A stretch of 64,000 bases of DNA, taken from Pedobacter ureilyticus (GTDB lineage: Bacteria; Bacteroidota; Bacteroidia; Sphingobacteriales; Sphingobacteriaceae). Each line of letters begins with the position of its first letter. Position 1 is the stretch's first letter. Positions 1-64,000 of the stretch are shown here, piece after piece. Below the pieces are notes generated by a model. It ran no database searches. It worked only from the letters and a program-made list of their open reading frames with translations, and had not been told where the DNA came from. The DNA is taken from NCBI RefSeq assembly GCF_005925345.1, contig NZ_SSHJ01000001.1, forward strand, positions 434,001 to 498,000. Reading direction: 5' to 3'. A program made the translations under genes and the position numbers.

Positions 1-446
1 TTGATAACCTCACTTCCATATTTTGAGCGGATTTCATCTAAGGACTTCTTACCGCCCTTGTTAACCTTATACTCTCCCGTACGGAAATACCAGGCTAATT
101 TTTTGGAAGCAAATAAAAATCCCGCTTCTTTTAAAATTGCCTTTACTGCAAAGGTGTTGCCGGTAACCCAAATCCAATAGCCTACAATTTCAATAGTAAT
201 GCCCTGTAAATGGATGATTTTCTCGATTGCCTGCCTGTATTCCTCAGAAAAGCGGATTTCGTTTTCTGCTTCTTCCTCAGAGAGATTACCGCCCTTGATC
301 GCTTTAGCGGAAGCAAACGCATACTCTTTGTTAATCTCCTGCATTGTTGCGGTATCTCCGCCCAAATCGGGATGAAATTCTTTAGCCAACTTTTTGTAGG
401 TTGCTTTTACTTCATCGACGGTCTTACACTCGTTAAAGCATTTCAT
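1..446 (-). CDS. J-domain protein, ICE backbone (3' end outside window)
   Basis: Open on the minus strand from an ATG at 446 through position 1 with no stop, so at least 148 residues and truncated by the window edge. Residues about 1-50 form a J-domain: a helix rich in Lys, then FHPDLGGD containing the HPD tripeptide that stimulates Hsp70 ATPase, then a helix ending EYAFASAK. The rest (a WIWVTGN stretch, then KLAWYFR) is not a DnaJ zinc finger, so this is a J-protein of the mobile-element type and not DnaJ itself. Its ATG overlaps the stop of the 52-residue gene upstream by 4 bases (ATGA), which suggests translational coupling. Partner and substrate are unknown. Confidence 0.8.
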   Translation of the reverse strand, partial: MKCFNECKTVDEVKATYKKLAKEFHPDLGGDTATMQEINKEYAFASAKAIKGGNLSEEEAENEIRFSEEYRQAIEKIIHLQGITIEIVGYWIWVTGNTFAVKAILKEAGFLFASKKLAWYFRTGEYKVNKGGKKSLDEIRSKYGSEVI

Positions 447-601
447 AAGCCACTTTTTAAGATTTCCGTTTCAACTATCCTAATGTTCTCGGTATCGGAC
501 AGGCTACATTTTGTTTGCTCTTCTAACTCCGTTACGGATTTTAGTAGCGGTAGAACGGTATCGATTTCTATTCGTACCGTTATATACAAGTGATGTCTCA
601 T
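443..601 (-). CDS. Small acidic protein, 52 aa, coupled to the J-domain gene
   Basis: Unrecognised. It starts MRHHLYITVRIEID and ends EILKSGL. The stop overlaps the J-domain ATG in an ATGA arrangement, which is the best evidence that this frame is translated. The composition is ordinary (Leu/Glu/Thr, with a helix-like LPLLKSVTELEEQ). It overlaps the 3' third of the 504-734 gene in another frame by 98 bases, which is unusual. Either both are real or one tail is spurious. Confidence 0.55.
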   Translation of the reverse strand: MRHHLYITVRIEIDTVLPLLKSVTELEEQTKCSLSDTENIRIVETEILKSGL

Positions 602-734
602 GTTTTGGAATGCTATAGAGGTTCTTAAATTCGGCTAATTGGCTTTCGTAGGCACTGGGGTTGTCGTCCTTGAACTTTTCGGCATACCCCGTATAGAAAA
701 GCTGGTCTAGATATTCTGCAAATACTTCTTCCAT
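504..734 (-). CDS. Small hypothetical protein, 76 aa
   Basis: Unrecognised. The first 45 residues look like a real acidic, aromatic-rich helical protein (MEEVFAEYLDQLFYTGYAEK, then a Tyr/Ser stretch and NLYSIPKHET). The last 30 residues are Arg/Asn-rich and overlap the 52-residue gene in a different frame, so the C-terminal part is less convincing. It lies in the minus-strand run of ICE backbone genes, 48 bases downstream of the 193-residue gene. Confidence 0.5.
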   Translation of the reverse strand: MEEVFAEYLDQLFYTGYAEKFKDDNPSAYESQLAEFKNLYSIPKHETSLVYNGTNRNRYRSTATKIRNGVRRANKM

Positions 735-782
735 GATTTTAGATTTAAAGCAATGCCCCCTTTTTAGGGGGCATCTGCTCGG

Positions 783-1364
783 TTAAAGTGTAACTGAAAT
801 TTGCCCCTCAACCTCTGCCAATTTATCCACGCATAGCGTATTGATGTTTTTTGCGGTCTGGTCGATGATAAAAGGGTTTTTAGTGGTAAATACCCTGCCT
901 GTATCATCTTTGATGGTCAGCGTACAGCCTTGAAAATGATTTTGGTTAGTTTCCTCTGCATCGTCCAACTGCGCCACCTCGAAAGCGTCCAATGTTTCGA
1001 TAGTTTCTAATAATTTTTCCCTTTGGTTAGAAAGGCGGTGCAAATCCTTTATTTTTCTAAGGGTCTGCTCTAAATTTGGAGCGGGTTTTTCCTGCTCAAA
1101 ATTTGCCTTTATCTCCTTTTTGGTTGGTTCTTCCTTTTTCTCTTCCTGCGGTTTCGGGGTTTCAACCTGTTTGTTCTTTGTTTCCTCATTCACGTTCACA
1201 GAACTGCCTTTGTCCGCTTCGAGCTTTTTGGCTTCGGTACTTTCCTCTGCTTTTTTTGATACGCTGTTTACTGGATTTCCAGCCACAAATTGTGGTGCTT
1301 TTTTGTCGTCTTTAACGGTGTTAGCCTGTTTAACCTGTCCGTTGTTTTTTTCTTTCGTTTCCAT
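783..1364 (-). CDS. Hypothetical ICE protein with charged N-terminus, 193 aa
   Basis: No named family recognised. Residues 1-95 are low-complexity and highly charged (Lys/Glu/Pro/Gln) and probably disordered. Residues about 95-193 look folded: an LRKIKDLHRLSNQREKLLE coiled-coil-like helix, then a beta-rich part with TLTIKDDTGRVF and a C-terminal segment ending EGQISVTL. No signal peptide or membrane segment. This disordered-then-helical layout fits accessory proteins in the variable part of Bacteroidetes ICEs. The ATG at 1364 follows a region without genes, so it probably opens the minus-strand operon leading to the J-domain gene. Confidence 0.7.
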   Translation of the reverse strand: METKEKNNGQVKQANTVKDDKKAPQFVAGNPVNSVSKKAEESTEAKKLEADKGSSVNVNEETKNKQVETPKPQEEKKEEPTKKEIKANFEQEKPAPNLEQTLRKIKDLHRLSNQREKLLETIETLDAFEVAQLDDAEETNQNHFQGCTLTIKDDTGRVFTTKNPFIIDQTAKNINTLCVDKLAEVEGQISVTL

Positions 1365-1380
1365 TCTTTATGGGTTTTAA

Positions 1381-1733
1381 ATTTATACTCCCTGCTTACT
1401 ACCATTGGGCAGGAGCCTTTTCTGGCTTTTTGTTAAGCAACCTCACCTGATAAGGCAGGGATTACAGGCAAGGCTTTTGGAATAAAAAATACGACCCGAA
1501 GCGCAGCGAGGTGTGGAGATTTTTTTTCCAAAACCCTTTAGGGTTTGCCTTGACTAGGTAAGAACTGCCAATCAGATATTTGCCACACAAATAGCCTAAA
1601 ACCAGCTTATCAATATTTACTAAAGTGTAGAGCCGTCTCGATTGAAGATTGAAATAGATAAATTCCAATTTCTAACAAATAATACGATATATAATATTTT
1701 TATTACGATTAATAAAATAAATATTACGTTTTA
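1381..1733. other. Intergenic region between ICE backbone and IetAS
   Basis: No convincing gene. Positions 1531-1546 are a 16-base inverted repeat (AAACCC, TTTA, GGGTTT with its flanks) preceded by a T-run. From about 1640 the sequence becomes extremely AT-rich, marking entry into the defence cargo. A 68-codon minus-strand frame at 1462-1668 exists but has no protein-like character. Confidence 0.5.
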
Positions 1734-1765
1734 TTTGTTTAGTATTACACTTATTGTTATTTTTG
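1734..1765 (+). promoter_or_regulatory. Bacteroidetes-type promoter of ietAS
   Basis: TTTG at 1734-1737, exactly 20 bases, then TATTTTTG at 1758-1765, matching TAnnTTTG. The same spacing occurs at the tRNA-Leu gene in this window. Transcription would start near 1772, 14 bases before the ATG at 1786. This decides the ietA start: the longer in-frame extension to 1642 would begin upstream of the promoter. Confidence 0.75.
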
Positions 1766-1785
1766 AAACATCACTTAAAAAACAT

Positions 1786-2880
1786 ATGTACACAGAGATA
1801 TTAAAAATTATTGAAGGGGGTCTAGCGAAGGATTTTAAAAAAGTCACGAATTATTCTAAGCTTTTAGCGGAAAAGCTAGCCAAAGATGGGGATGAGAAAA
1901 TGGCGAAGATGATTTTGAAGGCACTTCAGAATGGCCCAGCTACTACAGTAACAATGGACGAGCTCATGACAACCCCTGTTGATCACGAAAGTAGGTTGAG
2001 CATTGTAGATGTGGCGGCGCCATCACAGGAAATGTCGCCAATTATTCTGCCCCACCTAGTGGAAGGGAAAATAGATGACTTCATCAATATGGTTAAACAT
2101 CAAAGCCAACTAATAAAGAACGGAATCGAAACTACCAATACACTGCTTCTTTATGGCAAGCCAGGCTATGGAAAAACAACGATTGCTAAATACATATCGG
2201 AAAGAACAGGCCTTCCGCTTGTTGTTGCAAGATTTGACGCCATAGTATCGTCTTTACTAGGGAATACAGCCAAAAACATTAGAAAGATATTTGATTTTGC
2301 GGATAACAAACCCTGTATTCTATTTTTAGATGAGTTTGATGCTATTGCAAAAGCTAGGGATGATCAATATGAATTGGGTGAATTAAAAAGAGTTATTAAT
2401 AGCTTACTTCAAAATATAGATTCTTTTGCCAGTCACAATATATTAATCGCCGCAACCAACCATGCCGAATTATTAGATAAAGCGATATGGAGACGATTTA
2501 ATACAGTAATTGAGATTGGAGCGCCACAAGATTCTGAAATCGTTGAACTGGTTAAAACTTTCACAAAAGGATTTAACGCTGATTTTTTAGACGATGATAG
2601 AAGACTAGATAAGTTAGTTAAATTAATGAACGGAAAATCCCCTTCAGATATTAAGTCAATCATAAATAATGCGAAAGCTCAAGTTATTATTAACGGGCGC
2701 GAAAGATTAGACTACGAAGACGTTTTAGTAGAACTTTTTGAATTTACAAATCATAGTGAATTGACAATAGACAAACTTGTTGAGTTTTTAAATGACAATG
2801 GCATTCCGCAAGCTGCAATTGCAGAAAGAATGAAAATATCACTTCGACAGGTAAGAAATTATTTAAACAAAAGCTTTTAG
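1786..2880 (+). CDS. ietA: IetA-like AAA ATPase (364 aa)
   Basis: AAA+ ATPase: Walker A GKPGYGKT (124-131), Walker B ILFLDEFD (178-185), sensor 1 AATN (222-225), arginine finger pair RR (236-237). The C-terminal 40 residues resemble a helix-turn-helix (AAIAERMKISLRQVRNYL). A subtilase follows 3 bases downstream. This ATPase-plus-subtilase pairing is the IetAS module, described as a plasmid toxin-antitoxin pair (ATPase antitoxin, protease toxin) and later as an anti-phage system. The family role is established knowledge; activity here is inferred. Start chosen from the promoter at 1734-1765. Confidence 0.8.
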   Translation: MYTEILKIIEGGLAKDFKKVTNYSKLLAEKLAKDGDEKMAKMILKALQNGPATTVTMDELMTTPVDHESRLSIVDVAAPSQEMSPIILPHLVEGKIDDFINMVKHQSQLIKNGIETTNTLLLYGKPGYGKTTIAKYISERTGLPLVVARFDAIVSSLLGNTAKNIRKIFDFADNKPCILFLDEFDAIAKARDDQYELGELKRVINSLLQNIDSFASHNILIAATNHAELLDKAIWRRFNTVIEIGAPQDSEIVELVKTFTKGFNADFLDDDRRLDKLVKLMNGKSPSDIKSIINNAKAQVIINGRERLDYEDVLVELFEFTNHSELTIDKLVEFLNDNGIPQAAIAERMKISLRQVRNYLNKSF

Positions 2881-2883
2881 AAT

Positions 2884-5244
2884 ATGGCTGAAAAAAATCT
2901 TCCAATAAAATTCTTTCAAAAAAGACAGAAAGATGAGCTGGCTACCGAAGGTGGTGGTGACAGAAAAATGCCGTCTTGGGCTAGTCCAGAAATTGCTGTA
3001 AAGAAGTCAGAATATGTTAGAGGGGTTTTAAGCGGCATTTCCAATTCTTTGGCAAGTAAGAAAAAAGTAAATAATTATATCCCCTCTGTTATCAAGCTAA
3101 AAGTTAACGGGGATGCATTAGCAAAAACCTACAGGAAAGAGATCGGTAATTTATTCAACGTAGGTGGTCTCAATATTATTGGGGTTAGTGGAGAAGATGA
3201 AGTTTTGATTAAAGTTGATGATGAGGCAGATCTTCAGGAAATGGTTAAAAACCTTGATAAGGCGAACAACAAATTCCCAACCTACTCCACAGTCGTAGGA
3301 ATTTCATCAATCAGTGACGCAGAAGAGTTTAAGCCCACAATAGATGTAGACTTAGAGACAGATCAAGTACTTAAAATAAAACTGTTCAATTATGGTAATA
3401 GCGACCTAGATAGCATTTTGATCAGAACATTTGAAAAATATTGCTATGATCATAATTTAAATTTCCAAAGAACTTCTTATTCTGGTGAATTAAATATTTA
3501 TCGTATTAATGGGATTACAACAGATAGCTTCGATGAACTGAAAAGCTTTGATGGAGTACAATTGATCACGGAAATGCCAAGCTATGAAATAACATTAGAC
3601 GAATTGACCGAGGATCATGATATCAAAATCAAAGAACCAAAGAAAGGAGTAGAATATCCTATAGTAGGAATATTAGACACTGGTATAGCAAATATCCCTC
3701 ATTTAGCACCCTGGCTACATAATGAGAACATAACTTATTATGTCGATGAGGATGTAAATAAAAGACACGGTACTTTCGTGGCAGGTGTGATGATTTATGG
3801 AGACGATCTCGAAGGAAAAAACTATACAGGCTTTGAAGGATGTAAATTATTTGAGGCAGTAATCATGCCAGATGTCAGCAAGCAAACGATTTACGAAAGC
3901 GAACTGATTGAGCAAATTAGAGATGCTGTTAGCAGAAATAACCATATAAAAATTTGGAATCTTTCTCTGGGAACTGATAGAGAAGCAGACCTTTACGAAT
4001 TTTCTGATTTTGCACAAGCCTTGGATGAAATCCAAGATGAAAATGATGTACTTATTTGCAAATCAGCTGGAAATTGCGATAATTTCAAAATAAACGCTCC
4101 AAAAAGAAGGATTACTAGGTCGGCCGATACAGTAAGGGGCTTAGTTGTTGGTTCTTTAACGCATAACAAAAACGGTACTGATCACGCAGAAATACATAAC
4201 CCGTCTCCGTTTTCAAGAATTGGCCCCGGCCCTGCTCACCTCATCAAACCCGACATTGTTCACATGGGGGGAAATGCAGGAACCGATCTTAGAAATAACG
4301 TTGTGTTAAATCCAGTTAGGTCTTTTGCTCCCGATGGTAAAATAGCGAGACAGGTAGGAACTAGTTTTTCCACTCCTCGGGTTTCAGCAATTGCTGCAGG
4401 CCTTAATGAATTGCTGAATGAGAATTTTAATCCAATTTTGCTTAAAGCCTTGATCATCCATTCAGCAAAGTATCCAGAAGAAATGAAGATGGCAATTGCA
4501 GACAAATTAAATGCTGTTGGCTTCGGAATTCCTTCAAATATAAATGACATCCTTTTCAATGAACCCAATGAGATCACATTAATCTTACAGGATACATTAG
4601 AGAGGGGAAGCTTTATTGATATATTAGACTTTCCATTTCCCCAAAGCATGGTTGACTCGGAAGGATACTTTTATGGAGAAATAACAGTAACTCTGGTCTC
4701 TTCTCCAATACTTGAAGTTTCCCAAGGAGCTGAGTACTGTCAATCAAACATTGATGTGATGTTAGGTAGTTATGATGAGAAAATTGAGAGGGATACTACA
4801 AAACCACAGATTAAAAATCCTATTGGTGCAGACGGTCGTCAAAACTTACTTCATTCTTCTGTTTATAGTAAAAAATCTGGGAAAAACATGGATGTGCCAT
4901 TTGCTTCGGAGCGCATGCTCATATCCTATGGAGATAAATATCAGCCAGTAAAAAAATGGTGTGTAAATTTTGATGAGTTTACAGATACAAACAAGGAGAA
5001 ATACCTCAAATCGCCCAAAAACTTTTATCTGAAGTTGAAAGGACTGTACCGTGATTTCACTGAGTCTAAATGCGAACTACAAAAAATAGATCCTAGTCAA
5101 GAGTTTTGTCTGATAGTAACCATAAAAGACACTAAAAAGAAAGGCAATATATATAACGAAGTAACCCAGTTACTTGACAACTTTAGTTTTATCCACAGTA
5201 ATGTGAAGATCAAAGAAGAGGTTAGGTTAAGACTTGGTAATTAA
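2884..5244 (+). CDS. ietS: IetS-like subtilisin-family serine protease (786 aa)
   Basis: S8 peptidase with all three catalytic residues: Asp265 in VGILDTGI, His295 in KRHGTFVAG, Ser494 in GTSFSTP, plus the SAGN oxyanion asparagine region. No signal peptide, so it probably acts in the cytoplasm, as expected for a protease restrained by a partner ATPase. Residues 1-250 form a long N-terminal domain and residues 550-786 a beta-rich C-terminal domain. Co-transcribed with ietA (3-base gap). In the IetAS family the protease is the toxic effector; its substrate is unknown. The frame is intact, so it is probably functional. Confidence 0.8.
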   Translation: MAEKNLPIKFFQKRQKDELATEGGGDRKMPSWASPEIAVKKSEYVRGVLSGISNSLASKKKVNNYIPSVIKLKVNGDALAKTYRKEIGNLFNVGGLNIIGVSGEDEVLIKVDDEADLQEMVKNLDKANNKFPTYSTVVGISSISDAEEFKPTIDVDLETDQVLKIKLFNYGNSDLDSILIRTFEKYCYDHNLNFQRTSYSGELNIYRINGITTDSFDELKSFDGVQLITEMPSYEITLDELTEDHDIKIKEPKKGVEYPIVGILDTGIANIPHLAPWLHNENITYYVDEDVNKRHGTFVAGVMIYGDDLEGKNYTGFEGCKLFEAVIMPDVSKQTIYESELIEQIRDAVSRNNHIKIWNLSLGTDREADLYEFSDFAQALDEIQDENDVLICKSAGNCDNFKINAPKRRITRSADTVRGLVVGSLTHNKNGTDHAEIHNPSPFSRIGPGPAHLIKPDIVHMGGNAGTDLRNNVVLNPVRSFAPDGKIARQVGTSFSTPRVSAIAAGLNELLNENFNPILLKALIIHSAKYPEEMKMAIADKLNAVGFGIPSNINDILFNEPNEITLILQDTLERGSFIDILDFPFPQSMVDSEGYFYGEITVTLVSSPILEVSQGAEYCQSNIDVMLGSYDEKIERDTTKPQIKNPIGADGRQNLLHSSVYSKKSGKNMDVPFASERMLISYGDKYQPVKKWCVNFDEFTDTNKEKYLKSPKNFYLKLKGLYRDFTESKCELQKIDPSQEFCLIVTIKDTKKKGNIYNEVTQLLDNFSFIHSNVKIKEEVRLRLGN

Positions 5245-5288
5245 TAATAATTTATTTACAATTTAAAATATATAACAGAACCATTAAA

Positions 5289-5320
5289 CAAAAAAAATGC
5301 CCAGAAGCTAGCTTCAAGGC
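5289..5320 (-). terminator. Intrinsic terminator of the putative small RNA
   Basis: On the minus strand GCC-TT-GAAGC-TA-GCTTC-TG-GGC (5320-5299) is followed by A and a run of eight T. It points away from ietS, so it does not terminate the ietAS transcript in this orientation; the hairpin followed by ATATTAA on the plus side is weak. Confidence 0.7.
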
Positions 5321-5404
5321 AAAATATTAAAAAGAATGTACAAAGCTGTTGGTGGCTTATCGGGGTTGGTTAACCCTTTGGCATTCCCCTTTATTAATTG
5401 ATCG
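5290..5404 (-). ncRNA. Putative small RNA of about 115 nt
   Basis: Minus-strand unit with no reading frame. A TAnnTTTG-type box (TACCTTTG) lies at 5417-5410, giving a start near 5404. The transcript folds into a stem with GAATG and CAAAG arms (5334-5338 and 5341-5345) pairing with CTTTG and CATTC (5376-5380 and 5382-5386), with an inner GGTT/AACC hairpin. It ends in a hairpin plus T-run. No matching upstream TTTG box was found. It lies between the IetAS pair and the next small genes and is antiparallel to them. Function unknown. Confidence 0.5.
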
Positions 5405-5530
5405 CACAGCAAAGGTAAAAAATACTTTGAGTTATAAGCTATCTTTCTGCAATTCTAAAGGAAAACACCATACCGGATCAATACCCTAACTCCGAATAGT
5501 ATAAGGGTAAGAAATTTTAATATTGATTTT

Positions 5531-5791
5531 ATGCAAGTAGAAGGAGCTGTTGTAAAAGAACAGGGTGTAACCTTTGCGATTGTAGTGGTTAAATCGCACG
5601 TACTTAATACCAGTGGGCAATGTGAAGATGCTAGAAGTTCATTTCGCAGTATTTTTCCCGGTGTACCTATTATTTTGATGGCTCAAAATAACCAAGGTAC
5701 TCCAACTTATCAAGGAAGGAGAGATATTGTTCAATTTCTATCAAGAATTCATGTTTCGCAAATCCCTTGGAAAAGGTACACGATTAATTAA
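5531..5791 (+). CDS. Small conserved-looking protein, 86 aa, first of a pair
   Basis: No named family. The sequence is compact: an N-terminal beta pair EGAVVKEQGVTFAIVVVK, a middle part with FPGVPIILMAQ, then GRRDIVQFLSRIHVSQIPWK at the end. My impression is that such proteins recur in bacterial accessory regions next to a gene like the one at 5821; this is memory, not a search. No Cys motif, signal or membrane segment. The next gene follows after 29 bases in the same direction, so the two are probably co-expressed. Confidence 0.65.
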   Translation: MQVEGAVVKEQGVTFAIVVVKSHVLNTSGQCEDARSSFRSIFPGVPIILMAQNNQGTPTYQGRRDIVQFLSRIHVSQIPWKRYTIN

Positions 5792-5820
5792 TAGATTTTT
5801 AACTTAAAAACAAATTCACT

Positions 5821-5994
5821 ATGGCTAGAAATGGCAAAGTTGGTGATGGTCACCGTAATGGGGCTGTCACAGGTAGAACCCAAGTATATAACCCTGTAAC
5901 TGAGATCTGGACTAAAAGAGACAGAGAAACAGGAAAATTTATGGACGGCAAAGCCGATGGTACTCCTTTCAAAGGAGTAACTAAAGAGAAATAA
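5821..5994 (+). CDS. Small basic Gly/Arg/Lys-rich protein, 57 aa, second of a pair
   Basis: Starts MARNGKVGDGHRNGAV and continues with RTQVYNP, WTKRD, GKFMD, then PFKGVTKEK. The pattern looks like a small widespread bacterial protein without known function. It is strongly basic, with many Gly and turns, so it may bind nucleic acid or another protein; this is inference. It follows the 86-residue gene by 29 bases and is followed by a strong terminator, which closes a two-gene unit. Confidence 0.7.
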   Translation: MARNGKVGDGHRNGAVTGRTQVYNPVTEIWTKRDRETGKFMDGKADGTPFKGVTKEK

Positions 5995-6013
5995 GCATTA
6001 AGTTTACTATCTT

Positions 6014-6046
6014 AACCCAGGCCGAAAAATATAGGCCTGGGTTTTA
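6014..6046 (+). terminator. Intrinsic terminator after the two-gene unit
   Basis: AACCCAGGCC (6014-6023) pairs perfectly with GGCCTGGGTT (6034-6043) around a 10-base loop and is followed by a short T-run. It lies 20 bases after the stop of the 57-residue gene. Confidence 0.8.
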
Positions 6047-6160
6047 TCAAAAGAATAAATCTAATATTTATTGCTGTGCCTCCATGCTCAAGAAAGGAGG
6101 GTAACAACGCTCGATTAAGTATCTTTCTATTAACTTTGAATCAGTAATTCAATTCTAGAA

Positions 6161-7012
6161 ATGTCAATCAACGCAATACCTATTTTACAACCACTAGTCA
6201 ACGATATTAATAGCCAGCATATAGGATATTTCTTAAAAACCAATTATTTCAAAAAACTCATGATTAAGCACGGATTTCATGAATCTTGGAATAACATGTA
6301 TGAACACGCTAAAAAAGAAAGAAATTATTTTGCTGATTTTATTGACCATGAAGTTTTCGATTCACTGGATGCTTTTGTTCTCATGTTGAACTCAACCTAC
6401 AACCCTCATAGGGCATTGTTCTATGACTTTGTATTTCTTGTTGTTTATGAATTTCACCATTGGGAAGAAAAAGACATCAATTTACCATTTGATGATTTGA
6501 TTGAAGATTTTAATATGCTGGATTTTCCAGTGCTATATGTTAATCAGCTGATCGAACTACAGCAAAAAACCATAACTATCGGACCATCTTCGATAGCTCC
6601 TGTGGAAATCTGGAATTCAGAAAAATTAAATCAGATGTTGGCAAAAATGGATAACTCTATCTCAAATGGAGATTATAATTTGACGTTGACTTATAGCTAC
6701 AGTTCGCTAGAAGGGTTATTTAAAGCTTTTATATTAGCAAAAATCCAAAGCTCTATCGAATCTGACAAGCTTCAACAAATGGCTGCCTTAGTAAAAAACC
6801 ATCTAATAGCTCATTACAAACAAGAGAGCAAAGAGTACCCTGAAGCAATATTCAATTTAATATCTACAATAACTAATGCAATATCTGCTACAAGAAATAG
6901 CCATAGTGATTCACACTTTGATAAGCCATCAGAAAAGTGGCTAGCGCAGTTTTCTAGAGATTGTGTCAATACAATCGGAAATTTAATTATTTCATTTTTA
7001 GTCAGGTCTTGA
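6161..7012 (+). CDS. Abi_C-like putative abortive-infection protein (283 aa)
   Basis: Soluble, largely helical protein. The C-terminal 70 residues have the layout of the Abi_C (abortive infection C-terminus) family: a helix, then TRNSHSDSHFD, in which an Arg-Asn is followed by a Asp/Ser-His turn, then a helix WLAQFSRDCVNTIGN and a hydrophobic end. The N-terminal 140 residues are unassigned. The context (IetAS, NACHT) supports a defence role. It converges with, and overlaps by 11 bases, the minus-strand gene ending at 7002. The family call rests on the short C-terminal pattern only. Confidence 0.55.
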   Translation: MSINAIPILQPLVNDINSQHIGYFLKTNYFKKLMIKHGFHESWNNMYEHAKKERNYFADFIDHEVFDSLDAFVLMLNSTYNPHRALFYDFVFLVVYEFHHWEEKDINLPFDDLIEDFNMLDFPVLYVNQLIELQQKTITIGPSSIAPVEIWNSEKLNQMLAKMDNSISNGDYNLTLTYSYSSLEGLFKAFILAKIQSSIESDKLQQMAALVKNHLIAHYKQESKEYPEAIFNLISTITNAISATRNSHSDSHFDKPSEKWLAQFSRDCVNTIGNLIISFLVRS

Positions 7013-7496
7013 GACTTATGTAGTACTCATATATTAAATGTGGTATATTGAGAACATTGTTTTCAATTTTTGGTTGATTATGCTCTAAAACAACATTCAT
7101 AGGAATTTGGACACCAAAATATTTATCAGGCAGACCAAAGCGGTGTTCTAAGAACACATCTGGATTGCTCAATACCGTAACATCAACTACTTTCTGATCA
7201 TCAACATTGAATCCATGAAAAAGATAATTATCTTCAATTTTCGCAAAGCCTTCGAAATATGTCATACCTGTTGCAAAAAATAATGCCTGAGAATTACCAA
7301 AACACCTACCTGAAAAATATTGGTCTGGCTTATTGTATTGCTCAAATGGCTCGTCATTGACATCTAAAACCACAGCATTTTCTCCAAACCAACTCCAAAA
7401 GCTCTCAATCTCATCTTCCGCTATCAATAAGGTAAGATTATCTGCGCTTTGATAAAATGAATTTCGAATGCTAGCTAAAATTTGATCTTCAATCAT
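7002..7496 (-). CDS. Putative Cys-His-Asp (transglutaminase/papain-like) small protein, 164 aa
   Basis: Not firmly recognised. Three spaced motifs stand out: CFGNSQ with Cys65, YFEGFAK, then FHGFNVDD with His94 and VVDVT with Asp105. A Cys in a C-x-x-N(A/S) turn, followed by a 'Y-x-E-G-x-A' strand, a His-x-x-N turn and 'V-(V/I)-D-x-T', is a layout seen in hypothetical transglutaminase-like proteins. That assignment is inference. It starts 27 bases after the stop of the NACHT gene and runs in the same direction, so the two probably form an operon. No signal peptide. Confidence 0.5.
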   Translation of the reverse strand: MIEDQILASIRNSFYQSADNLTLLIAEDEIESFWSWFGENAVVLDVNDEPFEQYNKPDQYFSGRCFGNSQALFFATGMTYFEGFAKIEDNYLFHGFNVDDQKVVDVTVLSNPDVFLEHRFGLPDKYFGVQIPMNVVLEHNQPKIENNVLNIPHLIYEYYISLKT

Positions 7497-7523
7497 TTCA
7501 TAAAAGAATTTTAACCTAATTTA

Positions 7524-9923
7524 TTATTCGTTTTCATCTTTTTCATGAACCTTAATTTCACTTGCACTCAATAATCTATAATCATTATTAATTTTAAAAG
7601 CGGGTTCTTTTACAATATATTTTACTACTTCTATATATTGCTTGATAACCTTTTCAAATTTCAATTTTTGATTATTTACCGATGTCTGGTATAAGTCACC
7701 ATTTTCTAGATACATGTCTCCTGCTATCATCAATACAGGATTTTTTATAAACGAATCTCTTTCGGTAAGCTCTGTGAATTTTTCTTCAGAACCAATATTT
7801 TTATTCATCAATGCAGAAGCAATCATAAATAATTTAAAATCACCAAAAAAATCATTTACTCCGACATCTTTGTATTCTAGCGCTAAGTCATCATAAGCCT
7901 CAATTAGGGTTTGCTTTAAGGTTATTGACCTAAAGTTCTCTACAAACCAAAAATTCAAAATTGTAGCCAAAATGGGAAGTGGCGCATCCCTTAAAATTCC
8001 ATTAGAATTTTTAGAATCCCCTTTTAAAAAGTTAAAAGACAAACAAAGATTATCTAATGCTTTTAAAACCAATTTCTTTCTTTCTTTGGGCTCTGTTTGA
8101 TACAACGCTTGTGACAAATAGCCCATACCACCAGTATTGATGAACCAATCATTGGCATTATTATTAGGCATTTTAGAGATTAGATCTGGTATCATTTTTG
8201 GCAAATCTTTGGATTTACCAGCAAAAAATATTGCAGTATTCTGCCATGAAATATCATTAAAATTGGTAAGCAAACTTTCGTAATGTTCCTCTCTTGAATG
8301 ATCATATATTTCAACAGAAGCCATGTATTCAATAAATGCTTGTTGTTTAAAACCTACACGTTCATTTTCATCTATATATAAAATGCCGCTATTTTCTACA
8401 ATTGCAATTAATTCATCTCGAGTTTGAGGTACATAACCTCTTGAGGATAAGAAGGAGTTTACTTTTTCTTCAAATTCTTTAAATTCTAAATCAACTCTTT
8501 TATTAATCAGCATTTCAAGTGCCACTATAGTAAAAAGCCTCTTTTTAATATTGTATGCCAAAAGATCAAATTTGCTTTTAACCTCTAGTTTACCAAGTAA
8601 GACATTTGAAAAATCGTCATATATATCAGTTAGCGTTGCTGGAATTTCATAGCTATTTCCATCATAAAGTAGAGATAAAAGCGTGATAGTCAATGGTGTC
8701 GTAGGTAGTTTCTGTAGAATGTTACTTTCTGTTAAAATAGATATGAACTTACTTCCCTTGTCTGCATCGAAGAATTTTGCAATAAAATTTTTTACTTGAT
8801 TAATATTGAAATTGTGTACTCTAAGAGTCCTTGCTTTTAATTTTGTTTCTTCAACCTCTAAATTGTAATTACGCCTTTTTGTTATTACAAATCGATGTCC
8901 ATTTTTACAAAATTCAGTTAGGTTATTAAACAGAGATTCTCTCTCTTCTTTAAAAAGCAAATCAATTTCATCAATGAATAATTGAAAAGTATATTCTGTA
9001 AAATCGTTAGGCAAACCATCTTCGATAAGCAAAGAAATATTTGCTTCAATAGACTTCAATATATCAAATTTATTTGCCCTAATCTCTTTTGCTTTTAACT
9101 TGACTGGAATATTTTTTCTTTCTACTAATTCCGTACTATCCAGTATGTCGCAAACAAGATTATTTAATATTTTGGATTTTCCAGATCCCGCTTCGCCGAC
9201 GATAATGAAATTTTCAGACGAATCAAATACTGTATTTACTCCAACTTTCTTTCTATTATAACTTTTTCCCTTTAATTTGTCTTTATCCTGCTCAATATTT
9301 ACCTCAGTCATATTAGGTTCGACAAAAATATTGATAAGTTTCTGCACATTTTTATCATCAATTTTTTGAAGAGAAAGTTCCTTTAATTCAAACTCTTCAT
9401 TAATAGACCTTTTGAGCTCTTTACTATAACTTTTAATAAACTCATCTCCGGGCAACCAAAAATCTGGATAGTTCTTGTCAATTAAATCTACAAGTGGTTC
9501 ATTCCACCAAAAACTGTAACCGTTCCAAGACTTTAGTTGAGGACTACTAGAGATAGCATTTTGGGCGCCGTTAGTGAAATTTTCATTTGTAACTACTTTG
9601 ACCTTTGAAATCTTAACTGAATTTCCATTTATGGAATTATAAGGATATTCCAAACTTTGAGAGATTTGGTTTTTTATATTTTCAACATCATCTGTATTTC
9701 CTGAAATTCTACCTTTTTTGACTACAAAAGAATACCATTCCTCACCCTCGATAGGATGTTCAATTTTCCCAATGATATCTTTCCCAAATTCAGGAAAACC
9801 ATATCGATGAGTGTGAAGAACGTCTTTAAACCCCATTTTTTTTAAAAGAGAAATGAGAAATTCACGAAAATCCTTTTCATTTTCAAAATCTTTGAGCTTT
9901 TTAAGTTTGTCAGGATGGGTCAT
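7524..9923 (-). CDS. Nuclease-NACHT-type STAND NTPase (799 aa), probable defence protein
   Basis: Residues 1-165 look like a restriction-endonuclease fold: FPEFGKDI (Asp49) followed by SFVVKKG (Lys69), an order seen in PD-(D/E)xK enzymes, then a helix NIKNQISQSLEYPY. A NACHT-type NTPase follows: Walker A GEAGSGKS (243-250), Walker B LFIDEID (315-321), sensor FVITKRR (345-351). The C-terminal half is helical and could be the sensor region. Bacterial NACHT proteins are established anti-phage factors; the trigger here is unknown. The gene is strikingly AT-rich compared with the tra operon, which suggests separate acquisition. Confidence 0.75.
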   Translation of the reverse strand: MTHPDKLKKLKDFENEKDFREFLISLLKKMGFKDVLHTHRYGFPEFGKDIIGKIEHPIEGEEWYSFVVKKGRISGNTDDVENIKNQISQSLEYPYNSINGNSVKISKVKVVTNENFTNGAQNAISSSPQLKSWNGYSFWWNEPLVDLIDKNYPDFWLPGDEFIKSYSKELKRSINEEFELKELSLQKIDDKNVQKLINIFVEPNMTEVNIEQDKDKLKGKSYNRKKVGVNTVFDSSENFIIVGEAGSGKSKILNNLVCDILDSTELVERKNIPVKLKAKEIRANKFDILKSIEANISLLIEDGLPNDFTEYTFQLFIDEIDLLFKEERESLFNNLTEFCKNGHRFVITKRRNYNLEVEETKLKARTLRVHNFNINQVKNFIAKFFDADKGSKFISILTESNILQKLPTTPLTITLLSLLYDGNSYEIPATLTDIYDDFSNVLLGKLEVKSKFDLLAYNIKKRLFTIVALEMLINKRVDLEFKEFEEKVNSFLSSRGYVPQTRDELIAIVENSGILYIDENERVGFKQQAFIEYMASVEIYDHSREEHYESLLTNFNDISWQNTAIFFAGKSKDLPKMIPDLISKMPNNNANDWFINTGGMGYLSQALYQTEPKERKKLVLKALDNLCLSFNFLKGDSKNSNGILRDAPLPILATILNFWFVENFRSITLKQTLIEAYDDLALEYKDVGVNDFFGDFKLFMIASALMNKNIGSEEKFTELTERDSFIKNPVLMIAGDMYLENGDLYQTSVNNQKLKFEKVIKQYIEVVKYIVKEPAFKINNDYRLLSASEIKVHEKDENE

Positions 9924-10260
9924 TATATTTTTTTTAATAAAGTTATGAAAACTTTTGTATTTAATCGATTTAACTCATGGAGGCTAATTATATTGAAAGA
10001 TTTTAAGCTTTGTTTGCTAGCGTTAAAATGACTGAATGAATTCATCACCGTCAAATAAATAATATTAATTTCTTAATGTTACAGATCACTTAATGCAAAT
10101 TGATTCCATTAACTTTTGAAAAGGACAATCAAGGTATAATTACCCCTAATGTATTTGCAAATATTACGGTTGTATTCGTATTGGGGAAATCAATAGAGAT
10201 ATTTAATCTAGTTAAACAAAAGCTGACGTTTCCGCCAGCTCTGATTGATAATTAATACGA
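9924..10260. other. Intergenic region upstream of the NACHT gene
   Basis: No gene found on either strand. It should hold the minus-strand promoter of the NACHT gene, but I see no clear TAnnTTTG box. The only structured part is the terminator at its left end near 10213-10240. The region is very AT-rich and marks the join between defence cargo and the transfer operon. Confidence 0.5.
10213..10240 (-). terminator. Intrinsic terminator at the end of the transfer operon
   Basis: On the minus strand AGCTGGCG pairs with CGTCAGCT (10240-10221, one G-T pair) around a GAAA tetraloop and runs into TTTTGTTT. It lies 21 bases after the stop of the Hc1-like gene. Confidence 0.8.
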
Positions 10261-10437
10261 TTACTTACTGTTCTTTTTCTCGGTAATCTCTTTACGGATC
10301 TCACCTGCCAGAACTTTCAAATCCTGCATACTTTTACGAACCCTGGTGCCAGCAGCACCATTATTCTGATTATAGAATTTTGTTACATCTGCCTCGATGG
10401 ATGCCACGAGGTCTTTTACCTGCTGAAATTTCTGCAT
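10261..10437 (-). CDS. Histone H1-like protein Hc1 family, 58 aa
   Basis: Small basic protein starting MQKFQQVKDLVASIEADVTK and continuing with FYNQNN, AAGTRVRKSMQ and ending EITEKKNSK. The 'KFYN..N..AAGTRVRK.MQ.LK.LA.EIRKE' pattern is the Bacteroidetes form of the Hc1 (histone H1-like) family, small nucleoid-associated proteins. It is probably made by the element and binds DNA. It is 74 bases downstream of the 420-residue gene and is followed by an intrinsic terminator, so it may be the last gene of the transfer transcript. Confidence 0.8.
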   Translation of the reverse strand: MQKFQQVKDLVASIEADVTKFYNQNNGAAGTRVRKSMQDLKVLAGEIRKEITEKKNSK

Positions 10438-10511
10438 TGCTTTATTTTTTTAAGTTTATAATTCAGTTAAAGAACTAAGGTATTAATTTCGGCACAAATT
10501 GCCCAAATCTG

Positions 10512-11774
10512 CTACATACCCAGCCCCTCAGCCATTTCTTTATTTTTTGTCCGACCTTTTTCCTTTCCCAGATTCATATCCAGTTTTTGCTCTTTTTGGA
10601 AATCTTCCCTTTTTAAAGGCTTACCATTGAGCTCAAAAAAATTAACGTTCCCATAACGTGGCACTGCTTCAATGCGCATTTTGGTCTCTTTGTCATCTAT
10701 GCCATCAACAGTTACAATAGGTCGGTTTCCATCTTTCATACTTGCCAGCACAGCTGCCAGTTTTTCAGGATTTTCCAATTCTTTGATTTTATAACCCTCC
10801 AGCTCCTTACCTAGATCAAAGCCGTAATTCTCATTGTACTGCCTCAACTTATAATTGCCATATTTATCCTTTGGCTCTTTAAAATCTATCGCAGTCCAAG
10901 CCTTATAGCGTTCGCCCGCTCTGCTAACCATATCATCGCGGTAGACCGCTCTTCCCTGAAGCATGTTTGAAGACTGAATTACATTAAAGCCAACGCCCTT
11001 ATCCACATATAAAGAATTGGTCAGTGCGGGACTGTAATAAGTCTTGGCGAATTCTTTTTCTACAAAATCCACTTTACCATCTATCATGGTGGCAAGTGTG
11101 GTCTTCGATTTCAAGTCCCTACTTATGGCAAGTTCTGCGTTACCCTTTTTTGACTTGAAATACTCTATCGCCTCGGTCGGACTGTCAATCTCTTTTTTGG
11201 AATTTGGGTCTTTGGAGATCACAAAATATTTCAGTCCCTCTTCCAATGGCTTTGCCTTGCTCAATGCAAGGTCATAGCGGTTGAAATAATAATAGTCGGA
11301 TTGACTGGACTGTTTGAAATGAAGGTTCACATCAAGCTGTCCTTTATCAGATGGCAATCTGCCCTTTACCTCAAATGAAGGCAGGTTCAGCTCCATTTTC
11401 TCTTCCATTTCTTTGATGAAATGATCATCAAACTTCAACGCTTTAAGTTCGCCACGAAGATTTTCCAGATTACTTTTGTTCATGTTGCTTGTATTTTTAA
11501 GATAATAATAATGACCTGTTTCTATGATTTCGGGCAGATCCTTACCCTTTGAAGCAGCCAGCATGTTTTTAAGGAAAGGTTCCAAAGGTTCTACATACCA
11601 ATCACCGTTGAGCATTGCATGGCGATCAGCATTTTCTTTCTCATAAAAAGCCATGATCTCATCTCCGGTATATAGGTTTCTGTCCCTTGGATAGCAGATG
11701 TAATCATATCCTTCATGGTATACGCCATGTAGAAATTCGACAGTACTGAATAGATCCTCTTTCCTAAATTTCAT
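10512..11774 (-). CDS. ICE-associated hypothetical protein (420 aa)
   Basis: Soluble protein of the large uncharacterised kind found in Bacteroidetes ICEs next to tra genes (DUF3945/DUF4099-like in general character, not confirmed). Seen in the sequence: an N-terminal aromatic-rich part (EFLHGVYHEGYDYICYPRD), a middle part with FKQSSQSDYYYFNRYDLAL, and a C-terminal third with repeated short modules ('GFDLGKELEGYKIKELENPE', 'NFFELNGKPLKREDF') and a Lys-rich tail. It starts 8 bases after the stop of traM, so it is co-transcribed. TraN would usually be expected in this position. Confidence 0.65.
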   Translation of the reverse strand: MKFRKEDLFSTVEFLHGVYHEGYDYICYPRDRNLYTGDEIMAFYEKENADRHAMLNGDWYVEPLEPFLKNMLAASKGKDLPEIIETGHYYYLKNTSNMNKSNLENLRGELKALKFDDHFIKEMEEKMELNLPSFEVKGRLPSDKGQLDVNLHFKQSSQSDYYYFNRYDLALSKAKPLEEGLKYFVISKDPNSKKEIDSPTEAIEYFKSKKGNAELAISRDLKSKTTLATMIDGKVDFVEKEFAKTYYSPALTNSLYVDKGVGFNVIQSSNMLQGRAVYRDDMVSRAGERYKAWTAIDFKEPKDKYGNYKLRQYNENYGFDLGKELEGYKIKELENPEKLAAVLASMKDGNRPIVTVDGIDDKETKMRIEAVPRYGNVNFFELNGKPLKREDFQKEQKLDMNLGKEKGRTKNKEMAEGLGM

Positions 11775-11782
11775 GACGGCTA

Positions 11783-12880
11783 CTATTTTAGTTTTCTGGT
11801 GTTGTCCCTCAAAAGAAGTGGATAACCAGCTTTTAGGTTCTGCTTGATCCTTCCGATTTTTTTGGTCAACAATTGCTTGGCGGCATCTATGCCTGCACCT
11901 GCAATCTGTGTAGTAAGGTCAAAACCAGTCATTCCAAATCCGCCGATCATATCGGTCGTTCCAGAATTGACAGCATCGGTCAATAGTGCCTCGGGTGCAT
12001 TAATGCCCACCATTGCATCTCTTTTATCATAGACGGTCAGATTTACGGGAATGACCGAAGTACCCAGCCTGATATTCCTGATCTCCAGGTTCAGCCGCTG
12101 GTTGGAGAAAACAGCAAGTCCGAATATCGAATGGCCTTTAGGTATTACCTGACCATTGATGCTGACCGTGTCCAAAAGTCGGAGTTCTACCACCGATCCC
12201 TGTCTTGCTTTTTGGTTATTTGCAATTACCGCAGGTATTGCCCTGAAAAGGCTATCGGGCAATTGAGGAAAAGTTTTTAATGTTTGTTTCGCCAGTTCTG
12301 GGTTTTGTATGGCAATGAGTTTATCCATCATTGAACTGAGCTGCGCCATCTCTGGGTCTTCATCCTTTCCATTCTGCATATTTTTCATCAACAATTCCAA
12401 CTTGGCGACATCCCTCGACATTCCGCCATCAGAACCACCCGTTGTTTTGAAGCCATCGTTTGAAGCCTGTTTTGGCGCAAGATAGGGTGTATTGATCTGC
12501 TTATTGATCGCCGCCAGTTTTTCATCGATCTGTCTGGTCTGCAAATTCTCCTGCTGATTAAATCCCAATCGTTCAGAAATGCTGTTTGCAGCCGTTGAGT
12601 CTGTCTCGGCCTTTCCACTTTGCTCATAAATGGCAAGCTTATCGGTAGGCTGCTCATTTTTAAACTGCGCATCGGGCAATTTCGTGTTAATACCCTGTGA
12701 CGGGACTTTACTATCGGTCTGACCACCGTTAAACTTAAAAAAGTAATAACCGATGCCCGCCAGAACCAATACAATGATTGGTAGGATGGCCAGCAATTTC
12801 TTTTTGTCCAGTTTTAACTGATACTTGTTTTTCGGGTGTGGTTTTAAAGGTTCACCTGTTCCTTGTTGTGCTGTGTTCAT
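11783..12880 (-). CDS. traM: Conjugative transposon protein TraM (VirB10-like role)
   Basis: A short cytoplasmic N-terminus is followed by one membrane segment (about residues 30-50, LLAILPIIVLVLAGIGYYFF), a long periplasmic Gln/Lys/Asn-rich linker and a conserved C-terminal domain. The last 150 residues carry the TraM signature: ELRLLDTVSINGQVIPKGHS, then LNLEIRNIRLGTSVIPVNLTVYD, GINAPEALL and a hydrophobic C-terminus. TraM forms part of the channel spanning the envelope in CTnDOT-type transfer systems. It is 22 bases downstream of the 74-residue gene in the operon. Confidence 0.9.
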   Translation of the reverse strand: MNTAQQGTGEPLKPHPKNKYQLKLDKKKLLAILPIIVLVLAGIGYYFFKFNGGQTDSKVPSQGINTKLPDAQFKNEQPTDKLAIYEQSGKAETDSTAANSISERLGFNQQENLQTRQIDEKLAAINKQINTPYLAPKQASNDGFKTTGGSDGGMSRDVAKLELLMKNMQNGKDEDPEMAQLSSMMDKLIAIQNPELAKQTLKTFPQLPDSLFRAIPAVIANNQKARQGSVVELRLLDTVSINGQVIPKGHSIFGLAVFSNQRLNLEIRNIRLGTSVIPVNLTVYDKRDAMVGINAPEALLTDAVNSGTTDMIGGFGMTGFDLTTQIAGAGIDAAKQLLTKKIGRIKQNLKAGYPLLLRDNTRKLK

Positions 12881-12902
12881 ATTTAATATTTAAAGTGAAT
12901 AA

Positions 12903-13127
12903 TTAATTAAATGCCTGCCAGAGCAGGTAAATGCAGTAGCTGCCGAAGCTCAGGCAGAGCGTAACTAGCAGGAATTTCCATCGGTAAGGCGTCCAATCCT
13001 TGCTTATGGCATTCAGATAATCGGCAATCCTCCGCTGTGCTTTTAAAATCCTGCCGGCGATTCCTTCGGCTATTTTTTCCTGCCCTGAGCCCAACTTCAT
13101 TTCTTTGTGCTTTTTAAAAAGGTTCAT
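12903..13127 (-). CDS. Small transfer membrane protein (TraL-position), 74 aa
   Basis: A basic cytoplasmic N-terminus with an amphipathic helix (EGIAGRILKAQRRIADYLN), then one membrane helix near the C-terminus (WKFLLVTLCLSFGSYCIYLL). It sits between traK and traM, the place of TraL in CTnDOT-type operons, but the sequence is too short to assign firmly. Its start overlaps the end of traK by 14 bases, so the two are translationally linked. Confidence 0.7.
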   Translation of the reverse strand: MNLFKKHKEMKLGSGQEKIAEGIAGRILKAQRRIADYLNAISKDWTPYRWKFLLVTLCLSFGSYCIYLLWQAFN

Positions 13128-13746
13128 TGGCTCCAGATTTAGTATTGATATCGGTATTGAGTACCGTTTCCCATTTTTGGATCAAAAAGCCGTGGGGATT
13201 GTCATCCGATCTGGAAACATTGCGCAGGTAGCCCTGAGTGACCAGTTTACGGATGACCGTGGAGGTGGATCTGATCAGTTTTTGCGTGGCAAAACACCTG
13301 AAGTGATAAGGGTAATTATCAAGATCAACCTGAATGCTGTCCACTTCGATTTCCTGAGAGATATTGGCAGAGATAATATTGTTGTAGTATCCCGCCTCTT
13401 TCAGGTTTTCGTAGCTTTTTCTGGCGGTTTCATCTGCAAGGTTCAGTGCATTGCCAATATGTGCATTAATGACCTTTTGATCGGGATCGAGTGTAAAGAA
13501 CCAATGGTGGAACATTTTGATGTGGTCACGACCTTCAACGGCAACATTATCTTTGCGTTCGGCAGAAAAGGCCTCCAAAGCCTTTCCATTAGCCAGAATG
13601 TAGATATGCTTCCCGCTATCCTGTACCATTGAAAAGCTTTTCCAGATCGCAAAGCCCGAAACCAGTACACAGGCAACAATCAGCATAAGGCTAAACCTTT
13701 TGATGTGCTGAAAAGCCGTATCGATATTTTTGATCTGTTTAAACAT
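13114..13746 (-). CDS. traK: Conjugative transposon protein TraK (VirB8-like role)
   Basis: 210 residues: an N-terminal IKNIDTAFQHIKRFSL motif, one membrane helix (LMLIVACVLVSGFAIWKSF) and a periplasmic domain. The N-terminal 'ID.AF.HI', the FHHWFFTLDPD stretch and the SNSxxxxL-like 'NALNLAD' region are typical of TraK. It would anchor the inner-membrane part of the mating channel. It starts 2 bases after the stop of traJ, within a tightly packed operon. Confidence 0.9.
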   Translation of the reverse strand: MFKQIKNIDTAFQHIKRFSLMLIVACVLVSGFAIWKSFSMVQDSGKHIYILANGKALEAFSAERKDNVAVEGRDHIKMFHHWFFTLDPDQKVINAHIGNALNLADETARKSYENLKEAGYYNNIISANISQEIEVDSIQVDLDNYPYHFRCFATQKLIRSTSTVIRKLVTQGYLRNVSRSDDNPHGFLIQKWETVLNTDINTKSGANEPF

Positions 13747-13748
13747 AA

Positions 13749-14921
13749 TCAGCTTTTAATTTTATCCTTGAAATAATTACTTCCTGATGCCTCCGCCATC
13801 CCTTCGGAAAGGTTGGATCTGGCATTATCAAAACGGTCTACGATCATTCCCGCTCCACTTTGGGCACCAGAAACTACGGTACTGGTACCGCCAGTAACCA
13901 GACTATTCACCTTTTGCAACATCGCATTGCCACCGCCAGCATGGACGATGTAATTGGCCACGTTCGGAACCGTGAAATAGCCTACTATACCAATGACCAT
14001 AAACACGAGATATGCACTATCACTGGAGCTGAAAAAGGTATCGCCCTGTTCGCCAATCTGCGAAATGTCGATCTTTAACATGTTCTGCTGTATCTGTCCG
14101 AGTATGCTGCCAAAGATGTTGGCCACCGGAAGCCACATAAAAATATTGACGTATCGGGCGATCCAGACCGTTAGCGTATGCTGAAAGCCATCAAACACCG
14201 CAAAGCCGAATACCAAGGGGCCGAGTATGGCCAATACGATCAAATAAAAAGTCCTGATGGTATTGATGCACAGTGCGGCAGCGGCAAACAATACCTGCAA
14301 AACTTCGGACATCCATTGCTTGATGTTGTTGCGGAAGTTATAGCTCATGCGATCCATCTGGAATTTAATATCATTGCCCAACCCCTCAAACATGCCTTCT
14401 TCTTGACGGTCGGGGTCTTTTGGATGTTGATACCGATACCATTTATCACTGTCACCGCTACCGTTTTCGCCAACATACATCTGCCATGCCTTGGATTTTT
14501 TCACGGCCTCTTCCTTTTGTTTGAGCAATGCCGCAATTGCCTGATCACTATTTTTGACCATATTCCCTGTGGCAGAAACCACGGGCTGGAGTACACCGTT
14601 CATCACCGAAATGACCATTGGAAAAAGCAGTATTGCTAGACCGAGAGCAAACGGGCGCAGCAGCGGATAAAAATCGACAGGCTCGGCACTGGCCAGATGT
14701 CGCCATATCCGACTAGCGATATACCATAGGGCACCAAAACCAGCTAGCCCCCTTGCTACGCCAATGAGTTTTCCGCAAAGTGGCAACATCTCATTATACA
14801 CCCTGTCCAGTACGGACTGCATTCCAGAAATACTGCCAGCTACGCCCTGTGCATGGGAAATACTGGGCAAAAGCATAGCCAGAACCCCAAGAAATGCGGC
14901 TATTTTTATTGTCTGTTTCAT
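13749..14921 (-). CDS. traJ: Conjugative transposon protein TraJ (polytopic, VirB6-like role)
   Basis: 390 residues: signal-like N-terminus, then several membrane helices (around residues 50-110 and 205-300) and a Gly/Ser-rich hydrophilic tail. Motifs: LYNEM..LCGKLIGVARGLAGFGALWYI near the N-terminus, YPLLRPFALGLAILLFP, and GPLVFGFAVFDGFQHTLTVW in the middle. TraJ is the polytopic inner-membrane component of CTnDOT-like transfer. It lies 5 bases from the upstream TraI-like gene. The tail beyond residue 340 is poorly conserved in the family. Confidence 0.9.
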   Translation of the reverse strand: MKQTIKIAAFLGVLAMLLPSISHAQGVAGSISGMQSVLDRVYNEMLPLCGKLIGVARGLAGFGALWYIASRIWRHLASAEPVDFYPLLRPFALGLAILLFPMVISVMNGVLQPVVSATGNMVKNSDQAIAALLKQKEEAVKKSKAWQMYVGENGSGDSDKWYRYQHPKDPDRQEEGMFEGLGNDIKFQMDRMSYNFRNNIKQWMSEVLQVLFAAAALCINTIRTFYLIVLAILGPLVFGFAVFDGFQHTLTVWIARYVNIFMWLPVANIFGSILGQIQQNMLKIDISQIGEQGDTFFSSSDSAYLVFMVIGIVGYFTVPNVANYIVHAGGGNAMLQKVNSLVTGGTSTVVSGAQSGAGMIVDRFDNARSNLSEGMAEASGSNYFKDKIKS

Positions 14922-14926
14922 ACTAA

Positions 14927-15562
14927 TTATTTAGGGTAATAGAATTTCTGGAGTCCTGAAACGTCAAGTTTCTCCCGTTGCCTTTGTAGGTTAAGGATGC
15001 TGGTTTTTCTATTGAAGCTTCTCAAAAAAACCAACTTGTCCACTACATCTGCATGTATCCTGTCAATCGCTTGCAAACGTTCATCATCATCCATGCGTAA
15101 TTTATTGGCGGTGATCACCGTTGTTAATAGATCCAGATTGTCCAGACTTTCCTCAGCCAGCTTCTGATAGACTTTGCCCAGGTAATCCAGTTCAGATGCG
15201 TTAAAATTGCCACTGGAACTGAAACGCTTTAAGGCGGATCTGTATTCAGTTACCATATCCTTCTGATCGGAAATGATTTCAGCAATCTTATAATATTTTC
15301 TGACCTCTGGGCTCACCAGCATCAGCCCGTCCAAAAAAACCTCATGTAAGGAGAAATTGCCCTGAGCAATGTTCTTTACGGAATTATAGCCTTTGGACAC
15401 AATTTGATAGCCTTTTTTCATATCCGAAAGAATATTCTTAAGCTGTGCCAGTTTTTCAACGTTCAATAAAAGCTGCTTTGCTTCCTGCGATTGCGCACCA
15501 GCAATACTTAAATTGGCGCACATCAGAACCAACACTAAAAACACATAGCTAATCGATTTCAT
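14927..15562 (-). CDS. TraI-like transfer protein, third copy (211 aa)
   Basis: Secreted helical protein: signal peptide ending in GAQ, then a core with KGYQIVSKGYNSVKNIAQG and NFSLHEVFLDGLMLVSPEV and a 'DLLTTVITANKLRMDDDERL' motif. It is clearly related to the 216-residue protein upstream ('KQGYELVGSGLSTVKD', 'EFNLHNAFISGLKKVSP', 'LEEL.QVIT.GKLEM.D'). It overlaps that gene by 14 bases. Databases sometimes label such proteins TerB tellurite resistance, which nothing here supports. The role is probably periplasmic assembly of the transfer channel. Confidence 0.75.
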   Translation of the reverse strand: MKSISYVFLVLVLMCANLSIAGAQSQEAKQLLLNVEKLAQLKNILSDMKKGYQIVSKGYNSVKNIAQGNFSLHEVFLDGLMLVSPEVRKYYKIAEIISDQKDMVTEYRSALKRFSSSGNFNASELDYLGKVYQKLAEESLDNLDLLTTVITANKLRMDDDERLQAIDRIHADVVDKLVFLRSFNRKTSILNLQRQREKLDVSGLQKFYYPK

Positions 15563-16199
15563 AGTACCTCCTTAAATTTTCGATGGAACGCTGTTCGATC
15601 TGTTTTTGTCTGATCAGAAGTGCGGCATCATTGCAAAAATCCTGCGTAAAGGCAGCCTTGTCCATCATCCGCTCGTGGATTGTAACGATTCGGGCGATAC
15701 GTTTTCCATCCTCCATTTCCAGTTTACCTGAGGTGATGACCTGTAATAACTCTTCCAAATCATTGTGGCAGGCTGATAGTACTCCCTCGGCAACCAAACC
15801 AATATAGCCTAGATGTGCATTCACAAATGCTCCGCTTTTTCTAAGGGCATTGAAGGAACGTGCGATTTCAAGCTGATAGGCGATGATTTCTGCGATCCTA
15901 ATATCACTGGCAACAATTGGGCTGACCTTTTTTAGTCCAGAGATAAAGGCATTATGGAGGTTGAATTCGCCACCAGTAATATCCTTAACGGTTGAAAGCC
16001 CTGACCCCACAAGTTCATATCCCTGTTTCGCATAGCCAATGTAAACTTGGAGGGCGGCGATCTGGTTCAACAGATATTTTTCCTGTGTCTTTTTCTGCCT
16101 GAACCATTCTGAAAAGGTTTGTGCCTTGGTGTTGCAAGCTGCCCCTCCAATGAAGAGCGTACATAACGCCACTATACTAAATTTTCTAATTGATTTCAT
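15549..16199 (-). CDS. TraI-like transfer protein, second copy (216 aa)
   Basis: Signal peptide (residues 1-27, KFSIVALCTLFIGGAACNT) with a possible lipobox at GAAC, then a helical domain. Shared motifs with its neighbours: YAKQGYELVGSGLSTVKD, EFNLHNAFISGLKKVSP and DDLEELLQVITSGKLEMED-like blocks. The start overlaps the end of the 233-residue gene by 14 bases, and its own end overlaps the next copy by 14 bases, an identical spacing that suggests tandem duplication or strict coupling. Confidence 0.75.
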   Translation of the reverse strand: MKSIRKFSIVALCTLFIGGAACNTKAQTFSEWFRQKKTQEKYLLNQIAALQVYIGYAKQGYELVGSGLSTVKDITGGEFNLHNAFISGLKKVSPIVASDIRIAEIIAYQLEIARSFNALRKSGAFVNAHLGYIGLVAEGVLSACHNDLEELLQVITSGKLEMEDGKRIARIVTIHERMMDKAAFTQDFCNDAALLIRQKQIEQRSIENLRRYYEID

Positions 16200-16887
16200 A
16201 TAGCTCTTTTAAGGTTTTAACTTCAATTGCCGTTTTTGCACGCTGTATGGAAAGGGTGATGTTCTGATCGTTGAACTGCTTGAGGTCAGAAAAATTCTTA
16301 TCCATGCGGCTTGCCGCCTGGTCGATCAGTTCCAGTCTTTTTGCATCATCCATCTGAGTCTTGAATGAACTCACCACGATAAACACCTGATCCAGGTTTT
16401 TTATACTGGCTTCCAGAATACCTTTGTAGACCTCTTCCATATGGAGAATTTCTCCGACAGAAAAGTGCTTATCACGTTTGAACAGTGAGATTGCCCATTT
16501 ATATTCCTGCAAGATAGCGGCCTGAGTGGTGGCCAAGTCCCTGACCCGCTTATAGGTAGATATTGCCGATTTGACCCTGACCAGTTCCTCATAATATCCC
16601 GCATAGAGGTTACGCTGTTTATCCGTCCAATCCGAGATTTCGCCAAGTTTCAGCTTGCTGAGCTGGTTTTCGACTACTTTCTGCGCATTCTGTAGCCAGA
16701 TCGTTTCGTTCTGCAAACGTTGGACTTTCAGATCAATCGCCTTGATTACTTTTTTAACGCCTGCTTTGATCACCTCGGCTATCGCAAACTGCGCACTTGC
16801 CCCTGTGGGCAAGGCGGTAAGCAAGACCGTAGCACTCAGTGGCAGTACGACCATATAGGTTTTCATCATATTCTTTAATTTTTTCAT
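16186..16887 (-). CDS. TraI-like transfer protein, first copy (233 aa)
   Basis: Signal peptide ending about residue 32 (SATVLLTALPTGASAQ), then a long helical domain with AEVIKAGVKKVIKAIDLKVQ and QNAQKVVENQLSKLKL. The middle carries LYAGYYEELVRVKSAISTYK and the end has LDQVFIVVSSFKTQMDDAKR and ELIDQAASRMDKNFSDLKQF. Architecture matches CTnDOT TraI/DUF4141-type proteins, secreted helical components of the transfer apparatus. It follows the lipoprotein gene by 8 bases and leads the run of three related genes. Confidence 0.75.
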   Translation of the reverse strand: MKKLKNMMKTYMVVLPLSATVLLTALPTGASAQFAIAEVIKAGVKKVIKAIDLKVQRLQNETIWLQNAQKVVENQLSKLKLGEISDWTDKQRNLYAGYYEELVRVKSAISTYKRVRDLATTQAAILQEYKWAISLFKRDKHFSVGEILHMEEVYKGILEASIKNLDQVFIVVSSFKTQMDDAKRLELIDQAASRMDKNFSDLKQFNDQNITLSIQRAKTAIEVKTLKELYEIN

Positions 16888-16895
16888 AGCATTGG

Positions 16896-17297
16896 CTAAT
16901 CGTTTTTAATTCGTTTGTATTTCCTTTTCCCCACCGTCATCATCCCTGCTGAAGTGTCGAAAGTGATCACCTTGCCATTGCGATTTTCGGTCATCACCTG
17001 CGTAGACGGGTCATAGACCGCAGTCCATATTTCGGTTTCATGTTGCAGTTCGCCCGGTTTTCCATCCTCACCAATCAGGCGAAACCCCGTACTCCTGAAA
17101 AGCTTATAGCTGTTTCCATGATCAGGTTCTATTCGAAGGGTATCATTGGCGATACTGGCCTCGCTACCTGCCAAATTCACATAAGTACCTGTGATAGGTG
17201 GTTCGGTAATACCCGTACAACTGGCATAAAACAGCATTACAGCAATGGCTAGTGTAGATGAGGGGATCGATTTGAATTTGTTTTTGAATGTTTCCAT
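16896..17297 (-). CDS. Transfer-associated lipoprotein (DUF3876-like), 133 aa
   Basis: Start chosen at METFKNKF (17297): the longer frame to 17396 overlaps traG in another frame and its first 33 residues are not protein-like. A basic start and hydrophobic helix end in the lipobox FYASC, with Cys at about residue 27, so a lipoprotein is likely. The rest is a beta-rich domain (TYVNLAGSEASIANDTLRIE, GRYKLF-like strands, then 'KRKYKRIKND'). Its position between traG and the TraI-like genes matches the DUF3876-type lipoproteins of Bacteroidetes ICEs; the family call is tentative. Confidence 0.65.
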   Translation of the reverse strand: METFKNKFKSIPSSTLAIAVMLFYASCTGITEPPITGTYVNLAGSEASIANDTLRIEPDHGNSYKLFRSTGFRLIGEDGKPGELQHETEIWTAVYDPSTQVMTENRNGKVITFDTSAGMMTVGKRKYKRIKND

Positions 17298-17316
17298 AAT
17301 TGATTTGATTAAGTGG

Positions 17317-19788
17317 TTAAAAAATCTTCTTTCCGCTAAGGAGCTCCGCCGCAAGTACAGCGATGCCACGGGCGATATCGCCGTACTTGTCGGCATAGGC
17401 CTGCACCATTATCTTTTCGCTTTCCTCGGTGGTGTAGGCCAGATACTCGCTCAAACTCACTTCTGTGCGGTATACCTTAGAACATTGCGTGCCCAGGGAA
17501 ATGAATACCTCCTTATATTTTTTGGTGGGATCGTTGGCCTTGTTCATCGACATCACCAAGGTTTTTTCCAGATCGCTAAGTCCCAACAGGGCCTGCACCT
17601 CGTCAAATTTGTTCTGGTATTTGCTCTGGTCAAGCAGTATCTTACAGTCTGCGTTACCGATGATTGCCTTTTTCACGATCACTGAACTCAGGATGTCTTC
17701 GATTTCTTGGGTAACCACAATGGCCTCCCCAAAAAACTTTCTAACAGTCTTAAAAAGATACTGGATATAGGTCGCCATACTGTCCTTAGCGATACTTTTC
17801 CAGACCTCCTCTAGAAGCAAAACTTTACGGATGCCTTTCAGCTTCCGCATCTTGCTGATGAACATTTCCATGATGATGATCGTAACGACTGGAAACAGGA
17901 TGGGATGATCCTTACACTTATCGATTTCAAAGATGACCAGCCGCTGGTGCAACAGATCAAGGTTTTCAGTGGCATTCAACAGGTAATCAAACTCGCCGCC
18001 CTTATAATAAGGATTAAGCACATACAGAAAATTATCGATGTCAAAATTGCGCTGCTGTACCTTGCCATCTTCCAAAACCTGCAAGTATTCCTCCATCAAA
18101 AATTCATAGAAGGAATTAAAACAGGGAAATATTTCTTGATGCAGGTTCAGGTAATCATAATAGAGCGAAAGTGCATTGGAGACCGCCACATATTCAGCCC
18201 TAGTGTACCGCTCATCATCCTTTTTCCAAAGGGTAATCAAAAGGGTCTTTATACTTTCCTTTTTCTCGGTATCCAGCTCATCACCCTCACCAATGTAGAA
18301 CGGATTAAAACGGATCGGGTTGTTTTCTGAGTAGGTAAAGTAATAGCCCCCGACCAGATCACATAAGCCCTTATAACTATGGCCAACATCAACGATCACC
18401 TGATGGGCACCCTGCTCGTAGTAGCTTCGTACCATGTGGTTGGTGAAGAAACTTTTTCCAGAACCGCTTGGGCCGATCACAAATTTGTTCCGATTGGTGG
18501 TAAAGCCACGCTTCATCGGTTCGTCCGAAACATCCACATGCAGGGGTTTACCAGAAATCCTATCACCGAGCCTTAACCCAAATGGAGATATAGAGGAACG
18601 GTAGCTGGTTTCGATATTGAAGAAGCAACTGGCCTGTTCAGCGAAGGTATCAAAGGTTTCATTCATCGGAAAATCACCTGCATTCCCTGGCATTGCCGAA
18701 AACCACAACTGCGCCGCTCCATCGGTTTCCTGCTTGCAGACCGCATCCATTGCCGCCATTGCCGAACCAACCTTATTTTTTAGCCCTGCAAGTTCCATAA
18801 GATCATCCGACCAGGCCATTACATTGAAATGAGCCTTAACGGGCAATCGCTGCTGACCGATAGCCTCGTTAAGAAAATCATTGCAGGCATCTCTGGATAT
18901 GGCATTTTCCCTTGAATAGGCAGAAAGGGAATGCAGGCGAAGTTTCTTCGCTTCCAGCGCTTTCAGTGTCTTGCGGCTGTCACTGATAAAAACGAACTGG
19001 TTGAAAATGTGGTTACAGTCCAGAAATTGTCCCAATGGCGAAGCAAAGCCAATACTATACTTGGTCTTGTCGGTCGAATATTTATCGTAATTGATACGGC
19101 TGCCACAGAAAGAAGGAAGGTCGGTGGCATCGGATAGGCAATAAAGTTCCACCTGTTTATCCCCGACACGTATGCCATCCCTGATATGGACATCACGGAT
19201 TAGTGGAGCCTCATTTCCACCGAGCAAAAAACAATATTTTTCGATGATCCCAGGTGAATTTGCAGAACCCGCCAATTCATCATCATCTAGCCTTTGAAGA
19301 TTAAACAGCCCGCTATCGGTCAAAATGGTTTCAAACTGGCCTGCACAGGACTGGAAATTTCGTAACAGCCTTTCATCCATTTCACCCGCAGGAGCGATAG
19401 ATTTTCTAAGAATGTTACAATAAGCGGAACTGGAAAGCTTACGGTTCAGCGGCCGCTGGGTCAGAAAGATGTAACAACTATGATCTAGATAAGGTCTTTC
19501 GTTAAAATGCTTTTCCGAGGCAAATGATAAGGGACTTTCGCTGGCTGAAATAAAATCTGCTTTCACCTTTGCCTTTTGGTACCAATCGGCTTTATGTACA
19601 ATCATTCCTTCCTGCAAGACCCTGATCGCCTTTACAAATGCCTGATGTGCCACCTCAAAAGCATCCGCAGAAAGTGTACCCGTTTCGGGCAACTCTACCT
19701 TGTAGGCAATGGTTACATCTCCCTGCATAGAGATCATGGTACCATTTTCAACCTTCCAGATGGGTAGGATTTTTTCGATGTCGATCAT
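17317..19788 (-). CDS. traG: Conjugation ATPase TraG (VirB4-like), 823 aa
   Basis: Full-length TraG-family ATPase. The N-terminal domain starts IEKILPIWKVENGTMISMQG. Walker A IGPSGSGKSFF is near residue 437, with HQVIVDVGHSYKGLC soon after; Walker B VLLLEEVWKSIA is near residue 660, followed by a conserved VTQEIEDIL. VirB4-type ATPases power channel assembly and DNA transfer from the cytoplasmic face of the inner membrane. The ATG overlaps the traF stop in an ATGA. The end is 19 bases upstream of the lipoprotein start. Confidence 0.95.
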   Translation of the reverse strand: MIDIEKILPIWKVENGTMISMQGDVTIAYKVELPETGTLSADAFEVAHQAFVKAIRVLQEGMIVHKADWYQKAKVKADFISASESPLSFASEKHFNERPYLDHSCYIFLTQRPLNRKLSSSAYCNILRKSIAPAGEMDERLLRNFQSCAGQFETILTDSGLFNLQRLDDDELAGSANSPGIIEKYCFLLGGNEAPLIRDVHIRDGIRVGDKQVELYCLSDATDLPSFCGSRINYDKYSTDKTKYSIGFASPLGQFLDCNHIFNQFVFISDSRKTLKALEAKKLRLHSLSAYSRENAISRDACNDFLNEAIGQQRLPVKAHFNVMAWSDDLMELAGLKNKVGSAMAAMDAVCKQETDGAAQLWFSAMPGNAGDFPMNETFDTFAEQASCFFNIETSYRSSISPFGLRLGDRISGKPLHVDVSDEPMKRGFTTNRNKFVIGPSGSGKSFFTNHMVRSYYEQGAHQVIVDVGHSYKGLCDLVGGYYFTYSENNPIRFNPFYIGEGDELDTEKKESIKTLLITLWKKDDERYTRAEYVAVSNALSLYYDYLNLHQEIFPCFNSFYEFLMEEYLQVLEDGKVQQRNFDIDNFLYVLNPYYKGGEFDYLLNATENLDLLHQRLVIFEIDKCKDHPILFPVVTIIIMEMFISKMRKLKGIRKVLLLEEVWKSIAKDSMATYIQYLFKTVRKFFGEAIVVTQEIEDILSSVIVKKAIIGNADCKILLDQSKYQNKFDEVQALLGLSDLEKTLVMSMNKANDPTKKYKEVFISLGTQCSKVYRTEVSLSEYLAYTTEESEKIMVQAYADKYGDIARGIAVLAAELLSGKKIF

Positions 19789-20120
19789 AACCCCGTCCCC
19801 CTATGATATTTTAACGCGGTAAAAACCCTTCTGGAACTGAACCTGATGTACTTTGGAAGGCCACGTTTTGCCGTCCATTTCAACAGCCCATGTACACCGA
19901 AACGTTTGGACAGACGGAACACGCAAAAGAAAAGACCGCTACCCAGCGCCAGTATGGTCGGCAGAATAACATAGAGTGGTACATTTGAAATGTAAAGGGC
20001 AACAAAGGTCAGTAGTAGCACCACCAGCCCCACAGCGAGATAGGCAATGTACTGTCCGTACAACCCCCGAAATTCGATGGGCTTATTCACGCCTTTATTG
20101 ATTTGATATACTGAACTCAT
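19785..20120 (-). CDS. traF: Conjugative transposon protein TraF (DUF4133)
   Basis: 111 residues with two adjacent membrane helices (YIAYLAVGLVVLLLTFVALYI and YVILPTILALGSGLFFCVF). The N-terminal 'YQINKGVNKPIEFRGLYGQY' motif is typical of DUF4133/TraF, the VirB3-like partner of TraG. Its stop overlaps the traG start. It is preceded by the 110-base hairpin-bearing gap that separates it from traE. Confidence 0.9.
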   Translation of the reverse strand: MSSVYQINKGVNKPIEFRGLYGQYIAYLAVGLVVLLLTFVALYISNVPLYVILPTILALGSGLFFCVFRLSKRFGVHGLLKWTAKRGLPKYIRFSSRRVFTALKYHRGTGL

Positions 20121-20139
20121 ATTTTTTGATTTAGTAACT

Positions 20140-20217
20140 GGCCTTTCCGCTCGCCTTGCAGACGGTTTATAGAATTTATAGGATCATACGTCCTGCACAG
20201 GCAAAGCGGAAAAGACC
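20140..20217 (-). repeat. Long imperfect hairpin between traE and traF
   Basis: Left arm 20140-20164 (GGCCTTTCCGCT, GCCTTGCA, GACG blocks) pairs with right arm 20189-20217 (CGTC, TGCACAGGC, AGCGGAAAAGACC), giving about 23 base pairs with a few bulges and a 24-base AT-rich loop. It fills most of the only large gap inside the tra operon. Not followed by a T-run on the minus strand, so it is not a classical terminator. Confidence 0.6.
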
Positions 20218-20230
20218 AATCGTTATGAAT

Positions 20231-20584
20231 TTATATGCCGAAGAATGATTTAAGCACCGTGGCTACCACCACCAAAAAGATACAGGAACCGAACCACGAG
20301 GCGGCCACCTTGTTGGTATCGGGCTCGCCAGCATTCCATTTATTGAAAACTTTAATGGCACCGATCACACCCACAACTGCACCGATGGCATACATCAGGT
20401 CACAGCCTGAGTCGAAATAACCCTTTACCTTATTGGTCGCTTCTTGTATCCCGGAATTTCCATCTTGGGCAAATAGTGAAATACTAGAAAACAGGTTGTA
20501 GATACAGAGGATAAATGAAAACAGCAGGAACTTGGCGAAATTCTTTTTTTGAGGGCTATGCTGATTATTGATATTGCTATTCAT
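20231..20584 (-). CDS. traE: Conjugative transposon protein TraE (DUF4134)
   Basis: 117 residues: a signal-like hydrophobic helix (FLLFSFILCIYNLFSSISLF), then GIQEATNKVKGYFDSG and two more hydrophobic helices (LMYAIGAVVGVIGAIKVFNK and a C-terminal WFGSCIFLVVVATVLKSFF). The 'G..EA...V..YFD....LMYAIGAV.G.IGA..VY.KW' pattern is characteristic of TraE/DUF4134, a VirB2-pilin-like small membrane protein. First of the core tra genes in this operon. Confidence 0.9.
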   Translation of the reverse strand: MNSNINNQHSPQKKNFAKFLLFSFILCIYNLFSSISLFAQDGNSGIQEATNKVKGYFDSGCDLMYAIGAVVGVIGAIKVFNKWNAGEPDTNKVAASWFGSCIFLVVVATVLKSFFGI

Positions 20585-20629
20585 TGAAATGATTTAAGGT
20601 GAATGGATAAAGATGAATGGGTTGTAGTG

Positions 20630-21142
20630 CTAATACCAAAGGTTTTCCAGTTCTTCGACAGAGAGATGAAAAGGCACATTTTCACGGATAAAGCCGTTCA
20701 AAATCCCAATGGAAGCACTTTCAGCTATGACAGGGTACTTATCTCTGACGATAGCGAACATCGCCAGAAAATCATCTTTACCGCCATCTTGTTTTTCAAG
20801 TACCAAGCAGATTTCCTTGATCTCCTGTTGAACATCGGAAAGGTCTCCAAGTATGGCTGATTTATCAAAACCAGCTGTCTTAACAAAGCTGAAATCTTCG
20901 GCGCTGACCACACTTTCGCCCTCTTCGAGCCTCCTTTTGCCCATCAACTGTTGCTCCCCCAATTCGTCTACTTTGTCCTGCCACCTGTGCGGGAGCGGGG
21001 ATTTGACAGGCTCCGATTTCCTGCTGTGGAACAGCCACACCATGAACAGACTGAAAAGCCCGATCAAGATCGCAGCGAGCACACAGCTCTGTGATGAAAA
21101 TAAATTTATCATATGATTTTGCTTTATTTCCCGCAGCTCCAT
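20630..21142 (-). CDS. Transfer-region membrane protein (170 aa)
   Basis: Unrecognised. One membrane helix near the N-terminus (SCVLAAILIGLFSLFMVWLF), then a hydrophilic, acidic cytoplasmic or periplasmic domain. A better start may be the internal ATG at 21112, giving MINLFSSQ and 160 residues. It is 45 bases upstream of traE in the same direction and downstream of rteC, the place where small accessory transfer proteins are often found. No family assigned. Confidence 0.65.
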   Translation of the reverse strand: MELREIKQNHMINLFSSQSCVLAAILIGLFSLFMVWLFHSRKSEPVKSPLPHRWQDKVDELGEQQLMGKRRLEEGESVVSAEDFSFVKTAGFDKSAILGDLSDVQQEIKEICLVLEKQDGGKDDFLAMFAIVRDKYPVIAESASIGILNGFIRENVPFHLSVEELENLWY

Positions 21143-21189
21143 TGCTACGGGAATTGTGAAAGCAAAGGTTCAAAGACCTGAAAATCCTT

Positions 21190-21206
21190 TATCTCTAGTA
21201 GTGATA
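21190..21206. promoter_or_regulatory. Palindromic operator-like site, copy 1
   Basis: TATCTCTAGTAGTGATA fits TATC-n-CTA-n-TAG-n-GATA, an odd-length dyad. It lies in the gap between rteC and the first gene of the tra operon. Two further copies lie at 43417-43433 and 43469-43485, in the regulatory region next to the recombinase, at the other end of the element. Confidence 0.6.
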
Positions 21207-21251
21207 AATAAATCCGAAAATCAGCCTCAAATACCTTTAAAAGGACAAAAC

Positions 21252-22112
21252 CTATTGCAGATCATCATCATCTTCCATGTACTGGATCATCGCTTTTTGC
21301 ATGATTTCCAGAAAATGGGTACGGCTCAAACGCTTGCGCCTTTTGATCTCCCTAAAACGATTTGCCGGGATACCGATCTCCACCCCGAAACTTTCCTCCA
21401 GCCAGCGGAAGATTTCGGCAAGAGATACTTTTTCATCGTTCAATTGTTTAGACAGATATACCGCATAACCAAGTTCAACAAGATTGATGATTTCGCCAGT
21501 CCAGTCAAACCACTTTTTTCCGGTACGTATGGGCGTGGTTGCGCTACCAGTAAGTTCCTTATCCAGTTCCTTCAACGCTTCCAAGATATATTCCTGTAAA
21601 AGTTCATAGGCAATGAACTGGGAAAACAGGTAATCGCCACTGGTGGAAAAATCGGGATCAAGTTCAGGGATTTCAGAAAAGTAGAGTGGTTTGACCTCCA
21701 CACCACGAAGAAAAAGGCTTTCGTCCATTTCGGTAAAGCCAGATTTAAAATATTGGTAGTGGAAGGCGTGCTGACGGAAGAACCTGTTGATAAAACCCAG
21801 TTCCTCCAGATAGAATTTGCGCTGTTGTGCCGCCGTACCCACAGGAAGTTGGTGCAACAAGGTGAACAGGGCAACATGGTATATTTTTAATGCATAATAT
21901 TCGGGCTTTTCAAACTTGAAGAAATAGATCTCTTCCATTTTGTCCTTGAACGCTACCGAAGTCACCTCCATGCGGACTTCCAAAAGAAAATCATTGATCA
22001 GACAGATACATTGGTTAAACTTATCCACCAGTGCCAGCTTATCGGAACCAGTAATTGTTTTTAACCTCGACCGCAACTCACGGAAGGATTGCTTTGCATT
22101 ATTTTTACGCAT
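21252..22112 (-). CDS. rteC: RteC-family regulator (286 aa)
   Basis: The RteC domain fills the protein: MDESLFLRGVEVKPLYFSEI, then SGDYLFSQFIAYELLQEYI, and a C-terminal WTGEIINLVELGYAVYLS and EIFRWLEESFGVEIG helix-turn-helix-like part followed by EIKRRKRLSRTHFLEIMQK. In CTnDOT-type elements RteC links regulation to excision. It is 110 bases upstream of the membrane protein leading the tra operon and is a plausible co-regulator of it. The upstream gap at 22113-22471 holds its promoter and a strong palindrome. Confidence 0.9.
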   Translation of the reverse strand: MRKNNAKQSFRELRSRLKTITGSDKLALVDKFNQCICLINDFLLEVRMEVTSVAFKDKMEEIYFFKFEKPEYYALKIYHVALFTLLHQLPVGTAAQQRKFYLEELGFINRFFRQHAFHYQYFKSGFTEMDESLFLRGVEVKPLYFSEIPELDPDFSTSGDYLFSQFIAYELLQEYILEALKELDKELTGSATTPIRTGKKWFDWTGEIINLVELGYAVYLSKQLNDEKVSLAEIFRWLEESFGVEIGIPANRFREIKRRKRLSRTHFLEIMQKAMIQYMEDDDDLQ

Positions 22113-22419
22113 AGAACTAAATTTAAGTGAAGCCTGCCGACGGACATTTCACCTGAATGCCCTCAACTGATCAGCAGAAAAATAAGTACCATTTAGCCAT
22201 AGGCAATCTGATTTGGATATACGATTTTACCTCAACCGAGGTAGGGCAAATGTGTTCCTTACGACCCTAAAATCCCTACACAAAAGGGTGTATTCGCCCT
22301 ACATTTTTGAAAGCATTTTTTAAAAAGTGATCTTTAAAGCCATACTAAGCCTATTTTGAGATGATTTTCCCTTTATTTTATGACCGATAAAATTGGAATT
22401 CTAAAGAATAATTTCTATT
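22113..22419. other. Intergenic region upstream of rteC
   Basis: No gene. It holds a small hairpin ACCTC/GAGGT (22230-22243) and an inverted repeat GTAGGGC...GCCCTAC (about 22243-22310) enclosing several CCCT/AGGG blocks. This repeated GGG/CCC pattern is unlike its AT-rich surroundings and could be a regulator-binding or origin-type region. No clear promoter box was found for rteC. Confidence 0.4.
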
Positions 22420-22439
22420 TGACGTATGTACATACGTCA
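22420..22439. promoter_or_regulatory. 20-bp perfect palindrome, candidate operator of the XRE regulator
   Basis: The 20 bases at 22420-22439 are a perfect palindrome (half-site TGACGTATGT). A TTTG at 22418-22421 and a weak TAAATCGA box at 22441 flank it, so a bound dimer would block that promoter. The XRE-family gene starts 33 bases downstream; autoregulation is the simplest reading. Confidence 0.7.
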
Positions 22440-22471
22440 TTAAATCGATAGGGTTATGCGAATTTTCCATC

Positions 22472-22708
22472 ATGGACTGGAAAGAGGAAACCAAACTTAA
22501 TTTTGGAAACCACCTACTCAAATTATTGGCAGAATATGGTGAGAAAAATAAAGTAAAACCATCATTAAGGCAACTCTCTGTCAGGGCAGATTTGGAATAT
22601 AGTCAGGTGCAAAGAATATCAAAAGGCCAAGTAGATTTGGCGCTAACAACGATTGTTTCTTTGGCGCAAGGTTTAGAAGTAGAACCCTCAAAACTATTGG
22701 AATTTTAA
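22472..22708 (+). CDS. XRE-family transcriptional regulator (78 aa)
   Basis: Single helix-turn-helix domain: KPSLRQLSVRADLEYSQVQR and ISKGQVDLALTTIVSLAQ-type recognition region, ending LEVEPSKLLEF. Such small XRE proteins bind DNA as dimers, often to palindromes like the one 33 bases upstream. Divergent from rteC and the tra operon and convergent with the LuxR-type gene, so it could regulate the rteC side, itself, or both. Confidence 0.85.
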   Translation: MDWKEETKLNFGNHLLKLLAEYGEKNKVKPSLRQLSVRADLEYSQVQRISKGQVDLALTTIVSLAQGLEVEPSKLLEF

Positions 22709-22723
22709 AAGAGGGATTAAAGC

Positions 22724-23656
22724 CTATTCAGTTTCTAATTTTCGCATCAGCTCAAGTCTGTTGCTTACATCGGTTTTGTAGTGGATATTTTGTACATGTC
22801 GGGAAACCGTTGAAGTGGCAATAAACAATTTTTCTCCTACCTGCTCTTTGGTCAGACCTTGCCTAAGCAATCTGATCACCTCGATTTCTCTAGGAGTATA
22901 TGGATATTTCAATAGATTTTTTTCAAATATCTCCTCATATGGCATTGCCAGCTCTCCCATATTCAGCTTTAAGTCAATAATTCTCGCTCGTCGAACCGAC
23001 CTGACAAAAAATATGACTGTTACTAGTAGAAAGCCGAGATTAGTCACAATAACCTCTATGAACTGGGAAACGTGAAAGTAAGCAAAAACTGATAGACTTA
23101 CCCAAGGAATGACCGCACAATATACCGCTACCATTTCCAACTTGTCAATTACATAGCCTTTGCTGTTATATTCTGCAAACTGTTTTCTGATCGCTTTCAG
23201 GATGGCGACAATAATCACAAATGAATAGAAAAATGGTACAATCATTCCATAATGTATCGCATACTCCAGATCGCCCTTAGCCAGATAGATTACTCCGAAG
23301 AAAATCAGATAAGGAAGCAATAGGAAAAGTGGAACTCCATATAACGCATGGAAACGCAGACTTTTCAGGTCAAAGCATTTGTAAAAGAAAAACGGAAAAT
23401 AGGAGCCCATCAAAAAGCCTGCACCATAGGCAATGATATTCTGGAATTGAACTGAAATCAACGTGATATTGGGATCAGGGAAAAACCCACCAGTCGTGTT
23501 ATAGAAGATAAGGAGCCCTAGCAAGATCAGGTACCAGAACCTGCATTTGTCTGAAGGGCGATATAAGTAGTAAATAAATTGGTGGAAGAAAAAAAGAAGC
23601 TCTATAAAAATAATAATAGCGGTCAGCACCAACATTTGTGTTCCTGGTATTAGCAT
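22724..23656 (-). CDS. Membrane-anchored LuxR-type regulator (310 aa)
   Basis: Residues 1-225 contain about seven hydrophobic helices with short polar loops (starting QMLVLTAIIIFIELLFFFHQ); residues 240-310 are a LuxR-type helix-turn-helix (YPYTPREIEVIRLLRQGLT, KLFIATSTVSRHVQNIHY). A membrane sensor fused directly to a DNA-binding domain fits the one-component regulators seen in Bacteroidetes. No kinase or receiver domain, so signal sensing would be direct. Ligand unknown. The gene ends 15 bases after the convergent XRE gene. Confidence 0.8.
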   Translation of the reverse strand: MLIPGTQMLVLTAIIIFIELLFFFHQFIYYLYRPSDKCRFWYLILLGLLIFYNTTGGFFPDPNITLISVQFQNIIAYGAGFLMGSYFPFFFYKCFDLKSLRFHALYGVPLFLLLPYLIFFGVIYLAKGDLEYAIHYGMIVPFFYSFVIIVAILKAIRKQFAEYNSKGYVIDKLEMVAVYCAVIPWVSLSVFAYFHVSQFIEVIVTNLGFLLVTVIFFVRSVRRARIIDLKLNMGELAMPYEEIFEKNLLKYPYTPREIEVIRLLRQGLTKEQVGEKLFIATSTVSRHVQNIHYKTDVSNRLELMRKLETE

Positions 23657-23704
23657 AGTCGAATATTTGGCAGATAAAAAACATCTTGGTTGCAGTAATT
23701 ATGG

Positions 23705-24271
23705 CTACCTTTTCATAAAGAACAGCGTATAGCCAAAAGTCAACTCATCATAAACCTCAAATCCAAACTTTCTGTACCAAGGGAGATTTTCGATAGTTGA
23801 GGTCTCCAAGAAAATCTGTCTATCATCTGACGCAGTTTTAATAATTACCTCTTCCATTAGCCTTTTACCTAAACCGAAATGCTGATATTCCGGCATCACA
23901 CCGATAAACCACAGATAGGCCATTCGCTGATCAGGGCGTACCGAGTTTATTCTGCTTTCTCTTTTAATAGCCTTGAGCACATTTCTAAAACCGATACTTT
24001 TAAAAATCAATTTCAGATCAAGCCAAACTGACTTTAATGTTGTTCTTTTCAATTCTGGATATAGGAGCAGAACACATGCTTTACGATCCTCGCAAAGAAA
24101 CACCTCCCCAAAAAGCATACACATTTCAAATGAATACTGCATCAGCCCATGAATGCGAAACATCTTCAAACCATCTTGCGGGATTAAGTAGTTCACACTT
24201 TTATTATGTAGAAAGGAAGCTGTTAAAATATCAGCTACCAAAGGTTTATCATCAACATTTGCTTTTATCAT
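23705..24271 (-). CDS. GNAT-family N-acetyltransferase (188 aa)
   Basis: GNAT fold: the acetyl-CoA-binding region YLWFIGVMPEYQHFGLGKRL (V-x-P-x-x-Q-x-x-G-x-G), then FLETSTIENLPWYRKFGFEV and a C-terminal strand. The start at 24271 (MIKANVDD) is preferred over the longer frame to 24331, whose first 20 residues are not typical. Substrate unknown. It is transcribed in the same direction as the LuxR-type gene and 48 bases upstream of it, so the two may share a transcript. Confidence 0.85.
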   Translation of the reverse strand: MIKANVDDKPLVADILTASFLHNKSVNYLIPQDGLKMFRIHGLMQYSFEMCMLFGEVFLCEDRKACVLLLYPELKRTTLKSVWLDLKLIFKSIGFRNVLKAIKRESRINSVRPDQRMAYLWFIGVMPEYQHFGLGKRLMEEVIIKTASDDRQIFLETSTIENLPWYRKFGFEVYDELTFGYTLFFMKR

Positions 24272-24371
24272 ATTATGATGGATTGAGTAAAAAAAAGGGG
24301 GCTTACCAATCCTAGCAGTTTCCCCTTTCACTATTAACTATTATTAACCTAATTTATTCATACAAATTTCA

Positions 24372-24689
24372 CTATTCATTTCGATTGATACTCACCTCCA
24401 ATGCTCCCATACTCAACAATTTACTTTTTAAACTTTCCATTTTTAACCTATCGGCAACAGCAAAATAAAAAGTGTAACTACCGCCATCCAATTCGGATGA
24501 AACAGGCAAAATAGCCACATCACCATCTCCGATGACCTCCAGTTTAAATCCTTTATCCAAACGAACGTACATCACATCTTTATCTGGATATGAACATAAG
24601 TTTTTACTAGAACCGCAGGACAGCAAGATACTGCCACAAAAAAGACATAGGCATAGCCAGCCTTTGTTCAAAAAGCCTGATTTTTTCAT
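24372..24689 (-). CDS. Small lipoprotein, 105 aa
   Basis: N-terminal basic residues, hydrophobic helix and lipobox LLSCG (Cys about residue 25), so a surface or periplasmic lipoprotein. The mature part is a short beta-rich domain (DVMYVRLDKGFKLEVIGDGD and a 'YTFYFAVADRLKMESL' stretch). Family not recognised. It starts 11 bases from the DsbD-N gene upstream and probably belongs to the same operon. Confidence 0.75.
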   Translation of the reverse strand: MKKSGFLNKGWLCLCLFCGSILLSCGSSKNLCSYPDKDVMYVRLDKGFKLEVIGDGDVAILPVSSELDGGSYTFYFAVADRLKMESLKSKLLSMGALEVSINRNE

Positions 24690-24700
24690 ATGGAATAGTA

Positions 24701-25150
24701 CTACTTTATGGGAATTGTAAAGCTGAGTTCATCTGGTGGTAGACACTGGTTATCAGTACAAGCCATAAACTCCACCTTTCCGTTAACCACAGCAGACTTC
24801 CCCCTCAGCCGAACCCTTTGGGAAAACACTACACTCTTTTCAAAGTACATCACCTTCATCCCAAACACTTCCTCAAACTTTGAAATAGATTTAGGTTCCA
24901 CAATCTTCCCAACAAGCGAATAAGCCGAACCCTTATCAAAAGAGAAACTCGTCTTGGTCGGCCCCCCGTGCAATTGATAAGCCGAATAGATATGCCAAGG
25001 AACATCGATAGTCGCCTTCATGTACACCACTGCCTCAACAGCCGATATCTTCTTTGCCGCATAGCTCCATTTAACCGGCTTTTCGATCTGCGCTTTCAGT
25101 CCTACCGAAAAGGAAAGGAAAAAAGCCAATACTATTAATTTTTTCATCAC
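24701..25150 (-). CDS. Periplasmic DsbD N-terminal-domain protein (149 aa)
   Basis: Signal peptide (residues 1-20, ends LKAQ), then a single immunoglobulin-like DsbD-N domain: IDVPWHIYSAYQL, GGPTKTSFSF, FEEVFGMKVMYFEKSVVFSQ, and ending EFMACTDNQCLPPDELSFTI. The CTDNQC pair provides the redox cysteines expected in this domain. Stand-alone forms of this domain are common in Bacteroidetes. It could accept electrons from a DsbD-type protein to maintain thiols of periplasmic partners; the TlpA-like protein nearby is a candidate. Confidence 0.85.
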   Translation of the reverse strand: MMKKLIVLAFFLSFSVGLKAQIEKPVKWSYAAKKISAVEAVVYMKATIDVPWHIYSAYQLHGGPTKTSFSFDKGSAYSLVGKIVEPKSISKFEEVFGMKVMYFEKSVVFSQRVRLRGKSAVVNGKVEFMACTDNQCLPPDELSFTIPIK

Positions 25151-25645
25151 TTTAATTCTTTACTTTTTAATCCAAGTCTAATTTAAGCCCACAGGCTAAA
25201 ACCCCAAACATGGTATTCTATTCAACTTTGTTTGAGCACTAGCCCTGGGCATTTTTAAAAACGAGGGTTATCCTCCGACATCGCCACTTCGCTATGATTA
25301 ACTCATTAACCAGTTTACTATGAAATACAATTAAGAGCCGCAACATCTTCACACTTATTGCCATAGCAATGGCTCGTCTATACCATCCACATCTGGCCAG
25401 CTTCTAATGTTCAATTCCTTTATAAATTCTTCTGTTGGCATTTCCAAAATCAAGTCAAAGCGGTAAGCCATTTATCCCATATATTTATCCTGGCACTATT
25501 TCCCTCCAAGTAATTAATATACACACGCCGCCGATTCTCATAACTAAAATACACTACCAATATTGGTATTCTCCAAATTTCTACTTATAGCTACTACCCA
25601 AACTCATTTTTTCATAACCTAGATTTTATACGTCAGCCAAATTAA
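25151..25645. other. Intergenic region with a gene remnant
   Basis: Nearly 500 bases without a full gene. On the minus strand at 25355-25471 a 38-residue frame (starts MAYRFDLILEMPTEEF, ends LLWQ) looks protein-like but is short, and may be the remnant of a larger gene or a small protein. Otherwise no hairpin, box or repeat stands out apart from a GCCC/GGGC pair near 25190-25250. This marks the join of two cargo segments. Confidence 0.4.
25355..25471 (-). CDS. Possible 38-aa peptide or gene fragment
   Basis: ATG at 25471, stop at 25355-25357. Residue pattern EEFIKELNIRSWPDVDGIDE looks like part of a folded protein. No promoter box or terminator found. It is either a truncated gene left by rearrangement or a chance frame. 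Confidence 0.3.
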   Translation of the reverse strand: MAYRFDLILEMPTEEFIKELNIRSWPDVDGIDEPLLWQ

Positions 25646-27088
25646 TCACTTTGACACCACCAACAACGGTATTTTCCTAACCTCTTCTTTTAACTCCAAA
25701 CCAAATTTGGCCAACTCTTTAGCCAATGCTTGAGTATCTGTCAGGTTACAATCCAATTTGAAATTCACCAGTCCAACATAATTGGTTTCATCAATGAATG
25801 GTGGAGCCATTTGAAGAATATGATGCAAACTTCTTTTAAAAATCAGCATTCGGGTGTTTTTAAATGTGGCCCCGAGAAAAGCTGGGTCAATCTCTGATTT
25901 TTCGTAGTTTACTGGCGAAATTACTTGGGTGGAATCTACCAAACGTAAAACCAATACTTTGGTTTCACGACGGACCATATCCGAAGTAAACCCAGTCCAC
26001 TTCATTAAGTCCTGTTTCATAATATTTAAAGCAATTCGTTTTAAGTTCGTGCCGAGATAATTATCATTTTTCATTGCTAAATTCATATAAAAGTCAGGAA
26101 AAACAATTTCATAGCAATACATATTATCTTTGTTATTATTAAACTCTTGAACCGCCTTACTCCCAAGAGAGGCCGCAGAATAGCCATCTCCAGGCGTATT
26201 GTATAATTCATTCGGTCCAACTTCCCACCTAAATTTATTAATTGGGAAAGAATTCAAAAATTCCCCTGTGGACAGATTATCATAATTATAAGCGTGCATA
26301 AACAAAGCCTCTAAATAACTATTTGTAGAAATTATTCGACCTGCATGAAATGAAGTATAACCGCTTCGGATACCGTCTATTCTCCTAGTGATAATTGACT
26401 TGTATCTAATACCTCCGTCTGTAACACCTTTATTTACGTATAAAGGCTGAGCCAACCTTTCCAATATAAATGGTTCATCTAAATTGACATCAGCTTTCAA
26501 TCTTCTGTCTGTTTTAGGTACTAAATTAACTGGTTCACCATTGATAATCTTTCTAACATTTTCCTCGGTGGCTTGTTCTGAGTCTGTGATAGCTAATACC
26601 TTTCCTTCACCGTCAATCCAAACCACGTGCGAAATCGACTGATGGGGAAAATAGTTCGTTAAGGTTTGATCCTCTGTTACAGTCGGAAAAGAAAGATGCA
26701 ATTTTTGTTTTTCAACTCGCTGCTTATAAAAGTATTCAATATCTACAAACTTCTGATCCGTCACACCAATAATTTGAAGCTTATCTTTGAACTTATTCTG
26801 TAGTTCATTCAATTTTGGCATGGCGGAAACACAGGAACTACACCACGTAGCCCAAAAGTCTAAGATTACGATCTTACCTTTATAATCCGAAAGCCTAGCA
26901 TTCTCTTTCTCGCTGTTCGCAAGAGAACCAAAAGTGAAGTCTGGACATCGATCTCCCTTTTCCAAAGGTTTGATATGGTTTATTGTATCTACAAAAACAT
27001 TCGAAATAGATTCATTGCTAAATGCCATGCCTAATTTTGGCGCAAAACATAGCCACGCGAATAAAATCGCCGTCAATCGGATTTTCAT
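25646..27088 (-). CDS. TlpA-like thioredoxin fused to DUF3738-like C-terminus (480 aa)
   Basis: Signal peptide (residues 1-22), then a TlpA/AhpC-type thioredoxin domain with the redox pair in TWCSSC (Cys83, Cys86) and 'GKIVILDFWA' before it. Residues about 200-480 form a second domain that ends LTDTQALAKELAKFGLELKE, resembling the C-terminus of the DUF3738 (TIGR03435) family. Predicted periplasmic oxidoreductase. It is 21 bases downstream of the susD gene and co-directional with susC/susD, so it probably acts with the uptake locus, as in other SusCD-TlpA clusters. Confidence 0.8.
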   Translation of the reverse strand: MKIRLTAILFAWLCFAPKLGMAFSNESISNVFVDTINHIKPLEKGDRCPDFTFGSLANSEKENARLSDYKGKIVILDFWATWCSSCVSAMPKLNELQNKFKDKLQIIGVTDQKFVDIEYFYKQRVEKQKLHLSFPTVTEDQTLTNYFPHQSISHVVWIDGEGKVLAITDSEQATEENVRKIINGEPVNLVPKTDRRLKADVNLDEPFILERLAQPLYVNKGVTDGGIRYKSIITRRIDGIRSGYTSFHAGRIISTNSYLEALFMHAYNYDNLSTGEFLNSFPINKFRWEVGPNELYNTPGDGYSAASLGSKAVQEFNNNKDNMYCYEIVFPDFYMNLAMKNDNYLGTNLKRIALNIMKQDLMKWTGFTSDMVRRETKVLVLRLVDSTQVISPVNYEKSEIDPAFLGATFKNTRMLIFKRSLHHILQMAPPFIDETNYVGLVNFKLDCNLTDTQALAKELAKFGLELKEEVRKIPLLVVSK

Positions 27089-27109
27089 ATAAAAAATTTT
27101 TGGTTGATA

Positions 27110-28438
27110 TTAATATTTAATTGTTGTTACATATTTAGGTATTGGAAAAACATAACGTGGATCGTTAGGAGGCAAGGTATAGGTTTGTGCATTTAGCTCT
27201 CTAGTTAGAGTCACAGCAAATCTTGGGTCTTTATTCAGTCTTCTCAAATCGGTCCATCTGAGTCCCCTGAATAATAGTTCCTTTCTTCTTTCCAGAAATA
27301 TTCTCATAAGTAAACCATCCTGGTTGTTTATCTCAACAGGAATAAAAAAACCCGTTTTATAGCGCATTTTTAATAATTTATTTAAAGTTTCCAGTGCCAT
27401 TGGAACATTATTTAATCGTGCGTGACATTCGGCTTCAATTAAATAGATTTCATCGATAGCGAGCCCGGCAAAAAAGGAAAAGTCCAAACCGTTGTAGTTA
27501 CCTTTAAACGCGATACTTTGATCGCTATTTTTCAAAAAGAAAATGTCTTTCCTTAAGTCGCCATTCTCGTACAAGTCATACAAACCAAGTTGCACTTTCA
27601 GCACGTTTCGGAAAAGCAACTGATCGGCTAACATGGATCCCTGAAATATGACTTCTTCGTTTAATTGAGGAATTGGATAAGATGAATTAGCATTGATTAA
27701 ATTATAATCCAGTAATTCTGCTTTTACTTTAAGACATAATCCAGCATATTTCAGTGCATTCTTGTAATCATCCATGGCCAAATAAACTCTGGCTAAAAGG
27801 CCTAATGCTGCAGCTCTACTCGGACGGGTTTTATATACGCTATTGTCGGTAAGTAAATCAGTTGCCGTGATAAGATCTGACACAATAAAATTATAGACCT
27901 CACTAACGGTGCTAAGAGGATAAGATAAATTGATATCAGCAGAAGTACGAAGTGGAATAGCGGGCTTACCTACATTGACAGCATCATACACAGGTGCGAA
28001 CTCCTCCACTAACATGTAATAGCAAAGTGCCCGATGGAATAGTGCTTGACCTTTTACATAGTTATATTCAATATTTTGCTCTTTGGGCAAAATACCTTTA
28101 AGTCCCTCTAGAACTACATTGGTACGCAAAATTTTCTTATAGGATGAGTTCCAATCACTAATGAATGCATCGTCTAGGTTAGCAATATTCCAAACATATA
28201 TTTTTGAAGTAAGCAAAATACTGTTCGATTGATAATCAGCAAAGTTCACGTAAAAATCTCCGGCGGCAATTTCTCCAAAACAGTTATAGTTGTAATTGAA
28301 TCCACCATCGGTATCATCTAATATACCTTGAAAATCTTGCAGTGTAGAAGGTATCACTCGCGATAAGTCGGGTTTCACATCCAATTTACCGCAGGAAATA
28401 AATAGTCCTAATCCTATCAAATAAATAATTCTTTTCAT
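27110..28438 (-). CDS. SusD/RagB-family outer-membrane lipoprotein (442 aa)
   Basis: Start chosen at 28438 (MKRIIYLIG), after which a hydrophobic helix ends at the lipobox LFISCGK; the longer frame adds 13 non-signal residues. SusD-type helical fold: ALFHRALCYYMLVEEFAPVY, TPR-like helices, and the C-terminal ERRKELLFRGLRWTDLRRLN block that marks this family. It would bind a ligand on the cell surface and cap the partner SusC pore. It starts 10 bases after susC, so they form one transcript. Confidence 0.9.
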   Translation of the reverse strand: MKRIIYLIGLGLFISCGKLDVKPDLSRVIPSTLQDFQGILDDTDGGFNYNYNCFGEIAAGDFYVNFADYQSNSILLTSKIYVWNIANLDDAFISDWNSSYKKILRTNVVLEGLKGILPKEQNIEYNYVKGQALFHRALCYYMLVEEFAPVYDAVNVGKPAIPLRTSADINLSYPLSTVSEVYNFIVSDLITATDLLTDNSVYKTRPSRAAALGLLARVYLAMDDYKNALKYAGLCLKVKAELLDYNLINANSSYPIPQLNEEVIFQGSMLADQLLFRNVLKVQLGLYDLYENGDLRKDIFFLKNSDQSIAFKGNYNGLDFSFFAGLAIDEIYLIEAECHARLNNVPMALETLNKLLKMRYKTGFFIPVEINNQDGLLMRIFLERRKELLFRGLRWTDLRRLNKDPRFAVTLTRELNAQTYTLPPNDPRYVFPIPKYVTTIKY

Positions 28439-28448
28439 ATGAATATTT

Positions 28449-31400
28449 TTAAAAACCACAATTAACGCCCAGGGCATATGTAGTAGGGTTTACAAAACGA
28501 TTTGTTATAAAATCAGGATCAATATTAGTTTTCGTACTCTTCCAAAGTATTCCGATATTATTTGCATAAGCATAAAGGTTTAGATATCTGACCCTACTTT
28601 GCTTATTCAATCGTACATCGTATCCTATACGCAAATCCTGCAACCGGATGTGGTCACCTTTCTCGACTAATACCTCTGAACCTCTGTAAAAACCATTCCT
28701 ATTGGTGTTTAATGGATAGGTAAATGAAGGAACATTAGTCATTAGCTCATCACCTTTAACTTGCCATCTTTTATCATAATCCGGATGGCCCAACCAAGCT
28801 CCTGCCAACGAGGTATAGTCTATAGATGATCTCCTAAAATAATAATCAAATTTATACGTAACATTTACTGAGACTGATACACCCTTATATGTTAAGGAAT
28901 TTCTAAAGCCTCCAAAATGTGTAGGTCGGGCAGTTCCATGATATGCCAGTTGCGAAAAATCAGTAGAGGCTAATAACGCACTATAATCTTTGTTCGTTCC
29001 GTCGGCCGTTCGTATCAATGGATCACCATTATCTGGATCTAATCCACCCCAAGGATAACTGTATATTCCGTAAATCGGTTGGCCGACAATAGGTGTAAAG
29101 GTTGCTGTTGCTCCTAATTCGCCTCCCGCTGTTTGCATATAACCATTAAGACTGGCTGTTCTTTTGTATTGAATCACTTGATCTGTTGTAATACTAAATA
29201 ATAAATTACCGCTCCATCGCAAAGATTTACCAACTCTAAAAGTTAAATCTCCATCAAATCCACTTCCCGTAATATTGGCTACATTGCCTTTAAATTGAGA
29301 CATCCCGGTGGTGGGATCTAAGTCTGAATATCCAAGCATATCTTCGCCTTTTCTTTTGTAGTATTCAAAACTCCCGAATACTTGCCCATTAAGCACTGAG
29401 AAATCCATTCCTAAATTCAACATGGCGATGCGTTCCCAACGCAGTTCAGGATTTGGCGCCGTCTGTAGACTAACAAAGGGAAGTCCGGTTAGCAAAGCTC
29501 CTGTAGAAAAACTACCTGTTGCATAGGCAGATACTGTCCTATCGATGTTTCCGTTATAGCCGAACGTGGTTCGGAATTTTAGCATATCTATCCATTTTTT
29601 TTGCAAAAAACTCTCTTTACTTGCCATCCAAGAACCTCCAACTGACCACAGAGGAACTGATTTTTGGTTGGTATTGACCCCGAATAAATTACTCTGATCT
29701 ATTCTAGCACTACTTGACACAGTATATTTATCTTTGAACGTATAGGCTGTATTGCCGAAATAAGAGAAATAAATATCTGATAGTTTATTGTATCTGTCTA
29801 CATAAGTGATTCTGCTAGAAGCTGCTAGGTTTCCATATTTCGGATAATTCATTTCGTAATTTACGGGTGTTGAAGTCCCAACATGGTCTTTAAAACCATA
29901 CAAACGCCATGCATTAACATCTGTAACTACTTCTTTTCCATCAATACCTACAATTGCCGTTACTTCATGGTCACTTCCAAATTTCCGATCTAAATTCAGT
30001 TGTGCCCGAATTGAGTGACTAGTCATTTCCCGATTGTCCTGATCTAGTATGCCACCGCGAGGTACTCCATAAGTGAATGTACCCCCTCCAACTTGTGTAT
30101 TTAGGTTGATCAGGTTACGGGTAAAATAGCTCTGTTCGCTCTGCAAATTGTAATTACTTGCATTTTGATTTTCCAATTGATATCGTACTTCCGCACTTAA
30201 TCCTGGAATGAAGGTGTACTTTAAACTCGCATTTAACCTGGTGTGTGTGCTCTTACCTGTGTTATCTGCTAAACTCAATTCATCCAATGGCCTATATTGC
30301 CAATCCAGTAAGTTGCTTCCAGAAAGACTTTGGATATAATTTAACCGATAGTCTTTTGGCAAGGGTAAACTATTTCCATTCTCGTCCGCAATAAGGGCAT
30401 AAGGAAAAAATGTATTGCGAGAATTTCCAGGATTGATATTGCCAGGGTTGTTGTTCTGCGTATTAGCAATAATGTGCATAATACCCACCGTAGCTTCCAA
30501 ATACTTGATAGGTCTAAAGGTAGTATTGCTGTTCAAGCTCATCCGGCTATAACTATTCCCCACGTTTACAGAAGGCACATCATCATATCCGGCCGAAAAA
30601 TAATAGCTTACCTTGTCCGATCCCCCGCTTAAGTTCAATGAGTATTGCTGAGCAGCTGTGCTCTGGTAAAAATATTTCGATAATCCATCCCTGAAGTCAT
30701 AATTGCGATAGACATCCATTTGCTCTTTCGCCTGAGTTTCATTTATGTTACCATTTCTTTGACTGAGTAAGATTTCTACAATAGGCGACAGTGTCGGTTT
30801 ACGTACGTTGGTGATGTTGGAATTGTAATAGCCCTTGCTGAACAAAAACTGTTCTGCATCAATAAAACTAGAACTATGCAAAAAATTCTGATCATAGTAA
30901 ATATCCGGCTTTTCGGTTAAGGTTACATTGGAATTGAAATTAATATTCAGCGGACTGCTCAGCTTGCCTTTCTTAGTTGTAATTACAATCACCCCATTTC
31001 CAGACTTTGCACCCCATATGGAAGCTGCCGCCGCATCTTTCAAAACAGTGACATCCTCTACATCATTCGGATTAATGTTGGATAAATCCCCGTCAAAAGG
31101 AAAGTTATCTATAACAATTAATGGTTTGGTATTGGCAAAAATGGTACTTAAACCACGGATATTAAATGCAGATCCGTTTGGATTCGAAGGCCCTAAGTTA
31201 ACATTCGCGTTAAACATTAACCCGCTGGTTACACCTTCTAACCTTTCAATCAATGTTGACCCCACACGACGGTTCAGCAGCTCATTGTCAACCTTGGTAA
31301 ACGAACCCGTCGCCCGTTCCTTGTTCAACGTCTGAAAACCGGTATTCACCATCACATTTACCTCCTCCAGGTCGCCCGAGGCAATCGCCATCCCAATGTT

Positions 31401-32069
31401 CCCCATTTCCTTCTGCGCCTTCAGCTCTAGTGTCTGGTAACCCAAATAAGAAATCACCAGCACTGCATCCTCCGGCACCCCAGACAATACAAACTCGCCT
31501 TTTTCATTCGACCTGGTTACCCTTTCCGTCCCTTTGACCCTAATCGTAGCCCCAGGCAAACCAACACCCTTTTCATCCCTGATCACGCCTTGCACCTCGA
31601 TATCCTGCACCATGTTTAAAAGCAAAGACTTCGCCTTATCCAGCAAACTCTTCTGTTTGGCTTTAATCACTACCGTCTTCTCCGCAATCGTGTAGGTAAG
31701 TTCCTGCCCCTCCATACAAGCCTTCAAAGCCTCTTCCAAAGACACATTCTTCAAGCTCAGCGTCACCGGCCGCGCTTCTTTTAAATTCTGATCGTTATAA
31801 AAAAAATGATAGCCCGATTGTTTTTTCAGACTCTTGATCACGCTCAGCAAAGGAGTCTTCTGCTCATTGAGCGAAACCTGCGCTCTAGTCAGCGCACTCA
31901 CCTGCATCAGCATGGCCGTTAAAAAAAATACAATCAGGTTCACTCTCATCATTACCCTTTTAAAGGCAGCAGAACGCATACCCGGCATACCCGGGCAATC
32001 CTTTCCAACCACCGGCCAGCCCGTCCCATAAAAGACAGACTTTGACCTCATTCGGTCATTAAAATTCAT
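28449..32069 (-). CDS. SusC/RagA TonB-dependent receptor with STN domain (1206 aa)
   Basis: Signal region near residues 40-65 (RVNLIVFFLTAMLMQVSALT), an STN domain (about residues 65-130, SVIKSLKKQSGYHFFYNDQN), a carboxypeptidase-like repeat domain (VQGVIRDEKGVGLPGATIRV), a TonB plug (near residue 250, ending NPNDVEDVTVLKDAAAASIW) and a long beta-barrel. The STN domain links this receptor to FecR/FecI signalling, and both are encoded just upstream. The substrate is unknown; it could be a glycan or a peptide. The first 40 residues are uncertain. Confidence 0.95.
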   Translation of the reverse strand: MNFNDRMRSKSVFYGTGWPVVGKDCPGMPGMRSAAFKRVMMRVNLIVFFLTAMLMQVSALTRAQVSLNEQKTPLLSVIKSLKKQSGYHFFYNDQNLKEARPVTLSLKNVSLEEALKACMEGQELTYTIAEKTVVIKAKQKSLLDKAKSLLLNMVQDIEVQGVIRDEKGVGLPGATIRVKGTERVTRSNEKGEFVLSGVPEDAVLVISYLGYQTLELKAQKEMGNIGMAIASGDLEEVNVMVNTGFQTLNKERATGSFTKVDNELLNRRVGSTLIERLEGVTSGLMFNANVNLGPSNPNGSAFNIRGLSTIFANTKPLIVIDNFPFDGDLSNINPNDVEDVTVLKDAAAASIWGAKSGNGVIVITTKKGKLSSPLNINFNSNVTLTEKPDIYYDQNFLHSSSFIDAEQFLFSKGYYNSNITNVRKPTLSPIVEILLSQRNGNINETQAKEQMDVYRNYDFRDGLSKYFYQSTAAQQYSLNLSGGSDKVSYYFSAGYDDVPSVNVGNSYSRMSLNSNTTFRPIKYLEATVGIMHIIANTQNNNPGNINPGNSRNTFFPYALIADENGNSLPLPKDYRLNYIQSLSGSNLLDWQYRPLDELSLADNTGKSTHTRLNASLKYTFIPGLSAEVRYQLENQNASNYNLQSEQSYFTRNLINLNTQVGGGTFTYGVPRGGILDQDNREMTSHSIRAQLNLDRKFGSDHEVTAIVGIDGKEVVTDVNAWRLYGFKDHVGTSTPVNYEMNYPKYGNLAASSRITYVDRYNKLSDIYFSYFGNTAYTFKDKYTVSSSARIDQSNLFGVNTNQKSVPLWSVGGSWMASKESFLQKKWIDMLKFRTTFGYNGNIDRTVSAYATGSFSTGALLTGLPFVSLQTAPNPELRWERIAMLNLGMDFSVLNGQVFGSFEYYKRKGEDMLGYSDLDPTTGMSQFKGNVANITGSGFDGDLTFRVGKSLRWSGNLLFSITTDQVIQYKRTASLNGYMQTAGGELGATATFTPIVGQPIYGIYSYPWGGLDPDNGDPLIRTADGTNKDYSALLASTDFSQLAYHGTARPTHFGGFRNSLTYKGVSVSVNVTYKFDYYFRRSSIDYTSLAGAWLGHPDYDKRWQVKGDELMTNVPSFTYPLNTNRNGFYRGSEVLVEKGDHIRLQDLRIGYDVRLNKQSRVRYLNLYAYANNIGILWKSTKTNIDPDFITNRFVNPTTYALGVNCGF

Positions 32070-32196
32070 TACATTTGTTCGGTTTAGTTATTGTTCAGTT
32101 GATTCGCAAAAATTATTCAGGGCAGACCTAGACTTCGCCGGGGGTATCGCAAGTACTCCCGGTTCGTTTTTAAAGGATCCGCCGTATTTTAACCCC

Positions 32197-33399
32197 TTAT
32201 TTACGCACGATGATCCTCCTTCCTTCAACTTTGAAACGCACCAAATCGGTCATCTCGATTTTACTTAAAACCTGCGACACCGTCTCAAAACGGCTCATCG
32301 AACCGCTAAATGTCTTGTCCGCCAGATTATCTTCATACACCACCTCTACATCATACCAGCGCGAAAGCTTGCGCATGATGCTACCAATAGTTTCCTGTTC
32401 AAAAATAAACTCCCCGTTTTTCCAGGCCGCAGCCTCCTTCACATCCACTTCCGACACCTTCAATGCACCTCCCGTTAATACTGCCTGCTCACCTGGCACC
32501 ATGACCTTACCTTCAGCTTTACCTTCAATACTCACCTTCACACTGCCTTCCAGCAAGGTTGTTTTGACTGAAAACTCGTCTCCGTAGGCACTGATGTTGA
32601 AATGCGTACCCAATACCCGTACCTGCTGACCTGCTGAGCGTACCACAAAAGGCCGTAATTTATCCTTAGCCACTTCAAAATAACCCTCACCCTGTAAACG
32701 GACGGTTCTTTCCTTCGCATTTTTAAAGTTCAGCGGATATTCCAATTTGGAAGCCGCATTCAGCCAGACCCGAGTCCCGTCCGGTAATTTCACCTGATAC
32801 TGCCCGCCACGTGGCGTTTCCACTGTATTGCTGAGCATCACATCTTCTGCCGCTCCGTCGTCATTCTTTACCTCATAGACCAACTGACCGTCCGCCGTTT
32901 TGCTCAACACCAAACCACCCTGGGTTGCCAGTTGTCCGTTACCAGCACCTGTCAGTTCAATCCGTCTACCATCCGCCAAGGTCAGAAAAGCCTTGTTGCT
33001 TCCCGGAGCGACATCCTGCACCGCAGCCAGTTCCGTACCAGGTTTTACAAGATCCCGTTTTGTATAGAAAAACACACCAGCCCCCAAGATCAACAGAAGA
33101 GAAGCCGCTGCCGCTATCCTTGTCCAAAGTTTTCTCGTGCGCAATTGTTGCTGCGGAGCGGAGACCACCCCGGCATAAATTTCTTCTGAACGCTTCGCTT
33201 GTAGATGCTGTTCCTGACCGGGGGAAATGTCCTTCCAGGTATTGCCCATAAGTTCTAGGACAAAAGCCTTTCCGCTCGCGTCTTCCAGTACTTCGGCCCA
33301 TTCGATCTGCTCGTCGTCGGTCAGCGCATTTTCCAAGTAGCGCCCGTGTAAGTATATGATCCTGTCTGTATCCATTTTGTTCGTTTCCAATACGGGCAA
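32197..33399 (-). CDS. FecR-family anti-sigma factor (400 aa)
   Basis: A cytoplasmic N-terminal part, a single membrane helix (about residues 90-112, RIAAAASLLLILGAGVFFYT), then a periplasmic FecR domain (TVETPRGGQYQVKLPDGTRV, LNAASKLEYPLNF, then FEVAKDKLRPFVV). The C-terminal DUF4974-like region ends EMTDLVRFKVEGRRIIVRK. It should hold the ECF sigma factor inactive until the SusC receptor signals. Located between the sigma gene and susC in the same direction, with 63 bases to the sigma gene. Confidence 0.9.
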   Translation of the reverse strand: MPVLETNKMDTDRIIYLHGRYLENALTDDEQIEWAEVLEDASGKAFVLELMGNTWKDISPGQEQHLQAKRSEEIYAGVVSAPQQQLRTRKLWTRIAAAASLLLILGAGVFFYTKRDLVKPGTELAAVQDVAPGSNKAFLTLADGRRIELTGAGNGQLATQGGLVLSKTADGQLVYEVKNDDGAAEDVMLSNTVETPRGGQYQVKLPDGTRVWLNAASKLEYPLNFKNAKERTVRLQGEGYFEVAKDKLRPFVVRSAGQQVRVLGTHFNISAYGDEFSVKTTLLEGSVKVSIEGKAEGKVMVPGEQAVLTGGALKVSEVDVKEAAAWKNGEFIFEQETIGSIMRKLSRWYDVEVVYEDNLADKTFSGSMSRFETVSQVLSKIEMTDLVRFKVEGRRIIVRK

Positions 33400-33462
33400 T
33401 ACCCGTCCTTTCTATATAGACTGATGGGAATACAAATCGGGGCAATAGGGTATAAACTTTTT

Positions 33463-34062
33463 TTATCCGAGCAATTTGAAGATGATCAACAAGGCGGACA
33501 CATCAGTATGCTCGCGGAGGTAATTGCGTAGGAAACGGAGCGCCAATTTCATGTGGCGCTGAACGGTATGCTGGGAAAGTTCCAGTTGATTGGCCGCCTG
33601 TTCATATTTCAGGCCTTGCTGGTGGCAGAGCTGATAAACTTTTTTCTGCTGGGGTGGCAACAGGTCTATGGCATCCAGCAGCAATTTCCGGGTGTCGTTT
33701 AGTAGAATCAGTTCCTCGGTATCGTTGTGGCTTTCCTCCCAGTCGATGCTGCGTATTAGGTCGACTTTGATCTCCATCTGCCTGCGGTACATGATGTCCA
33801 TGGAGCGGTTGCGGGTAATGGTGAGCAGGTAGTTTTCCAGGTGCTTGATCTCGGTGATACGGGTGCCCATCTGCCAGAGTTTCATGAAGACTTCCTGTAC
33901 GATTTCCTCAGCCTGGTTTTCGGATTTGATGTATTTCAAGGCGAAGGTGTAGATCTTGCGGTGGTAACTGTTGTAGAGTGTGCGGAAGGCACGCTGATCC
34001 CCCTGAGCAATTTCTTGCAGCAGTGCCTGATGGCCAATGGGTATCTTACGTACTTTTTCCAT
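33463..34062 (-). CDS. FecI-type ECF sigma factor (199 aa)
   Basis: Region 2 (YHRKIYTFALKYIKSENQAE, EEIVQEVFMKLWQ) and region 4 (LPPQQKKVYQLCHQQGLKYE, NQLELSQHTVQRHMKLAL) are intact; the 199-residue length is normal. It would direct transcription of the susC/susD/TlpA locus and be held by the adjacent FecR. It is the first gene of the run and has about 280 bases free upstream, so its promoter should lie there. Confidence 0.9.
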   Translation of the reverse strand: MEKVRKIPIGHQALLQEIAQGDQRAFRTLYNSYHRKIYTFALKYIKSENQAEEIVQEVFMKLWQMGTRITEIKHLENYLLTITRNRSMDIMYRRQMEIKVDLIRSIDWEESHNDTEELILLNDTRKLLLDAIDLLPPQQKKVYQLCHQQGLKYEQAANQLELSQHTVQRHMKLALRFLRNYLREHTDVSALLIIFKLLG

Positions 34063-34341
34063 TCCTAGGTCAGATTGAGGTTTAGTTACCGGAAGATGAT
34101 CAAGTAAATTTAATCATTTTTAAGGGCAATTATAGCGATTTATTTTGAATAATTGTGAACATCGGCTGTGTGCAAAATCACTGTAGCTTAAACATATAGA
34201 CAGCTAATCATTAAAAAGATAACATCATGATTCAAATCCAAATGTCTAAAGCGGATATTCACATTCCTAAATGGCACTTTCAAATAAGTAGATAAAATAA
34301 AAATGAAATGATCGATAGATTGGTGACAAATTTCTAAGACT

Positions 34342-37146
34342 ATGAAACCACACCACAGCTTGATCCTTCGATTGCCACAATTCCCAATGAAAACCAAGCT
34401 TACAGATGTGTGGAATGAATTAAAAAGCTCCATTAGAAACGCCTCACCGGAATTCTATGATTTAATCAAGGAGACAGCGGCGAATGACATACCAAATTTA
34501 CCCGAGAGAACACAAATTACTATTTTCAAATATTTTAACCGGGCTAAATTCCGTTGTACGCCGTTTGGAACTTTTTCTTCGTTTGGCGTAGTAATGTGTA
34601 TGCCAGCCTCTGAGCCATTAATCGTAAGTGATGAAAAGACCGCCCATGCTTTAACTGACTGGCCAAACTTCGATCAGTCGCCTTATAGCTTTGAAGATCT
34701 GATTGATAAAAACTCCAGGCTATTTGCAAACAGCAGTTACTACAAAATCGGAAATGCCATCCGATACATCAAAAGAAAAGACGAAACTTTTGAACTGGCA
34801 GAAGTAGATTATGATCCGATGATAGTAGCCGTGCTCAACCTCTGTAGGAAACCAGTAACCATTTCTGAACTATTAAAAACAGCCTCCACAAAAACCAAGC
34901 GTCGAGCCCGTTATGAGTTGCTTGAAGATATGATTATATGTGGGTTATTAATCACAGAACTTGATCCAAATATCATTGGAGAAGATTATTTTAAGAGGAT
35001 AAACCTAAACTTAAATATCTCAGAACAAAAGTACCTGCTAAGTGAACAGAAAATTATCCAGGGCAATTTTCCACAGAAATTGTTGCAGCATATCCCTCAA
35101 CTGTTGGAACTGCTTAAAAATACGTTACCCCTCACGCCGGATTCGGATGACCTGATAGACTTCACTAAGAAATTCACCAAACACTTCGACCGGGCCAATA
35201 TCCCATTAATGACTGCACTAGATCCAGAATTGGGAATCGGATATGGAAACTTGCATCTTTCTAAAAATACTGGTAGCCTTGTAGGTGAAATTATTGCCAA
35301 ATCCCAAGCGGAGAAATCTGATAGGTTAAAGGAACTGAAAGCTATTCTTAACGATCATTGTAGTTTTAAAGTAGGTGAATGTATTCGAATCGACGATCTG
35401 CTAAAATCTAAAAACTCAAGTGCCAATGACAAACCGTTACCCAATTCTTGTTCGATGATGATAAGAGCAGTCGATGAAAATATAATCGTTGAAAGAATTG
35501 GTGGAAATACCTTCAATCAACTTGCCGGACGATTTAGTTTCGTCAGCTCCGATGTAAAACACTTATGCAGCAGCATCACAGAAATTGAGGAGCAAGCAAA
35601 TCAAAATGTTGTATTTTTCGATTTAGCCTATCATGCTGAGAAGAAAGTAGACAATGTAAACAGGAGAAGCAGGATATATCAGCAGGAACTTAATCTGTTG
35701 AATTATTCTGAACTCGATGAACCATTGACACTGGATGACCTGTACATAAGTGTCTCAGGCGACAAAATTGTCTTGCGTTCGAAAAGACTGGGAAAGCGTG
35801 TGATTCCCCGAATGGCCTCAGCCTACAACTACCAAAGATCTGAATTACCCGTATTCCGCTTTCTTTACGACCTTAGTTATCACGGAATATGGAGCGATCT
35901 CACTTTCGACCCTTTATTGATATTTCCTAAAAAAAAATATTACCCAAGATTTCAGTTCAGAAATATTATTCTTTCTCCGGCCAAGCTAAAAATCATAAAT
36001 GCTGATATTCAAGAAAAAAATACAGCTCAGCAACTGGAAAAAATAAAGGAACTCCTTTGCCTCTATCAACTTGGAGATTACGTTCGGCTCGTTCGGGGAG
36101 ATGAATATTTAGTCTTTAACATAAATTTTAGCGAAGAGTTGCAGTTGCTTCTCCAGGAGATTAAAAAAAATGGAGAAGTTTATGTTGAGGAATTTTTGAT
36201 GCCGGATAATCCAACGGCGATGGACAAGAACGGCGCGGCATTTAACAATCAATTTGTGGTTCCGCTGGTACATCACAAGGAAATCTATTTTAGCAGCGCT
36301 GCAATGGAAGAAGATACTGAAAATACCCAAAGGAAATTCCTTCCCGGTAACAGATGGTTATCTTTTGAAATTTATTCGCATACTGGACGTGCGGACGAAA
36401 TATTGCTGGGTCCATTAACGGAGATTCTTTTGAAGTTCCGTGATTATATTTTATGTTGGTTTTTTATTCGCTATAATGAGAATGGCGATCACCTGAGATT
36501 CAGAATCGAAGTTAACGACGATCAATTTAACGAGCCCATTTTCAAAGCTATACGAATCAGTCTACAGCCTTTTCTTAATGCAGGGCTAATTTCTGATCTG
36601 ACAATAAAAACTTATATCCGTGAAATAGAACGATATGACATTGCGAAGATAGACTATGTAGAGCAACATTTTAAGAAGGATAGCGAGTTTGTAGTGAAAA
36701 GACTACAAGAAAAAATCTCCGAAAGGCAGAAATATGTTCACTGCCTTCAGTTATTCTTAGGGATTAAAAGCTCAGGGCTTATCAAAACATCGAGGTATGA
36801 CAGCTGGATCAACAACATTGCCGAGCATTTCGGCAAAGAATTTCAGATGGATAAAACTAAGTACAAAAATATCAATTCCTATTACAAAGAAACCAAATTT
36901 GAAAACCTTGTGAGAGAGCGGAGTCATTTCAACGAATTTCAGGATTTTTTGGATTCATTCATTCTCACCCTTTCTAAATGCCCCGAACAAAGAAGGGCTC
37001 CATTATTTACCGATCTGATGCATATGCATATCAACAGGCTCTTTGACTCCCATCAAAGGGTACATGAAATGATTATCTATAATCTACTTTCCGCCATTAT
37101 TAAAACCGCTACTAGTCTCGCTAATAAAGCATCCCAGAATTTCTGA
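34342..37146 (+). CDS. Lantibiotic dehydratase LanB, glutamylation and elimination domains (934 aa)
   Basis: Full-length LanB. Residues key to the NisB glutamylation domain are in place: an early LILRLP, and RAKFRCTPFG giving Arg67, Arg71, Thr73 with the same spacing as in NisB (R83, R87, T89). The C-terminal SpaB_C-type elimination domain has GDHLRFRIE, YIREIERYD and a C-terminal DLMHMHINRL histidine region. It uses glutamyl-tRNA to dehydrate Ser/Thr in a peptide. No LanC cyclase is near. It converges with and overlaps the regulator gene by 26 bases. The precursor genes lie downstream, past the regulators. Confidence 0.9.
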   Translation: MKPHHSLILRLPQFPMKTKLTDVWNELKSSIRNASPEFYDLIKETAANDIPNLPERTQITIFKYFNRAKFRCTPFGTFSSFGVVMCMPASEPLIVSDEKTAHALTDWPNFDQSPYSFEDLIDKNSRLFANSSYYKIGNAIRYIKRKDETFELAEVDYDPMIVAVLNLCRKPVTISELLKTASTKTKRRARYELLEDMIICGLLITELDPNIIGEDYFKRINLNLNISEQKYLLSEQKIIQGNFPQKLLQHIPQLLELLKNTLPLTPDSDDLIDFTKKFTKHFDRANIPLMTALDPELGIGYGNLHLSKNTGSLVGEIIAKSQAEKSDRLKELKAILNDHCSFKVGECIRIDDLLKSKNSSANDKPLPNSCSMMIRAVDENIIVERIGGNTFNQLAGRFSFVSSDVKHLCSSITEIEEQANQNVVFFDLAYHAEKKVDNVNRRSRIYQQELNLLNYSELDEPLTLDDLYISVSGDKIVLRSKRLGKRVIPRMASAYNYQRSELPVFRFLYDLSYHGIWSDLTFDPLLIFPKKKYYPRFQFRNIILSPAKLKIINADIQEKNTAQQLEKIKELLCLYQLGDYVRLVRGDEYLVFNINFSEELQLLLQEIKKNGEVYVEEFLMPDNPTAMDKNGAAFNNQFVVPLVHHKEIYFSSAAMEEDTENTQRKFLPGNRWLSFEIYSHTGRADEILLGPLTEILLKFRDYILCWFFIRYNENGDHLRFRIEVNDDQFNEPIFKAIRISLQPFLNAGLISDLTIKTYIREIERYDIAKIDYVEQHFKKDSEFVVKRLQEKISERQKYVHCLQLFLGIKSSGLIKTSRYDSWINNIAEHFGKEFQMDKTKYKNINSYYKETKFENLVRERSHFNEFQDFLDSFILTLSKCPEQRRAPLFTDLMHMHINRLFDSHQRVHEMIIYNLLSAIIKTATSLANKASQNF

Positions 37147-37849
37147 TCTGACGGACAAATTCATTTTTGTATTTTTCACCGAATGGAAAAATCCGATCGT
37201 TTTCCAGGTGTATGTCATATGCATCATACCCTACCACTTTTGCCATGTTCACCAGAATAGAACGGTTGATACGAATAAAGTGCGGCAATGGAAGCAATGA
37301 TTCCAGTTGCTTCAAAGTCAAATAGCATAAGTGCGTTGTTCCATTTACAAAATGTATAATAGAGAAATTTGCCGCGGCCTCAATGTACCATACATCTTCA
37401 GTCTTTAATCGTATCCTGACTTCCCGTCCGTTTCCTGGTATGTAATAATAAGGAAGAGGAGGAGTAAAACTGATAGGCTTTCTAGCTTGATGTATTTCTT
37501 TTGCCCGCATTATTGCCGCCATAAATTTTTCATATCCAAAAGGTTTATAAAGGTAACCTGAAGCTCCTTTTTCAAACGCATCTTCGGCGAAATCGCGATG
37601 GCCGCTAATCAGAATCACAACCGCCAAATGACTAAGTTCTTCTAAAATCTCGAAGCCTGAAACTCTTGGCATTTCTATATCTAGAAATATAATATCGGCT
37701 ATGATTTTGTTTTCTCTGATTTTTTCGAAAGCGGCTAAAGGGTCGGTCTCTCCCGCTGAAAAATATAGAAATTCTGTCTTTTCCGTATATTGTTTTACGA
37801 GCCGGATACTCGCAGGATTGTCATCAATCACGCAACAATTCAATATCAT
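37121..37849 (-). CDS. LytTR-family response regulator (242 aa)
   Basis: Receiver domain (acceptor Asp57 in IIFLDIEMPRVSG; also an early DD pair and VILISGHRDFAEDAF with YKPFGYEKF Lys), then a LytTR DNA-binding domain (EDVWYIEAAANFSIIHFVNG, PLPHFIRINRSILVNMAKV). LytTR regulators activate nearby genes. Encoded with, and overlapping by 4 bases (ATGA), the kinase upstream. It converges on lanB and shares 26 bases with its 3' end. The likely targets are the precursor genes on the other side of the kinase. Confidence 0.9.
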   Translation of the reverse strand: MILNCCVIDDNPASIRLVKQYTEKTEFLYFSAGETDPLAAFEKIRENKIIADIIFLDIEMPRVSGFEILEELSHLAVVILISGHRDFAEDAFEKGASGYLYKPFGYEKFMAAIMRAKEIHQARKPISFTPPLPYYYIPGNGREVRIRLKTEDVWYIEAAANFSIIHFVNGTTHLCYLTLKQLESLLPLPHFIRINRSILVNMAKVVGYDAYDIHLENDRIFPFGEKYKNEFVRQIRNSGMLY

Positions 37850-38556
37850 AATTGAAGAGATAGGATAAGTTTAAATTCGCGTTCACTGCTCTTAATCAAC
37901 AATTCGTACTTGGAACGATAATTATTCTCTAGCCTTCTTCGCAAATTCCCCAGCCCAATTTGATTACTAACTCGGTATTCGAGAGGGATAATTTTATTAA
38001 ACGTCTGAAAAATCAAAACACTTTGTTCATATCGGACTTCAATTCTGGAGGGTAAACCTTGATTACTATGATCACCGTACTTCAGCAAATTGACTACTGG
38101 TTCTAAAAAGATATGAGGTGGGATATAAATGGCATCCTGGTTAATATCATCGATGGCAATTTCAATGAAAAGATCATTTTCAGTTTGCAAGGAAAAAAAT
38201 TTGATATAATTCTTTATGGTTTGCAATTCGGCAAATAAGGAAATATATCCTCTGTCATCAGATTTATGAATAGCCTGAGCACTGAGTTGCGCTAATAGCT
38301 CAACCATTTCAGCGCACCTATCGGAATACTTTATGACATGTTCATAAAGGACGGTCAGTCCGTTATTTAACAAATGCGGGCTTATTTGAGCCCTTAAGAG
38401 ATCATTTTCTAACTGCATGGCTCTTTGTTTGTTCACGCCACGTTCTGATCGAAGTAAATTCAAAACTCTGGTTGAAACTTTATCTAAAAAAGAAATGACA
38501 TCCATATTTAAGTATCTAAAAATGTGATTTAAAGAGTTAATCGCCCTGTTCATCAT
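37846..38556 (-). CDS. Soluble LytS-type histidine kinase (236 aa)
   Basis: Kinase core of the LytS (HisK_5) family: the H-box AQISPHLLNNGLTVLYEH with His61 (usual form is Q-x-N-P-H-F-x-F-N, here S and L variants), then IPPHIFLEPVVNLLKYG as the N-box. The final GLGNLRRRLENNY G-box also fits. No membrane segment or sensor domain precedes it, so it is a soluble enzyme, unlike most LytS kinases, and input must come from elsewhere or from partner protein. It lies 30 bases upstream of the peptide gene's promoter on the opposite strand. Confidence 0.75.
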   Translation of the reverse strand: MMNRAINSLNHIFRYLNMDVISFLDKVSTRVLNLLRSERGVNKQRAMQLENDLLRAQISPHLLNNGLTVLYEHVIKYSDRCAEMVELLAQLSAQAIHKSDDRGYISLFAELQTIKNYIKFFSLQTENDLFIEIAIDDINQDAIYIPPHIFLEPVVNLLKYGDHSNQGLPSRIEVRYEQSVLIFQTFNKIIPLEYRVSNQIGLGNLRRRLENNYRSKYELLIKSSEREFKLILSLQL

Positions 38557-38585
38557 TATATATTAAAATAGTTTCAAGAGTCTAT

Positions 38586-38608
38586 TACATTTGGGTAACA
38601 AACCCAAA
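38586..38608 (+). promoter_or_regulatory. Promoter and inverted repeat of the precursor-peptide gene
   Basis: TACATTTG (38586-38593) matches TAnnTTTG; no clear TTTG box 20 bases upstream, so an activator may be needed. An inverted repeat TTTGGGT (38590-38596), five bases, ACCCAAA (38602-38608) overlaps the box and runs into the leader. Transcription start would be near 38600, 19 bases before the ATG. Divergent from the kinase gene. Confidence 0.6.
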
Positions 38609-38618
38609 AAAAAGTCAT

Positions 38619-38762
38619 ATGAAAGCAAAAAGCAACAAAACTGGCATCAACACCCGTACAGTGTTCAGCTTCAACGCACAAACTAGTAGTGATGTGGTAA
38701 AAAGTCATCCTACACTTACAGCTACGACAAACACTACTTACATTTTCAACTGTCTGAAGTAG
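38619..38762 (+). CDS. Putative class I lanthipeptide precursor peptide (47 aa)
   Basis: Starts MKAKSNKTGINTRTVFSFN; the FSFN block at 16-19 resembles the F-N-L-D-type recognition motif of class I leaders. Residues 28-47 are rich in Ser/Thr (one Ser, seven Thr) with His-Pro, and end in FNCLK with the single Cys at 45. That layout, Ser/Thr for dehydration and one Cys for one thioether ring, fits a LanB substrate. It has a TAnnTTTG promoter and a perfect 16-bp-stem terminator, which makes a chance frame unlikely. Modification and activity are inferred; the cleavage site is not clear. Confidence 0.75.
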   Translation: MKAKSNKTGINTRTVFSFNAQTSSDVVKSHPTLTATTNTTYIFNCLK

Positions 38763-38766
38763 ATTC

Positions 38767-38802
38767 AAGAATGAGAGTAGATGAATATCTACTCTCATTC
38801 TT
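38767..38802 (+). terminator. Terminator of the precursor gene
   Basis: Two 16-base arms (38767-38782 and 38787-38802) form a perfect stem with a GAAT loop and end in TTT, starting four bases after the stop. It is symmetrical, so it could also act on transcription from the other side. It explains how the peptide gene is insulated from its downstream neighbour. Confidence 0.9.
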
Positions 38803-39020
38803 TGGTTCACCTACCCTTCCAGTTACCAGCACCATCTAAGGCTTTACTCTCAACGACCCATTTTTATATAGACTGTCTAAAATTGAAACAGGGGCAATTG
38901 AAATATTTTATTCTTCGTTTCCTATTAGAATATTAGATGTATATCTTTTAGAATGAAAGCTAGCCATAGCCGAGTTAAGAGTTAAACTTCCTATCAATTA
39001 AACCGTAAAAATGCATTAAC

Positions 39021-39167
39021 ATGAAACTCCAAACCATCACATCAAGAATCTTCTGCAGAATTGCATTTAAGTTCAGAAACACGAAAGCGCAAAAATCTGA
39101 TCAAATCGCTTCCGCATCAGCGACCGGCACAATCACCATTTCTGACAATACGATACTTTTGCCATAA
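39021..39167 (+). CDS. Second small peptide gene, possible precursor (48 aa)
   Basis: Begins MKLQTITSRIFCRIAFKFRN, then KAQKSDQIAS and a C-terminal half rich in Ser/Thr (SASATGTITISDNT) ending ILLP. A basic leader-like half and a Ser/Thr-rich tail match the first peptide's layout, but there is no Cys in the tail, so thioether rings are not possible there; dehydrated residues alone would be. It is followed by its own terminator at 39195-39227. No promoter box is seen. Confidence 0.45.
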   Translation: MKLQTITSRIFCRIAFKFRNTKAQKSDQIASASATGTITISDNTILLP

Positions 39168-39194
39168 TTTAATATATGATATTTTTTAAAAAAT

Positions 39195-39227
39195 ACGTCT
39201 TAAACTTCATGTTTGAGCGTTTTTTTT
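39195..39227 (+). terminator. Terminator after the second peptide gene
   Basis: ACG and CTTAAAC (39195-39205) pair with GTTTGAG and CGT (39211-39220) around TTCAT (one bulge, one G-T pair), followed by a seven-T run. It lies 28 bases after the stop and 30 bases before the end of mobC on the other strand. Confidence 0.75.
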
Positions 39228-39249
39228 ATTGATCATTCTTAAATATTTG

Positions 39250-41319
39250 CTACATCGAAAGCGGCGCCCGCTGATCTACTCTGACCTCCTTTAGCTTACC
39301 TGATTTCCTTTCCAATTTCTCCGTTTTCCTAATCTTAACCTTACTTTTAGCCTTATTCCTGGCCATTTTGTCTCTTACCTTTAGAGCATTCAACTCCTCA
39401 GTTACCAAATTACTAATCTGCTTTTTGATCTTCAGGTAATTTTCATTGACATCTTCCACAGTTACCTCAGCAATAAGTGGTATCAAGGAATATTCGGATT
39501 CCTCCTTGGCTATCGCCTCATGGTCATTCTGAATTTCTGCATGGAACATCTTAAGCTTGATCTTCTGGTCAGGGTTATCTGCCACTATGCCCACAAACTC
39601 ACCAGAAGAAAGCCCTGCAATTTTTGCTGCTGGAACAGCATAATCAAGTTGCATCGATTTTGAAGTTGAAGTATCAGAACTGTTAATACTCAATGATGTC
39701 CTGTCCTGCATAATCTTCCCAAATCCTTCAGAAAGTGTCTTTGCCGTATCGCCCGTCACCTGACCACTGATCACATTGCCCACAATTCCGGTAATCACAT
39801 CGGCTTGTTCGGCACCATAATCTTTTTTAAGCTGGCTGAAATCCTGAACCGCCAAAGTGGTCGCCACCTTATTGCTTCTGGCTGTTGCGATCAGGCTGTC
39901 CATATTGTTAAAATAGATAGTGGGAAATTCATCGAATAGGAGACTGCTTTTTAATTGTCCCTTACGGTTAACCAGTTTGATCATTCTGGAAATATAGAGC
40001 GATAGAACCGCGCCGTAAGTTTGCAATTTTTGCGGATTGTTTCCCACGCATATAATTTTGGGCTCTTTTGGATTGTTCACGTCCAACGTAAAATCATTTC
40101 CACTCAGTACGTAATATAATTGTGGAGAAGATAATCTTGCTAGTCCAATTTTCGCACTGGCAATCTGACCCTCCAGTTGCGCCTTCGCATTGTTATGGTA
40201 GGCTGATATAAAAGGGTTGATCAGCACCCTGATTTCTTCCTCCATCTCCAGCACAGCAAAAAGGTGGTCATATTCAACCTGCATGAGCTCGATCACGTGA
40301 GGCAGGGTACAATATCTGCCATCCTGATACTTCCTTAAATACCAGATTACCGCCGTCAAAAAATTGATCGGGCTTTCTACAAAGAAATCACCCTGCTTTT
40401 TGATCCATTCCCGATTCAGCCCCATCATGATCGTACGGCTGGCCTCGGTCGCATCGGTAATATCTTCCATACCAGCTGGATCAAGGGGATTACATCGGTG
40501 TGTCCTGTTCAGATCATCAAAATTGATGATGTAAAATTGCGGGCAGACATCATACGCTCCGCTATAATTTAACAGTTTATTATAAGCGATCTTGGTCAGG
40601 TCGTCATACTTAAAGTCATACAAGAACATGCTGAAACCTTTTTTGATATGCTGATCGATGATGTGACGGATCACAAAATAACTTTTCCCTGCACCAGGCG
40701 TACCTGCTACCAACAATCCTCGAAAGGGATTGATCACATTGATCCAGCTTTGCCTGATTTTATTCTTCAACTGGTATTTTGCAGGCAGGTTGATCGAATA
40801 TTCATTTTCTAAAAGCCTCTCTTCCTGAGGAAAGGTCTCATTTTCTGAATTGAAAATATCCTTGTTCAAGCTATTCTTAATTAACCTTGAAAGCCAGTTA
40901 CCACCAGTAAGCATGAACAAATAGCCGATACCAGTTAGGCACATGTAGGTGATAGCCACCATAGAAACAGAGAATTGCAGGTAAAGCGCCAAAAAGCTAA
41001 GAGAATAGACCAGTAGGCCACATAAAAGATAGGCGGCAATACTTTTACGCTGGATATTTTCGTCCTTTTTGCCTTTGGCCCCTAGTAGGCTGATCGCCAT
41101 AAAAAGCAGTGCTGCTAACTTTGGCTTTATTATGCCGTTAAATAAACCTGTTTTCGCAACATTTCCCACGATTTTATCAGCTAATTCGGCAGTCCATCCC
41201 CAATGGTCAAATGCCTTATAACAACTGATATAAAAATGCAGGCATAATATCGCTATGCTGATCAATCTGCTAAAATCAATAATCTTGCGCAATCCTTGCG
41301 CATCCTCGCCAGTATTCAT
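39250..41319 (-). CDS. mobC: Mobilisation coupling ATPase MobC (VirD4/TraG-type, 689 aa)
   Basis: Type IV coupling protein: four or so N-terminal membrane helices (about residues 15-135), Walker A GTPGAGKSYF (206-213 region), Walker B KSSLLFDEFPTIYF, and a TALVAVQDFSQLKK-like motif ('TTLAVQDFSQL'). It brings the relaxase-bound DNA to the TraG channel. Last gene of the mobA-mobB-mobC operon, 10 bases after mobB. A basic tail rich in Lys/Arg follows. Confidence 0.9.
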   Translation of the reverse strand: MNTGEDAQGLRKIIDFSRLISIAILCLHFYISCYKAFDHWGWTAELADKIVGNVAKTGLFNGIIKPKLAALLFMAISLLGAKGKKDENIQRKSIAAYLLCGLLVYSLSFLALYLQFSVSMVAITYMCLTGIGYLFMLTGGNWLSRLIKNSLNKDIFNSENETFPQEERLLENEYSINLPAKYQLKNKIRQSWINVINPFRGLLVAGTPGAGKSYFVIRHIIDQHIKKGFSMFLYDFKYDDLTKIAYNKLLNYSGAYDVCPQFYIINFDDLNRTHRCNPLDPAGMEDITDATEASRTIMMGLNREWIKKQGDFFVESPINFLTAVIWYLRKYQDGRYCTLPHVIELMQVEYDHLFAVLEMEEEIRVLINPFISAYHNNAKAQLEGQIASAKIGLARLSSPQLYYVLSGNDFTLDVNNPKEPKIICVGNNPQKLQTYGAVLSLYISRMIKLVNRKGQLKSSLLFDEFPTIYFNNMDSLIATARSNKVATTLAVQDFSQLKKDYGAEQADVITGIVGNVISGQVTGDTAKTLSEGFGKIMQDRTSLSINSSDTSTSKSMQLDYAVPAAKIAGLSSGEFVGIVADNPDQKIKLKMFHAEIQNDHEAIAKEESEYSLIPLIAEVTVEDVNENYLKIKKQISNLVTEELNALKVRDKMARNKAKSKVKIRKTEKLERKSGKLKEVRVDQRAPLSM

Positions 41320-41329
41320 AATCGTTAGT

Positions 41330-42604
41330 TTAAAGTGTCAATTCTTGATTTTGATCATTTTTCTTTCTTTTCTTTTTCCTGCGTGGTATTGCTGTACCAT
41401 AATCAGGCTGGGTTTTTGCGAGTGCCAATTCCAGAAATCTTGTTGGCTGTGGAGGTTTAAGAAATGTCTCTATTGGGCTTGGCTGTTTAGTGTGTTGACG
41501 GTTTGCTTGTCTTAATGGTTGGATAATTTTAGGACTGCTCTCCAGATTTTCTTTTCCCAATCTCTCAATTATCGCCTTAGCACTAAATTCTTTTCCAAGA
41601 TCACTACCATTGAAGACCGTTTTACGCCTATGGTCGATAAATGTAATCCCAAATACCTGTCCCTGATCGTTCCGCCTGAACAGCACATCGACACCCTTTT
41701 TCTTCGCTTCTACCTCAAATCTGCTCTGGGTAATCGAAAGGTATCGGGCAAATACATTTTCAATGTCCTTTTTCAAATCTTCCCTAAAAGGTTTACGTTT
41801 TGTTTTGTTCACCTCAAATTTCTGTTCGAGACTTGCCATCGTGGGCTTGCTATAAAAGGAACTGGCCTTGATCGGTACACCAGTAGCTAAGCCTTTTTCG
41901 TTCAGCAGACTGAACATCAATCCTCTATTTTTGAACATGGCCGTGTGCTCGGCACCACGTAGGGCAGTTACGTTGAAGCACTTTAAAACGGCATTAAATT
42001 CTGCAAGCGAGGTAAATTTGTATTCTCTTAAAATGGGCGTAACCACATTGCTAATCGCTCTTTTGGTCGTTACCTTGCCGTATTTTACTTTTTTTGGATC
42101 TGCTTGTTTTATCTTGGCATCCATCACAAAGGCTTTTGATTCAGCTTTAACCAAATTGAATTGCTCTTCTATCGCTTTCCTTGCGGGTTCGGATAAGTTT
42201 TTACCAATATCATGCATTACAATTCTTTCCTTGCTGGCGGTGATGTTGGTTGAAACGATGTGCAGATGGAGGTGTGCGGAATCATCGTGTCTATAAACCA
42301 GAAATGGCTGATCGCCAAAATCAATTTTCTCCATATAGGCAGCAGCAATTTGTTGGAGTTTTTGATTTCCGATCCTCTCACTGGAATGGAAATTGAGCGA
42401 AATGTGTACCGCATTGGTTTTTACATTTGGTTTCATCTGGGTAAGAAAATTAAACCTGTTGAGCTTCTGCATGAAGTTCATCCGTTCAATTTCCCCCGCA
42501 AAGCCGCTGGCCATAATTAGGCTTGCTTCTCCCTCGTCCACCTTGTTCTCGTTATAGTGGAGCAATCCCCTGATACTTCTGCCGGTAATTATTCTTGCAA
42601 CCAT
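41330..42604 (-). CDS. mobB: Relaxase MobB (424 aa)
   Basis: Relaxase/mobilisation nuclease domain: an early Tyr in LLHYNENKV (about residue 17), FLVYRHDDSAHLHLHIVSTN with the histidine triad (HLHLH at 111-115), and 'FHSSE' at about 73-77. It nicks one strand at oriT and stays attached through Tyr. The C-terminal half is Lys/Arg-rich. It overlaps the end of mobA by 16 bases and leads into mobC. Frame intact. Confidence 0.9.
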   Translation of the reverse strand: MVARIITGRSIRGLLHYNENKVDEGEASLIMASGFAGEIERMNFMQKLNRFNFLTQMKPNVKTNAVHISLNFHSSERIGNQKLQQIAAAYMEKIDFGDQPFLVYRHDDSAHLHLHIVSTNITASKERIVMHDIGKNLSEPARKAIEEQFNLVKAESKAFVMDAKIKQADPKKVKYGKVTTKRAISNVVTPILREYKFTSLAEFNAVLKCFNVTALRGAEHTAMFKNRGLMFSLLNEKGLATGVPIKASSFYSKPTMASLEQKFEVNKTKRKPFREDLKKDIENVFARYLSITQSRFEVEAKKKGVDVLFRRNDQGQVFGITFIDHRRKTVFNGSDLGKEFSAKAIIERLGKENLESSPKIIQPLRQANRQHTKQPSPIETFLKPPQPTRFLELALAKTQPDYGTAIPRRKKKRKKNDQNQELTL

Positions 42605-42996
42605 TTTTCAGCCAGTTTGGATATGATCTTCAATAGCTTTTCCACCCGCTCATCAACCTGTTCATATTGATCGATAACTTTTAGGGTGAAGAATGACCTG
42701 CCAGCATCGGTTTTATCCTGATTGAAGTGCCGTGTGATCTGGTTGATGTTGATGCCTATTGCTTTTAGTTCCTTGCGGATCAGTGCGAGCTCTTCCATAA
42801 CGGGGTTCATGGAAATGTCCTGCTTAAAAATTTTGATCTGTCTTGATGAAAGTATTTTTCTACAGATTTCCGCAATGGAAAGTGAACTGCTTTGTATACG
42901 CAGTTTTTCTAGATTTTCAAACTGCTTTTCGGTCACCCTTACAATGATATTACGGCTCAACAGTTCTTCTGACTTATCGGATTTTCTTCTTGGCAT
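42589..42996 (-). CDS. mobA: Relaxosome accessory protein MobA (135 aa)
   Basis: Start chosen at 42996 (MPRRKSDKSEELLSRN); the frame reaches 43092 but its first 32 residues run through the hairpin and promoter and are not protein-like. Motifs: NIIVRVTEKQFENLEKLRIQ (ribbon-helix-helix-like DNA-binding part), LSIAEICRKILSSRQI, then 'LKAIGININQITRHFNQ' typical of MobC/MobA-type relaxosome proteins. It binds oriT near the relaxase nick site. First gene of the mob operon, overlapping mobB by 16 bases. Confidence 0.85.
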   Translation of the reverse strand: MPRRKSDKSEELLSRNIIVRVTEKQFENLEKLRIQSSSLSIAEICRKILSSRQIKIFKQDISMNPVMEELALIRKELKAIGININQITRHFNQDKTDAGRSFFTLKVIDQYEQVDERVEKLLKIISKLAEKWLQE

Positions 42997-43060
42997 TATC
43001 TCTCGTTTATTGAAAGTTCTGACAGCACGAGTTCCGAGTGATGTTCCCGGCCTGAAGGAC

Positions 43061-43099
43061 GGCAAAGATCTTTTGCGCATGCAAAAGTACATCTTTGCC
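43061..43099 (-). promoter_or_regulatory. Hairpin with embedded promoter box upstream of mobA (oriT candidate)
   Basis: GGCAAAGAT (43061-43069) pairs with ATCTTTGCC (43091-43099); inside, CTTTTGC (43070-43076) pairs with GCAAAAG (43081-43087) around GCAT. The minus-strand TACTTTTG (43089-43082) is a perfect TAnnTTTG box inside the hairpin. It lies about 65 bases upstream of the chosen mobA start, the place where the oriT of mobilisation units is usually found. The nick site is not identified. Confidence 0.55.
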
Positions 43100-43195
43100 T
43101 AGACCAAGCGGGCTACAGAAAGCTACTTTGAAAACTGCATTTGAACTTTGGTAAATGGTTTATCGACTGTTTATTTATCGCTGTTTAATCTTGAA

Positions 43196-43369
43196 TTAGA
43201 TTTTTTGTGAATCTGATTTTCTCAGGCATTCCAATTCCTGTAACGGGATCGATGTCCGTAGGAGTTGCCTGATCTTTTGTCTGGACTGAAGCTTCACCTT
43301 TTTTAATTTTAGATAAGGATTGCCATTGAACTTGCGCCCTTTAATCGATGGGTCTTTCTGATTTTTCAT
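43196..43369 (-). CDS. Small basic protein, 57 aa
   Basis: Starts MKNQKDPSIKGRKFNGNPYL and has LKKVKLQSRQKIRQLLRTSI and a C-terminal PLQELECLRKSD. Highly basic with an amphipathic helix, so it may bind DNA. It is divergent from the 71-residue gene; two palindromes lie between the two ATGs. Unrecognised family. Confidence 0.5.
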   Translation of the reverse strand: MKNQKDPSIKGRKFNGNPYLKLKKVKLQSRQKIRQLLRTSIPLQELECLRKSDSQKI

Positions 43370-43416
43370 AACTCACATTTTTGATAGCCCAAAGTTGAAG
43401 TGTCCCGAAATCGGTT

Positions 43417-43433
43417 TATCTCTAGTAGCGATA
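43417..43433. promoter_or_regulatory. Palindromic operator-like site, copy 2
   Basis: TATCTCTAGTAGCGATA, matching TATC-n-CTA-n-TAG-n-GATA. It differs from the 21190 site at one base (C for T at position 13). It lies 47 bases upstream of the minus-strand 57-residue gene. Confidence 0.6.
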
Positions 43434-43468
43434 AAAAGATTTTTAAGGGAATTTTCAACTTCTTTATT

Positions 43469-43485
43469 TATCTCTACTAGAGTAT
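43469..43485. promoter_or_regulatory. Palindromic operator-like site, copy 3
   Basis: TATCTCTACTAGAGTAT, a close variant of the same dyad with an inverted CTA/TAG core and GTAT instead of GATA in the right half. It lies 44 bases upstream of the plus-strand 71-residue gene and 52 bases from copy 2, so both divergent genes are flanked. Confidence 0.5.
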
Positions 43486-43529
43486 TTGCTAAAATTCTGA
43501 TCCTCAATATTGCGGAAATCATTCGCATC

Positions 43530-43745
43530 ATGAACAATTATAATCCACTTGAGAAACGTAAAGTGAAGCCCCAAAAAGTTGTTAAGATACTTGCTCAACA
43601 TGGTACTGAAGTCACTATCGAACAGGGGCAATTAATTTTGGATTTCGCCTATATTTTTGCTAAATTATGGCTCAAAGAGGTGAAAATGAAGGGTTTTAAA
43701 AAAGTTCAGCCCAGAGTCAAAACACCCAGAAAATTATACAAGTAA
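43530..43745 (+). CDS. Small hypothetical protein upstream of the recombinase (71 aa)
   Basis: Start chosen at MNNYNPLEKRKVK (43530); the frame extends upstream to 43395 but those residues cross the palindromes and are not protein-like. Motif KVVKILAQHGTEVTIEQGQL, then ILDFAYIFAKLWLKE (helix), basic tail KKVQPRVKTPRKLYK. Similar proteins sit upstream of serine recombinases in Bacteroidetes elements. It probably works with the recombinase, perhaps as a directionality or regulatory factor; this is inference. Gap to the recombinase start is 44 bases. Confidence 0.7.
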   Translation: MNNYNPLEKRKVKPQKVVKILAQHGTEVTIEQGQLILDFAYIFAKLWLKEVKMKGFKKVQPRVKTPRKLYK

Positions 43746-43789
43746 TTACTTAATCAGTTTAGTATGAAAAAAGGTAAAGGAGAATTAAA

Positions 43790-45373
43790 ATGAAAAAAGC
43801 ATGTTTATACATCAGGGTAAGTACTGATGAACAAGCAGAGAAGGGATTTTCTCAAAGAGATCAACATGAAAGGTTGGAAGCACACTGCAACAAGCACAAC
43901 ATTAAGATTGAAGAGGTGATTTTTGAAGATTATTCTGCAAAAACCTTTAATCGTCCGCAGTGGACAAAGATGCTCACATCCCTTAAAAGGTCAAGGACAC
44001 AGCTTTTCGATCAAATTCTGTTTACAAAATGGGATCGCTTTAGCCGAAATACTGCCGATGCTTACGAAATGATCCGCATTTTAAAACATCTTGATGTTGA
44101 GCCATTAGCAATAGAACAGCCTTTAGATCACGAAGTACCAGAAAGCAAAACCATATTAGCGGTTTACCTATCAATGCCTGAGGTAGACAACGACAGAAGA
44201 TCATTAAATGTAATGTATGGTATGCGAAGAGGCAAGAAAGAGGGGCGTTGGATGGGCAAAGCATTGCCTGGCTACGCAAACAAGTGTACAGAAGATGGGA
44301 AAACGAAGTATATCGCAATAGATGAGCCCGAAGCTTCACATATGAAATGGGCTTTTGAAACATTGGCTAAAGGATTTTATGCCACCGAACATGTTTGGAT
44401 GTTAGCAAAAGAGCGTGGGCTGAAATGTCCGAGAACAACTTTTTGGGATGCGATTAAAAATCCATGTTATTGCGGCAAGGTAGTGGTACCGGCATTTAAA
44501 GATGAACCTATGCAATTGGTTGAGGGAAAACATGAAGCGTTGGTGTCAGAAAGTATTTTCTATGCTGCTCAAGACGCAATGAACGGAAGGAAAAGAGAAT
44601 TCAAGGTACATGGAGCGAAAGCAATTACCCCAGAAGAATTTCCACTCAGGGGATTTTTAGGCTGTCCAGTATGTGGCAGAATGCTTACTGGAAGCGGTTC
44701 AAAAGGTCGGAGCATGCATTATTACTACTATCATTGCACAAATAAATGTAGGCAACGACATCGTGTAGACCTTGTTAACGATCTGTTTGAAGAGGAGTTG
44801 AAAAAATTTATCCCAAGAAAAGGAATGGCAGAAGTATTTAAAATTGTGGTCTGCGATGCTTATAATGATGACTCAAATTATCTGAAAAGTGAACGTAAAA
44901 GACATAACACGTTAATAGAAGAACAACATGGGAAGTTAAAGAAAGCAATGGAATTGATGCTGAAAGAAACTTTGACAGAAAGCGAATTCAAATCCCTTAA
45001 AACTGAATGTGAAGCAAGGGTTTTAAGATTGGAAGCTGATTTAAAAGATATAGAAGAAATGGCTTCTCATGGGGTAGATATAGCAAAAATGGCAAATGGA
45101 CTAACATCGAACCTTCAAGATGTTCATAATCTGTATATTAACTCCAGTATTGAAGGTAAAAGACATATAGTTAACACCATTTTTAAGCAAAAGTGGTTAT
45201 TTGATGGTACGGAACATCGAACCGGAGAATTAAACCAAGCCGCTTCACTTATCTATCAAATAAACAACAGATTAGGCATAAAAAAAACCGGAGCTAAGTT
45301 TCTTAAAAACTTGAACTCCGGTAATGTACCCAGGGCCGGGATCGAACCGGCACGGTTTCCCATTGGTGTTTGA
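43790..45373 (+). CDS. Large serine recombinase (integrase), 527 aa
   Basis: Catalytic domain at the N-terminus: YIRVSTDEQAEKGFS with Ser11, then FDQILFTKWDRFSRNTADAY, the 'D-R-F-S-R' motif, and LAVYLSMPEVDNDRRS. The recombinase domain follows (WMGKALPGYANKC, then FWDAIKNPCYCGKVV), then a zinc ribbon (GCPVCGRM, CTNKC) and a Leu-rich coiled coil (EEQHGKLKKAMELMLKETL). The start has a rare clear AAAGGAG site 8 bases upstream. The last residues (from about 512) are encoded by the terminator and tRNA region, so the gene runs into the insertion site. Confidence 0.9.
   Translation: MKKACLYIRVSTDEQAEKGFSQRDQHERLEAHCNKHNIKIEEVIFEDYSAKTFNRPQWTKMLTSLKRSRTQLFDQILFTKWDRFSRNTADAYEMIRILKHLDVEPLAIEQPLDHEVPESKTILAVYLSMPEVDNDRRSLNVMYGMRRGKKEGRWMGKALPGYANKCTEDGKTKYIAIDEPEASHMKWAFETLAKGFYATEHVWMLAKERGLKCPRTTFWDAIKNPCYCGKVVVPAFKDEPMQLVEGKHEALVSESIFYAAQDAMNGRKREFKVHGAKAITPEEFPLRGFLGCPVCGRMLTGSGSKGRSMHYYYYHCTNKCRQRHRVDLVNDLFEEELKKFIPRKGMAEVFKIVVCDAYNDDSNYLKSERKRHNTLIEEQHGKLKKAMELMLKETLTESEFKSLKTECEARVLRLEADLKDIEEMASHGVDIAKMANGLTSNLQDVHNLYINSSIEGKRHIVNTIFKQKWLFDGTEHRTGELNQAASLIYQINNRLGIKKTGAKFLKNLNSGNVPRAGIEPARFPIGV
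45280..45322 (-). terminator. Intrinsic terminator of tRNA-Leu
   Basis: Minus strand: ACCGGAG (45322-45316) and AAGTTT (45312-45307) pair with AAACTT (45301-45296) and CTCCGGT (45293-45287), then TTTTTTTT to 45280. It lies within the 3' end of the recombinase gene, 4 bases after the tRNA's 3' end. It probably comes with the element and replaces the original terminator. Confidence 0.85.
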
Positions 45374-45406
45374 GACCAACGCGTCTACCAATTCCGCCAC
45401 CTGGGC
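45327..45406 (-). tRNA. tRNA-Leu (CAA)
   Basis: Cloverleaf read by eye: 5' arm GCCCAGG (45406-45400) pairs with CCTGGGT (45334-45328; last pair G-U), discriminator A at 45327. D-arm region includes GGTAGACGC, the anticodon loop CT-CAA-AC lies between TTGGT and ACCAA, a short variable arm, and the T-arm CCGG-TTCGATC-CCGG. No encoded CCA. Acts in translation of UUG codons. Its 3' end is the insertion site of the element. Confidence 0.95.
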
Positions 45407-45427
45407 ATTTCCCCGTAAGCGGGAGCG

Positions 45428-45459
45428 CAAATGTATAAAAAGACACACGATTACGCAAA
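45428..45459 (-). promoter_or_regulatory. Promoter of tRNA-Leu
   Basis: Minus strand: TTTG (45459-45456), 20 bases, TACATTTG (45435-45428). Both boxes and spacing match the Bacteroidetes consensus. It lies 22 bases upstream of the tRNA. Confidence 0.85.
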
Positions 45460-45522
45460 TATTATTTAAAGTATTCGCAATTATTTTAAAGCTTGAGTTC
45501 TTTCGTACAGATACACAGCCAA

Positions 45523-45819
45523 TTAATTTTTTACTGTTTCCTCTTCTTTTAGTTTCTTTTCTACATAGAACGGAACAAATGGCAATAATGAAGCTATAAA
45601 CAAAATCACAACCTTGCCAAATCCCCATTTTCTTTCTTGCCAAGCCATTATTAAACAGGCAATATAAAGTACAAACAATAAGCCGTGCACCCAACCAACA
45701 TATTTTACTGCCAACGGTAAACCAGCCCAATATTTAAGCGGCATAGCTATAAAAAGTAATACAATATAAGAAATACCTTCGGCTAAGGCTACTTTTCGGA
45801 AAAGATGTAATGACGACAT
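45523..45819 (-). CDS. DUF3817-family membrane protein (98 aa)
   Basis: Three membrane helices (around residues 12-30, 40-60, 68-88) with motifs RKVALAEGISYIVLLFIAMP and YVGWVHGLLFVLYI, and a charged tail. This 'A..EG.S.L.LL..AMPLKY..G.P..V...G..HG.LF..Y' pattern is DUF3817. Location: inner membrane. Role unknown. First chromosomal protein gene after the tRNA. Confidence 0.85.
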   Translation of the reverse strand: MSSLHLFRKVALAEGISYIVLLFIAMPLKYWAGLPLAVKYVGWVHGLLFVLYIACLIMAWQERKWGFGKVVILFIASLLPFVPFYVEKKLKEEETVKN

Positions 45820-45895
45820 AGTTTAAATTTTGGGACAAAATAACCCAATTTTATCGCAGTATATGAGTTGGATATCCTTTATGACAATAGCCAAA

Positions 45896-46417
45896 CTAAA
45901 GTTTGGCTAGACTTTCTTTTAATCGTTGGATATATTTATTTCGATAATAGATATCTTTAATTTTGATCAACCTATCTTCTTGTTGATCTTGACTTGCATC
46001 TGGAAATCTATCGGTATGGGAAAGTAACTCGTTGTTTAAAGACTGCTCAACGTTAGCAATTTCTGCTTTTACCTGCGCTAGTTTTTCAGCATCAGGATCA
46101 AACTGCAAATCCATAATGGCTTCGTTTACCTCCATCATCTCCATTAAAAATGATTGCGGTAGCGTATAACTTTCACCCTCGGCAATTATTTTTTTTAATT
46201 CTAGGACGTACTGAAGTACTTTCTTAGGGTTTTTAAGTACCTGAAAAGCTTTGTTATTTTGTGTCGAAAGTTCTAAAACCTCATCCTGTTTTTCTGCGCT
46301 CTCGTTGATATAAAAATCTGGATGGTATTTTTTACTTAACGCATAAAACTGCTGTTTCACCACATTTTGATCTGGATGAAAAGTAATGGGCAAACCGTAT
46401 AATTCGAAGTAATTCAT
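45896..46417 (-). CDS. hscB: Fe-S assembly co-chaperone HscB (173 aa)
   Basis: J-domain at the N-terminus with the HPD motif (KKYHPDFY at about residues 30-37), then a helical C-terminal HscB domain (NKAFQVLKNPKKVLQYVLEL and MEVNEAIMDLQ). Length is normal. HscB delivers the IscU scaffold to the Hsp70 HscA during iron-sulfur cluster transfer. No isc genes are adjacent here. Confidence 0.85.
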   Translation of the reverse strand: MNYFELYGLPITFHPDQNVVKQQFYALSKKYHPDFYINESAEKQDEVLELSTQNNKAFQVLKNPKKVLQYVLELKKIIAEGESYTLPQSFLMEMMEVNEAIMDLQFDPDAEKLAQVKAEIANVEQSLNNELLSHTDRFPDASQDQQEDRLIKIKDIYYRNKYIQRLKESLAKL

Positions 46418-46443
46418 TTTAACACGTTTTAGGCACTAGGCAC

Positions 46444-46486
46444 TAGGTATTAGGCCTAAAACCTTATTCCCAATACCTAATACCTA
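46444..46486. repeat. Short intergenic hairpin repeat
   Basis: TAGGTATTAGG (46444-46454) pairs with CCTAATACCTA (46476-46486) between hscB and rseP. The AGGCACTAGGCACTAGG run just before it is a partial tandem repeat. Such 'AGGTATTAGG' repeats resemble intergenic elements common in these genomes. Confidence 0.5.
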
Positions 46487-46489
46487 AAT

Positions 46490-47890
46490 TTATATTCCGA
46501 AACCTTTTAGTATATCGTTACCAAAAGCAAAAACCATTAAACTGAGCAGAATTACAAAACCAGCAACCTGCGCTCTTTCCATAAATTTATCACTCAGAGG
46601 CTTTCCTTTTATCATTTCAATAATGAGAAAAACCACGTGGCCACCATCTAAAGCTGGTATGGGCAACAAGTTCATAAAGGCTAATGCCATTGATATTAAT
46701 CCGGTTAAGCTCCAAAATTTCTCCCAATCGAAATCGCTGCCATAAACTTGTGCAATACCAATAGGACTGCTGATATTCCTTGCACTTAATTTCCCTGTAA
46801 TCATTTTCCAAATACCCTTGGCATTATCGGTAAACGAACTCCAGCCTTTATCAACACCAACCGAAAACGATTCGAAAAAGCCATATTCTATATTTACCAC
46901 CGGCGGGGGAATTGTTGGTATAATGATTGCCAAAGTTCCATTTGACGATACCTTAGGAGTTAAAGTCAACTTCTCGTTTCCTCTTAATACTTCTATAGCT
47001 ATTTTTTTGCCTTTATTTTTAGCTATTTCGGCGGTAATGTCTCCATAAAATTTAACGTTTTTACCGTTTACAGCTAGTATACTATCGCCTTTTTTCATGC
47101 CGGCTTCAAAAGCTGGCGCCTCTGCCTTAAACACTGCCGGCTTAACAAACAAAGCTTTTATTTTACCTAATAAGCTTACCTTTGGCTGTAAATCTTGAGG
47201 CGTAACTACCGAATCTACCTTCTTTGCAATTACCCTGGGTCCTACAAACTCTCTAATTTTATATTTACTGATGCTATCCAAAACAGATTCAGGCACCCTT
47301 AGGTCTATGGCTTTACCATTACGAGAAATGGTTAACTTGGTGTTGTTCAATAAAACTTTAGAGCTTAAAATTTCATCCAAGTAAATTAGCCTTTGACCGT
47401 TTACGGCTAAGATTTTATCACCTGGTTGCAAGCCCATTTGCTTGCCCACAATACCTGGACTAATGCCATTTACGAGTTTATCATTAGGTATAAATGTATT
47501 TCCGTATTTAAAGGCAACCATCCAAAAAATGAAAATACCAACAATCACATTAACAATAATACCGCCCAACATTACGATTAAGCGTTGCCAAGCAGGTTTA
47601 GAACGAAATTCCCAAGGCTGTGCCGGCGCTGCCATTTGCTCAGTATCCATAGATTCGTCTATCATTCCCGAGATCTTAACATATCCACCCAAAGGCAACC
47701 AACCCACACCATATTCCGTATCTCCTACTTTGAAGCTGAAGAGTTTAAATCCCCAAGCATCGAAGAATAGGTAAAATTTTTCTACTTTAATTCCGAAAGC
47801 TCTTGCTGCTAAAAAATGTCCTAACTCGTGTAAAATTACTAATATCGATAACCCCAGCAAAAGCTGGCCCGCCATAATCAATCCGTCCAT
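46490..47890 (-). CDS. rseP: RIP metalloprotease RseP (466 aa)
   Basis: Site-2 protease: the zinc motif HELGH (residues 21-25) in the first membrane helix and the second-ligand motif NLLPIPALDGGH near the C-terminus; two PDZ-like domains between (PGIVGKQMGLQPGDKILAVN). Four membrane helices. It cuts membrane-embedded substrates such as anti-sigma factors. Located 20 bases downstream of dxr, a common order in Bacteroidetes. Confidence 0.9.
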   Translation of the reverse strand: MDGLIMAGQLLLGLSILVILHELGHFLAARAFGIKVEKFYLFFDAWGFKLFSFKVGDTEYGVGWLPLGGYVKISGMIDESMDTEQMAAPAQPWEFRSKPAWQRLIVMLGGIIVNVIVGIFIFWMVAFKYGNTFIPNDKLVNGISPGIVGKQMGLQPGDKILAVNGQRLIYLDEILSSKVLLNNTKLTISRNGKAIDLRVPESVLDSISKYKIREFVGPRVIAKKVDSVVTPQDLQPKVSLLGKIKALFVKPAVFKAEAPAFEAGMKKGDSILAVNGKNVKFYGDITAEIAKNKGKKIAIEVLRGNEKLTLTPKVSSNGTLAIIIPTIPPPVVNIEYGFFESFSVGVDKGWSSFTDNAKGIWKMITGKLSARNISSPIGIAQVYGSDFDWEKFWSLTGLISMALAFMNLLPIPALDGGHVVFLIIEMIKGKPLSDKFMERAQVAGFVILLSLMVFAFGNDILKGFGI

Positions 47891-47910
47891 ATTTTATATT
47901 AAGTGTGTTT

Positions 47911-49077
47911 CTATTTTAGATGTGTTAAACTCTGTTTTGTTACTAATTCATTTGCAAAGGCCCTAGTCAGTTCATCTGCTTTTAAATAATCATTTAATGT
48001 TGGATGAGACACAAATGTTATCTCTTCCATACAATGCTCAATTACATCGCTCATTGCTAAAAAACCAATTTTATCCCTTAAAAAAGCATCTACCACAATT
48101 TCATTGGCAGCATTTAAGATGCAGGGCATATTTCCGGCTTTTGCCATAGCTTTGTAAGCGAGGTCAAGGTTACGAAAACTTTTTGTATCTGCCTCAGAAA
48201 ATGTCAACTCTGGATATTTCAAAAAGCTAAAACGCTCAAAATCTGTTTTTAATCTATTTGGATAAGCAAAGGCGTAATGAATGGGCAGTTTCATATCCGG
48301 CACTCCCATTTGTGCCTTAATAGAGCCGTCTGTAAATTGCACCATAGAATGGATAATTGATTGTGGATGAACTACCACTTCAACTTGTTCTGGCTTTAAA
48401 TTGAATAACCACTTTGCTTCAATAGCCTCCAAACCTTTGTTCATTAGCGAAGCAGAATCGATGGTAATTTTAGCGCCCATTACCCAGTTAGGGTGTTTCA
48501 AAGCCTCATTTTTAGTTACCGAAGCCAAAAATCCACGATCTTTGCCGCGGAAAGGCCCTCCAGAAGCAGTCAACAAAATTTTCTCAATTTCGTTCTGCTC
48601 TTCGCCCACCAAACATTGAAAAATAGCTGAGTGTTCTGAATCTACAGGGATGATTTTTACGCCGTGTTGTTTGGCCAAATCCATTACTAGCTCTCCAGCA
48701 ACTACCAAAGTTTCTTTATTGGCCAAGCCGATGTCTTTCTTAGCTTCGATAGCGGCAATAGTAGGTTTTAAGCCCACCGAACCCATTACAGCAGTTAAAA
48801 CCAATTGAGTTTGTGGTAATTGTACTGCTGCTATTAAGCCTTCTTCGCCAGTAATTACCTGCGTATTCGGCAAAGCCGCTTTTACTTGCTGGTACAAACT
48901 TTCGTTGCCAATTACTACCATCTCAGGTTTAAATTCCAAAGCTTGATCAATTAGCAAATCGGCATTCTGCTGTGCAGTTAAGGCATCAACCTTGTACAAA
49001 CTAGGGTTTGCACGCACTACATCTAATGCCTGCGTTCCTATTGAACCTGTTGAACCTAATATGGATATGTGTTTCAA
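47911..49077 (-). CDS. dxr: 1-deoxy-D-xylulose 5-phosphate reductoisomerase (388 aa)
   Basis: NADPH motif GSTGSIGTQALDV (residues 8-20), then 'ALTAQQNADLLIDQA', LANKETLVVAGELVMDLA and VDSEHSAIFQCLVGE with metal and substrate residues, then ITIDSASLMNKGLEAIEAKW. Second enzyme of the MEP isoprenoid pathway (DXP to MEP). Length normal; all motifs intact. It starts just after a repeat at 49101-49180. Confidence 0.95.
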   Translation of the reverse strand: MKHISILGSTGSIGTQALDVVRANPSLYKVDALTAQQNADLLIDQALEFKPEMVVIGNESLYQQVKAALPNTQVITGEEGLIAAVQLPQTQLVLTAVMGSVGLKPTIAAIEAKKDIGLANKETLVVAGELVMDLAKQHGVKIIPVDSEHSAIFQCLVGEEQNEIEKILLTASGGPFRGKDRGFLASVTKNEALKHPNWVMGAKITIDSASLMNKGLEAIEAKWLFNLKPEQVEVVVHPQSIIHSMVQFTDGSIKAQMGVPDMKLPIHYAFAYPNRLKTDFERFSFLKYPELTFSEADTKSFRNLDLAYKAMAKAGNMPCILNAANEIVVDAFLRDKIGFLAMSDVIEHCMEEITFVSHPTLNDYLKADELTRAFANELVTKQSLTHLK

Positions 49078-49100
49078 ATTTATTTTATTAGTCTTATCGT

Positions 49101-49180
49101 CGTCATTTCGACCGTAGGGAGAAATCTCACAGGAAATTTACTTTCAGCTAGATTTCTCCTCGTTCCTCGTCGAAATGACG
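49101..49180. repeat. REP-like palindromic repeat
   Basis: CGTCATTTCGAC (49101-49112) pairs with GTCGAAATGACG (49169-49180), and an inner GAGAAATCT pairs with AGATTTCTC. This 80-bp palindromic element, with its AGATTTCTCCTCGTTCCTCG stretch, looks like the dispersed repeats typical of Bacteroidetes genomes; its copy number cannot be seen here. Confidence 0.6.
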
Positions 49181-49186
49181 AGATAG

Positions 49187-50689
49187 TTAATTATCAATAT
49201 ATCTCTCCAAGCCATCCGCGATCTTCCTATCGTTACTTAATCTTGGCACTTTGTTCTGTCCACCTAATTTACCTTCAGCTTTCATGTAATTTACAAAAGC
49301 GTCTTTTTGGAGAACCGTAATTTTCAAGGGCTGCAAAATATTCCCCTCAACTAAATCAAAATAGTAAATATTTTTTTGCTGTAAGGCTTTATCTACTTTT
49401 ATCGCAAATTCGGCCAAATCAGCAGGTGCTTTCGCAAACTCTACAAACCATTCGTGGTAAGGCAACTCGCCAACCCTCGGATTTACCTGCGGGGCTACGG
49501 TAAACTCTGTGATCTCGAGACCTTCTTGGTTAGCAACAGACAGCAACGCATACTCCACCTCCTCGCCTATCACATGCTCGCCAAATGCCGAAATAAAATG
49601 CTTTATTCTTCCAGTAACTACAATTTTGTACGGATTTAAGGAAACGAATTTAACCGTATCGCCAATGCTGTAGCCCCATAAACCAGCGTTGGTATTTAAA
49701 ATCAATGCATAGTTTTTATCAAGCTCAACTTCTGCTAAACTTAATCTTGTTGGCTTTTCATTGTAAAACTCTTCCGATGGAATAAACTCGTAAAACATCC
49801 CGGCATTTGCCAACAATAGTAATCCTTTCTCCGTTTGACTATCTTGGTAAGCAATAAAGCCTTCCGAAGCCGGATACGTTTCGATTGCAGCTATTTTTTT
49901 ACCGATACTAGCTTCAATTTTAGCCCTGTAAGGTTCGAAATTGACGCCTCCGTAAACAAACAACTGAAAGTTTTTAAAAATATCTTTGATTTGCTTACCG
50001 CCTGATTTCTCGGTCAGTTTATCGAAATACATTTGTACCCAAGGTGGAATACCAGAAATCAATCTCATGTCTGCATTGATGGTTTCATCCACAATGGCAT
50101 CTACCTTTTGCTCCCAATCTTCGATACAGTTAGTTTCGTAGCTCGGCATCCTATTTTTTTGTAAATAGGCAGGTACTAAATGTGCTACAATTCCAGAAAG
50201 GCGGCCAACCTTAATACCGTTCTTTTGCGTTAAAAGGGGGCTACCTTGCAAAAAAATCACTTTACCATCTACAAAACTAGCGTTTCCAGTTTCGTGGATA
50301 TAGGTTAACAAAGCATTTCTAGCAGCTTTGATGTGCTCTGGCATCGACTGTTTAGATATAGGAATATATTTTACACCAGAAGTAGTACCTGATGTTTTAG
50401 CCAAATATTCTGGTTTACCTTTCCATAAAATATCGGGCTCTCCTGCAACTACCCTTTCTATGTAGGGTTTCAAATCCTCGTAATCTCTTACTGGTACATT
50501 GGCCTTAAAATCTGCGTAGTTTTTAATATTAGCAAACTGATGATCTTTACCGAAAGCCGTGTTTTTTGCTTCACTGATGAGCTGTAGTAGCGTACCTTGC
50601 TGCGCCGAAACAGCATCGTATTTCCACTGATCAATTCCTTTAACTACAAAAGAAGCGAATACCTTACTTAGTGCTGATTTTATTCCCAT
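49187..50689 (-). CDS. GH3-family acyl-adenylate-type enzyme (500 aa)
   Basis: Belongs to the GH3 auxin-responsive promoter family: LAKTSGTTSGVKYIPISKQ (ATP motif), RLISGIPPWVQMYFDKLTEK, AIETYPASEGFIAYQD and LWGYSIGDTVKFVSLNPYKI. Plant members join amino acids to acyl acids through an adenylate; bacterial members are of unknown substrate. It runs in the same direction as dxr with the repeat between. Full length. Confidence 0.85.
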   Translation of the reverse strand: MGIKSALSKVFASFVVKGIDQWKYDAVSAQQGTLLQLISEAKNTAFGKDHQFANIKNYADFKANVPVRDYEDLKPYIERVVAGEPDILWKGKPEYLAKTSGTTSGVKYIPISKQSMPEHIKAARNALLTYIHETGNASFVDGKVIFLQGSPLLTQKNGIKVGRLSGIVAHLVPAYLQKNRMPSYETNCIEDWEQKVDAIVDETINADMRLISGIPPWVQMYFDKLTEKSGGKQIKDIFKNFQLFVYGGVNFEPYRAKIEASIGKKIAAIETYPASEGFIAYQDSQTEKGLLLLANAGMFYEFIPSEEFYNEKPTRLSLAEVELDKNYALILNTNAGLWGYSIGDTVKFVSLNPYKIVVTGRIKHFISAFGEHVIGEEVEYALLSVANQEGLEITEFTVAPQVNPRVGELPYHEWFVEFAKAPADLAEFAIKVDKALQQKNIYYFDLVEGNILQPLKITVLQKDAFVNYMKAEGKLGGQNKVPRLSNDRKIADGLERYIDN

Positions 50690-50815
50690 AACTATATCCC
50701 AAAGCGCCCGAAAAACCGGAACAAGCTCTAAAGGGGTTTTTCCTTTCTAATGTTAATATTTGAGTTGTTTATTTTACACATAGTTTTTCCAAGTTCCCTT
50801 TAAGATAATCATGGA

Positions 50816-51691
50816 TTACATGATGTTGTGAATAATATCCGGATGTTCATCGCCTTTATATTCGCTCATAATTTTACGATAAGCCACCGCAAAAAATGCT
50901 GTGGAAAATGGCACAATTATAAATGAACTAAAAATAACCACAATTAACGAACTATACTGACTGATATCGTAATCTAAGAAGAGATTTACCAACCTAAAAC
51001 CCATTAAAATTACGATATAAAAGAAACCAAAAACGATAGCTTGTACAACTACCAAGCCCAACAAAATCATCAATAACTTAATGAAATTCCCTTTAGTGGT
51101 GGCCAAACTTAGCTTTATCGATTCGAATGGAGAACTGTGTTTATCAATAATAAAAAATGGGAAAAAGATAATTCTTACAAAGGTGAGAAAGATGCTTAGC
51201 ACGGCAATACCAACCGCTACATTTACAATAATTGCTCCCGTTTGGGCGTACCCCGAAATTATTTCATGGGTAACCAAAAACTTCAAAAACAGATCAAGCA
51301 GGTACAACACAGGCATTAGCAATATACCTACAAAAAAAATACTTAAACCAAAATACACCGCAGCAATTAAAAACTTAATAATTTCTGCTCTGGTAGGCAG
51401 GGTTTCTATAATTTGGATATCAGCATTTTCGGTATCTAAAAGTTTAAAAATGTATTTGATCATACATAATTCTACCACACAATAGCTTAGCAAAAAAATT
51501 AACAACATTATAGTTCTAATCCCTAAGTTTAACTCTCCCATAAAAAAGGCCATAAATGTGGAAGTTGAAGCCGTTAAAAAGATGAGAAAGCAAAGGGTAG
51601 CTATAGAAAAATAATTTTCCTTTGTTACTTTCCACGCTTGCATAATCACGTCTGTTACGGCAAATGTACTTTCTTTTAAGTAGTTAATCAT
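50816..51691 (-). CDS. Multi-pass membrane protein (291 aa)
   Basis: Six or so membrane helices with a short C-terminal hydrophilic tail (EYKGDEHPDIIHNIM). Near residues 180-200 'KHSSPFESIKLSLATTKGNF' is a hydrophilic loop also found in uncharacterised bacterial membrane proteins (DUF4013/GlpF-type 'DUF975'-like). No enzymatic motif. Function unknown. Confidence 0.75.
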   Translation of the reverse strand: MINYLKESTFAVTDVIMQAWKVTKENYFSIATLCFLIFLTASTSTFMAFFMGELNLGIRTIMLLIFLLSYCVVELCMIKYIFKLLDTENADIQIIETLPTRAEIIKFLIAAVYFGLSIFFVGILLMPVLYLLDLFLKFLVTHEIISGYAQTGAIIVNVAVGIAVLSIFLTFVRIIFFPFFIIDKHSSPFESIKLSLATTKGNFIKLLMILLGLVVVQAIVFGFFYIVILMGFRLVNLFLDYDISQYSSLIVVIFSSFIIVPFSTAFFAVAYRKIMSEYKGDEHPDIIHNIM

Positions 51692-51795
51692 TGTTTTAGA
51701 TATGAGATTTGAGTATTGAGATTTGAGAGTTAATCCCGCTACATCTGTCAGATTTTAATTATTAATTCACTAAAAATTCTCCTGTTCTTTGCTCT

Positions 51796-52767
51796 TTAAT
51801 CCCTTTTTTTCAGCAAAACTCTTTTCACAAAATCTTGTATAAAACCAAAGCCATAAGCAGTAAGCTGTATAAAGGATGCTATTACACTCAAAAATGCAAT
51901 TTTTATTGATTTGTTGACCTGCCAAGCATGAAAAAATATCAACAAAAAGTATAAAAGTAAAAAGAAATTACAAACGTAAGCTAAAGGCTTATAAAAGATG
52001 TTGCTTAGGATGGCAAAGCCTAATCCAAGGGTAAAAATTGCTGGAAAGAAATGTACTGCCTTTAACTCTGAAGGGAAATGTTTGTAAATATTGATGCGTG
52101 CTCTGCCAAAAAAATGCAGTTGTTTGTAAAATTGTTTGAAACTTGTTCGGCGCTTATGATAAACTTTTGCCGCCGGAATTAAACCTATTTTAAAGCCATT
52201 TTCGTGTATACGGATGCTGTATTCGATATCTTCGCCCAAACGAGTAAGAATAAACCCTCCTACTTTTTCATAAACTTCCCTAGAGAGCCCCATGTTAAAG
52301 CTACGCGGATGAAACTGCCCAATGTGTTTTTTGTTGCCGCGAATTCCGCCTGTGGTAAAAGGCGAGGTCATGGCATAACTAATCGCTTTTTGAACCGGTG
52401 TAAAGCTATCATGAGCCGCATCTGGGCCACCAAAGGCATCCAATTGATGCTCAAACAGGTAATCTTTTACAATTTCTAAGTAATCGGATGGCACCAGAAT
52501 ATCCGAATCGAAGATGATAAAGTAATCGCCTTTGGCACGCTCAAAACCAAAGTTCCTGGAAAAGCCCTGACCTGAGTTTTCTTTGTAGAAATACTTTACA
52601 TCGAGTTTATTCTCAAAACTTGCCACAATAGCTTTGGCATCATTAACCGAACCATCTTCTATCACCAATACTTCAAACTGCATATAAGTTTGCTTGCACA
52701 AAGTGGATAGCAGCTCCTTGATCTCCTGCGGACGGTTGTATAAAGGGATGATTATTGAGAAGAACAT
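51796..52767 (-). CDS. Glycosyltransferase family 2 with C-terminal membrane segments (323 aa)
   Basis: GT-A fold: FSIIIPLYNRPQEIKELLST, then VLVIEDGSV, an 'IIFDSDILVP' Asp-x-Asp sugar-nucleotide site, and GGFILTRLGEDIEYSIRIHE for the acceptor region. Three hydrophobic helices follow at the C-terminus (from about residue 240). It would transfer a sugar to a lipid or wall acceptor at the membrane. It precedes another family 2 enzyme in the same direction. Confidence 0.85.
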   Translation of the reverse strand: MFFSIIIPLYNRPQEIKELLSTLCKQTYMQFEVLVIEDGSVNDAKAIVASFENKLDVKYFYKENSGQGFSRNFGFERAKGDYFIIFDSDILVPSDYLEIVKDYLFEHQLDAFGGPDAAHDSFTPVQKAISYAMTSPFTTGGIRGNKKHIGQFHPRSFNMGLSREVYEKVGGFILTRLGEDIEYSIRIHENGFKIGLIPAAKVYHKRRTSFKQFYKQLHFFGRARINIYKHFPSELKAVHFFPAIFTLGLGFAILSNIFYKPLAYVCNFFLLLYFLLIFFHAWQVNKSIKIAFLSVIASFIQLTAYGFGFIQDFVKRVLLKKRD

Positions 52768-52802
52768 TTAACAATTAGCTGATGATCTAATTAGCTAATT
52801 AG

Positions 52803-53753
52803 CTAATTAATTTCCTTTTCTATTAAATACTGATTTCTTTCTGGCGCATTACGACCAACCAGCTCGGCCACAAAACCCGCTAAAAACATTTGCGAACCTA
52901 CAACAATGGCGACCAGCGCTAAATAAAACAAGGGTTGGTCTGTAGAGTTACGATAAGGTAAATTGTTCCAAATGTGTACCTGCTTCTCTACCATAATGTA
53001 AATGGCCATAATGATTCCTAGGAAAAAACTCAACACACCTAAAGAACCGAAAAAGTGCATTGGGCGTTTACCAAATTTACCCACGAAGAAAATAGACATC
53101 AAGTCTAAAAAACCATTGATAAACCTACTTAAACCAAATTTGGTTACCCCGTATTTACGGGCACGATGCTCTACCACCTGCTCTCCTATTTTAGAAAAAC
53201 CAGCCCATTTTGCCAGCACAGGAATGTAACGGTGCATTTCGCCATAAACTTCTATGGTTTTAATGACATCGTGGCGATAGGCTTTAAGGCCACAGTTGAA
53301 ATCGTTCAATTGAATGCCACTCATTTTACGGGTAGCGGCATTAAACAACTTAGTAGGAATGGTTTTGGTAATGGGATCGTAGCGTTTTTTCTTCCAGCCC
53401 GAAATTACGTCGTAACCTTCGTCTTTAATTCGGCTGTAAAGTGCTGGTATTTCGTCTGGACTGTCTTGCAAATCGGCATCCATAGTGATAACAACATCTC
53501 CTTGCGCCGCAGCAAAGCCCACATTTAAAGCCGCGGATTTACCGTAATTACGCCTAAATTTGATGGCTCTGATACTTGCAAACCTCAACTTCAATTCTGT
53601 AATTACCTGCCAAGAGCGGTCGGTACTTCCGTCGTCAATAAAAATAGCTTCGTAAGAAAAGTTATGCTTCTGCATCACATCATCTATCCAAGCAATTAAC
53701 TCGGGCAGCGACTCGTCTTCATTATATAGTGGTACTACAACTGATATATCCAT
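52803..53753 (-). CDS. GtrB/Dpm1-like membrane glycosyltransferase (316 aa)
   Basis: Start chosen at 53753 (MDISVVVPLYNEDESLPEL); the longer frame adds 18 residues read from the hairpin repeat at 53768-53784. GT-A domain: EAIFIDDGSTDRSWQVI, VITMDADLQDSPDEIPALY (Asp-x-Asp), and NYGKSAALNVGFAAAQGD, followed by two membrane helices (FGSLGVLSFFLGIIMAIYI and another). It resembles polyprenyl-phosphate glucosyl/mannosyltransferases that make a lipid-linked sugar donor. Confidence 0.9.
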   Translation of the reverse strand: MDISVVVPLYNEDESLPELIAWIDDVMQKHNFSYEAIFIDDGSTDRSWQVITELKLRFASIRAIKFRRNYGKSAALNVGFAAAQGDVVITMDADLQDSPDEIPALYSRIKDEGYDVISGWKKKRYDPITKTIPTKLFNAATRKMSGIQLNDFNCGLKAYRHDVIKTIEVYGEMHRYIPVLAKWAGFSKIGEQVVEHRARKYGVTKFGLSRFINGFLDLMSIFFVGKFGKRPMHFFGSLGVLSFFLGIIMAIYIMVEKQVHIWNNLPYRNSTDQPLFYLALVAIVVGSQMFLAGFVAELVGRNAPERNQYLIEKEIN

Positions 53754-53767
53754 TAGGCCTCCCCTAG

Positions 53768-53784
53768 CCCCTCCGAAGGAGGGG
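53768..53784. repeat. Small GC-rich hairpin repeat
   Basis: CCCCTCC, GAA, GGAGGGG form a perfect stem just upstream of the glycosyltransferase ATG. The motif, with the adjoining CCTCCCCTAGCCCC, recurs upstream of many genes in Bacteroidetes. It gives artefactual N-termini in the longer frame. Confidence 0.6.
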
Positions 53785-53862
53785 GATTTGTAAAAAATAA
53801 CGTGCAAATTTCATCAAATAAATTGAGATAATTTGCACGTTTAAAATATAATTTAAAAAGCA

Positions 53863-54441
53863 CTATTTGGCTCCAAATTGCTCGTCGGCTTGGCTAGCAA
53901 ACGGATTGGGGTTTTCTTTTTTAACTATAGCGGCACTAATTAAACTAATAATCAATCCTGATATGGTAAACGTAACTGCCAATCCAAAAACCATGAACAT
54001 AATCATGTATTTGCTCATCATTTCTATACCTTTTAACTGTTGTTCATCGCTTCCTGCTTTTGCTCTAGCAGCATCAATGATGGCTTCCATAGAACCTGGA
54101 CTTAGTATTTTATAATACAGAACGGTTAATAATGCGATGAAAAGGCCAGCATAAGCCGCTACTTTAAAACCAGCAGAGAAAGCTCTTCCAAATGTGATAA
54201 AACCGCCCAATTCGCTTCTGTGTTTTGTTTGTACATAAATAATGGCTGCAATAAACGGAACATAGGTTAAGGCAGTTGACAAAATTTTTAAACCAATTGA
54301 TACATTCTCGTAATTTGCTCCGCCCATACCCATCGCTTCCGAAAGATAAATTAACGCCAAATTATAAATTGCATATAATAATGCTACTTGAAAAGCCAAT
54401 ACATTCGGCTTCTTTTGTTCTTGTGCAAGCTGTTGTTCCAT
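53863..54441 (-). CDS. DUF4199-family membrane protein (192 aa)
   Basis: Four membrane helices, the pattern YAIYNLALIYLSEAMG, TFGRAFSAGFKVAAYAGLFI and a helix pair near the C-terminus (MSKYMIMFMVFGLAVTFTIS, ISGLIISLISAAIVKKENP) match DUF4199, widespread in Bacteroidetes and of unknown role. Immediately upstream, 11 bases away, is the 224-residue gene. Confidence 0.9.
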   Translation of the reverse strand: MEQQLAQEQKKPNVLAFQVALLYAIYNLALIYLSEAMGMGGANYENVSIGLKILSTALTYVPFIAAIIYVQTKHRSELGGFITFGRAFSAGFKVAAYAGLFIALLTVLYYKILSPGSMEAIIDAARAKAGSDEQQLKGIEMMSKYMIMFMVFGLAVTFTISGLIISLISAAIVKKENPNPFASQADEQFGAK

Positions 54442-54452
54442 ACGATATAATA

Positions 54453-55127
54453 TTATCTACTTTGGTTAAAATTAGTAATTAAACAATAAACAGACGCATC
54501 AAAAGCTTTATTGTTACTATATTTCTCCAAATCTTTATAGGCCTGCTCTGATGCCACTGGCTGTAAAAAGAAAGCCATAAAAGGTACAAACAACTCCTGC
54601 ATTTCTTCTGCCAAGTTTAAAATCTTAGCGTTTTCGCAGATTTCCTGAATGCTGGTTTCGGCTAATTGTTGGTTTTCAATCAAATCTTCGTAGATATGAA
54701 ATTCGTCTTGAAACTCGTCCTCTTCTACCAATAAAAATTCTTTCAAGAAGTCCTCTAATTCTGGCTTAATCTGCTCGTCGTGGCATTCATTAATGTACAA
54801 TAATAGGTTTAACAATTCTGTACCTCTATCAATGGTTTCATCCTCAATGGCTTCCCATTCTTTGGATTCTAAATAATCAGCCTCTAGCTTGTTTACATCG
54901 CTAGTAAAAAAGTTAATCATCAATAAATCGAAGAAAGTTTCTCTCAGTTCTTCAAACTTTGGATATTCGTCAAAAACGGCATCAAATTGCTCCACTTTAT
55001 CCATAAAATCAGCATCAGCTTCAAAAGCTGATACTAATTTGTGAGTTATCTCTACACTTGCTGCTTTATTTACCTCTCCAAATTTCGCTAATGAAGCAGT
55101 TATTGTTTTTTTTACTGTGTTGTTCAT
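54453..55127 (-). CDS. Acidic hypothetical protein (224 aa)
   Basis: Unrecognised. Strongly acidic helical protein (DEFLLVEEDEFQDEFHIYED and similar stretches), no signal peptide or membrane segment, so cytoplasmic. It precedes the DUF4199 gene by 11 bases in the same direction and is likely to be co-transcribed with it. Confidence 0.7.
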   Translation of the reverse strand: MNNTVKKTITASLAKFGEVNKAASVEITHKLVSAFEADADFMDKVEQFDAVFDEYPKFEELRETFFDLLMINFFTSDVNKLEADYLESKEWEAIEDETIDRGTELLNLLLYINECHDEQIKPELEDFLKEFLLVEEDEFQDEFHIYEDLIENQQLAETSIQEICENAKILNLAEEMQELFVPFMAFFLQPVASEQAYKDLEKYSNNKAFDASVYCLITNFNQSR

Positions 55128-55200
55128 TTTTTCGTTTTTCGTTGTTTGCTGCCCGTTTTTCGTTGTTTGACCAAATGATTAACCACGCACGAACAACAAT

Positions 55201-56460
55201 TTAATAAATATTATACTGTCCGTTATGATAAACCATCTCTACTTTTCCCTTCAAAGTTTTATTGAACAAAGGAGAATTAGCCGATTTTGATTGATTGGTT
55301 TCGGTATTGAAAATCCACTCTTTGGTAGGGTTGAAAACCGTAAAGTTTGCAGCGGCTCCTACTTTAACCTGAGGAACCTCCAATTTTAGTAAAGTTCTAG
55401 GGGCAATTGCCAATTTCTCGACAATTAATGCCGTGTCTAGACCTGCCTGCAATAACAATGGCAATACAGTTTGTAAAGCAATAATTCCATAGTTTGCGAT
55501 CTCGAATTCGACGTTCTTGAATTCAATTTCGTACGGCCGATGCTGCGAAGAAACTGCATCAATAATGCCGTCTTTTAAACCTGCAATCAGTGCCTTGTTA
55601 TCAGCTTTGCTACGTAATGGTGGTTTTACTTTGTAATTGCTATCAAAATCGTTCAACAACTCTTCTGTAAACACCAATTGATGTGCAGCTACATCACAAG
55701 TTACTTTTACGCCCTCCTTTTTTGCTTTTTTAATTAGCGCTACCGAACCTGCTGTAGAGATATTACTGATATGGATGGGTGCATTGTGGTATTGTGCCAA
55801 GAAAATATCTCTAGATACTTGCATTTCTTCGGCCAATGCCGGAATGCCCTTCATGCCCAATAAAATGGTCGTAGCGCTTTCGTTCACATGGGCTTTTCCG
55901 GCCAAAGCCTTATTTTCTGGATGGGAAAACAACAAACCATCAAAACCTAGGGCATATTGCAAAGCTCTACTCATGAAACCATCATCGGCAATGGCTTTTC
56001 CAGCTTCTGCAAAGGCAACGGCACCAGCTTGTTTCATATCAAACATTTCTGCCAATTCTTTACCTTCCAAATTCTGACTGATTGCCCCAATTGGATGTAC
56101 ATCTACCAAGTTACCCTTAGCTCTGTTTAAAATATATTCTACTTCGCCTTTGCTATGCACCACCGGTTTGGTATTTGGCATAACAGCAATACCTGTAAAA
56201 CCACCTGCAGCTGCCGCAGCTGTACCTGTTTTTATATCTTCCTTGGTTTCGAAACCGGGATCTCCAAAAACACAATTTAGATCGAAAAACCCTGACGATA
56301 AAATTGAACCACTTCCTTCAAAAACAGTTTCAGATTTTTGTTGTGATAGGTTTACGCTTATCTCTACAATAGTTCCTTTATCAACTCTCACATCGCAAGT
56401 TTTTCCGTTAAACTCGCTACTGGCATCGGCAATGGTAATTCCCTTAATTAAGAGGCTCAT
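55201..56460 (-). CDS. Dihydroorotase homologue lacking metal ligands (419 aa)
   Basis: Overall dihydroorotase fold: TAAAAAGGFTGIAVMPNTKP, DVAAHQLVFTEELLNDFDSN and VKPPLRSKADNKALIAGLKD are clear. The metal-binding HxH is absent (FFDLNCVFGDPG where active enzymes have D-x-H-x-H-x-R-DPG), and the catalytic Asp of the ATDHAPH motif is replaced by a Gln in SSQHRPY. So it probably cannot bind the usual zinc pair and may be a non-catalytic partner of aspartate transcarbamoylase, as in other bacteria, or have another role. Confidence 0.8.
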   Translation of the reverse strand: MSLLIKGITIADASSEFNGKTCDVRVDKGTIVEISVNLSQQKSETVFEGSGSILSSGFFDLNCVFGDPGFETKEDIKTGTAAAAAGGFTGIAVMPNTKPVVHSKGEVEYILNRAKGNLVDVHPIGAISQNLEGKELAEMFDMKQAGAVAFAEAGKAIADDGFMSRALQYALGFDGLLFSHPENKALAGKAHVNESATTILLGMKGIPALAEEMQVSRDIFLAQYHNAPIHISNISTAGSVALIKKAKKEGVKVTCDVAAHQLVFTEELLNDFDSNYKVKPPLRSKADNKALIAGLKDGIIDAVSSQHRPYEIEFKNVEFEIANYGIIALQTVLPLLLQAGLDTALIVEKLAIAPRTLLKLEVPQVKVGAAANFTVFNPTKEWIFNTETNQSKSANSPLFNKTLKGKVEMVYHNGQYNIY

Positions 56461-56545
56461 GAATTTTATATTTATTTTTTATATCGTTCAACCACAATTA
56501 TTTACTAGCCACGTACGCACAGATTTTTCATGTTATCTAGTTTCT

Positions 56546-58582
56546 TTACCTGTGGATCTGTAGCTTAAAAAACCTGACTAACAAGATCTCCGCAGCTATA
56601 AAAACCAAACTCAAAATTAGGCAAAGTTTCCATAACTCGGTTCCATTATTTTTTTCGGCTATGGCCGATGAAATGTTCTCTTTTTTAGTATCAATGAAAT
56701 GAATTTTATTTGTACCGAAACGCTCTTGCAAATCGGTTTGATTATCGTATTTCATATTCGATTCTGCCCTGTTATCATTAAAAGCAACTACCGCCATTAT
56801 AGAATCTGCTTTTTTCACGTCATAAAATCCAGCTTTTTGAATTTGGTCTGCAACGTAAAGTAAGCTTTTCCCATTTTGACGGCTTACATCTGGTATGATA
56901 TCAAAACCATCTCCTATTAGTTTCAAAGATTGATTTGCCCCTAATTTTACCAATGGCAAAGTGATTACATTATCTTTTGCAATGGTGTAAAACAATGGTT
57001 GATCTTTCACACTTTGAAAAGCTATTTTATACATCAAAGGCACAAAAAGTGGATGTTTAGCAAGGTTTCCATCGGTTTCTTCTAGGCCAGTGGCGGCCAA
57101 AAAAATTTGTCCTGAAGTTATCGGATAACGGGCTAGAAAGGTTTTTCCAGCTGGCAACTGCAGCAACGGTTCCTTGGTTATCCTACTATTTTCGGCATAA
57201 GTAAAATACCGATTAACCAATGGCAAATCCATGTTTTTTGGCAAAGTTTCAAATACTTCTTTAAACAAACTGTGTTTCAACTCTATTTGCGAAACCTTGG
57301 TAGCTACTGTAGCTAAACTTGTTACAGCAGGTAAATTCAACGTAGTTAAAAACGAAGCATAGCTAGAAACATTGGCAGCTGTAGAAGGAAAAATGACTAC
57401 CGTACCGCCATTGTTAACAAAATTTTTCAGTTCTAGTGCTAAGCCGCTTGATGGCTGACTAATGCCATTCAGCACGATTAAGCTATAATTTGAAAAAGCA
57501 GCATAGTTAATGTTATTTTCGGAAACCGAAGTCAACTTGAAATAAGGATCAGCATTGTAAAGTGCTTCGATATACTTAGCTGTTTTGCCGCCGTTGATGC
57601 TCAAAATTTGTTGATTTGCATTAACTTCGAAACTGAAATTCAGCTCATCATCAAAAGTTAAGGGATAATCTTTAATACTTAAAACGCCCTTTTGCCAGCC
57701 CAAACCTAAACCACTGAAAGAAAGTGTATCTGTAAACGTTGCACCAGCAGCAATACTAACACTATTAACTGCCTTTTGTTGGTTATTAATGGTCAACTTG
57801 AGCGGTACATTCTTTGCATCATCGTTACCAAAGTTTTTTAGACGAACAATAATTTTTTCGGAAGTATTGGGTTGGTGCACCGGAGATAGAAACCCAACGC
57901 TATCAACAGAAATATTGGGTAATTCATTGGCGCTTAATTTCACGAGGGTTAATTGAGTGTCTTGATCTTTTTTTATAGCTTCTTTACCTGCAAAGTTTTG
58001 CTGAAAATCGGATATCACATACGCATACCTATTACTAACACCAGTAAACACCCCTTGTTGGCGATTAATCACCTGTTGTAAAAATCTATTTGCTGCAGAA
58101 ATCTTTACTTCATCTATCGCTTGTAAAAACTCTTCTTTATTTAGCAATCGCTGATGCTTACCCTCAAAATCATTAGTTAATAACTGGAAACGATCATTTA
58201 ATTGATAACTCTTTGCAATTTCCTTCGCTCTGCGCTTGGCCTCATCCAGCAAACTCCCCTCTTTGTTTACCGCATCCATGCTGTAAGAATTATCCAAATA
58301 GATACTTACAATATTTCCATTTATTTTGTTTGTATCGGCATTGGAGTTAATAAAAGGTCTGGCAAAAGCTAAAACCAAGAAAACAATAGCCAGCATACGA
58401 GCAGCTAAAACCAATAAATTCTTAAGTTTTTCTCTAGATGAATTTTGTTCTTTTACTTCCCTTAGAAAGGAAACGTTACTAAAATAGACTCTCTTGAACT
58501 TCCGGAAATTAAATAAATGGATGACTACCGGAACTAAGACCGCCAATAGTGCAAAAAGAAAGCCCGGATAGAGGAAATTCAT
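56546..58582 (-). CDS. BatA-domain membrane protein with vWA-like region (678 aa)
   Basis: Start chosen at 58582 (MNFLYPGFLFALLAVLVPVV); six residues precede it in the longer frame. N-terminal BatA domain: HLFNFRKFKRVYFSNVSFLR and a first membrane helix pair, LLVLAARMLAIVFLVLAFAR, then a vWA-like part with SIYLDNSYSMDAVN (DxS-x-S like) and a C-terminal membrane helix. Typical of Bacteroidetes cell-envelope proteins of the BatA family. Function not defined. Confidence 0.85.
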   Translation of the reverse strand: MNFLYPGFLFALLAVLVPVVIHLFNFRKFKRVYFSNVSFLREVKEQNSSREKLKNLLVLAARMLAIVFLVLAFARPFINSNADTNKINGNIVSIYLDNSYSMDAVNKEGSLLDEAKRRAKEIAKSYQLNDRFQLLTNDFEGKHQRLLNKEEFLQAIDEVKISAANRFLQQVINRQQGVFTGVSNRYAYVISDFQQNFAGKEAIKKDQDTQLTLVKLSANELPNISVDSVGFLSPVHQPNTSEKIIVRLKNFGNDDAKNVPLKLTINNQQKAVNSVSIAAGATFTDTLSFSGLGLGWQKGVLSIKDYPLTFDDELNFSFEVNANQQILSINGGKTAKYIEALYNADPYFKLTSVSENNINYAAFSNYSLIVLNGISQPSSGLALELKNFVNNGGTVVIFPSTAANVSSYASFLTTLNLPAVTSLATVATKVSQIELKHSLFKEVFETLPKNMDLPLVNRYFTYAENSRITKEPLLQLPAGKTFLARYPITSGQIFLAATGLEETDGNLAKHPLFVPLMYKIAFQSVKDQPLFYTIAKDNVITLPLVKLGANQSLKLIGDGFDIIPDVSRQNGKSLLYVADQIQKAGFYDVKKADSIMAVVAFNDNRAESNMKYDNQTDLQERFGTNKIHFIDTKKENISSAIAEKNNGTELWKLCLILSLVFIAAEILLVRFFKLQIHR

Positions 58583-58783
58583 TAAAAACCAAAGGTACAA
58601 AAGATTTACAATTTTACAGGTTTGGATTTATGATTTTATGGTTACAGTTTTTTGTAAAAGCACACCTTTTTATTAAATTGTACTGCTATTTCTTTAGAAA
58701 CTATTTAAAAATAGACCCATATTTTTAGAGTTAATGGTTGCTGGATATATCAAAAGCTAGTGAATGCTTATAGGTGAATGTCC

Positions 58784-61225
58784 TTAGCTGCCTAAGTCTT
58801 TTTCTACATCGAAATTTAAACGGTTTTTTATTTTACCAATGTCTTTCCACAAATCACCTAATTTTTTTACTCTTTGCTTAATGTTAAAAATGGTAAAATC
58901 ACTGATTTGCAAATCTTGATTGACTTCTTCCCATTTTAGCGGCGTAGAAACAGTAGCTAGGGGTTTTGGCCTTACCGAATATGGAGCAACAATGGTTTGC
59001 CCCTTTCTGTTCTGCAAATAATCTAAATAAATTTTGTTTTTACGTTTACTTGGACTGCGCTCTAAGCTTGTAACATCGGGGTGTTTTTCGTAAACTAGGC
59101 CAGCTAAATAATGAATAAAGTTTTTAGCTATCTCATAATCGTAAGCATGCAGTGGCACTACAATGTGTATTCCTTTAGAACCTGATGTTTTTACAAAGGA
59201 CGTCAATTTCATTTCATCCAATATCTCTTTGGTGGTTAAGGCTATTTTTATTACTTCTTTAAAATCTACTCCGTTTGGGTCTAGATCTAATACCGCAAAA
59301 AGAGGTTGGTTTGGCTTACGGTAAGTACTCATCCAAGGATTAACTTCTATGCAACCTAAGTTTACCATCCAAAGCAAGGTAGCTTCATCATTACAAATTA
59401 AATAGTCTATCGTTTTGTGAAGATGCGTTGATTTTAATGACGCATATTTTATCCAACTTGGAATTTGATCGACGTTTAGATCCTTTTGAAAGAAACTAGG
59501 TTTGGTAATTCCGTTAGGATGCCGATTTAACGAGAGTGGTCTATTTTTAAGATGTGGCAACAGGAAAGTAGCTATCTCTCGATAATAATTGACCAAATCG
59601 CCTTTGGTAATATTTTCTTGTGGCCAATAAATTTTTGTTTGATTGGTAAGTTTTACCGCTTTTCTGCCAAATTTCAAAGTTAGCTCGTCGTGAGCAACAG
59701 TATCATTAATTATTGGCTTTTCAAGCCCCACATCTGCAATTTCTTTATCTGCTCTAATACCCTTAAATACCGGATGACGCAGATGTTGGTTCTCAGTCCA
59801 CTCGGAAAAAATAACTTCGCAAACTACTTTAGGTTTTACCCAAGTTACGTTTCTTTCTTGAGCAACCTTTTCATTAAATGGTCTATCTTTTACTTGTAAA
59901 GGCTTTAAAATTTCTGAAATTTCTTTCAAAGACTTATCGCTAAACCCGGTACCACAATTACCGATATAAACGAGTTGTCTTTTTTCATTTCTGATAGCCA
60001 AAACTAATGCTCCAAAATATTTTCTACTACCAGAAGGTTTGGTAAAACCTACAATAATTGCTTCTTGCGTTTGCTGGATTTTAACTTTTTGCCAACTACC
60101 ATTTCTGGCACCGTTTACATAGGCACTATTAATATTTTTAGCAACAATTCCTTCCCATTTTTTTTCTTTGGCTTGCTTAAAAAATTGTGCTCCACTTGTT
60201 TTAGCGGTTGTAACCAGTTCAATTTCTTTCTGTTTATTATCAAACAAAAGTTTTTCCAATAATTTTCTGCGTTGCTGCAAAGGCAGCATTCTTACATCAG
60301 ATTTTTTAATCTCTAACACATCGAAAACTACATAACGTAAGGATACTTTGTTTTGTGAACCATCATACTGTTGCAATGCCTGGAAATTTGTCTTTTCCTT
60401 TTCCCTCACCACAATTTCTCCATCCAACACAGCATCTATATTTAATTTTTTAAATGCATCTATTAAGGTTGGGTAGTCATTGATGAGGCTTTTGCCGTTT
60501 CTAGAAGTAAGTGAAATCTTGTTTTTGCTTATCTTGGCAATTGCACGATAGCCATCTAATTTCTCTTCAAAAATCCAGTCTTTTTCTTCGGTTACATGCT
60601 TCACTAGCTTGGCTAGCATAGGTCTATGAAAATCTTTTTGCGCAGTATTTACTTCCGTTTCCGCTTTAGCCTTTTTAAAATCTTTACCCTGTTGTTTTAC
60701 TTTAGCAGCCACTTTATCTTCGGCATCATACTTAACATTTACCGCATATTTATCGTTATGTTTAATGAGTAACCATGCGTTTTGTTCGTTATCCTTCATT
60801 CGCACCAAAGCAAATTCACCTTTCAGTTTTCTACCGTGCAGTACAAACTTCAAATTTCCGGCAGCCAAGCCTTCTTTCATACTATTTTTTTGACCTCTAA
60901 TCGGTTCATAGGTACCTTCATCAAAGATATTAACCACACCTGCGCCGTAATTACCTTTAGGTATTATACCCTCAAAAGTCCTATAGTCGTACGGATGATC
61001 TTCCACCATCATAGCCAGGCGCTTGTCTTTTGGGTTTAGTGAAGGTCCTTTGGGAACAGCCCAGCTTTTCAGCACCCCATCTACTTCTAACCTAAAATCG
61101 TAGTGTAGGTGCGAAGCATGATGCCTTTGAACCACAAACGATAACCGCTTACCCATTTTTTTGCCATCTTTTGGTTCTGTAGTTTTTTCAAAGTCTCTTT
61201 TATTTTTGTACTCGCTTAACGACAT
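58784..61225 (-). CDS. ligD: DNA ligase D (phosphoesterase, ligase, polymerase; 813 aa)
   Basis: Domain order: N-terminal phosphoesterase (FVVQRHHASHLHYDFRLEVD, residues 30-50), ATP-dependent ligase with catalytic Lys222 in EEKLDGYRA and a 'DGEIVVRE' motif, then a primase/polymerase domain (LLWMVNLGCIEVNPW, VLDLDPNG, SGSKGIHIVVPL). It repairs double-strand breaks with Ku. Length and motifs are normal. It starts 3 bases after the Ku stop, so the two are co-expressed. Confidence 0.95.
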   Translation of the reverse strand: MSLSEYKNKRDFEKTTEPKDGKKMGKRLSFVVQRHHASHLHYDFRLEVDGVLKSWAVPKGPSLNPKDKRLAMMVEDHPYDYRTFEGIIPKGNYGAGVVNIFDEGTYEPIRGQKNSMKEGLAAGNLKFVLHGRKLKGEFALVRMKDNEQNAWLLIKHNDKYAVNVKYDAEDKVAAKVKQQGKDFKKAKAETEVNTAQKDFHRPMLAKLVKHVTEEKDWIFEEKLDGYRAIAKISKNKISLTSRNGKSLINDYPTLIDAFKKLNIDAVLDGEIVVREKEKTNFQALQQYDGSQNKVSLRYVVFDVLEIKKSDVRMLPLQQRRKLLEKLLFDNKQKEIELVTTAKTSGAQFFKQAKEKKWEGIVAKNINSAYVNGARNGSWQKVKIQQTQEAIIVGFTKPSGSRKYFGALVLAIRNEKRQLVYIGNCGTGFSDKSLKEISEILKPLQVKDRPFNEKVAQERNVTWVKPKVVCEVIFSEWTENQHLRHPVFKGIRADKEIADVGLEKPIINDTVAHDELTLKFGRKAVKLTNQTKIYWPQENITKGDLVNYYREIATFLLPHLKNRPLSLNRHPNGITKPSFFQKDLNVDQIPSWIKYASLKSTHLHKTIDYLICNDEATLLWMVNLGCIEVNPWMSTYRKPNQPLFAVLDLDPNGVDFKEVIKIALTTKEILDEMKLTSFVKTSGSKGIHIVVPLHAYDYEIAKNFIHYLAGLVYEKHPDVTSLERSPSKRKNKIYLDYLQNRKGQTIVAPYSVRPKPLATVSTPLKWEEVNQDLQISDFTIFNIKQRVKKLGDLWKDIGKIKNRLNFDVEKDLGS

Positions 61226-61228
61226 CGG

Positions 61229-61993
61229 TTACGCTCCTTTCTTACTTAAGCTCTGCATCAATTGTTCGTATAGGTCATCGCTCACCTGTTTTTCTGGCTG
61301 CATTTTCTTAACCACCACTTTTTTGCCCTTGGCCTTCGCCCTAATAGTCTTCATCAATTCTTTAGCGTACTCGTCTTTAAATGCAGAAATATCAAAATCT
61401 GAACTATATTGTTTAATCAGTGCCATCCCTACTTGCAATTCCTTTGGCTTAATTGAAACTGTAGGTGTTTTGATATCTTTTGAGTTTCTTATTTCTTCCT
61501 CAAATCTAATTTTGGTAACAACCAATACATCGTTTAAGGGGTGAATTACACATAAATTTTCGTTAGTACGAAGTACAAATCGAGCTACGCCTGCTTTTTT
61601 TGATTTTTGTAATGCCTTTAACAATAGCGAATATGCTTTTTTACCTTGCTGTTCTGGCTCGGTATAATAAGAAGTTTCGTAATAAATAGGGTTAATATCC
61701 GCAAGGTCTACAAAACTTTCTAGCTCAATAAGTTTATTCTTCTCCGGAAGAGCACTTGCAAAATCCTCATCGGCTAAGACCACATAATTGTCTTTCAATA
61801 AAAAACCTTTCACAATACGCTCGTAAGGCACCTCTTTGCCGGTGCGCTCGTTTATACGATGGTATTTAATTTTCGACAAATCTTTACCATCTAACATATC
61901 TAAATCAAGGCTGCTATTTTGTACTGCCGAGTAAAGTTTTACCGGAATATTAACCAGGCCAAAACCTATGGCACCTTTCCAAATTGATTTCAT
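61229..61993 (-). CDS. ku: Non-homologous end-joining protein Ku (254 aa)
   Basis: Bacterial Ku: MKSIWKGAIGFGLVNIPVKL, HRINERTGKEVPYERIVKGF, YYTEPEQQGKKAYSLLLKAL and VARFVLRTNENLCVIHPLND are the family landmarks, with a Lys-rich C-terminal tail that recruits LigD. It binds DNA ends. Immediately upstream of ligD on the same strand. Confidence 0.95.
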   Translation of the reverse strand: MKSIWKGAIGFGLVNIPVKLYSAVQNSSLDLDMLDGKDLSKIKYHRINERTGKEVPYERIVKGFLLKDNYVVLADEDFASALPEKNKLIELESFVDLADINPIYYETSYYTEPEQQGKKAYSLLLKALQKSKKAGVARFVLRTNENLCVIHPLNDVLVVTKIRFEEEIRNSKDIKTPTVSIKPKELQVGMALIKQYSSDFDISAFKDEYAKELMKTIRAKAKGKKVVVKKMQPEKQVSDDLYEQLMQSLSKKGA

Positions 61994-62077
61994 TTCTTAG
62001 CATTTATGTAAACAGGAGGCTTATGCCACTAATCACCTCTAAAACAGCTTACACTAAGAAATAGTTTTTGAAGACAG

Positions 62078-62725
62078 CTATTGGATTAAACCATGTAATA
62101 CGCCATATCTTATCAACGCAGCCGAGTTTTTAGATCCTGTTTTATCTAACAAGCTTTGCCGGTGGCCTTCAATGGTTCTTTTGCTTAGAAACAACTTTTC
62201 CGACATCTCCAAGTTGGTTAACCCTTCGGCAATGAGCTGTAAAATTTCTAATTCTCGCAACGAGAAATCAATTTCATTGTCAGACATGGTCATTAAATAT
62301 TGCTTGCTCTGCAACATCGTATCCATCAAAGACATGGTTAATTCTGCACAGAGATACCTATATCCTTGATTTATAAACTTTATGGCGAATATGAGTTCTT
62401 CTGCAGCAATGTTTTTAAGCAGATAGCCATCTCCACCGTTTTTAAATGCTTCCATCACATACTTTTCGTGATCGTGCATTGAGAGCATTACGACTTTTGT
62501 TTTCGGATACTTTGCTTTTACCTCTCTAAGCAATTGCATTCCATCCATTTGTGGCATATTGATGTCTGCAATAATCAGATCCACTTCTGCCGACCCAAGC
62601 AACTCCATTACTTCTAATCCATTAGTTGCTTCGCCTAAAACCTTAATTTGTTCATCGGCTTCTAGAAGCAACTTAATGCCATTTCTAACAATATTATGAT
62701 CTTCTGCTAAGATTATCCTTATCAT
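62078..62725 (-). CDS. NarL/FixJ-family response regulator (215 aa)
   Basis: Receiver domain (IRIILAEDHNIVRNGIKLLL; acceptor Asp in LIIADINMPQMDGMQLL), a short linker, and a LuxR-type helix-turn-helix (LRELEILQLIAEGLTNLEMS, RTIEGHRQSLLDKTGSKN). No cognate kinase is immediately adjacent on the same strand; the divergent PAS-domain protein at 63019 is a candidate partner. Confidence 0.9.
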   Translation of the reverse strand: MIRIILAEDHNIVRNGIKLLLEADEQIKVLGEATNGLEVMELLGSAEVDLIIADINMPQMDGMQLLREVKAKYPKTKVVMLSMHDHEKYVMEAFKNGGDGYLLKNIAAEELIFAIKFINQGYRYLCAELTMSLMDTMLQSKQYLMTMSDNEIDFSLRELEILQLIAEGLTNLEMSEKLFLSKRTIEGHRQSLLDKTGSKNSAALIRYGVLHGLIQ

Positions 62726-63018
62726 TCTTACTCCAATTTTGAGTTATTTAATTTTCAATGAGCCTAAAATATAACAAACAACTATTAAACAGATTAGATA
62801 ATGGGCTCAATAACCATTAAATGCATTTACATCACAAAAACAAGTATTATTTAAGGTTAAACCAGTACAAATACGCACTAACATGGTGTATATTTAGATT
62901 ATCTTTCTATAATTAAATAACAACGCTTTTTGTTTTATTTATTTTTTTTAAAAATGTAATTAAAAACCGAATAAACTTAATGTTGCAGCAGTTGTTTATT
63001 TAACAAGATCTTATAATT

Positions 63019-64000
63019 ATGCCAAATTTCAAAGCTGCATCGGCTGCTTTAAACGTATTGCCGTTACCTTGTTATGTACTCGACGACGATGCAAATTTCA
63101 TTTTCATTAACGAAAAGGCATTAGCGTGCTTTAAAATGCCTATTCAAGCAATGCTCGGTAAAAATGTATGGGAGCTGTTCCCAAAATCAGTTAATACTTC
63201 CTATTATAAGGAGATAAATAACGCTTTAGCAGCTAAACAAGAAACTAGTTTCGAATACCTATCCGTATTTACAGAAAGCTGGATTAAGCTGACTGTAACA
63301 CCTTTAGCACAGGGAATTATGGTAACATTTGCCTGTATAGAAAAAGAAAAGTATAACGAAAACATGTACAAAACACTGGTAGAACATACACCAGACATTG
63401 TTACCAAATGGACCAGTGATTTACGTTTAAGCTACGGTAATTCTGTTTTTGAGCGCAAGGCAAAATTAACACTCGCCGAAGCAATAGGTAAAACCCATAA
63501 AGAAATTTGGCCGAAACTAGACGTCACTTCCCTTATCAACAAAACGCTAAATGTTTTTAATACCGGAATTTCTGAAACCATTACAATTTCTTTTAAACGG
63601 TATGATAAAGAATTTTACTACAACATAAAGATAGCACCAGAGTTTACTGTTAATGGCAAAGTGAAAAGTGTAATTGCTATCGGGCGTGACATTAGCGAGA
63701 TCAAACAAAATCAAAAAATATTCAACGCTCAGCTAAGCAACAAGTATAAATCACTATTTAACTCCATTAACCAAGGTTTTTGCATTATAGAAGTAATTTG
63801 GGACGAAAAAGGAAATGCCATAGACTATCGGTTTCTGGAAGCCAACCCTGCTTTTCAGAAACAAACTGGCATTATTGACTACCATTTAAAAACAATGAAA
63901 GCGCTTGCCCCAGCCCACGAAAGCCATTGGTATGAAATTTATGGAGAAGTAGTTAAAACTAAACAATCTGTTCATTTTGAGCTTCCTGCAGTAGCCTTAA
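63019..64000 (+). CDS. PAS-domain sensor protein (3' end outside window)
   Basis: Open from an ATG at 63019 with no stop before the window edge (327 codons). Contains at least three PAS-like segments: LPLPCYVLDDDANFIFINEK, TLVEHTPDIVTKW and SLFNSINQGFCIIEVIWDEK. The repeats suggest a cytoplasmic multi-PAS sensor, most likely a histidine kinase, but the kinase part is not visible. It is divergent from the NarL-type regulator and could be its partner. Confidence 0.8.
   Translation, partial: MPNFKAASAALNVLPLPCYVLDDDANFIFINEKALACFKMPIQAMLGKNVWELFPKSVNTSYYKEINNALAAKQETSFEYLSVFTESWIKLTVTPLAQGIMVTFACIEKEKYNENMYKTLVEHTPDIVTKWTSDLRLSYGNSVFERKAKLTLAEAIGKTHKEIWPKLDVTSLINKTLNVFNTGISETITISFKRYDKEFYYNIKIAPEFTVNGKVKSVIAIGRDISEIKQNQKIFNAQLSNKYKSLFNSINQGFCIIEVIWDEKGNAIDYRFLEANPAFQKQTGIIDYHLKTMKALAPAHESHWYEIYGEVVKTKQSVHFELPAVAL

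Follow-up and report, generated by a model that had tools for sequence, protein, structure and literature searches.

The described systems that the locus analysed here most resembles are the class I lanthipeptides, represented by nisin (NisB/NisC) and MadB; clusters of this class in Bacteroidota, such as those of the pinensins and of Pedobacter lusitanus, carry LanC. LanB-type dehydration without LanC is also known from thiopeptides and goadsporin and in these, as in the dehydrazoles, dehydration is coupled to heterocyclisation by YcaO enzymes. Passages of PMC10676384 describe LanB-type dehydration without LanC for the dehydrazoles too. Pearlins and pyritides have LanB homologues in clusters that lack LanC and contain Cys-free precursors, according to sections of PMC11002830. 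A large lanthipeptide survey began from LanC and discarded cores without Cys, by the account given in parts of PMC7268733, and mining of this kind leaves a LanC-independent family invisible.

The window (the whole stretch of DNA analysed, 64,000 nucleotides) holds a locus that shares with the class I lanthipeptides a full-length, two-domain LanB, leader-core precursors and a kinase/regulator pair. It differs from them in having no LanC in the locus or the genome, no exporter or protease nearby and a LytTR-type regulator, and in belonging to a family whose cores are mostly Cys-free and whose precursors have zero matches among the NCBIfam and Pfam models. The pinensin and P. lusitanus clusters have the phylum and the LanB basis in common with the window, but LanC is only theirs. 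The LanB superfamily, the lack of a cyclase and the Cys-free precursors are points of likeness to the pearlins and pyritides; those systems, as sections of the same source present them, have truncated LanBs, whereas the window has one full-length fused dehydratase, the only modifying enzyme recognised. In contrast with the thiopeptides, goadsporin and the dehydrazoles, the LanB is fused and the genome has no YcaO match (0). We think it likely, on the sequence comparisons given below, that the locus belongs to a LanC-independent RiPP family whose products would be linear dehydrated peptides made with no cyclase, under the control of a LytTR pair, and that a SusC/SusD/TlpA system travels with the window's subtype. 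The family is apparently undescribed so far.

LanB and its likely precursor peptides

The locus consists of the following features.

34342..37146, plus strand: LanB dehydratase, 934 aa (Pfam Lant_dehydr_N and Lant_dehydr_C; TIGR03891)
37121..37849, minus strand: LytTR response regulator, 242 aa (Pfam Response_reg, E 4.8e-17; LytTR, E 4.1e-15)
37846..38556, minus strand: PF06580 histidine kinase, 236 aa (Pfam His_kinase, E 4.6e-11)
38619..38762, plus strand: precursor peptide 1, 47 aa; leader box RTVFSFN, Thr-rich core, single Cys near the C-terminus (family HMM)
38768..38801, plus strand: terminator-like hairpin after peptide 1 with a short T run (-24.8 kcal/mol, z -5.97)
39021..39167, plus strand: precursor peptide 2, 48 aa; leader box RIAFKFR, Ser/Thr-rich Cys-free core (family HMM)
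39187..39228, plus strand: intrinsic-terminator-like hairpin after peptide 2 with a T run (-13.6 kcal/mol, z -3.85)

The LanB and regulator genes are convergent and share 26 bp at their 3' ends. The locus sits on a mobile element; a tRNA-Leu 3' repeat was sought as its left end and no long repeat was found.

Judged by its domains, the LanB is a full-length glutamyl-tRNA-dependent Ser/Thr dehydratase with glutamylation and elimination in one chain (Lant_dehydr_N, E 9e-60; Lant_dehydr_C, E 7e-48), and its fold matches MadB, NisB and MibB. In the alignment with NisB, R67, R71 and T73 correspond to R83, R87 and T89 and Y64 to Y80 (these four counted by eye), R719 to R784 and H894 to H961. R10, Y64, R67, R71, R719, R721, E761, R764 and H894 are invariant in 77/77 relatives, the window LanB included. 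Going by these residues, both active sites are retained. An earlier note on this DNA had claimed a full-length LanB with Arg67, Arg71, Thr73 and an elimination domain, which Pfam, TIGR03891 and the NisB alignment bear out; the Ser/Thr-rich peptides and the LytTR/kinase pair that it placed beside the LanB were likewise recovered by Pfam, the family HMM and hairpin folding.

The enzyme could in principle perform aminoacyl-tRNA chemistry other than dehydration, such as stable glutamylation or the C-terminal addition of amino acids as in PEARLs. LanB homologues from clusters without LanC and with Cys-free precursors did turn out to be PEARLs or pyritide enzymes, but the cases set out in those sections of PMC11002830 concern truncated LanBs. 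A PEARL has a short LanB without the elimination domain; here Lant_dehydr_C is fused and its five residues from R719 to H894 are kept in every relative. We give this reading very little credence and favour dehydration. LanB would bind each small peptide by its basic leader, glutamylate Ser and Thr of the core from glutamyl-tRNA and then eliminate glutamate; the result would be a linear peptide with many dehydrobutyrine and dehydroalanine residues. Up to 10 Ser/Thr residues of peptide 1 and 9 of peptide 2 lie in the C-terminal part that would be dehydrated.

The two small peptides are the likely substrates of the window LanB, which in profile searches is the sole match to either LanB family in the host genome. 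They belong to a precursor family with a basic leader carrying a TVFVYK-like box, followed by a Thr-rich core. The precursor models were built on all loci and checked by leaving one locus out at a time; in this check peptide 2 scored E 0.043 and peptide 1 E 0.11 among 6460 small ORFs, values that are modest alone, the peptides being divergent. When close relatives and the window's own peptides were included in the HMM, these two were the genome's two clear matches (E 5.6e-15 and 2.2e-13; next 1.8). Precursors were found beside the regulator/kinase pair in 36/41 loci in the leave-one-out check, with one stray match in 6460 small ORFs, and in 68/77 loci with the final model. That model finds no precursor in the other nine loci; an earlier model had found one in L039 and L074, two of these nine.

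Cyclase, ring formation and related loci

No cyclase, protease or ABC exporter is present between 22 and 45 kb of the window (17 non-peptide ORFs by Pfam and the remaining ORFs by eye), as the earlier note had claimed. That note named a genome-wide LanC search as a check that could refute it; the host genome, 99.98% complete, gave 0 matches to PF05147, so the absence spans the entire genome. There are also 0 matches to Peptidase_C39 in this genome, so there is no C39 exporter match.

We considered that this might be an ordinary class I lanthipeptide locus, served in trans by a LanC, a protease and an exporter from genes elsewhere in the genome. Passages of PMC8960859 report that lanthipeptide proteases can be unclustered, and the host genome has five S8 protease matches, one of them at 2884-5244 of the window. 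Against this, the lack of a PF05147 match already refutes a Pfam-detectable LanC, 43/70 sampled genomes bearing such loci also have no LanC match anywhere, and the cores are mostly Cys-free. Such a locus is very unlikely, and the idea that the chromosome supplies the missing LanC was rejected. One sampled genome (G309) has a LanC-like frame 10.7 kb from LanB, beyond the locus stretch examined.

LanC is absent from 77/77 related loci examined, all of which have a LytTR regulator and kinase no more than three genes from LanB; the loci are mutually related, so the counts are not independent. Because all these relatives share the same LanB and pair without LanC, the locus cannot be called a 'reduced' lanthipeptide locus, as it had been. 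In the tree the LanC-less ingroup is split from seven outgroup LanBs by a branch with an SH-aLRT of 100. LanC lies within four genes in 5/7 outgroup loci, or 4/6 when counted blind, one (L114) having been picked with its LanC already known. The regulator pair occurs near outgroup LanBs too (2/7 loci within three genes, 4/7 within four), and a Thr-rich ORF without Cys (E 0.61) occurs at L115, an outgroup locus with LanC. A search of genome contigs with the single window LanB gave no relative and one with an alignment as query gave three loci. The LanC-less family is found mainly in Sphingobacteriaceae, the family of the host, where 221/399 genomes have a LanB relative of one kind or another (of either clade, or canonical) and 122 of the 221 have no LanC match.

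The commonest arrangements of the loci are types A and U; the window's subtype is type B. Only 3/84 distinct type A and U peptides have a Cys within the last 26 residues, all three from L048, and 11/19 type B peptides do, often near the C-terminus. The core of peptide 1 resembles those of L039 and L080, and a C-terminal Cys with an upstream Thr is conserved in all three (window, TTNTTYIFNCLK; L039, TTNSTYIFNCPK; L080, TSNSTYIFTCFK). This would suit a single methyllanthionine ring at that Cys, formed spontaneously or by LanB, which would make the window product a one-ring lanthipeptide. The core of peptide 2 has no Cys, its sole Cys falling in the leader part, so the earlier statement that at most one ring could form stands. 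However, types A and U keep the same LanB despite mostly Cys-free peptides, and the adjacent TlpA points to thiol/disulfide handling no less than to a thioether. We regard the one-ring product as unlikely. The best reading of the family products is dehydrobutyrine-rich peptides, mostly ring-free: no lanthionine cyclase would take part, and the Cys for cyclisation is absent from most members. The single C-terminal Cys of the window's subtype may be free, add once and non-enzymatically to a dehydro residue, or form a disulfide. Such a family suggests that many Bacteroidota use Ser/Thr dehydration by glutamyl-tRNA for its own sake, and these small one-enzyme systems are suited to the study of LanB selectivity without a cyclase.

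The regulator pair and its putative operator

In the window the LytTR regulator and the PF06580-type kinase lie beside the peptide genes, as in a LytTR peptide regulon. The 236 aa kinase has no N-terminal membrane/sensor region, whereas the kinases of the other 76 loci have at least 330 aa. The truncation is also visible in an alignment of eight kinases, and there is an in-frame TAA three codons 5' of the ATG. Its regulation may therefore be altered.

The regions upstream of the peptide genes were searched for a LytTR operator of 9 bp direct repeats with a 12 bp spacer. The direct-repeat score is maximal at an offset of 21 bp in three groups of precursor-upstream regions (z 11.1, 4.7 and 8.4), with offsets 22 and 23 likewise elevated in the Pedobacter group (z 7.6 and 7.8). 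Many relatives' precursors are thus preceded by LytTR-operator-like direct repeats with a period of about 21 bp, through which the divergent kinase/LytTR pair would govern precursor transcription. In the window's own two upstream regions the 21 bp offset ranks 7 and 18 among 20 offsets, that is, there is no clear repeat. With the short kinase, this raises the question whether the copy is decaying and no longer functional, its sensor region and operator gone. Yet every frame is intact, the LanB residues and the His_kinase region are kept, and so are two precursors, each with its hairpin; we consider decay improbable. The Bacteroidetes -7 box is TAnnTTTG. As a mark of precursor promoters it was rejected, since it is not enriched (8/68 loci versus 6.8 expected); the window has a single such box upstream of a precursor, at 38586.

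The SusC/SusD/TlpA neighbourhood

The genes to the left of LanB are as follows.

33463..34062, minus strand: ECF sigma factor (Sigma70_r2, Sigma70_r4_2, Sigma70_ECF)
32197..33399, minus strand: FecR anti-sigma protein (Pfam FecR, FecR_C)
28449..32069, minus strand: SusC-like TonB-dependent outer-membrane protein, 1206 aa; STN signalling domain at the N-terminus (Plug, E 5e-13; CarbopepD_reg_2; STN, E 5e-10)
27110..28477, minus strand: SusD-like lipoprotein (SusD-like_3, E 2.3e-34; SusD_RagB)
25646..27088, minus strand: TlpA/AhpC-TSA thioredoxin-fold protein, 480 aa (AhpC-TSA, Redoxin, Thioredoxin_8)
24701..25150, minus strand: DsbD N-terminal-domain protein (PF11412, E 2.4e-08)
23705..24331, minus strand: GNAT acetyltransferase (Pfam), recurring beside SusD/TlpA-linked LanB loci
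22724..23656, minus strand: LuxR-type regulator (Pfam GerE), probably membrane-bound (membrane part by eye)

SusD and TlpA occur near LanB in 17/25 type B, 3/45 type A and 0/6 type U loci and in 2/40 control regions, in a comparison where the controls were cut off more strictly than the loci and the models were derived from the loci. Repeated at an equal cut-off, it again gave 2/40 control regions with TlpA. With the window's proteins as queries at one threshold, 12/24 type B loci matched versus 1/39 controls (Fisher p 1e-5), the window being left out, as was control L155, which holds a LanB by chance. A tree-based sign test of SusCD against arrangement was not significant, there being too few independent contrasts. 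The earlier note had speculated that the SusC/SusD-TlpA locus could handle the product; it gains support in that the linkage to the window's subtype is real, and the handling itself is still speculation.

The window's subtype pairs the module with a SusC/SusD/TlpA system; uptake or sensing of a peptide, perhaps the product of the locus, is the most likely task of this system. The family would in this way connect a RiPP with a LytTR operator and with a SusCD system. A bolder proposal, which we put forward tentatively and think rather unlikely, is a mobile peptide-signalling or -scavenging unit on conjugative elements of which a cyclase was never part: a linear dehydrobutyrine-rich peptide with a C-terminal thiol would be released and then recovered or sensed by the SusC/SusD/TlpA gate, with signalling from STN through FecR to the ECF sigma factor. 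If true, dehydration by itself would define a class of RiPPs here, and a RiPP would have a SusCD receptor of its own.

A lipoprotein at 24372-24689, a 116 aa ORF at 43395 and one secreted protein of about 100 aa from type B loci (taken from L063) have no Pfam match. Homologues of the GNAT acetyltransferase (E 1e-30) are found in L064, L085, L086, L087 and L100 and in none of the control regions, and the distribution of the LuxR-type regulator matches that of the acetyltransferase.

LanB and the absence of LanC

The locus (type B: LanB, then regulator, then kinase) is made up of the following genes.

34342-37146, forward strand: LanB, with both LanB domains of Pfam and NCBIfam TIGR03891
37121-37849, convergent with LanB: LytTR regulator
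37846-38556, convergent with LanB: histidine kinase
38619-38762, forward strand: small peptide gene 1
39021-39167, forward strand: small peptide gene 2

A hairpin lies 3' of each peptide gene (2/2). The regulator/kinase pair and the two peptide genes are present as the earlier note had described them. In a search of PDB sequences the LanB matches NisB and MibB and, once a profile is used, 9g04. The AlphaFold model (pLDDT 84, pTM 0.67) has MadB (9g04), NisB and MibB as its best structural matches, with TM scores of about 0.55-0.58 and a large rmsd over the whole length. Mutation of R14, Y80, R83, R87, T89, R784 or H961 in NisB lowers or abolishes dehydration (PMC4341554). In an alignment made partly by eye these residues correspond to R10, Y64, R67, R71, T73, R719 and H894, R10 lying outside the printed alignment and being paired by motif only. 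R10, Y64, R67, R71, R719, R721, E761, R764 and H894 are invariant in all 77 ingroup loci (LanC-less LanB loci including the window) and T73 is kept in 74/77. The earlier description of a full-length LanB with R67, R71, T73 and an elimination domain is therefore borne out.

The same note had suggested that missing functions might be supplied from the chromosome and had called for a genome search for LanC. We ran this on the host assembly, which comprises 52 contigs and is 99.98% complete, and found no match to LanC, which contradicts the suggestion for that enzyme; Peptidase_C39, YcaO and a second LanB likewise gave no match in this genome, and there were five matches to S8 protease. Among 14 control genomes, LanC was matched in 1, C39 in 8, YcaO in 5 and S8 in 7; the two LanB families matched in none of the 14, though they do match the window's LanB. 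At 1642-5244 the gene for an AAA ATPase (PF00004) precedes that for a 786-aa subtilase (PF00082); the two are possibly a defence-type ATPase/protease pair, and a remote candidate for leader removal.

LanC is also absent from the 77 fetched ingroup stretches (0/77), scanned with a model built from outgroup LanCs, and by this test the window locus is not a class I lanthipeptide locus. The class I label of the earlier note holds in part: judged from its genes, the locus would carry out the opening half of the class I pathway, with LanC absent. The most likely reading, as that note had also proposed, is that it makes dehydrated peptides with at most one ring.

The LanC-less family

Scoring of 7993 proteins gave 329 relatives of the LanB, with 48% identity for the best; Chitinophaga and Taibaiella proteins stand at 36-38% among the 120 matches listed. 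In the host's family, 221/399 genomes carry a LanB relative and 111/399 have a LanC match, and 122 of the 221 LanB-bearing genomes have none. A class-wide sample gave LanB matches in 41/395 genomes (E 1e-20), and among the matches listed the close 930-aa type occurs in the host's family only.

The ingroup consists of the window, sets of 40, 3 and 20 loci and 13 loci with longer LanBs (1000-1034 aa), taken down a ranked list of LanB-bearing genomes, and is not a random sample. All 77 loci have a regulator and a kinase no more than three genes away from LanB. In the seven outgroup loci, LanC lies within four genes of LanB in five, adjacent in four; one of the five, L114, was chosen knowing that LanC was present. 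The regulator pair is within three genes in 2/7 outgroup loci and within four in 4/7, and the pair alone is therefore not the mark of the family. Among the LanC places listed in host-family genomes none is inside a fetched ingroup stretch (checked by eye), the nearest to an ingroup LanB being 10.7 kb away in genome G309, and 43/70 sampled genomes have no LanC match. In an outgroup-rooted tree of 84 LanBs the 77 ingroup proteins split off with SH-aLRT 100, and the window's LanB groups with those of L039, L079 and L080 (support 100). L079 and L080 come from 'Bacteroidetes bacterium 43-16' and L081 from Mucilaginibacter sp. FT3.2.

L103, L104 and L106 have two LanBs close together (about 1002-1009 and 1010-1012 aa) with a single regulator pair. 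In Pedobacter-type genomes, htpG (Hsp90) is near the locus on one side (L040-L047, L050, L051, L053, L054, L059 and others), and on the other side there are often PorP/SprF, OmpA/PD40 and very large proteins; these were assigned by domain scan in L040 and by sequence cluster in the rest.

A large lanthipeptide survey started from LanC and dropped precursors without core Cys (PMC7268733), and it would therefore be blind to this family. A Bacteroidales survey reports no LanB there (PMC10352776). Clusters without LanC and without Cys have already been described where the LanB is truncated (PMC11002830). When the producer's GluRS/tRNA was supplied in E. coli, full dehydration was obtained for the peptides of two Bacteroidota clusters (PMC9993889); in refactored class I clusters that lacked this supply, modification was poor (PMC9576775). 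In the open-licence literature, by titles and the starts of abstracts, we recognised no description of full-length LanBs with LytTR pairs and Cys-free precursors.

Precursor peptides and their proposed control

The small ORFs next to the regulator and kinase genes belong to a single family; an array holds as many as seven of them, and their cores are often near-identical. A leave-one-locus-out model (E < 0.05) found a precursor by the pair in 36/41 loci, with one stray match among 6460 small ORFs. The final model (E < 0.1, at least four Ser/Thr in the second half of the peptide) found 110 precursors in 68/77 loci; it found none in L039, L066, L074, L079, L083, L107, L108, L111 and L112, though those of L039 and L074 scored with the first model. 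A search of the host genome gave no further clear precursor beyond the window's peptides. The leader box resembles [KR]-[ST]-hydrophobic-F-x-[FY]-K. Cores are Thr-rich (for example TDPTTTMITTT), with means of 5.4 (type A), 7.5 (type U) and 7.2 (type B) Thr in the last 26 residues. Cys occurs in this stretch in 3/84 distinct peptides of types A and U, all from L048, and in 11/19 type-B peptides, two of which carry two. By the Cys test most relatives would not count as class I lanthipeptide loci either. Window peptide 1 ends in SHPTLTATTNTTYIFNCLK, similar to SHPTTGSTTNSTYIFNCPK in L039 and STHPTTSGTSNSTYIFTCFK in L080. One LanC-bearing outgroup locus, L115, also has a Thr-rich, Cys-free ORF (E 0.61).

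In the arrays of four to seven (L041, L046, L048, L049, L056, L057, L060) leaders vary and cores are near-identical, which suggests dosage or concerted evolution. Type-B loci (L039, L058, L061, L063, L066, L067 and others) have a secreted protein of about 100 aa between precursor and TlpA, with a paired-Cys motif (CP...GSKPCE) in several; the one scanned, from L063, had no Pfam match.

AgrA, PlnC and other LytTR regulators recognise nine-bp repeats separated by a 12-bp spacer. In the DNA ahead of the precursors the direct-repeat score, over offsets of 14-33 bp, is at its maximum at 21 bp. Measured against letter shuffles only, z at offset 21 is 11.1 in 21 Pedobacter-type loci (22 and 23 are also high, 7.6 and 7.8), 4.7 in 24 other type-A loci (next 1.5) and 8.4 in 18 type-B loci including the window (next 4.1, at 30). 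Offset 21 is in the top two of 20 offsets for 27/70 single upstream regions. Examples are AGTTACCCA-12-AGTTACCCA (L068), GGTTTTATC-12-GGTTTTATC (L048, L057), TTCTGTATA-12-TTCTGTATA (L087) and TTCATGTAA-12-TTCATGTAA (L064). Control of the peptides by LytTR is the most likely reading for the window's relatives. The window's own upstream regions have no clear repeat (offset 21 ranks 7 and 18 of 20), and its kinase, which has no N-terminal membrane region, is by far the shortest of the 77 (236 aa; next 330). The window copy may therefore answer to a different sensor or have become deregulated.

SusC/SusD/TlpA and conjugation genes

SusD and TlpA are both in the fetched stretch in 17/25 type-B, 3/45 type-A, 0/6 type-U and 0/7 outgroup loci, in the sole unclassed locus (L064) and in 2/40 control regions, which were taken at set positions of type-B and related genomes. 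In BLAST searches with the window's TlpA and SusD under a common threshold, the figures are 12/24 without the window against 1/39 controls (p 1e-5). These genes are common in the genomes, with tens of TlpA candidates each. On the LanB tree the link changes five times, the sign test is not significant and the loci are related. The SusCD/TlpA genes lie beyond the kinase in L039, L058, L061, L063, L066-L068, L079, L080, L095 and L096, and before LanB in L110-L113. In the window they are divergent from LanB and accompanied by FecR and sigma genes; its SusC carries an STN domain, the kind that signals to FecR. The LuxR-type regulator and GNAT beside the window's SusCD genes, in no control region, recur in L064, L085, L086, L087 and L100, all loci with SusD and TlpA.

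The LanB/SusCD unit is bounded on the left by conjugation genes, including a TraG ATPase and RteC (21252-22112), and on the other side by a coupling protein, a relaxase, MobC and a serine recombinase with an ORF that extends into tRNA-Leu. The left genes span 10512-22112, other tra-like ORFs having been assigned by eye, and the side from the coupling protein to tRNA-Leu spans 39250-45406. LanB and its SusCD neighbours have the look of cargo on an integrative conjugative element without an assigned left boundary. RteC homologues, in no control region, adjoin L058, L061, L068, L079, L080 and L108.
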